Below, piece after piece: positions 1-64,000 of a DNA stretch of 64,000 bases. Made by a program: the position numbers and the translations under genes. A model generated the notes under the pieces. That model searched no databases. It had not been told where the DNA came from and worked only from the letters and a program-made list of their open reading frames with translations. The number at the start of each line of letters is the position of its first letter. Position 1 is the first letter of the stretch. Source of the DNA: Bolinopsis microptera (Eukaryota > Ctenophora > Tentaculata > Lobata > Bolinopsidae); the NCBI RefSeq assembly GCF_026151205.1, contig NC_087082.1, positions 12,743,865 to 12,807,864 of the forward strand. The letters are read 5' to 3'.

Positions 1-2900
1 GTACAAAGCATGAGATCTCATTTTAAAAACCAATTAGGTGCAAATCATGCTATATGACTATGAGTAACTCGACAGATGGGCGAATTTTAGCGTTAGAAGC
101 TGAGATCGAGCAGCCGTTTGTAAAAGATAAATGAGAGTAATAGTTTGACATAATGGAATATGTTCAAGAAAATGAGGAACAAAGACTGATGTCTGAGAGG
201 TGACGGGGGTAAATGGGTAAATGGGATAGTCAGCTATTTATAAGGTAGAGACGAGGGTATCTAGTAAGAGGTGAATTAAGTTTTGTGTGTGACTTTTACA
301 ATTCAAAGTTAGATCCACTTTCTATTAAAATCGCCTTTGCATGATATATGATATAAGGCCGTCTGTCAACTATCAACATGCATCCCGACAATGGATAGTC
401 GAGATATTTATTAACCGTCAGATCAGGGTTGGCCTTGATATTTCTGATGAAAGCGATTGATAATTCGCTAGGAGCACTCATCGCCATATTTTTGTTACTA
501 ATAGACGTGGATTCTGGTGTGGAGGTGAGCATATTGTTTGATTGATAGTTTCGTTGATTAGCTGTGTAAATTAAAAGCATTAAATTCTGCCGTGGAAGCC
601 TGTTCATGCAATATCATCATAGCACCTGCAATTATAGGAACCTGATATTAAAATCTGTGTGATCAATCGGATTCATTTTGACTAATTTGCAGCATGACAA
701 TGACAAACGACTTCGACAACATGATTTGCCGGTCCTCGTGTTCATAATTTACTATCTGTATGACCCAGCGGCCAGTTTTATTTAATGAGCAAAATGCCGA
801 CAATGGTATTTACAATATTTTGATGAAGTTTATTCCTGACTTAAGGGGTCATTCTTAAAAGTAAGTCGATGCAATCCAGTGAATATATACCTTATCGGAC
901 GTAATTTGACCGGACATTGCGTGAACGGACATAATTCTGACCAGACATTGTCATTAATTTTTAAAGCCAAAATCCACTTTTGACATTCATAAAACAGGTA
1001 ATTAGGTAATCCGTGAGTCCGAGCTGGCTGTGAGTCTTGACTCGTAATAAGTAGTAGATTATCATTGACATTACACTTGCAACTTGACCCATAATTTTGG
1101 GTCACTGATTCCAAAATTGGATTATCGGCTCAACCCCTCCGGATCGATGGCTTAAATTTCTTGTTCTGAGTCGTAAATTTCTCGCTTCGAGTCTTAAATT
1201 TCTCGCTCTGAGTCTCTGAGTCCTGGCTCAGTCGACTTAAGTCCCGACTACACTGGATTACCATGGCTCAGTCACACATATTTCGTATTAAAAAATGTCA
1301 TTGTAAATAATTGTTGGCCTTTTTTATATCAATTTGTCCGTTCTCGCTTACCTTCATCGTATCAAATTCATTCTCCAAGTACATAACCTTCCAGCCTTTT
1401 GTGTCGCTTCTATGGATACAGATGGACATGTTAACACTCTGCAGCACATTACGGCCTGAACCTCACAGCTTTGAGTTTAACAATGAGTTAATTGCCAACT
1501 CACCTTATGTCTCGTTTCCTAGCTCCAATGCTACACACCTTTATAAGAATTCGAGCCACACGCAAAACTTTTGGCTTCCGCCTTTAATCACATAATTCTC
1601 CATAAAACAATGGGTCAAACAATACTGCAGTATAAGGAAACAGTATAGAAATAGAACAAAAAATGAAACAAATCTCGTGAAGATGGCTCTCCCATTCCAT
1701 AATCCAGACTCCTAGTTCATGCTTTCTTCACTGAATCAATGAATGTGATTATGCCCGCGGGCTGCGTGTGAAACTATTGTTTTCTACATAAATTACTTTT
1801 GTAATACAATTTATAGAGGATAGCTCGGTATAATGATATTGTGGCAAAATTAAAGGGTCCCTTTATTTGACGAGGAGATAAGTAAGTATTGCTTGTCAAT
1901 GTCGGTAGTACTAGTATTAAATCAATTTATTGACTTCATGTTAATTGATATTTTAACGGGAATATAAATAAGGTGCAGCTACATTGTAACGTATTTCTGA
2001 ACTTATTTTGCCTATCCGGTCGGATACACATGGTTTACAGAAAATAGACTTTTAAGTTGGGCATTTCCCTGATTTCAGCAATATAAAAGAAGGTATGACT
2101 CATTATAGAGTTATACAGTGTTATACAGTGTTATAGGTAGCACTGAAGATAACCTTCCCCACCATAAATCTTGTGCTCTGTAAAGTTTTGTAAAACTACT
2201 GATGTATGTCTTATAGTTATAACGTGAAATATTATCCTGCAATTACCCCATGTGAATTTTAAGTGGTCTCGTACCAGGAAACCGACAGGTTTTAGATCTC
2301 GGCTATTGGTGGGACATATGTCAGGTATAAATGGGCTCAGCTCTTTTTATAGCAAGAGGTAGTGAACTTTACCATAGATCCCTATAGCACTATAAGATAC
2401 TCATTTCTACAGATGCTACTTTTTGATTTATAACAACGTCTTAGTAAGCTAGTGGGACTCTAATTCTAAAATTTCTTCTGGAATTCGCATTTTCTATAGG
2501 ATTCAAAGATTGGGACTTTAATTTCTAGCACCCCTCCGTTGGACGCTGTAACGTTAATATTTGATAATGCTTGTACGTTGAGAAATGTGATACATTTTGA
2601 ATGCAGAAAAGCAGCAATATTATATGGACTGCTTCTTTTAATAACAATTAGTCATTATCAATTATACTGATATTTAAGAATTATAACCATACAGACAATA
2701 TAGAATTTGGTGCCCTAAACAATATACATGTTGTTATCAACAAGGCTGAGTTTTATTATGCTGATTTTAATGGCTCAAATTTGCCAGGAAAACAATTACG
2801 TTGGGTCTTAATTCTTTTATTCAACGACCCACTCTTGGCTCTGTATGCTAATTTCGATAGATAATAGCAAGAGACCTTATGAAGTTATGACTAGTGTGGT
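1..2900. other. Intergenic, no supported gene
   Basis: AT-rich sequence with stop codons in all frames. ORFs of about 90-100 codons occur on both strands but have no recognisable motif, splice context or signal peptide. The only structure I see is a short imperfect tandem array at about 1145-1215, with units of roughly 23 bp around the core TTAAATTTCTCGCTCTGAGT. Confidence 0.5.
1145..1215. repeat. Short minisatellite, about 3 units of 23 bp
   Basis: Three successive imperfect units share the pattern TAAATTTCT-C/T-GCT-C/T-GAGTC. Degenerate and unlikely to be functional. Confidence 0.6.
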
Positions 2901-3051
2901 CACCAAGCTTGGACTCTTGTTTAACTGATATTACCCAATGTTGTTTGATGTTCTATCATTGAATCAGTATTCAGTAGGCCATAAATATGTAGTTATAAAA
3001 ATGTCACCCCATAGTAGATTTCACTCTAACAACTCCTATAATTGCAGAAAA

Positions 3052-4056
3052 ATGAAGATTATGGCAACGGCATTAAATATTTCAACATCAACTCCAGTTC
3101 CTACACCCATTCCTAACCTGAACCACCTCCTCTCAGAAGAAGAATACAGGATATACGACACCCTTCTAGCAGTTACTCTGACTCTGTGCACTGTAGTCGG
3201 TCTCCCTGGTAACTTGGTCTCTCTTATCTATTTCTACTCCGCAAGCAGACGAGACTTCTCCAGTCTCATTTATACAATAGTGTGCAGTATTGACATCTGC
3301 ACTTGTGTTGTTCATTTTCCCGTCATGATAGCACTTTACAACTCCAGAAGACCTGGAATTTTCAGTGAGAACACTTTTTGTGTGGCTTGGATTGTAGTAT
3401 TTAACTACGTTCAGAAGATGTCAATGTTCTTGGTAATGCTACTCAGTGTGGCACGGACATTGACCTTGATCTTTCTACGCTATGAAATTAATAAAAAGTC
3501 CCTCATTGCCGCATTTGTTACATACACAGCATTCTCGATGTTGTGGAATATCTTGATTTATTTTTTCGGAGGCCCTGATAAATGGTATGGCTATTATGAA
3601 TTTGATGTTTATTGCTATTATGATTTGTATTCAAAGCCAATGTCATACATAAGCCAATTTATAGAGGCTATATACGTTGGTTTCCCATCAATCCTAACTG
3701 CAATCTGTTTTACAATATTCGCCTACAAATTATTACGGAAAAGTCACGTGTCCGGAAGAAACCAGAAGAAACGCCAAGCTGCTGTAACCATGGCAATGTT
3801 TACCGCTCTGTTCCTTACTTGCAACTTGCCCTGCCTATTGAACAATGTCACGTGGTTCCTGAACGTGTTACTCTACAAGAGTGCGTACCCCGGTCCCCTT
3901 TACTCGACACCCTTTATGGCTTACTACAGTTGGTTAATCTCGGATGTATTCTGTACAGTACTGAACACCACACTCAACCCAGTCTTTTACTATTGTAGAA
4001 TGAAACAACTCAGAATTTGGGTATCTGCTCAACGGTTTACGTCCATGACATCATAG
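3052..4056 (+). CDS. Class A (rhodopsin-like) GPCR
   Basis: Predicted seven-pass plasma-membrane receptor; ligand unknown. The frame is open from 2938, but a good acceptor (ATAATTGCAG) ends at 3047, so I place the start at the ATG at 3052 (MKIMATAL), giving about 334 residues. The short N terminus has an N-glycosylation site (NIS). TM1 carries the GLPGN motif, with N conserved. A cysteine at the top of TM3 (FCVAW) and one in extracellular loop 2 (DVYCYY) can form the family disulfide. TM6 has CNLP, matching the CWxP position, and TM7 has LNPVFYYCR, matching NPxxY. The DRY box at the end of TM3 is not canonical: the sequence there is SVARTLTLIF. All seven hydrophobic segments lie in one exon. 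The downstream strand has an AATAAA near 4901. Subfamily not recognised; orphan-type invertebrate receptor. Confidence 0.85.
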   Translation: MKIMATALNISTSTPVPTPIPNLNHLLSEEEYRIYDTLLAVTLTLCTVVGLPGNLVSLIYFYSASRRDFSSLIYTIVCSIDICTCVVHFPVMIALYNSRRPGIFSENTFCVAWIVVFNYVQKMSMFLVMLLSVARTLTLIFLRYEINKKSLIAAFVTYTAFSMLWNILIYFFGGPDKWYGYYEFDVYCYYDLYSKPMSYISQFIEAIYVGFPSILTAICFTIFAYKLLRKSHVSGRNQKKRQAAVTMAMFTALFLTCNLPCLLNNVTWFLNVLLYKSAYPGPLYSTPFMAYYSWLISDVFCTVLNTTLNPVFYYCRMKQLRIWVSAQRFTSMTS

Positions 4057-4269
4057 TTTCAAACTTTAACACGTGGTATTATACCGTGTTGACACACGTT
4101 GCATTTCCCACGGCCGGTCTGAACAAGGGATAATAGAGATGCAACGTGTAGCGGGGTACCGAGAAACATGCTGAACTGACAACTAGCTTGACCGATGAAA
4201 ACCATTTGGAGGCGAGACATTCCCCAGTCAATAGTCATATATCGAACGCCTGAACAACAACAACCTTAG

Positions 4270-4565
4270 ACACCACCCTAAGATCGACAGACTGAAACCA
4301 CTGGGAGACTTTGGGTCAGAAAACTGATCCGGCCCCCCAGAGGGGTCAGATCACGTCACCAATTAGTGACGTATAATTAGTGATGTGATCCATGGATTGA
4401 ATATAATTGACATATAAATTGGCTAGATCTGGGGTAGAGTTCACATATCAATTCTGTAAATCATAGCTGTACATTAGAAGTAAACATGATCTCATGATCT
4501 GACTGCTCGACTCATATCACTCCTGACCCAAGCCCAAGGTCTGGCAGCCACTGAAACAGGAAGAT
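4270..4565 (-). repeat. Dispersed repeat, copy 1
   Basis: Read on the minus strand, this segment matches 18570-18620 and 19590-19815 on the plus strand with moderate divergence. Shared blocks include GAACTCTACCCCAGATCTAG, ATTCAATCCATGGATCACAT and TGGTGACGTGATCTGACCCC. It has no ORF and no clear TIR. It may be the tail of a retroelement, because the other copy abuts a LINE 3' fragment. Confidence 0.7.
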
Positions 4566-5451
4566 TGGGCAACTGTAATTACTAATTATTGACCGACACA
4601 GATAAAGCTGTCAGCTGATACTAGCAAACATGCTATCATTGCCAACTTATTAGCACTATCTTCATATATAACAGACAGAGACACAAGAACACTGAACAGC
4701 AGTGCAGCTCAAGACATTCATGGTGAGAAAGTTGACTCTCAGTTTCATCATGACAGTTGGAGGTGATATAACACAGACACAAGAAAACAATATGATTTTA
4801 TTAAGTGCAAAGTTCAATTATGTTGTGTAAACTATGTGTCATCAGTAAAACGGTACTCTCTAAGAACAAAACTGTGAACATTTGTGTTATAAGTAAAATA
4901 AATAAAATGATTCTATTATCTTTTTGAAGGAAATTTTCTTTCAACAGCATCGATTTATTTAGAATAAATGCAAATTTTGAACAATGAATAATTAATATAC
5001 ATCATATTGTTAATGGTATCGTACATATTCCTAAAATAAGCTGTTAATAAACAAGAGTTTAAATTGTTTCGTAACGATTTCTAAATATTCTTAATTCGTT
5101 TTTAACCAGTTTTCAAAAACTTAAAACAGTAACTAATAACCATGATGACCTACCAACATTGAATGTTTAGATATTGATAAATTGTAAATACTTATTTTTA
5201 AATCAGAGCACTAAAAGTTGAACATAACATTATTAACAGAAGTTATCATTATCAGTCTACAAATTTACAAAACAGGTCATCTCGCATTAACAACAAGGTA
5301 TTACAATGAACACATTAACATTCTTAATCGAGTTTTATCAAATAATATTTCAATCTTTAAACTAAATCGTACGAAATTTTAACAACCCTATAACGCCACA
5401 CCGTTAACGTCAAATTTAAGGTTCCAGGTTGTAATTCCCTGAAGAGAGGGA
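4566..5451. other. Intergenic / 3' UTR region between convergent genes
   Basis: Very AT-rich stretch between the GPCR (+) and the myotubularin stop codon (-). It contains candidate polyadenylation signals in both directions: AATAAA at 4901-4906 on the plus strand and its complement at 4954-4959 for the minus-strand gene. No ORF of interest. Confidence 0.4.
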
Positions 5452-6275
5452 TTAAGACGAGACAGCTATCTTGACAGTGGTTTGATGTCTAGCTCTCAGT
5501 TCGTCGCAGTTACTTTGGATTTTCTCTCTCAAGTGAACCAGCTCCATCAGTCTTTCAAACAGAGGATCCTGGAACCTGGAATAGAGTATCTGTCAGCTTG
5601 GGTTGAACCAGCACGTAACTGAGTAACTCACCAAACTCACTTTTAATTCTAATTACTGACTTATAATTAGCTAAAACCTGGTTCACGTTCACCGAACCAC
5701 TTCATGTAATCTAGTGCGATAAGACGGAGCTGGAATACCTGTAGAAGGGGTGGTATGCCATCCAGTTCTCTCTCCACAGTCTGATAGTCCGCATGCTGAT
5801 CATGGGAAGAATACACACCTTCCTTTCCTTATACAGGGGGTTCAGGAACTCCGTACTAAAACTGTTTACATACGACCACAGGGATTGTGTTTTTGTCTTC
5901 ACCTGGGATTGGGACTTTTATAAAATATGATGACGTCATCTTATGCCACTAAATTATAGTGAAAGTTGTGTACCTATGATAATCTGAAAAATTGTATTTA
6001 AACTTCTTAATTCACTATCGCTATAATTGACAAGATAAAAGTAGTTTTACTTGATAACCCACCTCATTTTCCCGCCTGAGTCTCTCACTATCGTATAGAA
6101 AAGTACCGTAAAGACAAGAGTAAAGGTGTTGAGCGATGAAAGTGAGAAGGTACTTGTTGAACTGAAAGCTGTAGGGGTAGTGCTGTGTGATCTGCCACAC
6201 ACAATCCAGGAACTGCATGAAGATGGGCGAGTAGTCCGCTGAGAGGGTCTAAGTTAAGAAATTGGGGTTTCTTAA

Positions 6276-6307
<32 letters not shown>

Positions 6308-9300
6308 TTCACCCTGATTTTTTTGTGAAACTTGGTTTCGAGATAGCAGTTGACCAACAAACTAGGACCAGTGACCGAACTTTTGAGGGGGTCCCGGACC
6401 CCAACCGCCAAACAGTGTTCGCGGGGCAGCCACGCCCATATTTGGTCCAAATTAGGCCCAATTTAGCCAAATACTCTGAACATGCCCAAAATCCAGATTT
6501 CAGGTGCTTTACTTGTAGCTAGTGGTCCCCTGAACTCTGAATTTCGCATTGCGAATTTTGGAATTTGGCCGCCAAATTTTTTTTCAAGGCCTAACTCAAA
6601 ATTCTGTCCCAAAACTTAAGGTCGAAATGCGATTCTACGTTGATTCTGAAAATTTCATGCAAAAATATTGAAACCCTATTGAGTTCTATTGTTTTGAGCG
6701 AAATCACTTTTGCAAATATCGCAAACTGAGATATGGGCAATTTTGTTCATTTTTTGCGATTATTTGAACACAGCATCCACAGTTAGGTAGATACTGAGCT
6801 GATAATCATAGAGAATGTGTAGTATAGGATTACCTTCCATATAAAGTTGGTTTCATTCAAAAATATTGATATTTGACCAATTTATGGGCAAAAATCGATC
6901 AAATTTGGTGCGTATGCCCAAATATGGTCATATGGTTTTTTGCTCATAACTCAGTCATTTTTTGTCCAATCTTGATGAAAATTCATATACGAGTTCAAGG
7001 GACCACTAGCTACAAGTAAAGCACCTAAAATCTGGATTTTGGGCATGTTCAGGGTATTTGGCTAAATTGGGCCTAATTTGGACCAAATATGGGCGTGGCT
7101 GCCCCGCGAGCACCGTTTGGCGGTTGGGGTCCGGGACCCCCTCAAAAGTTCGGTCACTGGTCCTAGTTTGTTGGTCAACTGCTATCTCGAAACCAAGTTT
7201 TACAAAAAAATCAGGGTGAACCCCCCTTGAAAAGTTGAGAACAGTTTTTAACTTAAATAAAGTATCGTCTAAGTTGTATCATAAAAATGACTGATCTTAC
7301 TGGTGATATCCTGAGTTCCGTGACAGTGGCGCGCCTGGAACTGATGACCAAATGACAACCACTCCTTTTCTATCAGTACCTGTAGTTGGTGAGGTTTTTT
7401 GAGCTATTTGGCGAGTTGAGAAAGTTTATTGGGTGTAACATGTTATTATTTCATCAAGCATGGATGATATTAGATGCAATAAGATTTTAACAGGTTAGAT
7501 GTGACCTGTTTATCAGATACGAAGCTAAAGATTTGGTTTAATCAATGAGCCAACACTTCACTAGATTTCAAGTACCAGAACAATAGCGCGCAGTTATCCC
7601 TAACATGTGGAACTGACCTCGAAACCCTGCAGAGTTCTATAATAAGGGTCCAGCAGTAACATAGCAAGAGAGGTTATTTGAGAGGTCCTATCCCAGCCGT
7701 CGCTACAGTGCACCACTACTGAGGACTTCTTGTTCTCTATAATACTCGCTACCTGAACAGGTTATCATGACGTCATTTCACGTGTTGTGATAATAAACTT
7801 GATAATCAGGTCTAATAGACTGCAGCTACAGTTGAAATTTTGAAGGAGAAGTTTAGTCAGAAACTGAATTTAAATTCAAAGTCTAAAGACAAGGTTTCAA
7901 TTTCCTAGCTTCCGGTAAAATGAGAGTGAGGGAAAAGTATAACAATACCTTCACAGCCTCTTGTAGTATTGCTTGAATGTGTTGTAACCACTTTGTCCCC
8001 TCCAAGTTGCTCAGCCATTTCGACTCTTCTATATTAGGAGATGTTACCAGATCCCTCAACCTGGGGTGACACAACATATGTGACGTGAGGAGATGTCACG
8101 TGGGTGGTACTAAATACTAACAGTACTCCACGCGGTACAAGTAAATATAAGCAAAACTTGATACTATTTTAAAGACAAAGTTTCCAGAGGTGAATAATGT
8201 CAGAAACAGTGTGGATCAGAGCACGAGACTGTAATCTCATGTACACGCTGTGATAAACCCCTCACTCCTCAGCCCCCGCCCCCCATCAGTACCTGTTGTT
8301 GCTGGCTCGGACCTCGTGTATGTTCTCTATGTTCCCGAAACTAAACTCAATATTCTCGTAGAACTCCGGCAATTCAAACCCTTTACCTTTCGCCTGACAG
8401 AGACATACTGGTTGAATACTTGACTTAGTGTTATTTGATGTTTTTAATTAATTAGGGATTATCTGGAACGATCAATTTGCTTATTTATAAGATCTCAGGA
8501 AGATAACAAGAAACACGCTGTAAGTATGATTTAGTACCTTGTTGGCGTGTGCGTTGACACTGGGTCTACAATCACAGATGTAGATGTGAGTTGATTTTGT
8601 GGTCGCTTTTCTTATCTCCGCTATCATAGCCTCGTCCTCCTCACATCTGTTTGTGGAGAAACATTTTTAAAATAACGAATAAATAAATAATAAAATAAAA
8701 TGATGAAGATGTTGCCTAATGATTAGTTATATAGTGAATCTTACAATTTTACCGAAAAAAAAGTTATTGTAGTTGTGTTAAACCTTTTCTTAGAAAGTCC
8801 GACACAAGGTTGAGAACAGCGAGTAATGCTAGCTTCGTTAGTAGGATGTAACCAGGACAACACAGGTACCCGACCTGGGGAGGACACGTGGTGAAATACC
8901 TTACACGTGGTTAAATACCTTACACGTGGTCAATAACTTAACAGGTTACTTGGAAGAATATAAAGTATTTCAACATATTATAATGAACATAAATATTGAT
9001 AATCATCAAGTTTTATAGCTCTTCTAAATATCAAATTATTAATCTCAGATCACACTGTTGACGTAAAATTATTATTTCTTTGGTTTTGTATTGGGGACTG
9101 GCCACAATGTGCCAGTAAATGTTTAATGATAAAAGCATTTTTGAGATCAATAAAAATCAGGTTAAACTTTGACTGAACGCCATAAAAGATAAAAAATGTG
9201 TATTAAATCAAATAATAAATTTAAAGATAATTTAACATTGCACAAAACGTACTGTCCAGTCTCAGCAGACTGAACAGTCACGTAACGGGTTGTATTGACT

Positions 9301-12300
9301 GAATAAAAGAGCGCTTCAAGATGCTGTAAGGAGTCTCTGATGATAAAAAGTACCATGTCAATAATGTTAGATTTAAACTCAGGTAATTTACGCCATGTAA
9401 ATATGCAAATTAAAAATACATTCTCTGAGCAGTACTTTACGACTAATCTTCTCTAAGCACTGCAATACTTATAGAATTACAGTCTTCTCTTCTGAGCACT
9501 GATGTAGAGTACGTTGTTGCCCCTGATGAATGTGTCCCCGTACTTGTTCTTCAGCTCTCCGTTCATGTACTCCTCTGTTTGCTCCAGTATCACGTTCATG
9601 TACCTGACAAGGGGTACACATTTGGTTAACAAAAATGTTTGAGCATATTTTCAGGCCAAGTATTTAGGTTAAGAATGCAGGAGAATTTTTCATAAAAAAG
9701 GTAGAAACTAATAAAGAAGTATGCATTAAACTAACCCGTCAAGATTAGCGAATATTCCTCTGTAATCTACACCAGAACTGAGTTTCACAACGACTGGGCG
9801 TCCGATAAGCTGCTTCAGGAACTCATTTGGGGTTTGCTTCCTTACTGTAGACATTCTATACAAATGGTAACATGGTTAGGTTCTGTTCTTGTGGTACGGA
9901 AGCGATATTCATATATCTCATCTAAAATTAGCTATTTAAAGAATTACCAATAGATCTGAAGTAGCTGCTCTTCCTGATTGTCTCGTCAGCCACAGACGTG
10001 GGAACTATCAGATCCTCCGGATAGGTGTCAATGTGTTGGAAGTCCTTGTTCAATGTGCTGTGTCGCCACTTACTGGGGGAGGCAGTGTTAGTAGACACTA
10101 GACAGTCTATTTTATCTTTTAGTTTGAGTTGATCTTGCGTTGTTTCGCAAAGGCTCAACCATAGCTTTGTTCATAGTTAATCTACAACTGCAAATATGAT
10201 CACACATGGTGGGATTCGGAACAAGAAGAGATATCTTAGCAACCAAAAACTGACCATCACCAAGGCTTGAATATTAAAACTTAAACCCACCTGTTGTCGC
10301 GTAGAGCGCCCATGCGGGTGTACTCTCGCACAAAGTCGTACACTTCCCACCCATTCTCTTTAATCTTCCTGGCACGGTACTCGTACGCAAACACTTTTCC
10401 CTCGTCACCGGGGAAGGCGTTTTTTACCAGACACTGGTACAGATCTTTGCTTTTACGTTCCTGTCAGACAGAATTTTACTAATATGTAATCATTAGCTCC
10501 AAATATCATCAGTAAGATTTAAGCTACTCTTGTATTGAAGTTCAATCTGAGTGGTTTGTACACTGTACAGGTTTGAACACATTGCAACACAGTGACCCGG
10601 AGAAGTTGGACATGTCCGAGTGTATAAGTTGGTGCAGTAATTAGTGCGTAGCAATCAAAGTGCTGAAAACTTACAAGTTCCAGGAAATGTAACTAACCTG
10701 TTTGTTAACTGTAAACTGGACAGACAGAAACTGCTTGCACTGAATTGTCAACCTACAAAGGGAAATCGCATCGGTAACACGACAATTAACGTATCAGAGG
10801 AACACGACGTCCGGATAAAGTAGTAAAGTTGTATCTATAAATCAGTGTATGTACAATCGAAATCAGTGGCATATTTAAACTGATTTTGATATATACCCAG
10901 GTTAATAACCGGGGTTTATCTTGCCTGTAAGAATTTTCAGCTTGACTCTTCTTGTCTATCTTGAGCATAGAATGAATAGGAATGTCGATATCATGCGGTT
11001 CTCCTTCGGCAGCGGAGAAAAATAGCCGATAGTTTGTGAGCCGGAGCTGTCCTCTGATGTGTCCATCAAAACATGCATCTACACACTCGACTTCTTGGGC
11101 TGAAATTAACATGTTAAAATATCTCTTCTCACCTGTTAACACATTTCTTCAATCAACGCAAATCGGATATTTGAATTATCCACTGATTGTAAAGCTAACC
11201 CTAATTTTATCTAGTGTGTTAGATTTGCCTTCGATCGAGAGACCGCGCACGTACGTCCATACGCGCGTTATTTGGCGTAATGCAGAACACAGTGATGTCT
11301 ATGCGCGTTCCAACTACGTTATATTCGGATTGTGACCTGTGTGCCACTGTAAGCGTGCTTTAGAAATGAAAGCTATGTCACAGTGGAGAAAGAGGATCTA
11401 AATCCACGTATAATTTGTATGTGAGTTTAGAATTTCCGTCTTTCCATTGTGCTTTTAACAATTTGTCGAAGGCACGTTTACTACCTACAATTATAGTATG
11501 ATAATGAACAATTGTTTCATAATGACAATGGACAATTGTTATATCGCACAGTTTGAATAGGTGACAACTCGTTGCCAAAACAAAGCATTTCTCAACTTTA
11601 GTCTGTAAAATTCAACGTACTATTCTAATGTTAATTTATCACATATTTTTATTCTAACATCTTCCAGAAACTTCAGTTGCTGAAAATGAAACTGAAATTC
11701 TTGAGAAACTGCGTGAAATTGAAACGCCCACCACCATCCCTTCGGGTTAAAGGAGCCCCTACTATCCCTGATGCATCTAAACTTAAACATTTTTCTGTAC
11801 TAGAGACACTGATGTTAGGAGAGGCCATCAAAAACAAACTGAATGAAATCAAACACATGACCTCTGTTTTTAAGGCTGGTGCACACGAAAAAATCCTGTT
11901 AGTCCCCTCTGAGGTTAAGAGAACCAAGGAGAAACACCAAAACAAACTTGATTTCTACAAACAACAAGAGGAAACTGAGTGGAAGAGGTGGCCAAGAAAA
12001 ACATTAAAAACTCTTCAACTCATTGAGGGAAATAAGAAGCGTGTGAATTTTAAGAACCGACAGCAGATAAACAGAAGACGAACTGAGAAAGAAGCCAAAA
12101 GACTCATAAAGGACGGAATTGTTGTCATCCTTGTGAATGAACCTGTCCTACCCGGGGCTGTGTGTGTACTTGGAAAAGGGTTGGGCTTTGTACCTACACC
12201 CTCTCTTGATGTTGAAGGAACAAGATTGGACATGCGTTTAACAACGAACAGGATCCTTCAGTCTTCAAATCAGTCACTTAACAGCAATGACCAGTTTGAA

Positions 12301-15300
12301 ACCCCGAACCTGCCCCAAATACCACCAAAACTCTACCAAAAATCATACTATTCATCACAGTCATCAGATGACAGTAGTGTTAATGATATTGTGAAGAGTA
12401 TGGAGGCGGACCTTGACCAGAGATTGACCATTCAGAAAACTACAAGAGGCGACACAAAGAAGAACTTGTCAAAGGAAGAGACTGAGGGCCTAAAATGGCT
12501 TGAGTGCATGAACAATGAGGGAAAACTATCCGTTGTTCAAGCTGATAAAGGAGGTGCAGTGATCATTATCAACCCAGAGACACTAAGGAAGAAGACACTT
12601 GAGAAGCTCCAAAACCCGAATATCTATACTGAACTGAAGGAAGATCTCACCCAAACATTACACCATGAGTTATTCCTCAAATGGGTTGAAGGTAAAGAGA
12701 AAGGTTTTATCCATCCGATGACTGCAAAAAGTGTCATGGGTGTTTCTGATAATGATAGCACAAAAGAGGGGAAAGATAAGACCAATGCAAAGAGCACTTC
12801 TTCACATTTCAAGCCAGGAAAAGCCTACTTTTACCCGAGTTTGAAGATCCACAAATTGAAGAGAAAAGACCTCGTGCCAGGCATAGAGCCCCCTGTGAGA
12901 CTAGTCACTGCACTACAGGAAGGAATAGCAAAAAGGAGTGATGTCTTCTTGGCCAGTGAGTACTTCAAAAATCTTGAAAAGGACTATTGCGAAGACTTAC
13001 TGACTGACTCAACGGACGCACTGAGATGGCTTGAAGTATGCAATGAAGTTGAAACAGACAAACGAGCCCTCCGAGCTTTCACTTTCGACTTCAAAGCTCT
13101 CTACGACTCATTAAACCCTGAACTTGTCAAGGAAGCCGTTCATCATGCAATGAATACCACCAGACCAGACTGGACACCAGCACTCTGTGATTGGCTGGTC
13201 GACCTCGTTGATATCAGTCTAAGATCCTCTATTGGATGCTTCGAAGACAAGTGGTACGTCCAAAAGAACGGAGTGCCTACAGGTGGAAGTCTGTGTGTGC
13301 AGTTGGCCAACATAACTGTATTTTATGTAATGAACAAATGCGTTTACAGTAACACTGACATGATGAAGAGAGTCAGGACTGTAAGACGGTACATTGACGA
13401 TGGTGCAGGTTTCTTCTACAGCACTGAAAGGAAATTTGACCAGTGGATTTCCGATGTAAACAAATCCTTGAAAGAATATGGGCTACTCATTGACGAATCC
13501 CAATGGAAGGAAGTTGGCACGCCTGTGGCTTTTCTAGATATCGAGTTTTGTTTCGACCCTGAGGGAAACTTACAAACTGCCCTCCATATCAAGGAAACAG
13601 ATTCAAGGAGCTTTCTACATTTTAGCAGTGCACATCCAAACCACATTTATAGTGGAATAGTTTACAGCCAGTGTATCAGACTCAGGAGAATAATCAACTC
13701 ACAAGAACGACTGGAAACCAGATTGAGTGAATTAAGCCAAGCATTCAAGGCAGCTGCTTATCCCTCAAAAATGGTGAACAACATTAGCAAAAAAGTTCTC
13801 AACTCAGAAAGAAACCTTGAACGAAGACCTCCCAAGGACAACACACTGAAGCCAGATATCCTACCAATAAGGGTTGTCTCAACCTATGGAAGTGAATCTG
13901 ACATTGTCACCACAGTGAAAAAGTATGAGGAGAACTTAAAGAAGACCAGAAGTTTTTGTAACCTGAGTGACTCAAAACAACAGAGTAACACCCTTGAAGA
14001 AAAGAAGAATGGCAAAAAGTTCTTCCAATTTGTCAAGAAAACAGGAAGCAACCTCAAAAGCCGGTTGGTTAAGGTGAAAGAAATAGCTCTGGGGAATAAG
14101 CATGGTCAAACAAGGCCGTGTAGAAAGAAGAACTGTGCAACGTGTGAGTCTATTGATAGTGCTACACAAATCAGCATCAATGGGAAACGGGTAAAACCAG
14201 CACCAGGTACATGCATCACTTACAAGATCATATATTTGATCAGATGTAAACTGTGTGAGAAACCATACGTAGGCAAATCCACCAGAATGCTACGGGTAAG
14301 GTTTGGCGAACACAGAAGAGCATTCTACAAGATCATCAGTGGGCAAAAGGTTGACACGGATGATGACTCAAACTGCGTAGGACTCCACCTCCATATAGAG
14401 CATGGACTGACTCAGAAGAAAAATTTTAACAATAGTGTTTCAGTGTGTATCCTAGAAAATTCAAGTCCTAGTAGTTTAGATGTTAAGGAGCACCGATATA
14501 TATACATGCCTTAAATTCCCTCCGCCCCTCAGGAATGAATAGTACAAACCCTTTTAAGATTCCTTTATTGCATAATTGATTTTTATTTTGTCTGAGGGGC
14601 TTTCCATAAATTATTTTTTTAAATAATTGGTCCTTTTGTTGATGTTTCATATTTCACGGCAGTTTCCTTTTCAGAGTTTGAGTTTATATTTAGAAACTAA
14701 CCATACTATCTTTTAGATTTATGTCACTTATGATGGCTCCGGCTGAAAGTACTATGACTCATTTTATCTAGAAGATTGTAGTTTCATTGCTCCTGAAGTA
14801 GCTATCAGTTCGCCGGTCAATGTTGGGTATAATACTCTTGTTTATTCTAACATTTTCATTTCTATAAAAAATTTTTAAAGTTTATGCCAAAAGTATGATT
14901 TATTATATTGCCTTAACAGTGTATCTTGCTTAAGCAGTGTCAATTTTAATACGGTATAAACTAAATACTTCAATCATGAGAATTAAACTCATTATCAAAC
15001 GTTGTAATCTTGTGGCTCGAACAAAATGGCAAAACTCCAAGGTTAAATTGCTAGGTTTGCTCAGAAGCTAACAAAATATTTGGATTTCTACCGCCTTGAT
15101 AATATTAGAGAATATTCATTGTTGAGTAAAGAAAAATGAAAATGAGACAAATTGATTCATTTAATCCCTTTAATATTGACTCATTTTACTTTTATATTTG
15201 TGTGTGAACGATCTAACATAATGTATTTATGTTTCTTGATATTTTTGATATATGACTATCAGAATAAACTGTTATTAAATAAAATGTGATATTCTATTGA

Positions 15301-18187
15301 GGCAGATGCCAACCCATCGCGGGTTTAAAGCTACTCCAGCTTCACCAGTCATAGGATTGGTCTGGTATTTTATTAATTGCGCTTTTTCAGAAACACAAAG
15401 ACAGCAAATTTCTACAGACACGTGCAGATAAGCAATATACTTGTTCAGAGCACCCAGTACTTGAACGGTACTGTGTTCAATGCTAATCAGTTTCAGGGTT
15501 TAAAAAGTATAAACGATTTCATTGATTACAATTCAAGATCTAATAAATAAATTAGCTCCAACTTTACTTAACACTACATCGATACATTTTCGTAAAATTC
15601 ATTAACCATAATATACAGAACATTTTGTGTTTTGAACAAAGATCTTGTTCAGTATAAGTGTGCAGTGTGATTCACACTGTGTGAAAGGACTTAGCAGGAC
15701 TAAAAAGGTTTATAATCGCAATTGGTCAGATCATGGACTTCCTCAGAAAGTGTTTAGACACTTCCTAAATTGAATTGTACCCGTTATATTCAAATGTGCA
15801 GCATGGTGAACCACTTAATGAGATTAGAGACCTCTGTGACCCGTTTTTAAATATCACACTCGCCAAACAGGCGGTAAAGTTTAATTTGTAGTCTCCTTAT
15901 CTTTGTTTGTGGTCTGCAACAGTTTTTAAATTAAAAATTGCTTGAACCTCCAGTAATGTAGCAGACAACAATGGAAGTGGGTATATATTGGCTACATAAT
16001 CCTACACAGTACCACTTCACCAGGTGGCACCTTTAAAAGGTAGCAGTCAGTCCGAAATATTAGATCATTGTAACACGATACCCTAATTTGTTCACTGCTT
16101 CAGAGAACATGTAGTGGCAAGGGTCCATTCCACAAAATAACCTCATCATGTTTCGTTTCAGTTTGCTGTTGCTCAGTGTTCTGTTCATCGACACTCTCCT
16201 TACACAGACCTACATATCTGATATCAACAATCAGTACCACAACGCAGTTAACCTCACATTCCATGACAAAGTACTGAACTGTAGGATTGTGAACAGAGGA
16301 GGACCACTCTACGACTGGGACACGTGTTTAATGTTCCTCTACATTAACAACAAGTTGGTTAACCACGTGACCGGCATTGTTATCACACACAAGTACAGCG
16401 CTCTTCTCAAATCAACTGCTAAATGTGCTGCTAAATGTGAACCTGACCACGGGAGTGATATAATACCGATGGAGCTGGAGATTAACAAGATGGTGTTTAT
16501 TGGGATGTGCGTGGGAGCTGTAGTCGTGTTCCTCTTGCTGGTTGTTGCGATTGTTTGCGGAGTTAGGCACTGCAGAAGTAATTACAGAAGACTACCTCAA
16601 CACAGTCCGGACACTGAGTCAGACAAAAAAGATATTCCTCTCACTGGTAGCAGTGGCTCGGTGTGCTGAACGTGATTATTCTATAGGACAAAATAAAACT
16701 ATATAGTTTATTTTAACAGTTAATATTACATGAACTTTGAAGTAACAACTTTACACTTCAGTGTTTGTCCCACCAGGCCAGGGCAGATTATATATATAGA
16801 GCAGATTATGATACTAATATTTATATTGCGGCCCCAACGTAAATGTAGCTCCTGCTATGAGTTGCCGAGTTGGATCAGCCGAATTAATTATTATATAATC
16901 AAGTTTATTTTTATAGTTTAGTTAAGAACTTTATCATCCAGCCACACAGTATGCAACTTACATATATTGCAATACCATTTTGTCCACTAGTTTTTTATGA
17001 CAGTGTAATTTTGCATGGCTGAAATTGAAGGTTTAATTCTCATATTATATAATATAATGATTGATTGAATCTTCAAATAAAACAAATATTGAATTTAGAT
17101 TAAAGTGGTAAGTATGGTAAGTAATAGAATTTTTCAGCAGAGGAACGGAATTTTCCAGATCTAGCAAACCTCCTTAATAAATGTTAATATTCTGTGGGCA
17201 CGCTAAATCTTTAAATCTTACCAGATCTGTCATCTCTGGTAAAATTATAAAGTTGTTAAAGCTTTTAAACTACATTTATACGAACTATAATTGATACGTT
17301 ACATTTATTTCTTAAACATTTTTCTCAACATCACTAACAATAAGTATCTTTTTAATAACTACGCTTGTGCTGAATATGGAATGCCAAAATTAGCTAGATT
17401 AAAAATTTCCCCGACCTGATCTAACCTGTTAAACCTAATGCTGTTTGGTATACATTTGTATAATATATTGCATTGCATGACAAAGTAGCTTAACTTTAAG
17501 TATAATTTCAAAGAAAACAAACTTATTTTATCTTAATAGAGCTCCTACCCTCTTGTATGTTAAGTCCTATATTATGTGAAGACTCCCACAGTACACTTTT
17601 ATCATTTAATTTGTTAAATATCCATACAAAATAATTTGGTTTCTCTTGTATCATTTGATATTAAGTAACGCTTTTAGTTCAATCTGATCACAGAGATTAA
17701 TCATTTGAACTGAAGAATAGAATGTTTATAAAGTTAGTTGTGTAAATTGTAAAAGCTAACAAACATAATGAACTTACGAAGGGTGAGGTTCTCGCCAGGT
17801 AGCTGAACGAAGGAACCATGAGCCTGTTGGTGAGAGCTCTGGGGTACTCGGTCCTGTTCTACAACATCAACCCGATCCACTTCCTTACTTTGTTCATACT
17901 GCCCTGAAAAGCCAGCGAAATGAGTATACAATCAATATTTAGAGCACACAAAATATGTGAAACATGAACTTGACTGACTATAACTTTTATTTTAAAAACA
18001 ACCGCCTACATACTGTATATATACATTTACATAAATATAAATTGTCATTAGTATACATACATTAAGAAACAAATCTAAATTGAAAGAAGGGAACTGTCCT
18101 ATGCAATTTGCATTATGCAAGGGCTAATTGACTGTTTAGTGTTTACTTCATACCTGTTTCATGCTCATCGACAGTAGACATTTGCAT
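5452..18187 (-). CDS. Myotubularin-family phosphoinositide 3-phosphatase (MTM1/MTMR2 type), 15 exons
   Basis: Predicted PI3P / PI(3,5)P2 3-phosphatase acting on endosomal membranes. Coding exons, in transcript order: 18187-18154, 17903-17778, 11099-10925, 10752-10698, 10460-10291, 10072-9948, 8874-8784, 8646-8538, 8393-8293, 8060-7949, 7752-7618, 7379-7301, 6238-6063, 5902-5739, 5575-5452. All phases join and total 1,776 nt (591 codons), close to human MTM1 (603). The PH-GRAM domain starts at LPGENL in exon 2 and includes TNYRLFF in exon 3. The catalytic CX5R loop is CSDGWDR in exon 7752-7618 (Cys about residue 382). [25 protein letters not shown] and [10 protein letters not shown] are family blocks; a C-terminal helical segment ends the protein. 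The intron after exon 3 uses a GC donor; the others are GT-AG. Its introns host LSM6, a membrane-protein gene, a Penelope element and a foldback element. Exons 1-2 are assigned by phase and the LPGEN motif, so they are slightly less certain. Confidence 0.9.
6262..7240. mobile_element. Foldback / long-TIR element in a myotubularin intron
   Basis: An inverted repeat of about 250 bp (roughly 6307-6530 and 6990-7225, high identity) flanks about 450 bp of AT-rich spacer. Shared arm blocks include CTAGGACCAGTGACCGAACT and its complement, and TTTACTTGTAGCTAGTGGTC and its complement. No transposase ORF, so it is non-autonomous. It lies between exons 7379-7301 and 6238-6063 of the myotubularin gene. 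The arms differ at their outer end: the left has 31 consecutive G where the right has only six C. A diverged relative without the outer arms is at about 43840-44180. Confidence 0.85.
6276..6306 (+). repeat. G31 homopolymer
   Basis: Thirty-one uninterrupted G at the outer edge of the left arm of the foldback element. Potential G-quadruplex, and a place where read length could be misassembled. Confidence 0.95.
9477..9854 (-). CDS. LSM6: U6 snRNA-associated Sm-like protein LSm6, 2 exons
   Basis: Subunit of the LSm1-7 ring (cytoplasmic mRNA decapping and decay) and the LSm2-8 ring (nuclear, U6 snRNA 3' end). Exons 9854-9736 and 9603-9477 join in phase (GG|G) to give 81 codons; human LSm6 is 80 residues. 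The Sm1 fold is visible in [20 protein letters not shown] and the Sm2 motif in [10 protein letters not shown]; the C terminus is AQKRRL. The 132-nt intron has GT-AG ends. The gene lies wholly inside the myotubularin intron bounded by exons 10072-9948 and 8874-8784, on the same strand, with its ATG only 93 nt below the host exon's donor. That gap has no obvious core promoter, so it may use its own initiation site, trans-splicing or alternative splicing from the host transcript; this is inference. Confidence 0.93.
11143..11676. other. Myotubularin intron, 5' flank of Penelope element
   Basis: No coding exon can be placed here: minus-strand frames hit stops before a usable ATG and the phase does not fit the GRAM exon. 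The last part is probably the 5' untranslated or terminal region of the Penelope-like element, but I cannot define its boundary. Confidence 0.4.
11677..14514 (+). CDS. Penelope-like element polyprotein: reverse transcriptase + GIY-YIG endonuclease
   Basis: Single 945-codon ORF without internal stop. The N-terminal block ends in [10 protein letters not shown], a typical Penelope motif. The reverse transcriptase core carries [14 protein letters not shown] (about residue 468), [17 protein letters not shown] and [11 protein letters not shown] with the catalytic DD (about 572), followed by VAFLDIEF. A cysteine cluster (CRKKNCATC) precedes a C-terminal GIY-YIG domain: [16 protein letters not shown] then [11 protein letters not shown]. 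The order RT then endonuclease is that of canonical EN+ Penelope elements (Penelope, Neptune, Poseidon groups), as opposed to the Naiad type with N-terminal endonuclease. The ORF ends shortly after the endonuclease, so it looks full length. It is antisense to the myotubularin gene and lies in its long intron 2. I could not identify terminal pseudo-LTRs or a hammerhead motif. Confidence 0.93.
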   Translation: MLKMKLKFLRNCVKLKRPPPSLRVKGAPTIPDASKLKHFSVLETLMLGEAIKNKLNEIKHMTSVFKAGAHEKILLVPSEVKRTKEKHQNKLDFYKQQEETEWKRWPRKTLKTLQLIEGNKKRVNFKNRQQINRRRTEKEAKRLIKDGIVVILVNEPVLPGAVCVLGKGLGFVPTPSLDVEGTRLDMRLTTNRILQSSNQSLNSNDQFETPNLPQIPPKLYQKSYYSSQSSDDSSVNDIVKSMEADLDQRLTIQKTTRGDTKKNLSKEETEGLKWLECMNNEGKLSVVQADKGGAVIIINPETLRKKTLEKLQNPNIYTELKEDLTQTLHHELFLKWVEGKEKGFIHPMTAKSVMGVSDNDSTKEGKDKTNAKSTSSHFKPGKAYFYPSLKIHKLKRKDLVPGIEPPVRLVTALQEGIAKRSDVFLASEYFKNLEKDYCEDLLTDSTDALRWLEVCNEVETDKRALRAFTFDFKALYDSLNPELVKEAVHHAMNTTRPDWTPALCDWLVDLVDISLRSSIGCFEDKWYVQKNGVPTGGSLCVQLANITVFYVMNKCVYSNTDMMKRVRTVRRYIDDGAGFFYSTERKFDQWISDVNKSLKEYGLLIDESQWKEVGTPVAFLDIEFCFDPEGNLQTALHIKETDSRSFLHFSSAHPNHIYSGIVYSQCIRLRRIINSQERLETRLSELSQAFKAAAYPSKMVNNISKKVLNSERNLERRPPKDNTLKPDILPIRVVSTYGSESDIVTTVKKYEENLKKTRSFCNLSDSKQQSNTLEEKKNGKKFFQFVKKTGSNLKSRLVKVKEIALGNKHGQTRPCRKKNCATCESIDSATQISINGKRVKPAPGTCITYKIIYLIRCKLCEKPYVGKSTRMLRVRFGEHRRAFYKIISGQKVDTDDDSNCVGLHLHIEHGLTQKKNFNNSVSVCILENSSPSSLDVKEHRYIYMP
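14515..16147. other. Penelope 3' flank and AT-rich intron sequence
   Basis: No gene seen. The first several hundred bases are probably the 3' UTR of the Penelope element. The remainder is AT-rich myotubularin intron and the promoter side of the gene at 16148. Confidence 0.4.
16148..16669 (+). CDS. Small type I single-pass membrane protein, unknown family
   Basis: 173 residues, one exon, ATG at 16148 following an untranslated leader. A signal peptide (about residues 1-19, hydrophobic core LLLLSVLFI) is followed by an ectodomain with four cysteines (45, 60, 93, 97) and one N-glycosylation site (NLT, 35-37). One strongly hydrophobic helix (about 115-139, [20 protein letters not shown]) and a 34-residue polar cytoplasmic tail rich in Ser, Asp and Lys complete the protein. 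AATAAA lies at 16692-16697, 23 nt past the stop. It lies inside the second intron of the myotubularin gene on the opposite strand. I do not recognise the family; architecture suggests a cell-surface receptor subunit or adhesion protein, but this is inference. Confidence 0.75.
   Translation: MFRFSLLLLSVLFIDTLLTQTYISDINNQYHNAVNLTFHDKVLNCRIVNRGGPLYDWDTCLMFLYINNKLVNHVTGIVITHKYSALLKSTAKCAAKCEPDHGSDIIPMELEINKMVFIGMCVGAVVVFLLLVVAIVCGVRHCRSNYRRLPQHSPDTESDKKDIPLTGSSGSVC
16692..16697 (+). promoter_or_regulatory. Polyadenylation signal AATAAA
   Basis: Canonical hexamer just downstream of the stop codon of the membrane-protein gene. Confidence 0.6.
16730..17777. other. Myotubularin intron 2 sequence, no gene
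   Basis: AT-rich. A short plus-strand coding-like stretch after an acceptor-like TTTTTCAG near 17134 ends in a stop after about 15 codons; I do not consider it supported. Confidence 0.4.
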
Positions 18188-18977
18188 TGTTGCAGACTTT
18201 TTTGTATCTCGCTAAAACAGTTCTACATAACCTTGGGATATTGCAGTCTTAAAATAGCTTCAGTGATCAACTTTCATTCCAGTGAAGCATTGGAGGGTAT
18301 CACGTGCATGATATTTCATTGAATTGTATTCGATAAATTATTAATGTTGAAGAAATATTTATATATTTTTTCATATAATGTGATGATACTTTGTAGACAT
18401 GTGTGATGAACTGATGATGTGATGTCATAATTTTTACTGGCTTACTTACTGACTTAATTAGCAAATTTTTAGATGGGCAGCCAAAAAATTCAGCAGGGGG
18501 CGGCACAAAAAATATGTTTTGCCACCGACCAACTACAAATCCTGTGCACACCGATCACAATGGGTTCATCAGGACTAAACGGCTGCCAGACTTTGGGTAA
18601 GGAGTGATATGACCACCATATACGTCATCCCAGGAACCAACTATTTAGCTATCATCGCTCAATAATCGTTTTGGTATCGACGCTACATACTTTTATTTTC
18701 TGACTATAAAGCTGACTTAAGAAACCAGGGAATTAATTTTACCTTCCTAACATTAAATCGTTGATTTTATTTATATATCCCTTTATTTTATTTTATTTAT
18801 TTTTCAATACATTCCAGTGCATTGTGCAGAAAGCTGGAGATTAAAAAATTTGGAAGCATGTAGGGATTTAGACCTGATATCGACCGCATATACTAAAAAT
18901 ACTCTAGCACAATTGTAACTGCAGTTTTACAGAACTCTAAATGCTTAATGAACACACTTGCAGGTACCACCCGTATT

Positions 18978-19109
18978 CAGGGACAAAAGGAAATCGCGAT
19001 TTTTTCCATTATTTGCGACAAATTTTATGTATAGTTTAATGTATAGTCTGTTAAAATTCGCGATATCGCGATTTTTGGCCAAAATAATCGCGAAATCCTT
19101 TTGTCCCTG
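18978..19109. mobile_element. 132-bp hAT-like MITE with 8-bp target duplication
   Basis: Terminal inverted repeats CAGGGACAAAAGGA...TCCTTTTGTCCCTG are flanked by the direct repeat CCCGTATT (18970-18977 and 19110-19117). An inner inverted pair around AATCGCGATT makes it almost wholly self-complementary. TIR start and 8-bp duplication suggest mobilisation by a hAT transposase. Confidence 0.88.
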
Positions 19110-19173
19110 CCCGTATTCACACTCAGACCTGAGTTCAGTCATTTTCTGATACGAGATTAGGGACGGGTTCTAT

Positions 19174-19197
19174 AAACAAACAAACAAACAAACAAAC
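19174..19197 (+). repeat. (AAAC)n microsatellite
   Basis: Six uninterrupted AAAC units. Confidence 0.9.
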
Positions 19198-19817
19198 ATA
19201 CGTCATCAAGTAATTAACATACAAGCTTGAAGCATCGTTGGAAATGAGAGAAGCTGACATTGGGGAACCAATCAATTAGCCTATGCAAGAACCACCTGAG
19301 AAATAGTAACCGTTGGAAATCCTCTTCTTGAAAGGAGTATTTCCAACAGTCAGACGATCCAGATGATAGTCTGTTATAACTTGTTGTTCCTTTGTAGCAT
19401 GAACATATTCTTGAACAGAGGGCTTTGGGCAATTCACTCGGGTTTTGCGATACTACTACCTTCTATCATCCAATATTTATTATACCTAAGATCTAGCGAC
19501 ATATTAAGACCTGATCGGAACTCCCCTTGCATGCCTTTGGCACGTACGTCTCACATCCCTTGATACGTAAACCCTCCTTTAGCAAGGTTCCCGTCCCTAT
19601 GTGATCTGTGAATCGAGCAGAGAGATCATGTTCTCTTCTTAGTTTATAGCTTCTATGTACAGAGCTGTCATATGAACTCTACCCCAGATCTAGCCCATTT
19701 CTAGGTCAATTATATTCAATCCATGGATCACATCACTAATTATACGTCACTGATTGGTGACGTGATCTGACCCCTCTTGGGGGCCAAATCAGTTTCCTTA
19801 CCCAAAGTCTCCTAGCT

Positions 19818-20342
19818 AATGTTGCTTTCGAAAAGTACAACAAAGTTTGGCTGGAAAAGTCCCGAATTTCACTGGACACCAAAGTGAAATTATACGAGGC
19901 CCTTGTTATCCCAGTACTGCTGTACAACTGCAATAGCTGGGCCGCTCCAGAGAAAATCCTTCAGAAAGTGGATGTGTGTCAGCGCAAACATTTGAGGCGG
20001 ATAATGAACTCCACTTATCTTCGAATCATCAGTAACCGAGACCTTTATGCTCGTTGTGGGGTGACTCCATTAACAGAGAGGGTTGCTAAGTCTCGCTGGA
20101 AAATGCTCGGTCATATCCTTAGAAGTGATTGTAACTCCCCACCCCAACTAGCATTGAGTTTTACTGTTGAGAGTATGGAGAATATGAAAGGGAGAATTGG
20201 TAGACATCAGATCAGTATTTTCAAAACCATTTTGAGTGATTTAAATAAAAGAAATATTAATTTGTGTAATTTGACAGATTTGACAGAACTTCGACATAAA
20301 GCCTCGAACAGAAACCATTGGAGAAATTTGTTTAGTTTCTGA
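19818..20342 (+). pseudogene. Non-LTR retrotransposon reverse transcriptase, C-terminal fragment
   Basis: Reads as the thumb and C-terminal tail of a LINE ORF2: KVKLYEALVIPVLLYNCNSW, then KHLRRIM, then RVAKSRWKMLGHILR, ending at a stop at 20342. The protein is clearly homologous to the fragment at 38250-38906 on the minus strand, for example the shared blocks LYEALV, ISN-LY-RC and SRW-MLGH. The palm and endonuclease are absent, consistent with 5' truncation. The clade is not resolved by eye. Confidence 0.85.
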
Positions 20343-20884
20343 TACTTTAATTTTTTGGGTTAAATATTTAAGTTTGTTTTCAGAGTTCTTCACGTAGACT
20401 TATCAGATCCCTAGGATGTATTTATATTACTACTTCGGATTTGTGTAAAGTTTGATAATAAAGTCTCCCACTGGACTAAACCAAGAGTAACTTAATTGGG
20501 TTATTCAAATCAAATGACCAGGTGTGTATTCAAATGACCAGGTGTGTACTAGAGTGCCTAAAAATGTTAAACACTGCTGTTGTGTGGCTTTCTATTCAGA
20601 CTTTAAAGATCGACAAGTAAATTTGATGCAAAAAGCTAATGTAATTTATGAGTGTGCAACAGCTGTGTAAGATTAAAATTTACAATAACGAAGCGTTTAA
20701 AGCTCACGATACCATGATCATAACTATTTTGTTTCAGCTCTGAACATCTATAAACAGCGGACACAATTCGTGTGTTGAGAGATATTTTTAGTCGATTTGG
20801 TTTACCTTTCACATTGGTAAGTGAAACATATATAAAACATAGGAGTGACATAACTTAGTAAGTATCACAGAGTATACACTGTCC

Positions 20885-21043
20885 TTCCTCTAGGAAGCTT
20901 CCTTCCAACTGGAAAGTTTTACTACCAAAGGAAGTTCACAACGAAATTTAGTTTTTAAAGCTTAATAATAACCAGGAAGCATCCTCCCTACTTGAAACTT
21001 CTCTTCCCACCAGAAACTAGGAACCTTCCTTTCCACCTGGAAG
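20885..21043. repeat. Degenerate CTTCC/GGAAG repeat region
   Basis: Several imperfect units of the form GGAAG-N-TTCCTTCC-AACTGGAAA spread over about 160 bp, continuing for a few bases after the MITE at 21044-21357. Confidence 0.5.
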
Positions 21044-21357
21044 CAGTGGCGTAACGAAGGGCCCCGCTGACCCCTGCTGTGCGGGGGGGGGGGGGGGGGG
21101 GGGGGGGTTGGGGGCGTCTTAGGGGGGCGCCAAATCGTCGTTTGAATGTGGGACAATTTCAAAAACTTAACTAAAGTACTAGCAAAACTGCGCGTTTTGC
21201 TCTAGAAACACACTTTTTTAGAGATTTTACCGGCGTATCCTCTAAAATCACCCAATTTGTTCAATTTTAGGGAGTGGCACCAAAAGGGAAGGGGCGCTTT
21301 TTCGGCGGGGGGGGGGGGGGGGGGGGGGGGGTGCCAACAGGCAACGTTACGCCACTG
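21044..21357. mobile_element. 314-bp hAT-like MITE with two G25 tracts
   Basis: Terminal inverted repeats CAGTGGCGTAACG...CGTTACGCCACTG with an exact 8-bp duplication CCTGGAAG at 21036-21043 and 21358-21365. Contains G25 at 21083-21107 and G25 at 21307-21331, both on the plus strand, and a central AT-richer part. No ORF. Eight-base duplication and CAGTGGCGTA ends are typical of hAT MITEs. Confidence 0.92.
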
Positions 21358-21969
21358 CCTGGAAGTCAAGCCATTCAGGGTCTTCTAGCAAAAAATTGTC
21401 AAAACATTTGATTCCTCGAAGCTGAAGACGAACAGCACATTTTTTTCGAAAGCTTCTGTTACTACAAACTGTTGTATCATTTATATGTTTCAAGAACCCC
21501 TCACCATATTTTCAGGAATCTTCAGTAAAGAAATCTTAAAATGTGGCACCTCTGTAACCCCTGATAAAGATTATACAAGTTCTGAGTAAATCAAAACACA
21601 GTCTGACAAATGACATCACATCACAGTACCGTTGGCCTTTCTTAAGTCTGATATTTCCACGAGATGTTTTAGGAACTGTGAAGCCTCAAACGCCATTCCT
21701 CCTGTGTAGTACTGAACACCAGTGGCGTGAAAGTAGCCTTTTCTGCATTGAGGTCTCCGTTGTACTCCGTTTTTTGTTTTTATCGTGAGATTGGTAAATC
21801 TGCAAGATGCTCTTGTCACTGTTGGATCAACTGAGCTTGAGAGTGAAGTACCCCTACACCTGTGAATGCCCTGTCCAGCGGCTCTTACTAATTCGCTCGC
21901 CCAAAAATTTCATGTGACTTTGGTTTTTATGGTTTTGCAGCCGTACAAAACGGTTTTACATAAACCCTT

Positions 21970-22040
21970 ATCCCAACCCTAACCCTAACCATAACCCCGA
22001 AGCTAACCATAACCCTTACCACAACCCTAACCCTAACACG
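21970..22040 (-). repeat. Interstitial telomere-like repeats
   Basis: Imperfect CCCTAA arrays (AACCCTAACCCTAACC and variants). Similar TTAGGG-like runs occur on the plus strand near 22966-22982 and 23170-23190. Confidence 0.75.
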
Positions 22041-22913
22041 AGTCCTAAACAATCGAATTCGTATTTTACTAGCCTGTCACGTGACCAAAACGGTTTTTTG
22101 CCCACAACTCTCCAGGGAAGCATTTTAACCCTATGTCATGGGAGTGATTCGGAATCAGCGTCCAAAAATACACCGCTTCCGATCACTTTCATGCCCAAAG
22201 GGCCTTTTCACAAGAATTTTCTTAAAATTTGGGCGAGCGATTTAGTAGGAGCGCTGTCCAGCAGCGATCAGAACGATCTTGCACCATCCTGTCTATTTGT
22301 TCCATTAGATAGTTTAAGTGTGGTTAGAGTTCAGCTATCGTATCTCTGGGTGAATTGTGTCTAAGTGAAACTTAGGCTCCGATTTTGCATTCAATAGAAA
22401 ACTAAATAAAATTTATAAACACCCTTTACGTAGTATAATTAAACCAGTTTAAAGAACTGGCTCCAAATTTATGTCTAATTCTGCTATTTTTACTACTTTT
22501 CAACCCTCATGGTTGATATGATTTTGTTTTCCACATACACATGAAGGATTTTTGTTAGCTGTAGACAGTGCAAGATTAGGATGCAAATATAAATTTATAC
22601 TTTTCACTCTGAATAAGCTCTATCTAAGCTAGCAAGACTAGCAAGATAGTCTATTGCTAGTCGTGATACTCGTAAAATATTTGTTTCAAATATTAGACCG
22701 TCGACGAGTCTTGTAGCGCGATGCACTACTGGACCGCGACGTGCGCATCAAATAATTCTTCTCGTAGCCACCTTTGGTAGATCTACTTGATTCCCGATGT
22801 CAATCCTTCGCAGCTCGGCAAGGCCCAGTTAAGTGGTAAATTTAATTTCGCCGATCTACCGTGGTTGCGAGAACAGAGAAGGCTAGTAAAAATGAATTCA
22901 ATTGTTTATTTAA

Positions 22914-24195
22914 CGGGTGATACTCGTAAAATATCTGTCCATCACCTACAAATTGTTTAAGGCTCGGGTTAGGGTTAGGGCCGGTTGTGGTAAGGGTTAT
23001 GGTAGCTTATGGTTATGGATAGGTTCGGGTTTGATTCACGATGTCAATCCTTCGCAGCTCGGTGAGGCACAATGGTGCATCTCGCCGATCTACCGAAGTG
23101 GTTGCGAGAAGCATTATTTGATGCGCGCGCGACCCAGTAGTGCATCGCGCTACAAGGTTCGGGTTTATGGTTAGGGTTAGGGTTGTCATACGTTGTATGA
23201 CCCGCAGTGCACGAGTGCGCGGCTCCCCCTGTATCGTAGAAACTCTATAGTGAAGCGACAGTGGGGGTCACCGCGTGATACAAGGTTAGGGTTGGGATTA
23301 TGGAATGGGGTTTATATAAAACTGTTTTGTACGGTTGATTGATCGCAATTGAAGCTCGCCGCGCACAAGGAGACTAAAACGCAAAAAAACTGCTGCTGAC
23401 TGCTGCAATTAATGGCGCGCGCGACAGCAGCACTAGCAGTTAGCAGCATTTAGCAGCAGTCAGCAGCAGTTAGCAGAAGTTAGCAGCAATTAGCAGCAGT
23501 TGTCAGTCAGCAGCAGTTAGCAGCAGTTTCTTTGCACTTTAGTCTCCCTGCGCGCGACGCCTCGCACCGAAAACAAAAATAGCCGCAGTTTATATCTCCG
23601 CCAAAAGCACACTCCCCAAATTGCGCGCATTGCTGTAACTTCTTTCAAACATCTTGAATCGAGATAAATTATTTTGCAATGTACTATTATTAGGTAGTGC
23701 ACCATCGACAGTGAGCCGCGCGTGCCGACTGTAAGATGGTTTTTTAGCGCTAATTTCGGCCAGCACAATTTTCTTCAAACAAATAGATATTGAGTATCTT
23801 TCCCGACCTTCGATTGCAACAAAAATTGGTAAGCTTACTCATAGACTTATAAAGGAAAGTGTCCGAAAAATTTAAAGCATATCTTACTGGGCCGCGCTCA
23901 GCCTGTCATTCCGCCAAATCTTTATGTTAATGAATATAATAGCCTGGGGTCCTCAGGTAAAGCATATCCAACCATCAAACATTATGTTACAGCTAAAAGC
24001 AGCGTATTTTGCCCCATTTTGATTACGATATCAACTCCGATATCCCCCAAATTTTTCGGACAGTTGTGAAAGCCCTATTGGAAGGTCGTCGCTAATTTTC
24101 AGAATGATCTCATTCAAGGAACAGAGGATTTGTAGGTTTACAACCTATTTGTAGGTTTACAACCTATGGAACAGATATTTTACGAGTATCACCCG
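22914..24195. mobile_element. TTAA-flanked non-autonomous DNA transposon, 1.28 kb
   Basis: TIRs CGGGTGATACTCGTAAAATA...complement (24 bp or more) flanked by TTAA at 22910-22913 and 24196-24199. TTAA duplication is a feature of piggyBac- and Kolobok-type transposases. No transposase ORF. The interior contains TTAGGG-like runs (about 22966-22982, 23170-23190) and a CAG/TTAGCAG hairpin region. Confidence 0.75.
23360..23565. repeat. CAGCAG/TTAGCAG-rich hairpin region
   Basis: The array AGCAGTTAGCAGC with variants at about 23420-23530 is flanked by inverted sequences: AGGAGACTAAAACGC on the left and ACTTTAGTCTCCCT on the right. Could form a long stem. Part of the TTAA-flanked element. Confidence 0.6.
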
Positions 24196-25116
24196 TTAAC
24201 CGAGGATATATATCCAAATACCACGACAAAAATCAACGAATTTGGTCAAATTACGCGACTTTTACACCTAATTTTGCTCCAAAATATGGCACTTAGGCGA
24301 AACTCACTGATATTTCCAAAAAGGTATGACAAATTTGGTATTGTGAAAATTCTCACACATCACAGTCTCTATGCTTTAGAAAACAATGGTACAAAAATTT
24401 TAAAAATCCGAGCAAGTTTATTTTTATCGTGTGCACCCCCTACTATTATATTTAGAGTTAATATATATATGCACTTATACAAATCACTTGGAATACTTTC
24501 AACTTTTGAAAGAGAATAACAAGCTCAAAAACGCTACTGACGTATTTCTACATAAAAAGCACAATAGCGTGAGAAGCTTTTGTCGAGGTGCCTCTCAAAA
24601 ATGATTTTAAACGATTCCAGCTGTTCAATTTTGGTCGGAAACTTAATGCACAATCAAGGAAGTTATAAACATATTTCATACGTATCAAATTGAATGTGCT
24701 TTTGGCGGAGATATCTGATATAACGTGCGCCCAAAAAATAACGCTGCGCATAGGGATTGATGTGTCGACTGCCGGGTAAGCTTTTGTAGTTTGATTATAA
24801 TGCATGAATTTACATTTAAAAATAAAATTGCAACGCAAATTGCAAATGAATTTAGAATGCACTGTGCACGCAGTTGCAAAATAATGCGCATGGAACGCAC
24901 ATGGCACATGGTAATTGTGTGCCTATAATTTGTTTTACGTGCAGCTCACCATGCTGATCTCTGTTGTGTATTAATTGTGCATGATGTATATTTGTACTGT
25001 TCTTTTATGCATACAATGTATATAACGTCATAACAATAAAAAAGCAATCGGCCATAGACCATTGTAACAAGTAAGCTGGTTAAAACATGTATTGATTTTA
25101 TTTGTATAGCATAGTA

Positions 25117-26527
25117 TATCCACCAGCGTGCGCTTTTTCGCATAGCGGGCTCTCACCAGCCCGCTGTCAAAGGGCCCGATATCTCTACAGCCCGCTCATG
25201 ATATAGCCCGCTAACAAGTGACATTTAATTTGACCAGTAGCAATATAGCCCGGAGTTCTCTAAAATATTTTCAGTTTCTGTATCGTCTCCATGTGAAATT
25301 TCATAAGATAACAACTTACAAGTTACTTAGAACTATAGTTGAAACCGGTTTAATTCATTAACGATGAATTCAATCGCAATAATCGTACAGTGAGCTAATT
25401 AGTGTAGTTTCTGTTTCTAAATTCCCACGGCAATATGCAGTGGATGTAAAGAATGTATCAACTGTAAACTCTGAGCTCACCCTCTATCGGACGCTATATC
25501 AGTTGTCACGCAGTTTGCCATGATTGGCTCATAATTAACACGTGACACTGACACACTGTTACTATGGTTACCAAATTCGTGGAGACGTCCAGACTAAATT
25601 CTAAGCCGGTGATCTCTATTATAGTATTGATAATTGTTTTGTGTTTACCATTTCAGTTGTGTTTACCATTTTCATTTCACTAGTTCAGTCGACAAATCTT
25701 GAAATGTAGGCCGAAATTTTACGTGTTATTCTATTGTGTTCCCGAAAGATATGTTGCCCTGTTTTTGTTTTGAAACTGCCATTTAAATTGATGTTATGAA
25801 TTTGATCTTTAACTTTCATATTAAATGTCCATGATCAGACTGTGATCTCGAGCTCTCTGGGTTACTACTTTTAAGTGTCCAGCCACTCAGTAGCTGCTAC
25901 AGAAACTGTGGTAACTGGTTACCCGGGTAACCCTGGTTACCCAGGTAACTGACATGATAATGACAACTAACTTGGTAGTAGAGGGCTCTGTGGCGACTGG
26001 TGGTGCTTGTTCTGGTTCTAGGGAGGGAGAGGGGAGAGAGGTAGAGAAGTATAGAGGAAGAGTAGGATAGAAAGAGAGGGAGAGGAGGAGAGAGGGAGAT
26101 AAAGAGAGAGGGATAGAGGGATAGAGGGAGAGAAGGAGAGAGGGAGAGAGGCCTATATTTTGATCGTTTACATTAAAATATGTACCTGAAACAATGAGCT
26201 GAAACATTGTTTGATAGCAGCCGGTTTTTCGTTTTATAGTCAGTCATTTTGGCCTGTTTTACATCTTAAACCAAAAGCAACATGATTTTTTCGTAACTTT
26301 TCTGAAATCTTGTACATTAATTAAAATTTGCTGTGATTGATGCAAACTGAAGCTTCGTGATAAACGCCCGCTAATGGATATACACGATATCATTCCTCGC
26401 CTCGAGGGCGGAACTATCGTATTAGAAACATGTTGAAAGTAAAAGTGAAACTAAATTAAAAACGGATCTCTTGAAGAAACTAAAGTAAAAAATAATATCT
26501 GTAAGAAAAAGCTCACGCTGGTGGATA
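25117..26527. mobile_element. 1.4-kb non-autonomous TIR element
   Basis: Inverted termini TATCCACCAGCGTGCGC at left and its near-complement at right (GCTCACGCTGGTGGATA). A flanking TA duplication is possible. The left 150 bp contains several copies of AGCCCGCT; the right part has related CGCCCGCTAA. The interior includes GA-rich simple sequence and no transposase. Confidence 0.65.
26015..26152. repeat. GA-rich simple repeat
   Basis: Imperfect GGGAGAGA/GGGATAGA purine tract of about 140 bp. Confidence 0.85.
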
Positions 26528-26536
26528 TAATCCACA

Positions 26537-26700
26537 TCACCTCGACCCGCGGGCGGAAAAATCGTATAGCACTCGGGCCCGATGGGCCCTCCGTGCTATA
26601 CGAAAATATGTCCTCCTCGGGCTAGCGCCCTCGGGGACATATGAAATATTGCACGCGCGTGCGCGTGCAATATTTTGTTCCGCCCGCGAGTCTCCGGTGA
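26537..26700. repeat. Foldback with three internal hairpin arms
   Basis: An outer stem (TCACC..CCGCGGGCGGAA at 26537-26558 pairing with 26678-26700) encloses three consecutive hairpins. These are 26563-26602 (stem CGTATAGCAC/GTGCTATACG), 26606-26642 (stem ATATGTCC/GGACATAT) and 26645-26674 (stem AATATTGCACGCG/CGCGTGCAATATT). Each arm has a different sequence, and all loops are GC-rich. The whole can fold as a four-way, cloverleaf-like structure. No family is recognised. Confidence 0.8.
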
Positions 26701-27418
26701 TATGTATATTTATCAAATTCTGCTATGCAATTATTGAACATCGACCATTTTATATTACGTAACTGCTTTCTGGGTGGACCGCAATTAGATTTTGACCGTT
26801 CTGAGTAAGCTGTGGGAGTGTTAAAGTAAGCTATACTTGTACTTGTAGGTTTATAACCGGCCTACCAAGACGCGCGCCGAGTTGGACTCATCGACGGTCT
26901 ATATTTGAAACAAATATTTTACGAGTATCACCCGTTCAATCTTACTATAAGTATATATAAAGCGAGACGATATATATATATAAGGATCCGTGCCATTTTA
27001 CTGACATCACAGCATTAACTTTAACTCAACTTCCCGCAAAAACCGTAAAAGATATACAATTGAAACATTTTTGACTGGGTCAAATGCTTTAATGGCCTTC
27101 AAATCAGCATGAAAAAAACAAAAATAAAAAATTGGCCAAGGAATAAGAATTTTAGTGCCAAAATTTGGACTCCCAAGTGGTGTCAAAAACGCAAATTAAA
27201 TAGGTAATATTTATTTCAGTCTCTCAAGTCTTGACACCACTATAGGGTTAGACGGGTTGCTGCTAGTAATAGTATGTACAACGCTTATATTGATATAAAG
27301 TTTTGAGTAAAAATTAAAACTCTGTCATATAATATATATAATACGTCTATCCCTTAAATATTATTTTACTATCCCACAGAGTTTTATTGGTAGAACTATA
27401 GTTATTATATATTGATGA

Positions 27419-29530
27419 TTTTACCAAAACCCATAATCATGGGTAGAGTGGACCGCTGCCAGTGTCTCTCTTTCCCAAACAAAAGGAAATGATATTAATT
27501 TGATTGACCGTTCTCAAATGCAAAATGATACCGAGAATGAAATCGGTCGCTCGCTTTTCCCATTCATTCACGGCTTACGAATTGTATAAATTAGTTTCGA
27601 TTGATTACATCAATCAGATGCTGTAAAAATCTCTTTGGGTTGCGTTCGGGTCGATACCTAGTATTTCGGGGTAAGGGACAAGGGTGGTAGTTATAACTTA
27701 TTGAATAAGCTGAAGTTTATTGAATCTTTATTGCCGAGTACAGCTGCCTTTGGGCAGTTCTTCTTAATCTATTACAATTGTAAATGAATGGGAAAAGCGA
27801 GCGACCGATTTCATTCTCGGTATCATTTTGCATTTGAGAACGGTCAATCAAATTAATATCATTTCCTTTTGTTTGGGAAAGAGAGACACTGGCAGCGGTC
27901 CACTCTACCCATGATTATGGGTTTTGGTAAAATATCATCTCTTTTTGATTATAATGTCAGGGTACTTTATAAAGTCGAAATATAAACTGATATCTTCATT
28001 AATAAGGAGGAAGTTTCAACGATTTCGAAATTTTTCCTTTAAAAACATTTCCTTGTGTTTAGGGAAGCATATCGGTCGATCACTGACTGAATATGCCACT
28101 TAATACTCATTCAAGTTGGCATTAAATTCATATATAATGACATTAAACTGTCATGGCAAAGCAGAATTTGTTGGAAATCACGAATGAGCAAAATTCTCAC
28201 CTTTCGCACGTGCAAACTTTGAGCGGACGTTGCGTGCGCATCCAATATTGAATCGCCGTAAAGTTTTGCATGTAATTGTTTTATATATAGTTTGATAAGC
28301 ATGCAAAGTTTCAAAGTATTTCAAGAAGAACTGTAATCAAAACGGCACTCTAAAGTTGACAGAAAATGACGAAAACAGCAATTTTCAGTGATTTTAGCAA
28401 TTTTCTATCAATTTGGGCGTGTCCCCACGTGTGCAACTTTTCGAATTTCAACTTTAAAACTAGCCTAATGCACAATTTATACCTATAGGAAGCAGAACTG
28501 AGCTCCACAACCCAAGGCATGGCCCAACACAAGAGAATACTAAATCGCAAAATTGATGTTTTTATAAAATAATTCTTCAAAAAAGCACAAACTTCAATGA
28601 CGAATATCTTTATGAAGGAGCAAGCTAGAAAAACTTTCTGGTAGATTTTCAGAATGCTTGAACAATTATCTAAGGTGAAAATTTCCTCAGATTTTGAATT
28701 AAATTACTCCTTAATGGTGTAAAATTAATTTTAAAAGTTATTACTTTGTCAAAAATCAAGTTTTAAAAACAGTAAACTTGATGACGTCATCAAGGGGTGT
28801 TTATGACGTCAAATAATTTTTTATACAATGTAAACTAAAGTGTAAATAATTATTTGCAAGACCTGTGGTCGGAAATGGCTGTATCTTTTATACTTTTGAA
28901 TCTATGGATACTTAAATACAGGTTACAATTGACAGGCAAAGCGTCTATCCCTGAATATATAGGTATGTATATCTGTATGTATATGTCACGACAATCTGTC
29001 GTAAAACAGGGGTTCTAGAAAACCTATTTCCCGATGTTCCTGAAACCTGAAACTTTTATTGCAGTCGATTTGGTCAACGTCTAGACGCCCTAGAAAATTT
29101 CAGATCTCTAACTCGATTTTAACATGGTTTTTAAGGCACCTGAATATGGCGATTTTGGGTTTTTTACCGAATTTCGTATAACAGTGCTGGCGAGTATTTT
29201 ATGCAAATTTCTTAAAAATCTCAACATAACTATTTTTTATTCCTGTCATCTTTGACATCAAATTAGAATGTTTTGAACTAAAAATAAATCTGCTGAACGA
29301 CTTCCGATGAGTCTTAATGCCTGAAAAACTCCTGCCGGAGGCGGCGGCCTTCGGCCGCCGCCTCCGGCCGGAGTGCACGCTTCGCGTGCACGAAAGAGGC
29401 TTGTAACGTGTACCAAAGGGGGTATAATAGTAAAGGGGGTATAATATTAATAGTAAAGGGGGTATAATAGTAAAGGGGGTACATAGTATACCCACAATAA
29501 ATGCACCGGTCGTGCTTGCCAGCACTGTGA
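27419..29530 (-). mobile_element. Helitron-like non-autonomous element, copy A
   Basis: In element orientation it starts TCACAGTGCTGGCAAGC at 29530 and ends in a terminal inverted repeat of about 145 bp (27419-27560 with 27790-27937) ending GGTTTTGGTAAAA. It lies between host A and T with no target duplication. The 5' part has a CCCCCTTTACTAT minisatellite and two perfect GC hairpins (29335-29367 and 29373-29391). The hairpin loop of the terminal palindrome is about 230 nt here, longer than in B and C. No long ORF. TC start and A/T target are Helitron traits; the CTRR end is lacking. Confidence 0.75.
29335..29391. repeat. Two tandem perfect GC hairpins
   Basis: CCGGAGGCGGCGGCC-TTC-GGCCGCCGCCTCCGG (29335-29367) followed by GTGCACGC-TTC-GCGTGCAC (29373-29391), both with TTC triloops. 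Also present in copy D, inverted, at 44965-45021. Absent from copies B and C. Confidence 0.95.
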
Positions 29531-29708
29531 TAATAGTAATAAATAGAATCATCTAGTGAACTTTTGTTGGAACTGCAATCGCGTTTCGAATCAAGTTGAG
29601 CTGGTTAAACTTTTACACTTTCGTTGATTATTACTTCCATTCTATTGGCAGCAACTCCTTTGTATAACCCCTTCACTTCACAGGTGCATGCTGAAAAGAT
29701 ACCTTTTT

Positions 29709-29721
29709 AATTCTTATTCTT
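29709..29721. repeat. LINE target-site duplication, left copy
   Basis: AATTCTTATTCTT, identical to 36505-36517, on either side of the LINE. Confidence 0.9.
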
Positions 29722-29825
29722 TTTTTTTTTTTTTTTCTTTTTTTTCTTTTTTTTCTTTTTTTTTCTTTTTTTTAAAATTAAATATTCAACCTACTAAAAC
29801 CAATGGGGCCCTCCCCGGGGTCATT

Positions 29826-29845
29826 ACTCTCGCATTTGCGAGAGT
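29826..29845 (-). promoter_or_regulatory. Stem-loop in LINE 3' UTR
   Basis: ACTCTCGCATTTGCGAGAGT is a perfect 8-bp stem with a short ATTT loop, about 100 nt before the A-rich tail. Many stringent-type LINEs use such a 3' stem-loop for RT recognition; this role here is inference. Confidence 0.5.
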
Positions 29846-30259
29846 CGTCCCAAAGGTGTGAAAGTAGGTCAAGATTTGTTCACACCAAGCCCTAGCATCG
29901 CTATTTGCTGACCATCTTCCTTCACTGAAGGTATGTTTTTAGAGAGTGGAGGCCGACCGTCAGCTTGGGATGCAGGGCCAAGTGGTAAACAACGTCAAGG
30001 CCCCCTTCCACATGGGCCATGTTGGTTTTGGCAGATACTATGGTAATAAGATATGAAGTGAATGAGTGAAATGAAGTGAGTGAAAAGGGTGTAAAAGAGG
30101 AAGAGCTTGTAAGGTAGTTTAGGAATGGAAGGAAAACAGGGCATGTACTACAAAAAACAGCTAGTAGTACTGTAAGATAGTAACAATAACCATTGATAAT
30201 AAATAACAATTGATAATAAATAACAAAGACAGCAATATAGATGGGGTGGACAATTTGCC

Positions 30260-33200
30260 CTAATCGGCCAAGATCGACACAATAGAACTTTTGTGACCTA
30301 TTTTGTCTCCTGTAAGTGAAAGTTTAAGAAGTTTGATATACCCCTGCCAGATCGGCATGTCCCCTGCCTGAAATATTTTGCTAATGTACCATTTGGCAAC
30401 AATATTAAAATAATTTATAATTTGTGAATTGTGATTACAAACTATAAAATTAATTTTATTGGGGTCTTTGTAATTTCTATCGATTTTCCTTTTTATAAAG
30501 TCTTCAAGTATTGTGATGAAGCTATTTGTGTGGATACAATGGAGATAGATATGAGGAATTGTTTCTAAATATGTGTTACACAGGCTACACATGGGAGTAT
30601 CTGTAACAATTTTCATTTTGTGTCTCATGTATCTACACGTCGTGATCCTCATTAAAAGTTTGTACTGAAATTGAATCAACTTAAAATTTTTAGATACTAA
30701 GAAAAATAGGTTGCTTAGAACGACCACCCATTCTATTGGTTGATTATTTAGGTCAATAACCCATTGACGTAATGGGGACAGCTCGTTTGGGCAGATAGAG
30801 TCGTACATTTTATCCCGAATTTTACTTCCCTTCACCTGTCCAGTTACAGAATGTAAAAATTTAAGTTTTATATTTGAGTCAACAAACTCAATATTCCTTG
30901 AGTTAATAGTGGGGCAGTTATATCTCCGTATCCCCATGATAATGTTACAGTACTCAGTTTTGGAAATAGTATTTGGAGACAACTCCCACTTGTTAATGAA
31001 CATATCGTAGTTAAGGATTGTACTTTGGTCTATAGAAAGGAAATCTGAGATGTAGAATATTCCCTTATCAATCAGATGATTGTTCCAAAGTTTGGCCCCG
31101 ATGTCGGTTATTGCTTGGTTGTACCACACGCAGTGATCAATAGAACCCAAGGCTGCATTTACCGAACTTATCTTCCACTCAGTGTAACAATTAAGGACGT
31201 CTTGAGTAAAATGGCAGTTGGTTTTAGCGAGACCGTTTTCTACGGAGATGGTGATATGGTCAGGAAATTTCAGTTGCATAATCATAATATCTTTCCAAGT
31301 GTGGTGAAAGGAATTGTTTAGTAGCTTGGATATGAGGCTGGTTTTAAGACCTATAATAAAATCAGATAAATAAAAAAGTCCCAGGCCTCCATGTTCCTTA
31401 TTTCGGGTAATAATCTCACGTTTTACTTCATCGCGTTTGCAACCCCAAAGAAAATGGAAAATAGCCGTGTCAAAGATTCTGATAAAGGAAGCATCCGGTC
31501 GAGGGAGAGGAGAAACAAGGTATGTTAATTGGGAAAAGAGAAGGGTTTTAATGACTGTGCATTTACCCATAAGCGTCAAATCCCTCTTGCTCCATCGGTT
31601 TATCCAAGACTGAACCTTAATCAATTTATCATTATAATTACTGTTGACAATATCCATCAGTGAGCCATCGTTCATATAAACTATACCCAAAGCGGTGAAG
31701 TTGTTTGTTATAAAATCATAGCCGTATAAACTTTGAAGGGATTCTAGTAGTTGTATTAAGACGAGCTCGACCTAAAGGAATACATCTAGTTTTGTCGATG
31801 TTAGCTTTACACCCCGAGCACTGAGCAAAAGTTCTGAGTTCTGTCATAACCGCCTCTACACTTTCAATTGAAGCTTTTAGAAACAGATCAGTGTCGTCTG
31901 CAAAGAGACTCTGTAAGATTTCCACACCTGATATGTTAAGACCCCTGATATTAGGATTAATCTGAATTTTATTCGAGAAAGTTTGGGCCACAATAAGAAA
32001 GAGAATAGGAGACAGTGGACTACCCTGGTGAAGATCTCTTAGAATATAAATAGGCGAGCTTAAAAACCCATTAATATTGGCGTAGCTAAAGCATGCTTGA
32101 AAAGCCACTTTAATCAGTTTAATAATGTATTCGCTGAAACCCAATTTTTCAAGAGTACTGAAGACAAAGTTATGTTCTACCGAATCAAAACACTTTTCAA
32201 AATCAATCTGTAATAGGAGGCCCTCTTGTTCCGTGTCGTTGTTAAATGATTCCAGAACCATTGACATGAGAATAAGATTATCTGCTGTACTCCTGCCCGC
32301 TTGAAAGCCTAACTGGGTATTGCTGATTATGCTAGGGATAGCCTTCATAATCCTATTTTTAGCTATATGTGTGAAGATTTTATAGTCAATATTAAGCAGA
32401 GTAATAGGTCTCCAATTCTTTATGTAATTAAGTTCCACTGGGCTTTTTGGCTTGGGAATAAGGGTAAGAATACCTATTCTCTGCGAGGCGACAAGCATCC
32501 CCTGTTAATAGATTCTAAATAGGAGTTATACATGATCTGCCTGATATCCATCCAAAGAGTTTTGTAAAATTCAGCAGAAAGCCCGTCCCAACCTGGAGAT
32601 TTATTGTTGGTTAGCTTATTGACAATAGCATCCATTTCGTGCAACGTGATAGGCCCCTCCAAAGTTTCCGTAATTTCTTGTGGGATTTGCTTTAAATCGC
32701 TGCTGGTTACATAATTATCTATCTCAGTGGGAGATGGGTTAGTTGAGTTATACAGGTTCTGATAAAAGTTAACCACGTGACTAGAGATGTTTTCCTGGTC
32801 CGTGAGGTCATTGCCTTCGATGTCTATCAGTTTACTAATACTTTTTTTCTTGCCGTTTGATTTTTCCAGTCCAAAAAAATATTTAGTCGAGCGCTCCCCC
32901 TCCTCTGTCCACTGCACACGTGATCTAGTAATTGCACCTCTCACCTCCTGATCTATAATATGATTTAAATCTAATTCTGCTTCAAATAATTTCTTTTGTA
33001 GTATCGTACAGTTTGTTAGGTTCAAATCTTTTTTACAATCTTCAATATCTTTTTTTAACTTTTCTTTTTTCACTGTGATTTCTTTTTTCTTCTTTTTACC
33101 AAAAGTCATTGCGAACTGTTTTATCTTGATTTTTATAACGTCCCAAAGACCCCCGTAAGAATCAAAGCTATCTTCTTTAGTATTGTCAATGATTTTCTTT

Positions 33201-34083
33201 ATTTCGTTAATAAAATTTTGATCTAGGAGATCTGAGTTGTTAATTTTCCAATATCCTTTTCCGTGTGCAATAGTAGAGCCCTGGAGGGATAGCGAGATGT
33301 AGCTGTGATCAGATTTATAGCCATGACTTATTCTGTATCACATACAGGTAGGTTGACTAGGCTATCTTGGATCAAGAAAAAATCTAATCTAGACTGAGTT
33401 TTGTACTTTTTGTTAAAATGAGTAAAAACCCGTGCCTCAGCACCTCTGTTAAGACGGAAAATATCACTAAACCCATAGTCGCTAATGCAATCATTAATGA
33501 ATTTCTGGCAGCGACTATTTGCATGGGTGGCGGACCCCACCTGCTTATCCAACATGTTGTTCAGAACTGTATTCCAGTCTCCCACAAAAATTATTTGATC
33601 ATCTCGTGAACGACTGAGAGTTTCTAAAAATATGTTTTCAAGAAATGACACATCGTCATTATTTGGGCAGTATACATTCACCAAACACAATTTGAGAGAG
33701 TCGTACTCTATTTCTACAAGGGTCGCGCGACCTTGGCTGATGCTACGATGGTTAATAATAGTGAGATTCGAAGCATCAGGTTTAACAAGTAGGGCGATAC
33801 CGGTTGAGTTTGAAGTACCATGGTTAAAGATTATCTCCCCGTCCCAAGAATTTTTCCACTCTCTCTCAACTTGAGGAGTTGAATGAGTTTCTTGAAGACA
33901 AATAATTTTCTCAGGTTTATTTTTTAACCAGTTTAGGACAAGATTACGTTTAATCGGGTTTCCCATACCATTGCAGTTGAAAGAACCGATTTTTGGGCAT
34001 GCCAACCCACTATTGCTGTTATTTTGCGGAGTCATTGTTAATCTGAAAAATGCCCCATCCTTCCTTGGTGTAGTTCTTAACAC
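30260..34083 (-). pseudogene. LINE ORF2: AP endonuclease + reverse transcriptase, three frameshifts
   Basis: Endonuclease (34083-33328) shows SFNCNGMGNP, CLQETHS, FVGDWNTVL; its last motif SDHSYI lies past a frameshift near 33330. The linker continues 33315-32480, another frameshift follows near 32490, and the RT domain spans 32498-31716 with NWRPITLLNIDYKI, LGFQAGRSTADN, LQIDFEKCFDSVEH and LFADDTDLFL. A third frameshift near 31735 leads to the C-terminal part (31690-30260) with HFLWGCKRDE and a Cys-rich motif CSLCNTYLETIPHIYLHC, the usual zinc-knuckle-like end. Motifs match the L1/Tx1 group. With three frameshifts it is unlikely to be active. Confidence 0.92.
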
Positions 34084-35162
34084 CCCCTAAATTAAACCCC
34101 AGAAATGAAGGTGATGGTGTTGTGAAAAAGTGAGAATATACAATGGCAATAACACAAAAAACATGCACACACAACATAGAAACACGGAAAACGATCGTAG
34201 AGAAATCGACTCTACAGTGATACGGCATGTTTGTACTACAACCTAAACTAGCCCCGCCCTTATTATAACAGTTATTATCGGAATAATAGTAATACCAATT
34301 ATTGAGGTGACGAGGTAGCAAGGTGAAAAACACACTGTACCTAGGAAACATGAGTGAACGCGTCGCAAGGAGAAGTTGTGACAGTGTACCCGAAAATGTA
34401 ACAGGTAGAAGATCAGAAAATCTAGAACAAAATAAAAATGGCCTCAATATAATGTGGAGAGGTTAGAGCTATACACCGAACAGAATTGTTTTTTGTGGTT
34501 TTTAGATGGCATAGCCTGTATATAATTTTTTAAAACTTTTATTTAATGAATAACTTTACTGCACTAAAAATCAGGACGAGTCAAAAGGACCCTGGTAATA
34601 GTACATATAACCATTTTTAACAAGGTAACGGTGGTAAAAATATGTGACTCACGTGGAGAAGGATCTGCAGCAATAAAATAATATTGGATCAGACATCCAT
34701 ACAGTAACCAGAATTTAGAACTGGTTCTCTCGAAGTCGGTAATATACAGGTGTAATAATGAGAGGGGATTAAATTATGAATAAAAAGTTACCTAAACTGG
34801 ATAAGCGACTGAATGGAGCAAATATAGCATTAATAAGGTTAATGGTATCGAGCTGACGGATACAATAACATAAAGCTGGCGGTCACAATAATATAATGAG
34901 ATACGCACGCTTGATAGCGGATGATAAAGTGATAATAAGCCCTAACCACGTAATTCCTACACCACGGAACCAATGAACCACCACCTGAAGAATAGGCACA
35001 CGCTGTACAAATACTAAGCAGTAAATCAGATGTTAAATGTTTAAAAATGAAGGGGTCTCGTAAGCTAAATCTTAATAAATACAGGGAAAACGCCCTATAA
35101 ATAAAAAATACCAATTTAAACGATTAGTAAATAACTGGGTGATATAAGAGTTACAACCGGTT

Positions 35163-36227
35163 TTAAGAGGTTGTCGGAGAATTACTTGACCTACGTTGGA
35201 CCCGTTTGATATTTGGGAGGCCATGTCTGGCCCTTAGGGCAAATTTTAACCGGCTAAAATAAACCTTCAAACCGGCTTCGTTTAGATGAAAAGAGTCCGA
35301 GTTTCCGACTGAAAATTTCGGTAGCAGCTTGCCGTTGTTGCTTTGGAATGTTTTCATATCTACGTATGATGCATTCGGCAAATTTTGGCACATATCGTTC
35401 AAATAAAAATTATATTTTGTGATTCTGGTGTTGATTGTGGGGGAGGTAGATGGGAGAACCCCGGGACAAAAGACATGACATGAAGGAAGTGCTTTCCTGA
35501 CTTTCTTTATGTAGGAGAAAGTAGATTTAGCCAAATCTTCCGGGACACAAGAATCTAACTTTAAGTTGTTAGTGCCTACTGCTAAAATAAGATCAGATAT
35601 ACCATTATATGATTCTGGCTCTGGTAAATTCTCGACCGTAGCTACAAAGGTATCAGATCCCGGTAAGGCGGCCCCTAGAGTTCCCTTTCCCTGTCCGAAT
35701 TTAATTTTCCCCCCCGAATTGGAATCACCAAGTAAAGCAATTTTGGTCTCAGGAGAACCTACTGGCTCCCATCCTGACTCTATGTTTAATGAGTTTGACC
35801 CTGAGAGTGTATCTAGTTTCGCCTCAAGCTCAATATTTAGGTTTTCCAAGGAAATGACACGGTCTGACAAATCTGTGAGTTCGAGCTGTTGTGACCCCGC
35901 TCTCTCACCAATACTAGACATTCTGGAATCATACCTATCGAGTTTTGATGTGATCGTATCTAATCTAGAATCGAAACTTTCTAATTTACTGGAGATTGCG
36001 TCAAGTCTGGAAACAGTCGAGTTAGAAAAGTTATTATACAGGGTTTCTATTAGCTTAACAATGGACTGCTCTTCGGTCTCAATAGGAGAGCCTGAGATGT
36101 TTAGGTTCGGACGTTTTGGAGCATCCATGTCAGAGGGCGAACTACTAGCACTTACATCAGATAAAGTCCTTTTATTATCCGATTGTTGTGGCGGAGAACC
36201 AGAAAAGTACCCTAAGATACTCGACAT
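35163..36227 (-). CDS. LINE ORF1: coiled coil + SGNH esterase-like domain
   Basis: 354 codons, intact. The N-terminal region is Ser/Pro-rich, then a heptad-like coiled coil with repeating SKL-SFDSRLD-TSKLD-YDSR. The C-terminal half is an SGNH hydrolase: LLGDSNSGG (catalytic Ser block), AVGTNNL (GxxN block) and DSFHLNEAG (Asp/His dyad). ORF1 esterase domains are known from CR1- and L2-type LINEs. Here it precedes an L1/Tx1-like ORF2 in an element bounded by one target duplication. Likely RNP-forming protein; the catalytic role of the esterase in LINEs is not established. Confidence 0.88.
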   Translation of the reverse strand: MSSILGYFSGSPPQQSDNKRTLSDVSASSSPSDMDAPKRPNLNISGSPIETEEQSIVKLIETLYNNFSNSTVSRLDAISSKLESFDSRLDTITSKLDRYDSRMSSIGERAGSQQLELTDLSDRVISLENLNIELEAKLDTLSGSNSLNIESGWEPVGSPETKIALLGDSNSGGKIKFGQGKGTLGAALPGSDTFVATVENLPEPESYNGISDLILAVGTNNLKLDSCVPEDLAKSTFSYIKKVRKALPSCHVFCPGVLPSTSPTINTRITKYNFYLNDMCQNLPNASYVDMKTFQSNNGKLLPKFSVGNSDSFHLNEAGLKVYFSRLKFALRARHGLPNIKRVQRRSSNSPTTS

Positions 36228-36504
36228 AACCGATAAATATGTGCACAGCTAAATTGTAGCCGGTAAAAACTTATCACGTGGTAAATAAAATGTACGTGTT
36301 AAACTATGAATAGCATAGACGTTAGGAAGGTTCTAGAAAAACGGGTAAAAAGTCACAACTTTAACGGATAAAAATTATCTTAGATAAGCATTATAGTACA
36401 TGATTGAAAAAACCGTTATAAAAAGTTGAAATAAAGGTGTAATCTAAAAAAGATAAGAGAGCTTAAGAAAAGGTGGCGAAATGAAAGTTTAAAATGAGAA
36501 GAGA

Positions 36505-36517
36505 AATTCTTATTCTT
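36505..36517. repeat. LINE target-site duplication, right copy
   Basis: AATTCTTATTCTT. Overlaps the first two bases of the minus-strand stop codon (36518-36516) of the aerolysin-like gene. Confidence 0.9.
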
Positions 36518-39500
36518 ACAGATACGTTTGTCGTTTCACCACTGCTGCTAACAATCTGAAATATGCACAGTGCGAACCGTGCGAATTAAAACCAATAACG
36601 TGAATTGAGTTACAAGATAACGCACCTTGATCATTATTATTGGTCCATGTCATAGTGTATGGAACAGAAGCTTGCTCCTGGATAATGACGACAGAGCAAG
36701 TGGAGGTCTTCCCAGCCGGTCCTTTGCATTCAAATTCGATTTTCAATGATTTTTCAACTGATTTCTCTTTTCCTGTTGGGTGCGAAAAGAAAGAATTAAA
36801 ATCATTTTTTCGTGTCTGTATTTGGGTTGTAGCAAAACTTCGAACTCTAGTGCATGCTGATGTGTAGTAATAGTATGACACACATCAGATCTATAAGTAT
36901 ATGCAGATTCAATAGCTCACTCACATTTTGCCAGATCATGAAACATACAATTACACGGACACGCTTACCGTAGCTAAATTCGTACGGAGCGGACAACGCT
37001 AAGGATATTTCTCCAGTTGTGATAAAGGGCACACTGGCAGTAAAGGTAGTTCCAGCAGCTACTCCGGCTGGTTGACTGAATAACATCGTCTCCATTACTG
37101 TCTCCAACACACTCACGTTCACAGTATGAGTCTCAGAGCCTCCGTTTCTGATAACTTTGTGGCTGCAGGTATTGGTTACTTAGCCCTTGGTCAATAATCA
37201 ATATAATCATTAGTACACTATGGCCCAAAATACATTTTGAAGCAACATCTGCAGTTTTAAAAATAACGCTGTAATCTTCTATAGAAATTACAATGGGGTT
37301 TTTTGCTCGCAGAAAGCGATTTCGCTTAATTTGTAATTAGTGAGATATTATAGAAATAGTCTTCACATAAGAAATAAGAATGGATTTCTCGACTTACCCG
37401 ACGGTGGTGGGTTTCATTGGAAAGATTTTACCAGCAGTGACGTGGTACTTTATATCAGTTGCTGTCCAAGTGGAACTGTTGATCTTTGAGCATCCGCAGG
37501 GCCCTAAAATAAAATGACTTAATTTGAATTGGTGATACTTGTAGTTTGAATTATGAATATTCGAAACCAATCTAGTTTTCAAGTCCCTACCAGTATTTTG
37601 ACAAACTGTTTTCTTCCAATGCAATAAAGCGCATATTATCGGGTTACCTCAATACCTGCTTACCTGGTTGAGACATGTAGTAATCAGAGGCAGTATCACG
37701 AGAATAGAACCATATCTTAGTCACGTGCCTCCCGAGATAGGGGCTGACCCAGTTATTGTACGGACATGTTGAAGGAGAGAACACAAAGTTTAGAACCTCC
37801 ACTCCGTTGCAGTCAACCACAAGTCTGACAGCTGAACTTTCGTTACCGACTTGCTCGTTGATTGTTTCCGAACTTTTGAGCAATGCTATTTTCCAAATCT
37901 TGTCTGTTGGTGAAGGCAGATTAGTTGGAAAGTCAGTGTGACTTTTGCATCCGCGAATGTAATATTGTGGAGTTGAGTCGAACCTGATTTCGAATGCTCC
38001 TGAATAATGGCTTTGTGAATCGTAAAAGTACACCCTAGATACATCTCCACTTCCAAGTAAACTATCTGTTTTAATTTGTAGTGGGGTCTTCTCAAGGTTG
38101 TAATCTACGAATTCGTTTCGTTGTACTCTTGTCCAACCTGTGTGCATAAATGTCACTTCTTGATAACTATATATATATATATATATATAAACAAAAGCTC
38201 TAAGAAACAGATAGTAAACAAAGTAAACATTTCTGTCCCCTAATATTTCTCAAACAAAAGTCATGCAATTTGCATACTTAACTCTATTCTGAGCAATTAA
38301 CGTTAAATAGTTAAAATCACATAAATTATTCAACGATAATTTTCGAACACTAAGGTCTTGTAGAATCAGTGAGAAAAGGTTTAACTGCGGTCTTCCACGC
38401 CGCCCTTGAAGCTGTAAGGTGTTAACAGCAAAAACAAGCGACGAATAGGCTGGACCATCTGCAGTAGGCCCACGCAGTACATGTCCGAGCATCCTCCACC
38501 GACTACGAGCCACTTTAGCTGACAATGGTTCGCTATTGCAGCGTTTATACAAGTTCTTGTTGGAAATGATGTGAGGGTATTTGTAATTCAAAATTGATCG
38601 CAGATGACGTCTGTGAGCAATATTTAGTTTTTCCAACACTGATTTAGGGGCAGCCCAGCAAGATGAATTGTACATTAAAACGGATACTACCAGAGCCTCA
38701 TACAACAGTAGCCTCTTGCTCAGAGGGATCTTATGGTTCCAAGCTTTCTTGTATTTGTTAAACGAGGCATATCCCAGACATATTCTTCTAGAGATGTCCT
38801 CCTTACTACAAAGCATGGAGCCAAGCGTGATACTCTTTCTCCAGAGCTCGTTCCCTGCAATTGGCTTACCCTGATCGTCTTTAGCTCCCTTTTCAGCTAA
38901 GGACACATGAGTGAAATTAAGATAAGTTTTTCACCTCATCATCGTCGCTGCGATTACTTTTCCTGTGTCTGATGACACCAATTGACGATTTTGCAGCATT
39001 CTTTATGGACTCAAGTAAGCAATTTAAATCTGAATTTGGATCCAGAGCAGGAACAGTGTTACTTAAGTTATCATCTAAGGATTGACGATATTTCACCTGA
39101 ATGGTGGGGTTCGAGGTGAGTTCAGAGGTGTTGAACTTTAAGGATGACTTGGAGTGGCGTTTATAGCAAAGACAGATTTCCTTAAAGTCTACTCTAGTGC
39201 GACAACAAATCTGTGATCAGAGTATGTCAAGGTGTATGCATAAGATCTAGAATCTTGTAGTTGTAGCATTGGCTTCGACCTATTCCGACACAGGATGAAA
39301 TCGATCTGAGAATAGACCGGGATCGTCTTTTTACTATTTCGCCCGGCACTCCAGTCTTTCCTCCAGCCAGTGTAGGTGGTCGTATGTCGAGCAGGATGAT
39401 AAAAACCAGTGTTGGAGGCAAAGAGGTCAAATTCTGATAAGAAGTCTAACAAGTTTTCCCCCATATCGTTGCGCAAACCCATACCATGTTTACCCATGAA

Positions 39501-39836
39501 ACGACCAAAACCAAAGTCCTTATCTGAAGCAGTCATTTTTCCCAACTTTGAATTAAAATCCCCCAAAACAAATATCTCAACATTAGCAGGGACGTTTAGA
39601 GCGTCCCTAACTTGGCCGTAAAAATTAATCTTGATAACTGCAAGATATTTAACGTCGCCAGCTCACGAAGTCGATTGAACCAGCCAAGAAAAATTTCTTA
39701 TCACAAATTCTGATAAGGCGCCCAAAGCTTGTCCCTTATAGTTTGGGACTGACTTTGATTACACAGTTAATTACTTACCACACTCAGCGAGGGTTAAGTT
39801 GGTTATAAAGACGACAATCAAATATAACACTGACAT
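36516..39836 (-). CDS. Secreted aerolysin-fold (pore-forming-like) protein, 5 exons
   Basis: Exons 39836-39779, 38158-37664, 37503-37398, 37162-36969 and 36856-36516 have matching phases and GT-AG ends, about 397 residues. Exon 1 is a signal peptide (hydrophobic core LYLIVVFI). Exon 2 encodes a Cys-containing N-terminal domain (about 165 residues) with IWKIALL, VVDCNGVEVLNFVFS and DTASDYY. I recognise this pattern from uncharacterised invertebrate secreted proteins but cannot name it. Exons 4-5 resemble the aerolysin/ETX-MTX2/natterin module: AGVAAGTTFTASVPFITTGE, the Ser/Thr-rich insertion-loop-like region, FECKGPAGKTSTCSV and VPYTMTW. Such proteins can act in venom, immunity or digestion; which applies here is unknown. 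The first intron contains a LINE fragment and the LINE at 29722-36504 sits at its stop codon, leaving the reading frame intact. Confidence 0.8.
38167..38190. repeat. (AT)n microsatellite
   Basis: Alternating TA run next to the acceptor of exon 2 of the aerolysin-like gene. Confidence 0.9.
38250..39660 (-). pseudogene. Internally deleted LINE in aerolysin-like gene intron 1
   Basis: Endonuclease part at 39566-39189 (GDFNSKLGKM, QIDFILCRN, SDHRFVV) and RT C-terminal part at 38906-38250 (LLYEALVVSVLMYNSSCW, RHLRSIL, RSRWRMLGHVLRG). The RT palm between them is missing. Same family as the fragment at 19818-20342. Same strand as the host gene. Confidence 0.85.
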
Positions 39837-39839
39837 CTT

Positions 39840-41692
39840 TATGAAAATAAACTGTTGCAGACCGCGGAAAGTTTTATAATTTAACGAAATTTGGTAGCGA
39901 GCCACACTCTAGCTGGTAAGGTACACCATGGTGCAGGTGAGATAATTCCATCTTTTTCGTTTCATCACGGCAACTTTACGTATGATAGTCGCCCTTAGAA
40001 ACCAGATAAATTTTAATTAGATTTCGTATCGGTAAAATATAATATTTTCAAACTAATTTGCCTGATACGGCTAGTTTTCTCAGATTTTTTTCTACGGTAT
40101 AGGAAATTTGAAACTCCATACTTTTGCTTTTGTAAGGTGACCTAAGCTCAATTTTGTTTTAAAATGTCCAGTGATCTACACGGAAAATCGTCTGAAGATA
40201 ATTCTTACCAACATCAAATATGCATTGAATTGTTCATGAAGGCAGGATGAGCACCACTTCATATGATGCGAATCGGGGTCGCGTGGTGGGATTGGCGGTC
40301 GCGTGATTAGACCGACTGTCACGTGACCTCGGTTGTCCCTTCTGTGGCACAGGTGGCAGGCTGCGGTTGATCGGCTCTTGATTTATTTGGGCTTCAGTCC
40401 TTGAAAAGCTGATTTGTATTGAGTACACTGGCATATTATATATGAATGTGATACCAACTTTAACGAGTATAAAGTGGCATATTCAGATGCTGACTCCCGG
40501 CCCTACAGAAATTGAAGATTTGTGCTTCAGCTTGTGTTCTAAATATTAATAGATCATATCGTCACTTTCACGGGAATTGACGGTCATTGTCGTAAATTTA
40601 AATGTGGCAAGCACTCAGCAAAAGGCTTTTAAACAAAATTAAATCATTGAAATATAATAACACCCATGTTGTCGTGAACCATGCTTATTACATTCTAATA
40701 TTATTCTTGATTATGAAAGTATGAAACGAGCATGTGTATTGTGTGCTAAATTTTGATTCCCTCTGTTACGTAATTATAAAGGAACAAATGGAATATTTAT
40801 GATTTTAAACACTCCACTTCCTAACCATTTAATTGACAGTATAGACATCGAATAACGGGTAAACTACAGCGAATTGATCGTAGGTATCACTTTCACTTTT
40901 AGGATAGATTTTCATGCTAGACAGATTTTCATTCGAGACAAGAAGTAATTGTATAATTTCGGAGTTCAGGGTCTTCTATAACGGAATGGCTAACGTAACA
41001 TAATGTTCTTAATGCACAATAATAGAATAATGCATGACATGTTTTCATAACGGAAACTGAAAGACAAAAATTTATATGAGATCTGGCATAGATCTGGCAA
41101 AGGCAGAGGGTATAAAATGTAAATTTATTTTTACGTTTTCAGATTTCTTTAAATCGATCGATTGTTCTCCTCCTAGTAAAAGTAGCTCCGTTGCTATTTG
41201 TACTTTCATTGCTTACATAAATGCTTTTTTTCTTCTTTAACAAAAGTTTTTTTTTGGAAGTTACGAATTAAAAATCGTATGATATTGAATTAAGCTTTTA
41301 CGCCAGTCGACTGAGGCAGCATCAACTGCAAATATTCAAAGCATCGACCGTGAAATGATTCTCAGAACTTGAATTAAAGTTTAACGTAACTTACATTAAC
41401 TGGTCAACATTTTAATCGACAACTTTTTTCTGTCTAATCTTTATAATCTTGGCCAAGATAATTTTAAAGACTTGAATGTATGTTTAAAGCCAATCAAGAT
41501 CGAAGACTGTGATGACTGTTATGATAATTTGAACGTTTCAGAATTGGAATCTTGTGTAAAATATTTGGTCCGTTAATTGTTTCACATTAAATTGGCATTG
41601 TAAGTAACATAAGTATTACTAATAAACATTCAAATTCGAAACGAGTTTATTCCGTTCAGATTATTCTGAATTGTAACCACTTTCATAGGACA
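39840..41692. other. Intergenic, no gene seen
   Basis: AT-rich. Presumably contains the divergent promoters of the aerolysin-like gene (-) and the repeat-protein gene (+). The last bases (CTTTCATAG before GACAATG) look like a splice acceptor, so the gene at 41693 may have an upstream untranslated exon here. Confidence 0.4.
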
Positions 41693-43621
41693 ATGACTAT
41701 GCTACATGTAAAACTTATTCTTGGCCTGTTGCTTTTATTGATGATTGCTGAAGCCGGTAAAAAGTTTTGCGAGAAGAAGGCACTAGTGTTTGAAAAGTGT
41801 CTCAAGAAAGGCTACCAAGCAAAAATCTTCAAGAAATGCACAACAAAGCCAACAGCTAAGACTATAAAAAGGAGAACGGCAAAAAATTGTTCTAAAGCTG
41901 AAAAGAAAATATCCAAAAAGTGTAAATCATTCGAGTGTGACAATACAGATGATTTGACTGATGAGATAACAGAATGGATACCTATTTTCAATTCAACATC
42001 GAACATTGTTGGACCCTTCCACTCCCCAAACTTCCCAGAATTTAGGTTGAAGTTCACTCAAAACAAAGATCTGACAAAACAAGCCAAAGGTTACTACCAA
42101 GGGGTAAACGTCAATTTATACAATGGCGAAGGGTTAAGACTTGGTTTTACAAACTTCATGCTAATCGCCAATGTGACTGAAGAGGATGAAGAAGTCCAAT
42201 TTAAGGCACGTAAACGGTTATATTTCGACGGACCCTCATGGGATGAAGACAGCAATTGCTTCCAGTCTCTTGAGTTGTACTATCTGAAAGATTTCAACTT
42301 TGAGATGGTAACATCAGTTGGATCAGAGGAAATGTTCCAATTCACAACACCGAACGGAGAGAGATACAGTGAGGAAATGGGAGACTGCAGCAGCTACTCT
42401 GCTTGGCAGGAAATGTTGAAAGAAGCTCAGAGTGCGGACATGGGGATACTTAGTTGGCAAAGGGATCTGGCTGACTATTTTACCACTGAATACAACGTCA
42501 GGGAGCTTACAGATGACTCGACTGAAGACAAAACAGAGTGGACACCTATCTTCAACTCAACATCGAACATGGTTGGACCCTTCCACTCTCCCAACTTCCC
42601 CAAGTTTAGCTTGAAGTTCACTCAACACAAAGATCTAATAAAAGCATTGGAAAGTTGTAACCTGCATGTGAGCATCAATCTATACAGCGATAAAGGAACA
42701 AGACTTGGTTATACACACTTCATAATTTACGCCAATTTAATGGCTGAAGAAGTCAACTTCACGGCTTACAAACGTTTTTATTTTGACGGACTATTGTCTG
42801 CAACCCAAATTTGCTCACAGTATGTTGAGTTGTACTATCTGAAAGATTTCAACTTTGAGATGGTAACATCAGTTGGATCAGAGGAAATGTTCCAATTCAC
42901 AACACCGAACGGAGAGAGATACAGTGAGGAAATGGGAGACTGCAGCAGCTACTCTGCTTGGCAGGAAATGTTGAAAGAAGCTCAGAGTGCGGACATGGGG
43001 ATACTTAGTTGGCAAAGGGACCTGGCTGACTATTTTACCACTGAATACAAAATCAGGGAGCTTACAGATGACTCGACTGAAGACAAAACAGAGTGGACAC
43101 CTATCTTCAACTCAACATCGAACATGGTTGGACCCTTCCACTCTCCCAACTTCCCCAAGTTTAGCTTGAAGTTCACTCAACACAAAGATCTAATAAAAGC
43201 ATTGGAAAGTTGTAACCTGCATGTGAGCATCAATCTATACAGCGATAAAGGAACAAGACTTGGTTATACACACTTCATAATTTACGCCAATTTAATGGCT
43301 GAAGAAGTCAACTTCACGGCTTACAAACGTTTTTATTTTGACGGACCATTGTCTGCAACCCACATTTGCTCACAGTATGTTGAGTTGTACTATCTGAAAG
43401 ATTTCAACTTTGAGATGGTAACATCAGTTGGATCAGAGGAAATGTTCCAATTCACAACACCGAACGGAGAGAGATACAGTGAGGAAATGGGAAACTGCAG
43501 CAGCTACTCTGCTTGGCAGGAAATGTTGAAAGAAGCTCAGAGTGCGGACATGGGGATACTTAGTTGGCAAAGGGACCTGGCTGACTATTTTACCACTGAA
43601 TACAAAATCAGGGAGTTTTGA
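41693..43621 (+). CDS. Secreted three-repeat protein with basic Cys-rich N terminus, unknown family
   Basis: 642 residues. Signal peptide (LILGLLLLLMIAEAG), then a Lys/Cys-rich segment of about 60 residues with six cysteines (FCEKK..KCLKKG..KCTTK..NCSKA..KKCKSFEC). Three tandem units of 185 residues (555 bp) follow, starting with TEW-PIFNSTSN at about residues 94, 281 and 466. Units 2 and 3 are nearly identical even at DNA level. Unit 1 is diverged in its first half but identical to the others in its second half (YYLKDFNFEMVTSVGSEEMF onward). Each unit has NSTSN, an N-glycosylation site, and few cysteines. One coding exon; an acceptor-like CATAG lies 4 nt before the ATG. AATAAA at 43761. I do not recognise the domain; extracellular matrix, venom or mucus protein are all possible. 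Confidence 0.85.
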   Translation: MTMLHVKLILGLLLLLMIAEAGKKFCEKKALVFEKCLKKGYQAKIFKKCTTKPTAKTIKRRTAKNCSKAEKKISKKCKSFECDNTDDLTDEITEWIPIFNSTSNIVGPFHSPNFPEFRLKFTQNKDLTKQAKGYYQGVNVNLYNGEGLRLGFTNFMLIANVTEEDEEVQFKARKRLYFDGPSWDEDSNCFQSLELYYLKDFNFEMVTSVGSEEMFQFTTPNGERYSEEMGDCSSYSAWQEMLKEAQSADMGILSWQRDLADYFTTEYNVRELTDDSTEDKTEWTPIFNSTSNMVGPFHSPNFPKFSLKFTQHKDLIKALESCNLHVSINLYSDKGTRLGYTHFIIYANLMAEEVNFTAYKRFYFDGLLSATQICSQYVELYYLKDFNFEMVTSVGSEEMFQFTTPNGERYSEEMGDCSSYSAWQEMLKEAQSADMGILSWQRDLADYFTTEYKIRELTDDSTEDKTEWTPIFNSTSNMVGPFHSPNFPKFSLKFTQHKDLIKALESCNLHVSINLYSDKGTRLGYTHFIIYANLMAEEVNFTAYKRFYFDGPLSATHICSQYVELYYLKDFNFEMVTSVGSEEMFQFTTPNGERYSEEMGNCSSYSAWQEMLKEAQSADMGILSWQRDLADYFTTEYKIREF

Positions 43622-43760
43622 GTAAAGTTAATGTTCAATGTTGGCTATCATGGAATTGTTTAATGTGCAATATTCATTTATTTCCTTAGGTAAATGAGTA
43701 TACAATATTAGAAATATTATAAATGTTGATGTAAAAATTTGTCAACAATTCATTTGCTCG

Positions 43761-43766
43761 AATAAA
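43761..43766 (+). promoter_or_regulatory. Polyadenylation signal AATAAA
   Basis: Canonical hexamer 140 nt past the stop of the three-repeat protein gene. Confidence 0.65.
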
Positions 43767-43811
43767 ATAAATTGTGTTGTCTTGAACTGAGATTGACATA
43801 CGTTGCATGCC

Positions 43812-44200
43812 ATTTTTCGCGCGCGAAGCGCGCGCCGTCGAAGGGGCGATTTTTTCCCTTTTTGGCCATTATTTGACCACAGAATACAAAGTTAAATAGA
43901 TATTGATCTGTTATTCATAATGAATGAGTAGTTTAAGCTTACCTTTCAAATAAAATTTGTCTCATCCAAAAATTTTGATAATTGACTCATTCGCATGGGC
44001 GTTTTCCCAAATACGGTCATATATAACTCAGCCAATTTTTGTCCAATGTGAACTTTATATTATATACGTGTTAAGGAGACTAGTAGCTACAAATGGAGGT
44101 GTTGGGTATGTTAAAACTGCGTTAAGGTGATTTGGCATAATTGATAATTGACTGACGGTGTTCGGTTTCGCCATCGTGTCATGTTAAAGTGAGTCATGTG
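43812..44200. repeat. Diverged relative of the 6.3-7.2 kb foldback element
   Basis: Starts with a GC hairpin (CGCGCGCGAAGCGCGCG near 43816). From about 43855 it follows the interior and inner right arm of the element at 6262-7240: TTTGACCACAGAATAC, ACTCAGCCAATTTTTGTCCA and AAGGAGACTAGTAGCTACAA have direct counterparts there. The outer arms are missing. Confidence 0.65.
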
Positions 44201-44424
44201 ATTCGCCCTCGTTTCCACCCTTTTAGGAAAATACCACCCATGTGTTCTGCACCCTCGTGCTCTCTGCACTAATGTCTTCCGCTCTTGTGTCCGGTTTCCT
44301 CACGATTTCTATCTTTTAAATATGTAACGAAGTTAGGCCCCGGCTAAAAATAAACCTCGCGTGATGCCGCACTCATATTTTGGTTGTCATGACCGCCGAG
44401 ATAATCCGCCTTCTACATATTTAT

Positions 44425-44450
44425 ATACAGGGTGGGCCAAAAGTCAGTGT
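44425..44450 (+). mobile_element. Possible solo mariner-type end
   Basis: TATACAGGGTGGGCCAAAAG resembles the CAGGGTG..CCAAAA start of mariner-like TIRs after a TA. I found no matching partner end nearby. Confidence 0.35.
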
Positions 44451-44814
44451 GCAAATATTGGCCTTAATCAGGTGATAAGATATCGCTTAAATACGGCCGG
44501 CACGGAAATGTTACCTTGTCACACTATAAACATGTAACGAAGTAAATATGGACCCCTTCATGCTGGCTTTTTTGACAAAATTTTCGAGTGTCCAGCTAGT
44601 AGTACCGTCGCTGGAAATAATAGTACCTAATTACGTAGAGTCAATAACTTGCTGCACTGGCGCGTGTCCTCAACAGTGATGTTTATTGTGGTTTCTTTCG
44701 TGTATGGTCGTTGAAAGTTGCTGAAAGATTTGTGGTACTGAATATTTGAGGATATTGAACAGAATTATACAGTATAGTATTTATATGACTTACTCTCGTA
44801 TTAGAAATAAGAAA

Positions 44815-45373
44815 TCACAGTGCTGGCAAGCACGAGCGTTGTCTTTATTGGGGGTATACTATGTACCCCCTTTACTATAAAACCCCCTTTACTATAAAAC
44901 CCCCTTTACTATAAAACCCCCTTTACTATTATACCCCCTTTGGTACACGTTACAAGCCTCTTTCGTGCACGCGAAGCGTGCACTCCGGCCGGAGGCGGCG
45001 GCCGAAGGCCGCCGTCTCCGGCAGGAGTTTTTCAGGCATTAAGACTCATCGGAAGTCGTTCAGCAGATTTATTTTTAGTTCAAAACATTCTAATTTGATG
45101 TCAAATATGACAAAAATACAAAATAGTTATGTGAAGATTTTTAAGAATTTGCATAAAATACGCGCCAGCACTGTTATACGAAATTCGGTAAAAAACCCTA
45201 AATCGCCATATTCAGGTGCCTTAAAAACCACGTTAAAATTGAGTTAGAAATCTGAAACTTTGCAGGGCGTCTAGACGTTGACCAAATCGACTGCAAAAAA
45301 AGTTTCAAGTTTCAGGAGCATCGGGAAATGGGTTTTCTAGAACCCCTGTTTTACGACAGATTGTCGTGATACA
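44815..45373 (+). mobile_element. Helitron-like element copy D, 5' part
   Basis: Starts TCACAGTGCTGGCAAGC after host A. Contains the CCCCCTTTACTAT minisatellite (about 44865-44942) and the two GC hairpins (44965-44983, 44989-45021). Interrupted by copy B at 45373/45374. Confidence 0.8.
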
Positions 45374-47152
45374 TCACAATGCTGGCAAGCATTACCGTCG
45401 CCCTTATATTCACAACACTATTTACCCCCTATACGATTATATCCCCTTTATTGTTTTCCAGGCATTAAGACTCATCGAAAGTAGTTCAGCAGGTACATTT
45501 AAGTTCAAAACATTCTAATTCAATGTTGAAGATGACAGGAATAAAAAATAGTTATATGGAGGTTTTTAAGAAATTTGCGCAAAATACGCGCCAGCATGTT
45601 ATACGAAATTAGGTAAAAAACCCAAAATCGCCATATTCAGGTGCCTTAAAAACCATGTTAAAATTGAGTTAGAGATCTGAAACTTTGCAGGGCGTCTAGA
45701 CCTTGTCCAAATCGACTGTAAAAAAAATTTCATGTTTCAGGAGTATCGGGAAGTGGGTTTTCTGGAACCCCTGTTTTACAACAGATTGTCGTGAAGATAT
45801 ATATATATGTATAGACGCTTTTTGCAGTCAATTGTAGCCTACATTTAAGTGTCCGTAGATTCAAAAGTATAAACGATACAGTCATCTCGAACCACAGGTT
45901 TTAAAGATAATTGTTTAAGCTTTAGTTTACATTGTATTGAAAAATAATTTAACGTCATCATCATCACTTGATGACGTCATCAAGTTAAGTGTTTTTAAAA
46001 CTTGACTTTTGACAAAGTAACAACTTTTTAAATCGATTTTACACTATTAAGGAGTAATTTTATTCAAAATCTGAGGACATTTTTATCTTAGATAATTGTT
46101 CAAGCATTCCGAAAATCTACCGGAATAGTTTCCTACCTTGCTCCTTCATAAAGATATTTGCTGTTGAAGTTAGTGCTTTTTTGAAGAATAATTTTATAAA
46201 AACACAAAAGTTGTGAATTAGTATTCTCTGGTGTTGGGCCATCCCTTGGGTTGTGGAGCTCAATTTTGCTTCTTAAAGGTGTAAATTGTGTTATAGGCTA
46301 GTTTTAAAGTTAAAAATCGAAAAGTTGCACACGTGGGGACACGCCCAAATTCATTTAAAATAGCTAAAATCGCTAAAAATTTTGATTTTCACGATTTTTA
46401 TCAACTTTGGAGTCCCGTTGTGATCCAAGTTCTTTTTGAAATCTTCTGAAACTTTGCATGCTTATCAAACTATATATTAAATACCACTATGCAAAAATGT
46501 ACGGTGATTCAATATTGTATGCGCACGCGACGTCCGCTCAAAGTTTGCACGTGCGAAAGGTGAGAAATTTGCTCATTCGTGATTTCGAATATATTCTGCT
46601 TTCCACGATATTTAAATGGCATTATATATGAATTTAATGCCAACTTGAATGAGTAAAAAGTGCCATATTCAGTCGGTTATCGACAGAAATACCTAACTAA
46701 ACACAAGGAAACGTTTTCAAAGGCAGAATTTCGAAATCGTCGAAATTACCTCCTTGTTAATGAAGTTTCGACTAGCTGTGTAAATTATCCTGACATTATA
46801 TTTTTATAATCAAAAAGAGATGATATTTGACCAAAACCCATAATCATGGGTAGAGTGTACCGCTGCCAGTGTCTCTCTTTTCCAAACAAAAGGAAATGAT
46901 ATTAATTTGAGGAACAGTCCGCTAATGCAAATTGATACCGAGAATGAAATCGGTCGCTCGCTTTTTCCATTCGATCACGGCTTACGAATTGTAATAATGC
47001 TTATTGATTTGAAAAAGCGAGCGACCGATTTCATTCTCGGTATCAATTTGCATTAGCGGACTGTTCCTCAAATTAATATCATTTCCTTTTGTTTGGAAAA
47101 GAGAGACACTGGCAGCGGTACACTCTACCCATGATTATGGGTTTTGGTCAAA
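45374..47152 (+). mobile_element. Helitron-like element copy B (nested in D), loop in 'flip' orientation
   Basis: 1,779 bp, TCACAATGCTGGCAAGC...GGTTTTGGTCAAA, inserted between A and T of copy D with no duplication. It is identical by eye to copy C (49882-51660, constant offset 4508) apart from the terminal loop. The 3' end is an inverted repeat of about 142 bp: left arm about 46825-46966, loop 46967-47011, right arm 47012-47152. No ORF. Confidence 0.9.
46825..47152. repeat. 3' terminal palindrome of copy B
   Basis: Arms of about 142 bp pair perfectly or nearly so, from TTTGACCAAAACCC to GGGTTTTGGTCAAA. The asymmetric loop of 45 nt starts CCATTCGATCACGGC and ends ATTGATTTG. Confidence 0.95.
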
Positions 47153-48130
47153 TATATACATATATATATATATTCAGGGATAGACGCTTTGCCAGTGAAT
47201 TATAGGCTACATTCAGATGTCTTTAGATTCGTACCTATAAAAGATACAGGCATTTCCGACCACAGGTCTTAAAGATAATCGTTTACACAATAGTTTACGT
47301 TATATTAAAAAATTATTTGACGTCATTATCACCCTTCGATGACGTCATCAATTTAAGCATTTTTGAAACTTTATTTTTGACAAAGTAACAACTTTTCAAG
47401 TAGATTTTACAGCATAAAGAAGTTATTTTATTGAAAATTTGAGGCCATATTGAAGTTAGATAATTGTTTGAGCATTCTGAAAATCTACCGGAAAGTTTGC
47501 CTAACTTGCTCCTTCATAAAGATATTCGTCATTGAAGTTAGTGCTTTTTTGAAGAATTATTTCATAAAAACGTTAATTTTGCGATTTAGTATTCTCTGGT
47601 GTTGAGCCATCCCTTGGGTTGTGAAGCTCAATTTTGCTTTCTAATGGTCTAAATTGTGTCATAGGCTAGTTTTAAAGTTGAAAATCAAAAAGTTGCACAC
47701 GTGAGGACACGCCCAAATTTATGGAAAATTGCTAAAATCACCGAAAATTGCTATTTTCACGATTTTTATCAGCTTTAGAGTCCTGTTGTGATTCGAGTTC
47801 TTCCTAAAATTTTCTGAAACTTTGCAAGCTTATTAAACTATATATAAAATACGAAAATGAAAAATTTTACGGTGATTCAATGTTGGATGCGCATGCAACG
47901 TCTGCTCAAAGTTTGCACGTATAAAAGGTGAGAACTTTACTCATTCTTGATTTCAATTAGTTTCTGCTTTAACACGACAGTTAAATGTTATGTATGGATG
48001 CAATACCAACTTGATTGAGTATAAAATTGCATATCCAGTCAGTGATCAAAAATATGGTGACACAAGGAAATGTTTTAAAAGGTAAAATTTCAAAATCGTA
48101 GAAATTACCTCGCTATTCAATAAAAGTTTC
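47153..48130 (+). mobile_element. Helitron-like element copy D, 3' part
   Basis: Continues D after the nested copy B, from the AT-rich TATATACATATAT and TTCAGGGATAGACGC to about 48130. It parallels the A/B/C body with about 10-15% divergence but lacks the terminal palindrome. Confidence 0.75.
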
Positions 48131-48981
48131 TCAATATTACAAATATAACTTAAATACGACATTAGAAAATCTGAAGCACATGTTACGTCCGCTTAAAGTA
48201 CGCACGTGAGAAACAGGGGTATTACAACCTTCGTTTTCAGAAGTTATAGGAGTGACATTTCCTAGGCAATGGAGGGCTTAGAATCCATAATATTTATGCT
48301 TGCAGTCCCTAGTCCGTAAAAATTAAAGTCTGTTTGAATTAGCTTTTCAAATAGTATCCACGGTCATGGTGAGGCTGGATTGATTCCCAGCGTGTTTAAT
48401 TCACAAACGCCTATATCTAGCAGTAAACACTATACGGATACCTGCGAAAATTTAATTTATTATCAATGGTCGGCTACCATGCTATGAAAGGTTAATAATC
48501 TTTATCGCCCGTTATACTTTACAATTTTCGCTGACGTCAATGCACGGTGCACACCTGCACCGTGCTGATAACGAAGCACAAGGCTGCTAGATCATATTAT
48601 ATAAAAACCGAACATTTTCCTAGATGTTCCTTCGAATTGCCTTTGAAACCCTACTATTTTAATTTCCGTGTTGAAGTTTTGAGACTCCTGTGAAAAATAT
48701 GTTGAAGGCGGCGCCTCTGTTCAAATCGGTGGGTTTAATTTGAACGGTAGTATCTGCATCGCTTTACTTGAATCGATTCCTTGCTTTGACTGTAACATGA
48801 TTTTATGTGATAGCTCTTTGTATTTACATTTAGAAATAACAGCCGATTTTTCTCCGTGCATTTAGTGCAATATTTGTAAGATGTTGTCTATTGTCGTTCA
48901 TAATAGTTGAGATATCAGTATCAAGATTGGACGATTCTATAACCTATAATCTATGCAGTTAATATCAATAAAGTTGCCAAC
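48131..48981. other. Upstream region of the Helitron gene
   Basis: Mostly unremarkable AT-rich DNA. Contains one strong palindrome, GCACGGTGCA-CACC-TGCACCGTGC, at about 48552-48575. The promoter or 5' end of the Helitron may lie here; no boundary can be assigned. Confidence 0.4.
48552..48575. repeat. Perfect hairpin, 10-bp stem
   Basis: Stem GCACGGTGCA / TGCACCGTGC with a 4-nt CACC loop, just after TGACGTCAA. Possible transposon-end hairpin or cruciform. Confidence 0.8.
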
Positions 48982-51900
48982 ATGTCAATACTTAAAGATC
49001 AGCTTATTAATGCTTGCTTAGATCGAATCGAAATACAGGTATGTTCAATGAAACTATAATAACAGTATCACGATTGAATTAAAGCTTATATTGCGAGATA
49101 TCCATTTTTACAGAAGTTCCATAGAGACTCCATCATATTATATTCTTATTGTACATATATTGTGAATTCGAGATATGTTTGATTGGCAAAAAGCAGCAGT
49201 GTAAATAAAAATACTCATTTCTGATTTCAGAGAGTTGCACACTTCATTGCAAATTGCACTAATGGCGAATCCTGTACCTGCCTTCTCTGTTTAGTGCAGA
49301 TTCCAAAGGTGACAGGCTGGGTGAGTTACACTACTGATATTAAACAATGTTTTAAACTTTACCTGTAGTAAATTAAATTAAAAATCTTCGTTCTGAGGAT
49401 TCTCATAAAATTCCTAAGTTGGAAAAGCCACTTAATTCCTGAATATTTGTTACAGTTATCATAATGTGTTCATCAGTCAAATCAGGCATGAAGGCTCAAA
49501 ATTGACACTTGCTTAATTATAGGGGCAATTGGAGAGCGAAGTTGAGGAGATGCTAATTGCAAATCGTGATATCGAGTTCCCGGAACTGTGTGGTGCAGCT
49601 ATCTCTGCACATGGATCAAAGCAACAAGTTTGTAATCGTGTTTTTTGCGCAGCTGTCTACATGAAAATTTGGTTCAATTTACGAAGATAATAAGCATCGG
49701 ACTCGGAACTTGACACAGACAAATTTTAAATCCGTATTTGCCAGGAACTCTGGAGTGAAGTCGTCACAAAATTACCAAGTAATTTTGACGAATCGGCACC
49801 CTCTAAGGATGCTCGCAAAACTGAAAATGTTGAAAAATCTGATAGCGCTAGCAGCAGTAGGACTATCAATGTTAGTTTTAATCACAATGCTGGCAAGCAT
49901 TACCGTCGCCCTTATATTCACAACACTATTTACCCCCTATACGATTATATCCCCTTTATTGTTTTCCAGGCATTAAGACTCATCGAAAGTAGTTCAGCAG
50001 GTACATTTAAGTTCAAAACATTCTAATTCAATGTTGAAGATGACAGGAATAAAAAATAGTTATATGGAGGTTTTTAAGAAATTTGCGCAAAATACGCGCC
50101 AGCATGTTATACGAAATTAGGTAAAAAACCCAAAATCGCCATATTCAGGTGCCTTAAAAACCATGTTAAAATTGAGTTAGAGATCTGAAACTTTGCAGGG
50201 CGTCTAGACCTTGTCCAAATCGACTGTAAAAAAAATTTCATGTTTCAGGAGTATCGGGAAGTGGGTTTTCTGGAACCCCTGTTTTACAACAGATTGTCGT
50301 GAAGATATATATATATGTATAGACGCTTTTTGCAGTCAATTGTAGCCTACATTTAAGTGTCCGTAGATTCAAAAGTATAAACGATACAGTCATCTCGAAC
50401 CACAGGTTTTAAAGATAATTGTTTAAGCTTTAGTTTACATTGTATTGAAAAATAATTTAACGTCATCATCATCACTTGATGACGTCATCAAGTTAAGTGT
50501 TTTTAAAACTTGACTTTTGACAAAGTAACAACTTTTTAAATCGATTTTACACTATTAAGGAGTAATTTTATTCAAAATCTGAGGACATTTTTATCTTAGA
50601 TAATTGTTCAAGCATTCCGAAAATCTACCGGAATAGTTTCCTACCTTGCTCCTTCATAAAGATATTTGCTGTTGAAGTTAGTGCTTTTTTGAAGAATAAT
50701 TTTATAAAAACACAAAAGTTGTGAATTAGTATTCTCTGGTGTTGGGCCATCCCTTGGGTTGTGGAGCTCAATTTTGCTTCTTAAAGGTGTAAATTGTGTT
50801 ATAGGCTAGTTTTAAAGTTAAAAATCGAAAAGTTGCACACGTGGGGACACGCCCAAATTCATTTAAAATAGCTAAAATCGCTAAAAATTTTGATTTTCAC
50901 GATTTTTATCAACTTTGGAGTCCCGTTGTGATCCAAGTTCTTTTTGAAATCTTCTGAAACTTTGCATGCTTATCAAACTATATATTAAATACCACTATGC
51001 AAAAATGTACGGTGATTCAATATTGTATGCGCACGCGACGTCCGCTCAAAGTTTGCACGTGCGAAAGGTGAGAAATTTGCTCATTCGTGATTTCGAATAT
51101 ATTCTGCTTTCCACGATATTTAAATGGCATTATATATGAATTTAATGCCAACTTGAATGAGTAAAAAGTGCCATATTCAGTCGGTTATCGACAGAAATAC
51201 CTAACTAAACACAAGGAAACGTTTTCAAAGGCAGAATTTCGAAATCGTCGAAATTACCTCCTTGTTAATGAAGTTTCGACTAGCTGTGTAAATTATCCTG
51301 ACATTATATTTTTATAATCAAAAAGAGATGATATTTGACCAAAACCCATAATCATGGGTAGAGTGTACCGCTGCCAGTGTCTCTCTTTTCCAAACAAAAG
51401 GAAATGATATTAATTTGAGGAACAGTCCGCTAATGCAAATTGATACCGAGAATGAAATCGGTCGCTCGCTTTTTCAAATCAATAAGCATTATTACAATTC
51501 GTAAGCCGTGATCGAATGGAAAAAGCGAGCGACCGATTTCATTCTCGGTATCAATTTGCATTAGCGGACTGTTCCTCAAATTAATATCATTTCCTTTTGT
51601 TTGGAAAAGAGAGACACTGGCAGCGGTACACTCTACCCATGATTATGGGTTTTGGTCAAATTGAACTATCCTTATTAATTTTATACCTATTCTATTTATT
51701 AAACTAGAATTATAATGTGTGTTTTTAAACACGTAGATTACGGTGAAATTTGATCAAACTCAAAACCCAATATAACTCCTATTTCAGACGAACCACCGTC
51801 AATATAATAAGAAATTCTGTTGGAGGAAGACTGCCTGCCTACCTGCCTAGGTCGATCCAGATGAAATCTGGAACGAGTTTCGTGTCAACGCTTCTCTCCA

Positions 51901-54900
51901 TTTATCCCTATCACACATGAGTAAACGCAGCTGGTCAGGTTCCATTCCAGTGTCTTCAAGTAGGACGTCCGGGAAGGTCTTATGTGGTCGTCCTCGATAA
52001 CGCTGGCCATAGGATGGTTGCCAGAAAAGGAGTTGTTGAGCAGGTTGGTCCTGTAGACGGTAGACATGTCCTGCAAAACGAAGTCTTCGTGTCTTTATAG
52101 TATCTGTCACCGATGGAATCTTTCCGTAAAGAACGGAGTTAGGTGTATGTGATTTCCATGAGATACCAAAGACCCTTCGTAGCATTCTAGTATAAACACC
52201 GTCTAGTGCTCTGATATCAGCCTTTTTAAGAGTCCAGGTTTCTGCACCATACAGCAGAACAGGTTCTACTGCAGTTCGAAAAATCTTAGTCTTGATCTTC
52301 CTGGACATATTAGATTTCCAAAAAGCATCTAGACTCTGTAAAGCTTTCCATGCGAGGCCTTTCCTGACATTGATGTCTCTGCTTGTTGAGGCTATAAAGG
52401 ATCCCAGGTACTTAAAGTCATGAACTTCTTCTAAAGGGTTGCCGTTAATAAAGACTCTATCGTCTGAGTTGACAGGTCGCGGGATGTTATAGGACATGTA
52501 TTTGGTCTTTCCGATGTTAATAAGGAGACCATAACGGGCTGCTATGTCAGAAATGCAGACTAAGAGGAGTCAAAATCGTAAATATCACAAAAATTCCTGT
52601 TTCACGATGGTGAGTTAGTAAAATTTTGGCATATTTTACTTGAGGACTCGGCTTCTTGTATTATCAATATCATGCTTGCTTCGCTTAAAATAAGATTATG
52701 AATAATGGCAATGTCACCAGCTCTCAAGTTTAAGTCTTAATAGTGAACATTGTTCATGAAGCCGTTCAGTTAAGAAATATTCTTTTTGAGGGTTCCGGTG
52801 GATACAAGCGTAGGACTAAAGTTTGGTAGTTTGTTATAAAAGTCATATTGAATATTCGCGTGTACCGTACCACTGGCAATACTACAAAATTACAGGTTGA
52901 TAAGTCATGTGACGGGAATGTTAAACACGTTCAAGAGTCAATGCCATTCAAGATGGACACATGCAATCAATTTGAAGTACTAAATGTGTCGTTTGCATGC
53001 TCACAAAAAACTGTTAGTTAATTTTGTTATTTGTCTTTCCGTTTCTGACGTGCATATTGCAATTTTATATCTAAAATTTAAATAATGATTATTATTATAT
53101 TATCATACTATATGTTTTGATATATAAAAACGTTTCAATTAGTTCACATCTACATTTCATAACATGCTACAAATAAGTTATTATATTGTCTACTTTTGCA
53201 GGAAAAGAATAATCCAAACGAAGAGGCTGATTATATTTCAGATAAGCAAGAATCCGGAAATCTAGTCAAGGGTAAATTAGTTTTCATTATAATAACATGT
53301 TAATAGATTAAGAAGCCGTGTCGTCGAAAGTTGCATTGTGAAAGCCACTGAATCTTCTTATAAAATGTATCTAATTTAATTAACTCAGGGTTGAGCAAGA
53401 GGTTTGTTAGGAAGACGAGGGTTCAACGAAACAGAAAGAAACAAGAAAGACAAAAAGTTCGTTAAAACAGTTTTGTACTTTTAGGAACGTTCGTTTGTGT
53501 AACAAGTTGTATGATAATAAACTACTTCTAAAGATAGACTTGAGTTAATATACATATATCTAAAAATTGAAATAGATGTGTTAATAACCGCAATCGAAAT
53601 TCAATCGATTCGTTTTGAGTATTAAGAAAATAAATATTTTTAGGCTTTAGACCGGAAAGAAGCGTGGTTGGGAAAACAGATTCTTCAGCAGATTGAAACA
53701 ATCAAAATAATACGGCAAGCTATTCTTACTGAAGAGGAAAAGAAAAACAAAGAGAGGACCGCAAGAAGAGGACATGAAGTAAGTCCGCAAAATTTTGCAT
53801 TACTTTTAACGATTCCATTAGAATAAAAACGTCGCTATTTCCATCCAGTTTATTATGAAAAAGTTTAAAATATCACGCAAGTGTAAAATCTCCGTTCTTT
53901 GTTTATTTTTAATTCACTGTGTGCTTCTTATGATTCTAACCTTCAGTGCCTTAACACCGTGAACATGAGTGGAGGAGGACCCGACAGCAAATTAACAGAC
54001 AAGAAAAGCTTCAAGAGAAATTCAAAGAAAAAACGGTTAGGAAGGAAACTCAAAAAATGTAACGCTCAGAGACCTATGCAGAGAGGTAAATAAAATTTAT
54101 TAAAAATTGTACAGTTGATTGATCAATATTCGAATACTGATAGTTGGATAATATCCGATTGGAAGAGGCAAGGACGAGTGAGACAGGAAGTTAGAAACTT
54201 CGTGATATCATGGATCGCTTAGGTTCCACCAGGATATGGTAGTCCTCATAATTCTGCTAAAAAATTACTAAAATAGTAAAATTGAACATGACACCAATTA
54301 TCAATAAACAAGCAGCTATAGCCTATAGTATAGTACGACTAAAGAAATAGGAAATAAATTTAAGTAAAATTCCATTTTGTTGTCAAGAGTCCTGATAAAT
54401 AATTTATGCGATAAAACGCATCTTTCTTCGCGTCATAGCCACTTTCGATCGCTTTACAACGACCGTATAAAATCATATAACTTTTGCTACTATACTGTGC
54501 TACTTTTTTAATGATCTGTTTTACATACATAATCGTTGTACCAGTATTGCAGTATATTATATTTCAGATTCTATCGAAGGAGATGTATCCTTGATAGAGA
54601 GTCAGCAGGAAGACCCGTCTTCAGAAAAAGAAAGCAGAACACAAGAGTCTAGGGTAGATGACATTGTTAGTGAGGATAAGAGTGATACTATACTTTATAT
54701 CGATGGGGAAAAACATGCTATTGAAAGTGAAAAAGAGCCGGGTTTAATGAGTAAACTAAAACGTACTTTGAGGAACTTCCGTTATAGGAAATCACAAGGT
54801 GGTCAGCAAACAATACGCAAAGTTAAAGATCGTTACAGGAACAAAGACCACGCCAAAGAGTTAAATAAAAAAGACGTCCTTAAATATCAGTCGGGGTCGC

Positions 54901-57900
54901 ATGGTCATGATGTACTGAGTGGATACCGTTCTTCTCCTGGTGGCAGGTCTTCACTCAAAGAAGCAGCCAGTCGATATCAATCATCTCTCGCTGGTAAATC
55001 TTCACTCAAAGAAGCAGCCAGTCGATATCAATCATCTCTCGCTGGTAAATCCTCACTCAAAGAAGCAACCAGTCGATATGAATCATCTCTCGCTGGAAAA
55101 TCCTCACGCAAAGAAGCATCCAGTCGATATCATTCATCTCTCGCTGGCAAATCCTCACTCAAAGAAGCAGCCAGTCGATATGAATCATCTCTCGCTGGCA
55201 AATCCTCACGCAAAGAAGCATCCAGTAAGTATAAATCAGCCCCTGAGTTCAAGAAGAAAAGAAAGGATTATGAAGATTCGGAGAAGGAGAAAATTTCACA
55301 ATCGAGAAGGACTAGATATCGTCGAAACAGACTGTTTGAAGAATTTGAGGAAGAATTCGAAGACGATATCGATTATTGCTTGACAAGGAAAGATGCCATG
55401 AAACAGATCAGAAAGCACACGACACGTAATGGTAAAAAACTACGATTCCTGCTACACAAGGAGAGGATCATGGGATTTAGGAAAAGTGTTTTCCTCCCCT
55501 ATATATCCTATATTTCAAGAAAAGGCACCTTCAGAACGAAAACTTTCATGAGATCGAAAAGCAAGTTAATATGGAAAAATGCTGTCAACCGAGTGATGAT
55601 CGAGAATTTGAATGATCGCCTTGCGAATGACATCATTAACGAATGGTACCCATCTCTCAATTTTAAACGGAACAACCAGTATAAGAAGAAGTTTATTGCA
55701 TCTCAGCTCCAGAGGAGGATCTTAAACAGCCGGGATCTGTGGATAAAAGTTTTGTATGGCCGTTGTCATAAGTTGAACTTGACATCAGAACAGCTCATTA
55801 ACGAGGAAAAACTGGATTTATCTGAAGAGAAGCGTTTTGACAGCATCCTTGGCTACAAATGTCACAGAAAAGGTGTGGAACCTCGCTTTCCTCTCTACAG
55901 CTTTCGCAATGGTGAGCAATTCAAGTTTCGGTATAACAAGAGTTCAAAGAAGAGCAGAGAGGAATTGAGAAAAAGTGAAATATGTACTAAAGACTGCATT
56001 CCGGCTGGCTATTTTGAAGCCGATCGCTTCAAAGATTATTTGACAAGATGCAGAAATGTAGAAGTGAGAAATAGCAGAAAGTTCGTACAAGCGTCTAACA
56101 AATGTGGAAATTTGAAAGCCAATGACATGTACACCTTAAAAGTTGGACACCGCAACCATCCTGAATGCTGTTTAAGGAGTGAAGCAAAGAACAAGTGCTC
56201 CAGTGACCTTGTTCTGCTGAGAAAATTGAGCGTCCACTACAAAAACGCTCGAACTCTCTATAAGGCTGTGAATGACATGAAAACAGCAGATCAGTTTGTG
56301 TCCGACTTAGATACTGCAACTGCAACAGGAGATATCGAATATCTACTAAAACTACTACAATACGAACCTCCTATTGCAGAAAAAACATTCGAAGTTGAGA
56401 GACCGCAACAAGTCATCAATGAGCAGTACATGGAAGAAAACTTTCCTGAACAGTACCTAAAATTTCTAACTACAATCAACGCTAACCATACAGTGCATTG
56501 CATTTCTTGTCGAAGGCTTACGGAGGATGACTCTAAAAAGTGCAAAACCATAACATCTCGATGGAAGAAAGTGAACATCGTCAACTCCGAGTACATGCTT
56601 CTCCTCCGCTATCTGCAATCCGACGAATGGCTTAGAATGGGAGGTGTATATGTTGACACGTTAGTAGGTAAAAGAATTTGCAACTATTGTCACAATAAAA
56701 TGGAGAAAGGGGAAGTTCCAAGAATATCGGTTAGGAACGGAATGAACGAAGGGATCGTTCCCATTGAAATAGCTGATTTGTCCCAGTTTGAATGTATGTT
56801 CATACGGCAAATTTCAATGTTCCAAACATTTTTGAAGCTAGGACCAAGCGTTGGAAATCGGCCAAATAATGAGAAAATGTCTGCAGTAAAAGGATTTAGT
56901 GTCCACATACCGGTCCCAATACAGGTGAACGCTAAGCAATTAGCTGGAGAAATGCCTGGACTGTTGAATCCAAAGACTTTCATCGTCCTTCATGGTCTCC
57001 CGAATAAAGACAGGAAGGTTTGGCAAACTTTGATAAACGTTGATAAAGTTATCACTGCACTAAAATGGCTCGTAAAGAATAACCCTCTCTATGAAAAAAT
57101 TGAAGTTCCAACAAAGGGTGAGATTCTTGATATGATGTGTGAGGTCGATAGCGATATTGAAGATGGAGAGGGAGCGATTCCAACTGACTTCTTTGATAGC
57201 TTTGATTACTCCGGTGAGAACAGTAAAAAAGCTAAAGATCTTTCCGATATATCCTCATCTTTATCTAGCGCTGAGTCAGTTATCAAACCGTCTTCTAAGA
57301 GAGCCCGCCATAAGAACAGTATCACATCTGAAGACATTGACATGTCATTACCTGAAATGCTACCTACTGAAAATAAAGAAGATCCTGCCGATTTAAATGA
57401 CGAATATCTTGAGCGTTTATGTGAACTTGACATGAGCAGCAACGACGATGATCTAGCAAGTAATGGCTCTTTATTTGGACTTAGTAGTACATCGACTAAA
57501 TCAGCTATATCATCGAACAATTCTTCTAGTATGGAGATCAGTTTTGATGAAGTTCCATGTAAATCAGGCGATAGTGAAATTAGTTTCGACGAGAGTAAAT
57601 GCAGAGATAAAGGCGGTGATGGGCATTTAAACCCGTTAAAGATCGTGACCAGTGTCGATTTTAAGGACATGGAATTGGGCATCGAAGATGAAGATCCATC
57701 TTTTAAGAATATATGGAAGTTTTCTGCAACAGTCAGTGACGAAGAAATGGTCCGAATAAAAGAGATGTCTAGTTGTAGCAGTAGGAGAAAAGTTATTGCG
57801 CTGAAATCTGTGGTGCATATGGCTAGGATGCTAAACAGTAACGGTTCTCTTTGTGTTCGTTGCTATCAAGATGTCAGAAATTATAGAGATAGAATCATTC

Positions 57901-60900
57901 AACTATTACGATTGGGAAACACCACATTAGGCTACCAGCTGCTGAACATCCAGGCAATCCTTACAGCCTTTTCAAAGATGAGGACGGCTCTGCTTGCAGA
58001 AGGTGACTCAATTAAAATCAACAAATGCGCCTGCTGTGTTCAAAATAAAATCTCCAACCATCCCCTCCGAAAGAAAGCTAGGCGGAACACGAAAGGAAGC
58101 GTGAAAGCGGTTTCGAATAGTCATCAACTGAGGGCAAGCTGGGGAGCCAATTTCTTTTTCAGTACAAAAGTGAAAACTCTTTCTCTATTAGATTCCATGA
58201 AAGAGGAGCGGCAGATGTGTGATGGATGCTACGAGGAAATCGAAGAAAAGTCAAGCAAAGGAATATCACACTTTTCCAAACCCTCGCGATCGTTGACGTT
58301 GAAAATTCGAAAACGGTCGGCAGCTTTGTATGACGCCCACTGTGAAGTGCAGGGACTATATGCAAAAGCTAATGACAATGAAGAACGATGCGATGGTATA
58401 TGCGTAAAGTGTGATCAGCAAATTACCTTCTGCCAAGATATCCTCGATAAGAGGTTCGAGGAATTGGAATTGGCTCTAGAGGATATGAGAAGTTGTGCTG
58501 GGGCCCATGAAGTAATAGGTTTGAAGAATAAAGACGAGACTAAGCTTTGTACGGAAACATTCCCCAAACCCCCAGAAATTCCCGCTGAAGAAAGGGCCCA
58601 TTTTAGATCAAAAAATATGGTCTATAGTAAAAATATACTTGACCATATCGGCACTGCTTTAGTCAAGTCCCTTCATTGCAGACATTGCAAAAGCCATTTG
58701 AAAGCAACTATTGCAGCCTTTAAAAGACTCATGAAATGCAAATCACCTTCACCTGAGAACCAACCAGTTAATCTTGAGGACTGTGATATCAGTGTTCTCC
58801 GCAGTTTAGACGTTTTCTACTCTGAGCGACTATCAAACTCACTTTTACATGGGCGCTGCTTTAAGTGCGAGAAATCACTTGACTTGATTGGAGGAGGAAC
58901 AGAGAGTAGTGACGATTCCTCTGATATGCCATCAGATTCAGGTTCATCTGCAAAGATTTCTTCAGCAGCAGAGGATTATTCAGATCCAAATATTTTCTTT
59001 GAGGACGATAAATCAGATGATGGAGATAAACAGGGGCCTAAGAAAATGATGGAAGAGATGACTGAAGAAGACTATAAGAACTTGATCGAAGAATTTACCG
59101 TCACTGGTATGGATATCCTTGACGACAATCCTGAGTTAATGGATGATCTATACAGGTTGTTGAGATTAGATGATGATCCTGTTGATCTGGCAGACACAAA
59201 GTTGGACCTTCTTGCTTTTCCTGAAATATTTAGTTGGGGTGTTGGCGGAAGGAGGGGTTTTAGAGGTGAAGAAGCAAAACCACTGCAGTATGAAAAGTCT
59301 AGGCTTATGTCCAGCAATGGGCCTACTCGAAGGAATATACAGCATCTGTTTCACTTAGCAGGGGAGAATGAGCGTAGAAAAGTTCGATCAAGTATCTTCG
59401 CTACACTGAAGAATGTACAAGGAATGGGGAACTTAGATGCGGCGTCTTTACTCAACAAAATCAAAATGAAAGATCCAGCCTTATTGAAAAGGATAAACAA
59501 AGTATTAAGATTGGTTCCAAATACACAAGCTTACTGGGAAAGTACGCGTGCAAAACTGAAGGCACAAATAGAAAAGTTTGGCCCACCTACGTTTTTCGCC
59601 ACTTTCAGCCCTAGTGAGTACGACTGGGAGGATTTACTTCAACACCTAAAAGATGCCAACAGCGACATACCTAATGTGGATGACCTGTCTCCTTCTGCAT
59701 TACTGAACAAAGACCCTGTATTAACATCCACTTACATCCACAAAAGATTCGATGCACTTTTGAAGTTCATTATTGATGCCGAACCTTTAGGAAAAGTTAA
59801 GTCACATTTTGTGAGACATGAATATCAGTCTCGAGGTACTGTTCACTTTCACACATTTTTATGGATTGATAAAAGCCCCCTGATTGGCAAAAGTTCTGAC
59901 GCGGAGGTCGCAAGCTTTATTCAAAAACACATCACGTGCAAACTCCCTGACCCAGTGAATGAGGCAACCTTATCCGATGTAGTGGGAAGCTACCAAGATC
60001 ATTCATGCCGATCGTATTGCTTGAGGGCATTCAAAAAGTCTCATAATTCATCAAAGGCAAAGAACGAATCAGCTTCTTCAACTAAGTCAAAAACAAAAGT
60101 TGCATGCAGATTTGGGTTCCCAAGGCCAAAGTCGAAGAAATTCATTCTGCATGATGTTTTGTCGAGTGTTATTGGACGGAAAACTAAACAGATGAAACAG
60201 AGACTGTACGATTTGCCGAGAACTGAAGAAGAAAGAAGAATTAATGATTATAATCCAATTTTATCGTTTCTGTGGAAAGGTAATATGGACATTCAATTCC
60301 TTGCTGAAGATAGTTACTCGATCACACAATATGTTACAAAGTACATCACCAAGGGGGAGACAAGTGTTATCGACATAGATGAAGCGGACCTGAAAGATCT
60401 GTCTAAAACATCTTATCAGAATCTCTCCAAGTTTGCGTTCCAGCTACTTAAATCCCGCGAGATGGGGGCACATGAAGCAGCTGATAGGATCCTTCAAAAC
60501 AGTGGTGAACTCTGGAGATCTTCAGAAACGTTTGTGTGGCTACCAACAACCACTCCAGACCGACGGACTAGGGTTTTGAGAAGCTTAAATGAGTTACAAA
60601 ACCAGAAACCTGACAGCACCAATGTATTTTTTGATGATTGGGTACACGTTTTTTATCCGAATAGACCTCGAACAAAGGATTTCGAAAACATGTCACTGTA
60701 TGATTTCGTCTCCAGGTACGAGAAAGTGATTGGAAAACCTGAAAAGTTTGAAAAAGAAGAGAAAGAAAAGTACATCAAGATCAAGGATGAAAGTGGAAAA
60801 TACATACGAACTCTTCAACGGAGAAAAAAAGAACCTGTTATTTACCATCACAACTATTCAGTAAAAACTGATCCTGAGCTGTTCTATTACAGCATGTTAG

Positions 60901-61340
60901 CTCTTTATAAGCCATGGCGAAATGAAGCAGACATCGCTAGCTCTCACGACAAATACAGCGATGCGTTTTTTGATGCTGTCGAGGACTTTTCACAGCTCAA
61001 GGAAATGTCTAGCAAGAAGATCAATATTGAAAAGGCTAGAGAGAAGATGGAAAAGGAAGCAGAAGCAAAAATGGCAGCATCTGGGACAGCAACTCCTTCA
61101 CAGGCTGAGGATGACATCGATCTCGGAAATCAAGGTCTTAGATCCGGCCTACGAGATTTTGAGATAGTCAACGATAGAAGCGAAATAAAGTCTCATGGGG
61201 AACTTGAATCGTTCGTCAAAACATTGAATGAAGATCAAAAAAGAGTATACATCAAAGTCACTAAACATATTGAGCATATGGTTCGACATAGGGACAAAGA
61301 ATGCACGGGCAAGGAGTGCAGTCGACCTCTCAATTTATAA
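48982..61340 (+). CDS. Helitron Rep protein, multi-exon 5' part and HUH domain (helicase split off)
   Basis: Exons with matching phases: 48982-49038 (ATG), 49231-49320, 49523-49627, 49745-49870, possibly 52559-52609, then 53202-53271, 53389-53456, 53644-53778, 53947-54085 and 54568-61340. The long last exon has a 17-residue repeat (SSLAGKSSLKEAASRYQ, six copies, 54930-55235). Many CxxC pairs follow (CISC, CNYC, CVRC, CACC, CDGC, CVKC, CRHC, CFKC) separated by acidic Ser-rich linkers. The Helitron_like_N/Rep region begins with FFATFSPSEYDW (about codon 1664 counted from 54591). HUH is VHFHTFLW (about 1751) and the two-tyrosine motif is QYVTKYITK (about 1914). The Rep nicks and joins ssDNA in rolling-circle transposition. 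TAA at 61338 is created by the insertion at 61340; coding resumes at 62284. Introns have taken in copy C and a LINE fragment. Confidence 0.85.
49882..51660 (+). mobile_element. Helitron-like element copy C, loop in 'flop' orientation
   Basis: 1,779 bp, same ends and body as copy B. Inserted between A and T about 11 nt downstream of the donor of the Helitron exon 49745-49870 (AAT|GTTAGT). The 45-nt loop at 51475-51519 is the exact reverse complement of the loop of copy B. Confidence 0.9.
51333..51660. repeat. 3' terminal palindrome of copy C
   Basis: Same arms as in copy B. Loop starts CAAATCAATAAGCATTATTA and ends CGTGATCGAATGG, the inverse of B. Confidence 0.95.
51830..52558 (-). pseudogene. 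LINE reverse transcriptase C-terminal fragment in Helitron intron
   Basis: Continuous minus-strand reading from GLLINIGKTKYM through FKYLGSFIASTSRDI, KIKTKIFRTAVEPVLLYGAE, TRMLRRVFG and RRLRFAGHVYR to a stop at 51847. RTE/CR1-like pattern, distinct from the family at 19818 and 38250. 5' truncated at about 52558. Confidence 0.85.
54930..55235 (+). repeat. Coding minisatellite, 51 bp x 6
   Basis: In-frame repeat in the Helitron ORF encoding SSLAGKSSLKEAASRYQ-like units. Units differ at a few codons (L/R, A/T/S, Q/E/H). Confidence 0.93.
61333..61339. repeat. Target duplication of inserted element, left
   Basis: ATTTATA, repeated at 62282-62288. Removing one copy and the insert restores the phase across Rep and helicase. 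Confidence 0.75.
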
Positions 61341-61344
61341 TAAC

Positions 61345-61500
61345 ATAAACCCGCCACGCAAAGGGTTTATATAACAGATCATCCCGCGCTAGCGGGATGA
61401 TCTGATAAACACATACGAGTGCGCGCAGCGCACGAGTTTTGTGTTGATATGTAATCCCGAAGCGCCAGCTGAGGGATTACATTTATTTAGCCCTGAGCGT
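61345..61500. repeat. Chain of four hairpins
   Basis: Consecutive palindromes: ATAAACCC..GGGTTTAT, CAGATCATCCCGC-GCTA-GCGGGATGATCTG, a hairpin around GTGCGCGCAGCGCAC, and ATGTAATCCC..GGGATTACAT. Each has a different stem and no common sequence except GC-rich loops and CCCG. Confidence 0.85.
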
Positions 61501-61547
61501 GAAGTGTTTATGGATTATAATTATCTCCGGCGATTTCGACAAGGGAT

Positions 61548-61769
61548 TTATACTTTAGAGTCAAATCCAACAGAAACAAGAAAGCACTCTAAAATGTAGT
61601 TGAGTCGTTGAACAGGAATTTGGTCAAAGTCATTGAAGTCACGAGCAAATCTGGATGACTGAAGCCAAGAATTAAATTTGTTTAGAGCCCAGTTGTTGAC
61701 TCTAACTGTACTGTCCGGAACACGATTGGAAAGCAGTTCATCAATCTGAATGTCAAACCGATCTGTCAT
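61548..61769 (-). pseudogene. Fragment of Crypton/KIAA1958-like tyrosine recombinase, N-terminal domain
   Basis: 73 codons. IDELLSNRVPDSTVRVNNWA, then LNKFNSWLQSS and LNYILECFLVSV fit the helical core-binding N-terminal part found in Crypton-derived proteins (pattern: F..WL, then L..L..F). The catalytic domain with R..H-R-Y is absent, so the element is non-autonomous. The family call is by pattern only. Confidence 0.55.
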
Positions 61770-61976
61770 AGTGGAGCAATAGCTTGAACGTTAGCAGGAA
61801 CAAGAGCTGGAAGGAGAGCAAGCAAAACAATACTATTTTTAGGGCACGGACAAGGGTAGCTGGCTAGTCGCCAACTTCTCACGCCACGCGTTGGAGAAAT
61901 TCCAAGAATTAGCTGCTTTGGCAACGTTCCCAGGAATTTGCGTGTAAAAGAAGTGGACGGTTACGATGTTTCATAT

Positions 61977-62060
61977 CACGTGGTGCGCTTTCGTGTCACG
62001 TGGTATAGACTCGGCGTATGCTATTGGTGGCACGTGGTACGCACGTGACGCGCCCACGTG
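61977..62060. promoter_or_regulatory. Cluster of five CACGTG E-boxes
   Basis: CACGTG at 61977, 61997, 62031, 62042 and 62055, upstream of the recombinase fragment on the minus strand. CACGTG binds bHLH factors such as Myc/Max, USF and CLOCK in animals. Role here is inference. Confidence 0.6.
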
Positions 62061-62283
62061 ATCGCGCGTCTAACTGTTCTACTAGTACTATTATCGAGTT
62101 CTAATCAGCAGTATCATTGATTATTGTAAGTCGGAGAATTGAATGATAAACATCAGTTACGACTAAAAAGCGGGCCGGGTTTATACAAATTTCCGGGGCG
62201 GGATGATATCACCTTGAGATGTTTATCTAACAGCGGGCCGGGCTGAGTGATAATATGATCCCGCGTCGAAATCCCGGAGATAT

Positions 62284-64000
62284 TTATATGTTAGTGGATT
62301 TGGTGGAACAGGAAAATCTTATTTGATAAAAGCCCTTCAAGGATATCTTTGGGTTCAGAAAAACCTGTTTGACGAATCCACTGATATTGCCTTAACGGCA
62401 CCAACGGGGCTTGCTGCAGCTAATGTGGGAGGGCAAACACTGCATAGTCTCTTCAGTTTGCCAGTTGAGCATGGAGAAAAACTGCCGAAATACGCCGCCC
62501 TCAAGAAGAATTCGATGCAGCAAACAAGAACTGTACTGAAAGATCTAGCTTTGCTCGTAATTGATGAGATCAGCATGGTGTCAGCAGAGATGATGATGTC
62601 AATCAATTTGAGATTACAGGAGATTTTCGGTGCCGATGAGTTGTTTGGCGGTAAAACAGTAATTGTTTTCGGTGATCTACTGCAGTTGCCTCCTGTCCAT
62701 GGAAAACGGCCATTTCAGGATTTGTCCGGGGATGATGTTCACAACTTAACAGGCGGTCTTAGAATCCCTAGCCACTTGTGGGGGAACTTCGAGTACGATG
62801 AACTCACCATCAATCAGCGTCAAAAAGGAGAGGAGAATGAAAAATGGAGTTCTTTACTAGGCAGGATTCGTATTGGCCGCCAAAGTCAAGATGATATCAA
62901 CATTCTTCAAGAGCGACTTATCCCAGTCAGACAATGCGAATTACCTAATCAACACTTAGATCAGATCGTTGATTACTACCTCAATTTGCAAAACCAGTTC
63001 CCTACCACTGTTTGTCTATTGCCAAAAAGGAACATGATGGATTCTTTTAATATGACAGTCATGAACAAACTGTTCCCCAAGGCAATAAAGGTTGAGGCAG
63101 ATGATGACGTTGACGGTAGAACAAATGCTGACAAAAAACGGGCATTAGATGCAGTTCTGAAGATTGATAAATTGGGTGACTCTCGAAATACGGCTGACTT
63201 GGAAAAGTGTCTTTTCTTGAGCGAGGGTGTCCGAATAATGCTAAGAAAGAATATTGATACAGCGAAAGGGCTCGTAAATGGTGCTATGGGAATAGTAACA
63301 AAAATTGTATCTTTTGAGGAACTTTTAGTGGAATTTGATGGGATTGACGGCGTTGTTACAATAACGAGGGATACTCGAAAAGTTAAATTGTTCGAAGATT
63401 CCTACCTCCATCGTCGACAGTTTCCTATCAGTACCGGATACGCCCTTACCATCCACAAAGCGCAGGGCATGTCTCTGAGTCACGTGTTTTGCGACTTAGG
63501 AAGTATGATCTTTGCAACTGGTCAGATTTATGTTGCTTTGAGCAGGTGCAAGACTCTTGACGGACTTCATTTAGTCAACTTTGACGAATCACGGATAACT
63601 GTTGACCGTCTGGCTATTAATGAGTATGTAAGACTCAAGAGTAAACCTATCATAGCAGCAGGGATCACTCTGAAGACTGATGACCAGCCAGAATCAAACA
63701 AAAAGGGCAAGAAAAGACAGACGAAGAAGAAGAATGAGAGGATATGGTATGAAACCGACGCTGCAAAGAAGGCTAAAGCGACTGTGAATGATACCTTAAA
63801 GAATGACAAAAAGGATCAATCAAAAGCACGCAAGAAAAAGCAGCCGGTTAAACCAAAGAAAACGAAGCCAACTACTGAGAGGAACTCAAGTTTAACAGCA
63901 GCTAATATCAGTACACACATCAATCAGATCTACGTCGGAATTCCTGCTGAGTATATTCCGACTACTGATATTGTTAGTGGTGCAGAAATGCTGTTAGCAT
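62284..64000 (+). CDS. Helitron Pif1-type helicase (runs off window end)
   Basis: Open from 62284 to the window end with no stop; continues the Rep frame if the 942-bp insert is removed. Walker A is VSGFGGTGKSYLI, followed by TAPTGLAAANVGGQTLHSLF, Walker B LLVIDEISMVS, VFGDLLQLPPV, INQRQ, then the superfamily-1 motifs TGYALTIHKAQGMSLSHV and YVALSRCKTLDGL. This is the 5'-3' DNA helicase that unwinds the nicked strand in rolling-circle transposition. After the helicase there is a Lys-rich tail (KKGKKRQTKKKNER and similar). The 3' end lies beyond the window. Confidence 0.92.

Follow-up and report, generated by a model that had tools for sequence, protein, structure and literature searches.

Two elements in the 64,000-nt stretch of Bolinopsis microptera DNA analysed here (the window), designated copies B and C, are identical at every base apart from the loop of their terminal palindrome; the loop of C reads exactly as the reverse complement of the loop of B. 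Our best explanation, to which we would assign a probability of roughly 0.7, is that template switching or recombination between the arms of a long terminal hairpin occasionally turns the loop, and that the orientation is then inherited. B and C themselves are best explained as young copies of a non-autonomous Helitron-like family, the 3' end of which is formed by perfect inverted arms of 142 nt around a 45-nt spacer. The features of the window which bear on this are listed below.

27418..29530, minus strand: copy A, a diverged relative with a 234-nt loop in the C orientation (by sequence comparison)
about 44815..45373, plus strand: head of X, an older element into which B is inserted
45374..47152, plus strand: copy B, a full element, TCACAATG...GGTCAAA, with the loop in the B orientation (by sequence comparison)
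46825..46966, plus strand: left arm of B, 142 nt
46967..47011, plus strand: loop of B, 45 nt
47012..47153, minus strand: right arm of B, 142 nt, a perfect inverted copy, the final base being the T beyond the element end
about 47154..48117, plus strand: unit part of X, beyond B, at about 82% identity
49882..51660, plus strand: copy C, the same as B apart from the inverted loop (by sequence comparison)
51333..51474, plus strand: left arm of C, 142 nt
51475..51519, minus strand: loop of C, exactly reverse-complemented relative to that of B
51520..51661, minus strand: right arm of C, 142 nt, the final base being the T beyond the element end
54471..61337, plus strand: open frame, stop to stop, with a Helitron_like_N domain (2.4e-22)
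62254..64000, plus strand: open frame with a PIF1 helicase domain (4.9e-28), continuing past the window end

Base-by-base comparison of B with C gave 27 mismatches, all of them within 46968–47010, and positions 51475–51519 of C are the exact reverse complement of 46967–47011 of B over the full 45 nt, which rules out chance. Outside the loop the identity runs from 45373 to 47153 (1,781 bp including the loop), that is, one base beyond each end of the element, and the 142-nt arms are perfect in both copies. As single-stranded DNA the palindrome of C folds at -185.8 kcal/mol, the mean of 100 shuffles being -32.8 (z -37). The inversion of the loop in otherwise identical elements, first noticed by eye in a sequence-only reading of this DNA, is thus confirmed in the assembled sequence, and B and C display what template switching or recombination would be expected to yield, namely the exact inversion of a spacer between perfect inverted arms. 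That reading had also placed copy A in the C orientation wherever it could be compared. This holds: the comparable portion of its loop, ACAATTCGTAAGCCGTG, lies on the right side, in the C orientation. The arms of copy A (141 nt) are perfect within the copy and differ from the B arm at 11 of 141 sites. The possibility that copy A has the same 45-nt loop as B and C was rejected, its loop being 234 nt in length.

The element runs from a head (about 420 bp) through a short stretch of AT microsatellite and a unit of some 1,030 bp to the terminal palindrome; no ORF of 120 aa or more was found in B or C. All 48 heads read begin with TCAC, and so possess the 5' TC of Helitron1; the preceding base is A in 46 cases, G in one and T in one. 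The 62 palindromes read all end in GGT[CA]AAA (GGTCAAA in 53, GGTAAAA in nine) and are all followed by T. Judging by these flanking bases of inserted copies, insertion takes place between A and T. Three head-to-tail junctions were found in which GGT[CA]AAA is directly followed by TCAC. A 3' CTRR with a short hairpin some 11 nt upstream is absent from the 62 palindromes, in which the long palindrome extends to the very end, and comparison of the 80-nt head with the reverse complement of the last 400 nt revealed no subterminal inverted repeats (best score 14, the median of 200 shuffles being 16).

Helitron1 termini are described, in the available portions of two sources (PMC4067079, PMC5148889), as having a 5' TC, insertion between A and T, and a 3' CTRR with a 16–20-nt palindrome about 11 bp inside. 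The B/C family is like these canonical Helitrons in its 5' TC, its A/T insertion and its 3' hairpin, but it lacks CTRR, and its 142-nt arms run to the very end of the element. With Helentrons, HINEs and DINE-1, as far as they are covered in the available parts of PMC4067079 and PMC7492417, it shares a mid-element microsatellite and a 3' palindrome; it differs from them in having no subterminal inverted repeats, in an A/T rather than a T/T insertion site and in a far longer palindrome. Helentron/HINE membership was rejected on the absence of these repeats and on the A, not T, which precedes 46 of the 48 heads. Having the TC start and the A/T site, but neither CTRR nor subterminal inverted repeats, the family is Helitron-like, and is neither a canonical Helitron nor a Helentron. 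The label "Helitron-like," which the sequence-only reading had given it, therefore stands as regards the start and the insertion site and fails as regards the CTRR end.

Copy B is inserted in the AT microsatellite of older element X, and several other full copies likewise sit between the head part and the unit part of older elements. Canonical Helitrons are moved by a RepHel protein; in the window the Helitron_like_N and PIF1 frames are neighbours of B and C, downstream on the same strand. Judging from its domain, the frame at 54471..61337 is possibly a candidate autonomous Helitron, and element X may constitute the 5' end of the Helitron_like_N/PIF1 coding regions, the 3' end of which lies outside the window.

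The genome searched amounts to 264.65 Mb. A first search, in which 40 of 2,799 candidates were scored, favours the B orientation because its query was the B palindrome; window copy C was not among the matches listed. In all, 62 palindromes were read across both arms, taken from the loci found by similarity searches and from the window. Forty-three have a 45-nt loop, which is B-oriented in 42 and C-oriented in one (window C). Loops of 47 nt (six palindromes) are all B, and long loops of 78 to 234 nt (13 palindromes) are all C; these two groups entered the sample by neighbourhood and not by orientation.

Counting of loop orientations across genomic copies, which the sequence-only reading had proposed as a check, was carried out over the whole genome with exact patterns anchored in the body (controls 0 in all four), and both orientations were found. 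A 17-mer at the loop end typical of the B45 class, the same 17-mer being sought in both orientations, occurs in 104 B and six C copies, an inverted share of 6/110 among B45-type loop edges. For a 14-mer at the opposite loop end, absent from the long-loop and 47-nt copies read, the corresponding figures are 131 B and 39 C. All six C-oriented 17-mer copies fall among these 39, and five of the remaining 33 were read (L043–L047). L043 (C6:8707775) matches both of the 14-mer patterns, since the two ends of its loop are copies of one another. L044–L047 belong to an older subfamily, D, in which the arms are unlike those of B near the loop and the orientation is C. A pattern count over the genome finds the D-type loop edge in the B orientation 13 times, and D may undergo inversion more often than B45.

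Loop orientation follows ancestry and is mostly inherited, inversion being recurrent but uncommon. A maximum-likelihood tree, in which many forks are open, was built from the 3' 420 bp of the unit in 66 copies (47 B, 19 C), L044–L047 and C10:13459490 having been put in for being C-oriented. A starred clade of 49 rows contains 47 B and two C copies, the latter (window C and C10:13459490) each standing alone, and outside it all 17 rows, made up of long-loop and D copies, have the C orientation. The starred branches force at least three changes of orientation; with shuffled labels the mean was 14.8, and none of 500 shuffles gave as low a figure. If the root lies outside the 49-row clade, as with the midpoint root used for drawing only, there was one change to B followed by two back to C, the two lone C copies being the back-changes, and inversion is reversible as well as recurrent.

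The second lone copy, C10:13459490, for which the body was taken from L038 and the orientation from the pattern only, has a body of B45 type, matching window B and C at 980 of 989 aligned positions and the B-oriented L012 at 981 of 990. It is separate from window C because it has body differences of its own, whereas window C does not depart from B anywhere but in the loop. The flipped copies C1:17928024 and C11:19569777 carry GAGTGAACCG in the arm; this variant is also present in two B-oriented copies on C5, and its occurrence in both orientations suggests a further event. Contrary to the body tree, the loop edge GATCGAATGG is common to D and B45 and absent from the 47-nt class. Loop and body histories thus differ in part, and this distribution reflects either an exchange among copies or, at the base, multiple changes.

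Within copies the arms evolve in concert. Arm-to-arm mismatches number zero in 51 of the 62 palindromes, one in six, two in two and three in three, and the left arms of the 47-nt and long-loop classes differ from that of B at 4 to 16 of about 141 sites. Expected mismatches were calculated by taking the terminal branch of the unit as the age of the copy. Ten long-loop copies show five arm mismatches where 40.5 are expected, the latter an upper figure since terminal branches overstate age if source copies varied; three rows, with 3, 3 and 0 mismatches, were dropped from this count for short unit coverage. Five 47-nt copies show none where 13 are expected, and 42 B45 copies show six where 58 are expected, an outlier (L017) contributing over a third of that expectation. 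Most copies were chosen by similarity to the B palindrome, and the argument rests on the long-loop group because the search biased the B45 sample to intact palindromes. Private arm changes in the 13 long-loop copies are found 10 times in both arms and 11 times in one (four of the 11 being gap columns). In the six 47-nt copies there are five in both arms, three of which represent a single 3-nt insertion in L024, and none in one arm; in the 43 B45 copies there is one in both arms and six are in one. Subject to these caveats on branch-length age and on B45 sampling, the arms are homogenized.

A further trace is found in L043 (C6:8707765-8708110), in which the loop is cut to 15 nt and the arms reach 15 nt further in. 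The loop is this short because the reverse complement of its left part, CCATTCGATCACGGC, now occupies the place of its right part, a footprint of the kind expected if copying ran on from one arm beyond its end. A comparison of arm mutations had been suggested beforehand as a means of separating recombination from terminal resolution. The homogenized arms and the half-converted loop of L043 fit recombination or template switching between the arms, and lend support to the recombination between arms which the sequence-only reading had named as an alternative, in a general form which includes template switching.

We infer that the agent is template switching or recombination. The arms would be kept identical by host DNA synthesis or by recombination between them, and the same arm-to-arm process would now and then invert the spacer; polymerase template switching at the hairpin, sister-strand invasion and gene conversion with crossover are candidate routes. 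The inverted loop would then be passed to daughter copies. Presumably this process acts mostly on the chromosomal copy and not on a transposition intermediate, although changes present in both arms might also have come from the source copy.

Parallels to such a process are known. In yeast, template switching between inverted repeats leads to arm homogenization and spacer inversion, as described in the available part of PMC8604942. That system and ours are alike in their identical arms, exact spacer inversion, recurrence and reversibility; they differ in that the yeast examples described there have arms of 11 and 16 bp, with small spacers, in single genes, whereas here 142-nt arms and loops of 45 to 234 nt belong to a multicopy mobile element. 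Minute inversions are also known in the hairpin loops of chloroplast DNA, where, according to the available portions of PMC2903610 and PMC3123225, a loop between inverted arms likewise occurs in both orientations, also within species; the setting there is an organelle, without a mobile element. Counting against our explanation, recurrent nuclear microinversions in birds are reported, in the part of PMC3123225 available, not to be tied to stem-loops.

The other of the two causes offered by the sequence-only reading, a parvovirus-like flip/flop, is not borne out. Parvovirus terminal palindromes occur in two inverted forms, flip and flop, and in this respect resemble the palindrome described here. 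A mechanism of that type predicts frequent and near-random orientation, whereas the two forms here are not about half and half and are mostly inherited: there are 104 B to 6 C copies, the long loops are all C, the 47-nt loops are all B, and orientation follows the tree. A flip at every round of transposition was therefore rejected on the counts and the tree. One might instead suppose that a single-stranded rolling-circle intermediate forms the terminal hairpin and that a HUH Rep, or repair, both copies and resolves it, after the manner of rolling-hairpin replication in parvoviruses; the arms would thereby become alike and the loop would at times be turned. The presence of Helitron_like_N and PIF1 coding regions in the same window is in keeping with this, as are the identical bodies and opposite loops of B and C, but since almost all B45-type copies have inherited their orientation (104 against 6, and the tree) flipping is no regular step of transposition and only a rare, leaky version fits; we consider this explanation unlikely. 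We think it distinctly unlikely, too, that this is a Helitron-like family with a hairpin-ended single-stranded intermediate, in which low-efficiency resolution by Rep or repair would homogenize the arms and sometimes turn the loop.

An origin of the inverted loops in errors of assembly or sequencing at long hairpins appears highly improbable. B and C, being identical and 4.5 kb apart, do present a hard case for assembly, and were judged from the assembled sequence, but orientation is clade-consistent over many loci, C10:13459490, the second flipped copy, has a body with differences of its own, and the partly converted loop of L043 is not easily made by random misassembly. Hardest of all to credit is an exchange between copies, whereby a B-type copy would have acquired a C-oriented loop through conversion from another subfamily, with no inversion in place. 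C-oriented copies of subfamily D do exist (L044–L047), and the partly discordant histories of loop and body would accord with such a transfer; the loop of window C, however, reproduces the B loop letter for letter in reverse complement, down to the AATAATGC variant, found in four of the 43 loops of 45 nt read, and the CAAATC edge, the four D copies that were read showing CCAATC and CTTTAT instead.

In one open literature collection we found no report of transposon flip/flop palindromes arising by terminal resolution, nor any of concerted evolution or gene conversion of a Helitron terminal hairpin. The family provides an example of Helitron-like elements with a long, well maintained 3' hairpin and without a CTRR end. 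Were low-efficiency resolution of a hairpin by Rep or repair to prove true, a eukaryotic rolling-circle transposon would be shown to include a rolling-hairpin step. With its many natural copies, the family records what has happened at one long hairpin in a genome of about 265 Mb; since about 110 copies have the same loop edge, inversion and arm conversion can be counted against the body tree, and the family allows one to ask whether homogenization of the hairpin occurs on the chromosome or during transposition.

Around copy B, a full copy of the non-autonomous Helitron-like element, the window holds an older element, two Helitron coding regions and, on the minus strand at 31719–34083, pieces resembling a non-LTR retrotransposon:

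31719–32498, minus strand: reverse transcriptase frame, non-LTR retrotransposon-like
33331–34083, minus strand: endonuclease frame, non-LTR retrotransposon-like
44815–48117: older element, split by copy B within the older element's AT microsatellite
54471–61337, plus strand: Helitron coding region, long open frame of 2,289 aa
62254–64000, plus strand: Helitron coding region, long open frame of at least 582 aa

The domains found in the Helitron coding regions are Helitron_like_N, PIF1 and DUF6570, and 51-bp tandem repeats lie inside the first frame (54867–55274). A 300-nt repeat is present in three copies at 555-nt spacing (42256–43665); these fall mostly within a 642-aa open frame (41693–43621), for which no Pfam match was found.

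Elsewhere in the genome, locus L010 (contig C12, 1783302–1786881) carries two consecutive unit-plus-palindrome blocks lacking a head, with a third palindrome adjoining. Its units, the part preceding the palindrome, are approximately 95% identical to that of copy B, so that at this locus the hairpin unit forms a short array of tandem repeats. On contig C9 (6214876–6216395) one palindrome with its loop oriented as in copy B and one oriented as in copy C occur on the same strand, about 1.3 kb apart.

The nesting seen in the window recurs at several further loci, in which a full copy is flanked by the head part and the unit part of an older copy. From this pattern of nested copies it looks as if the family of copy B often lands in its own microsatellite.
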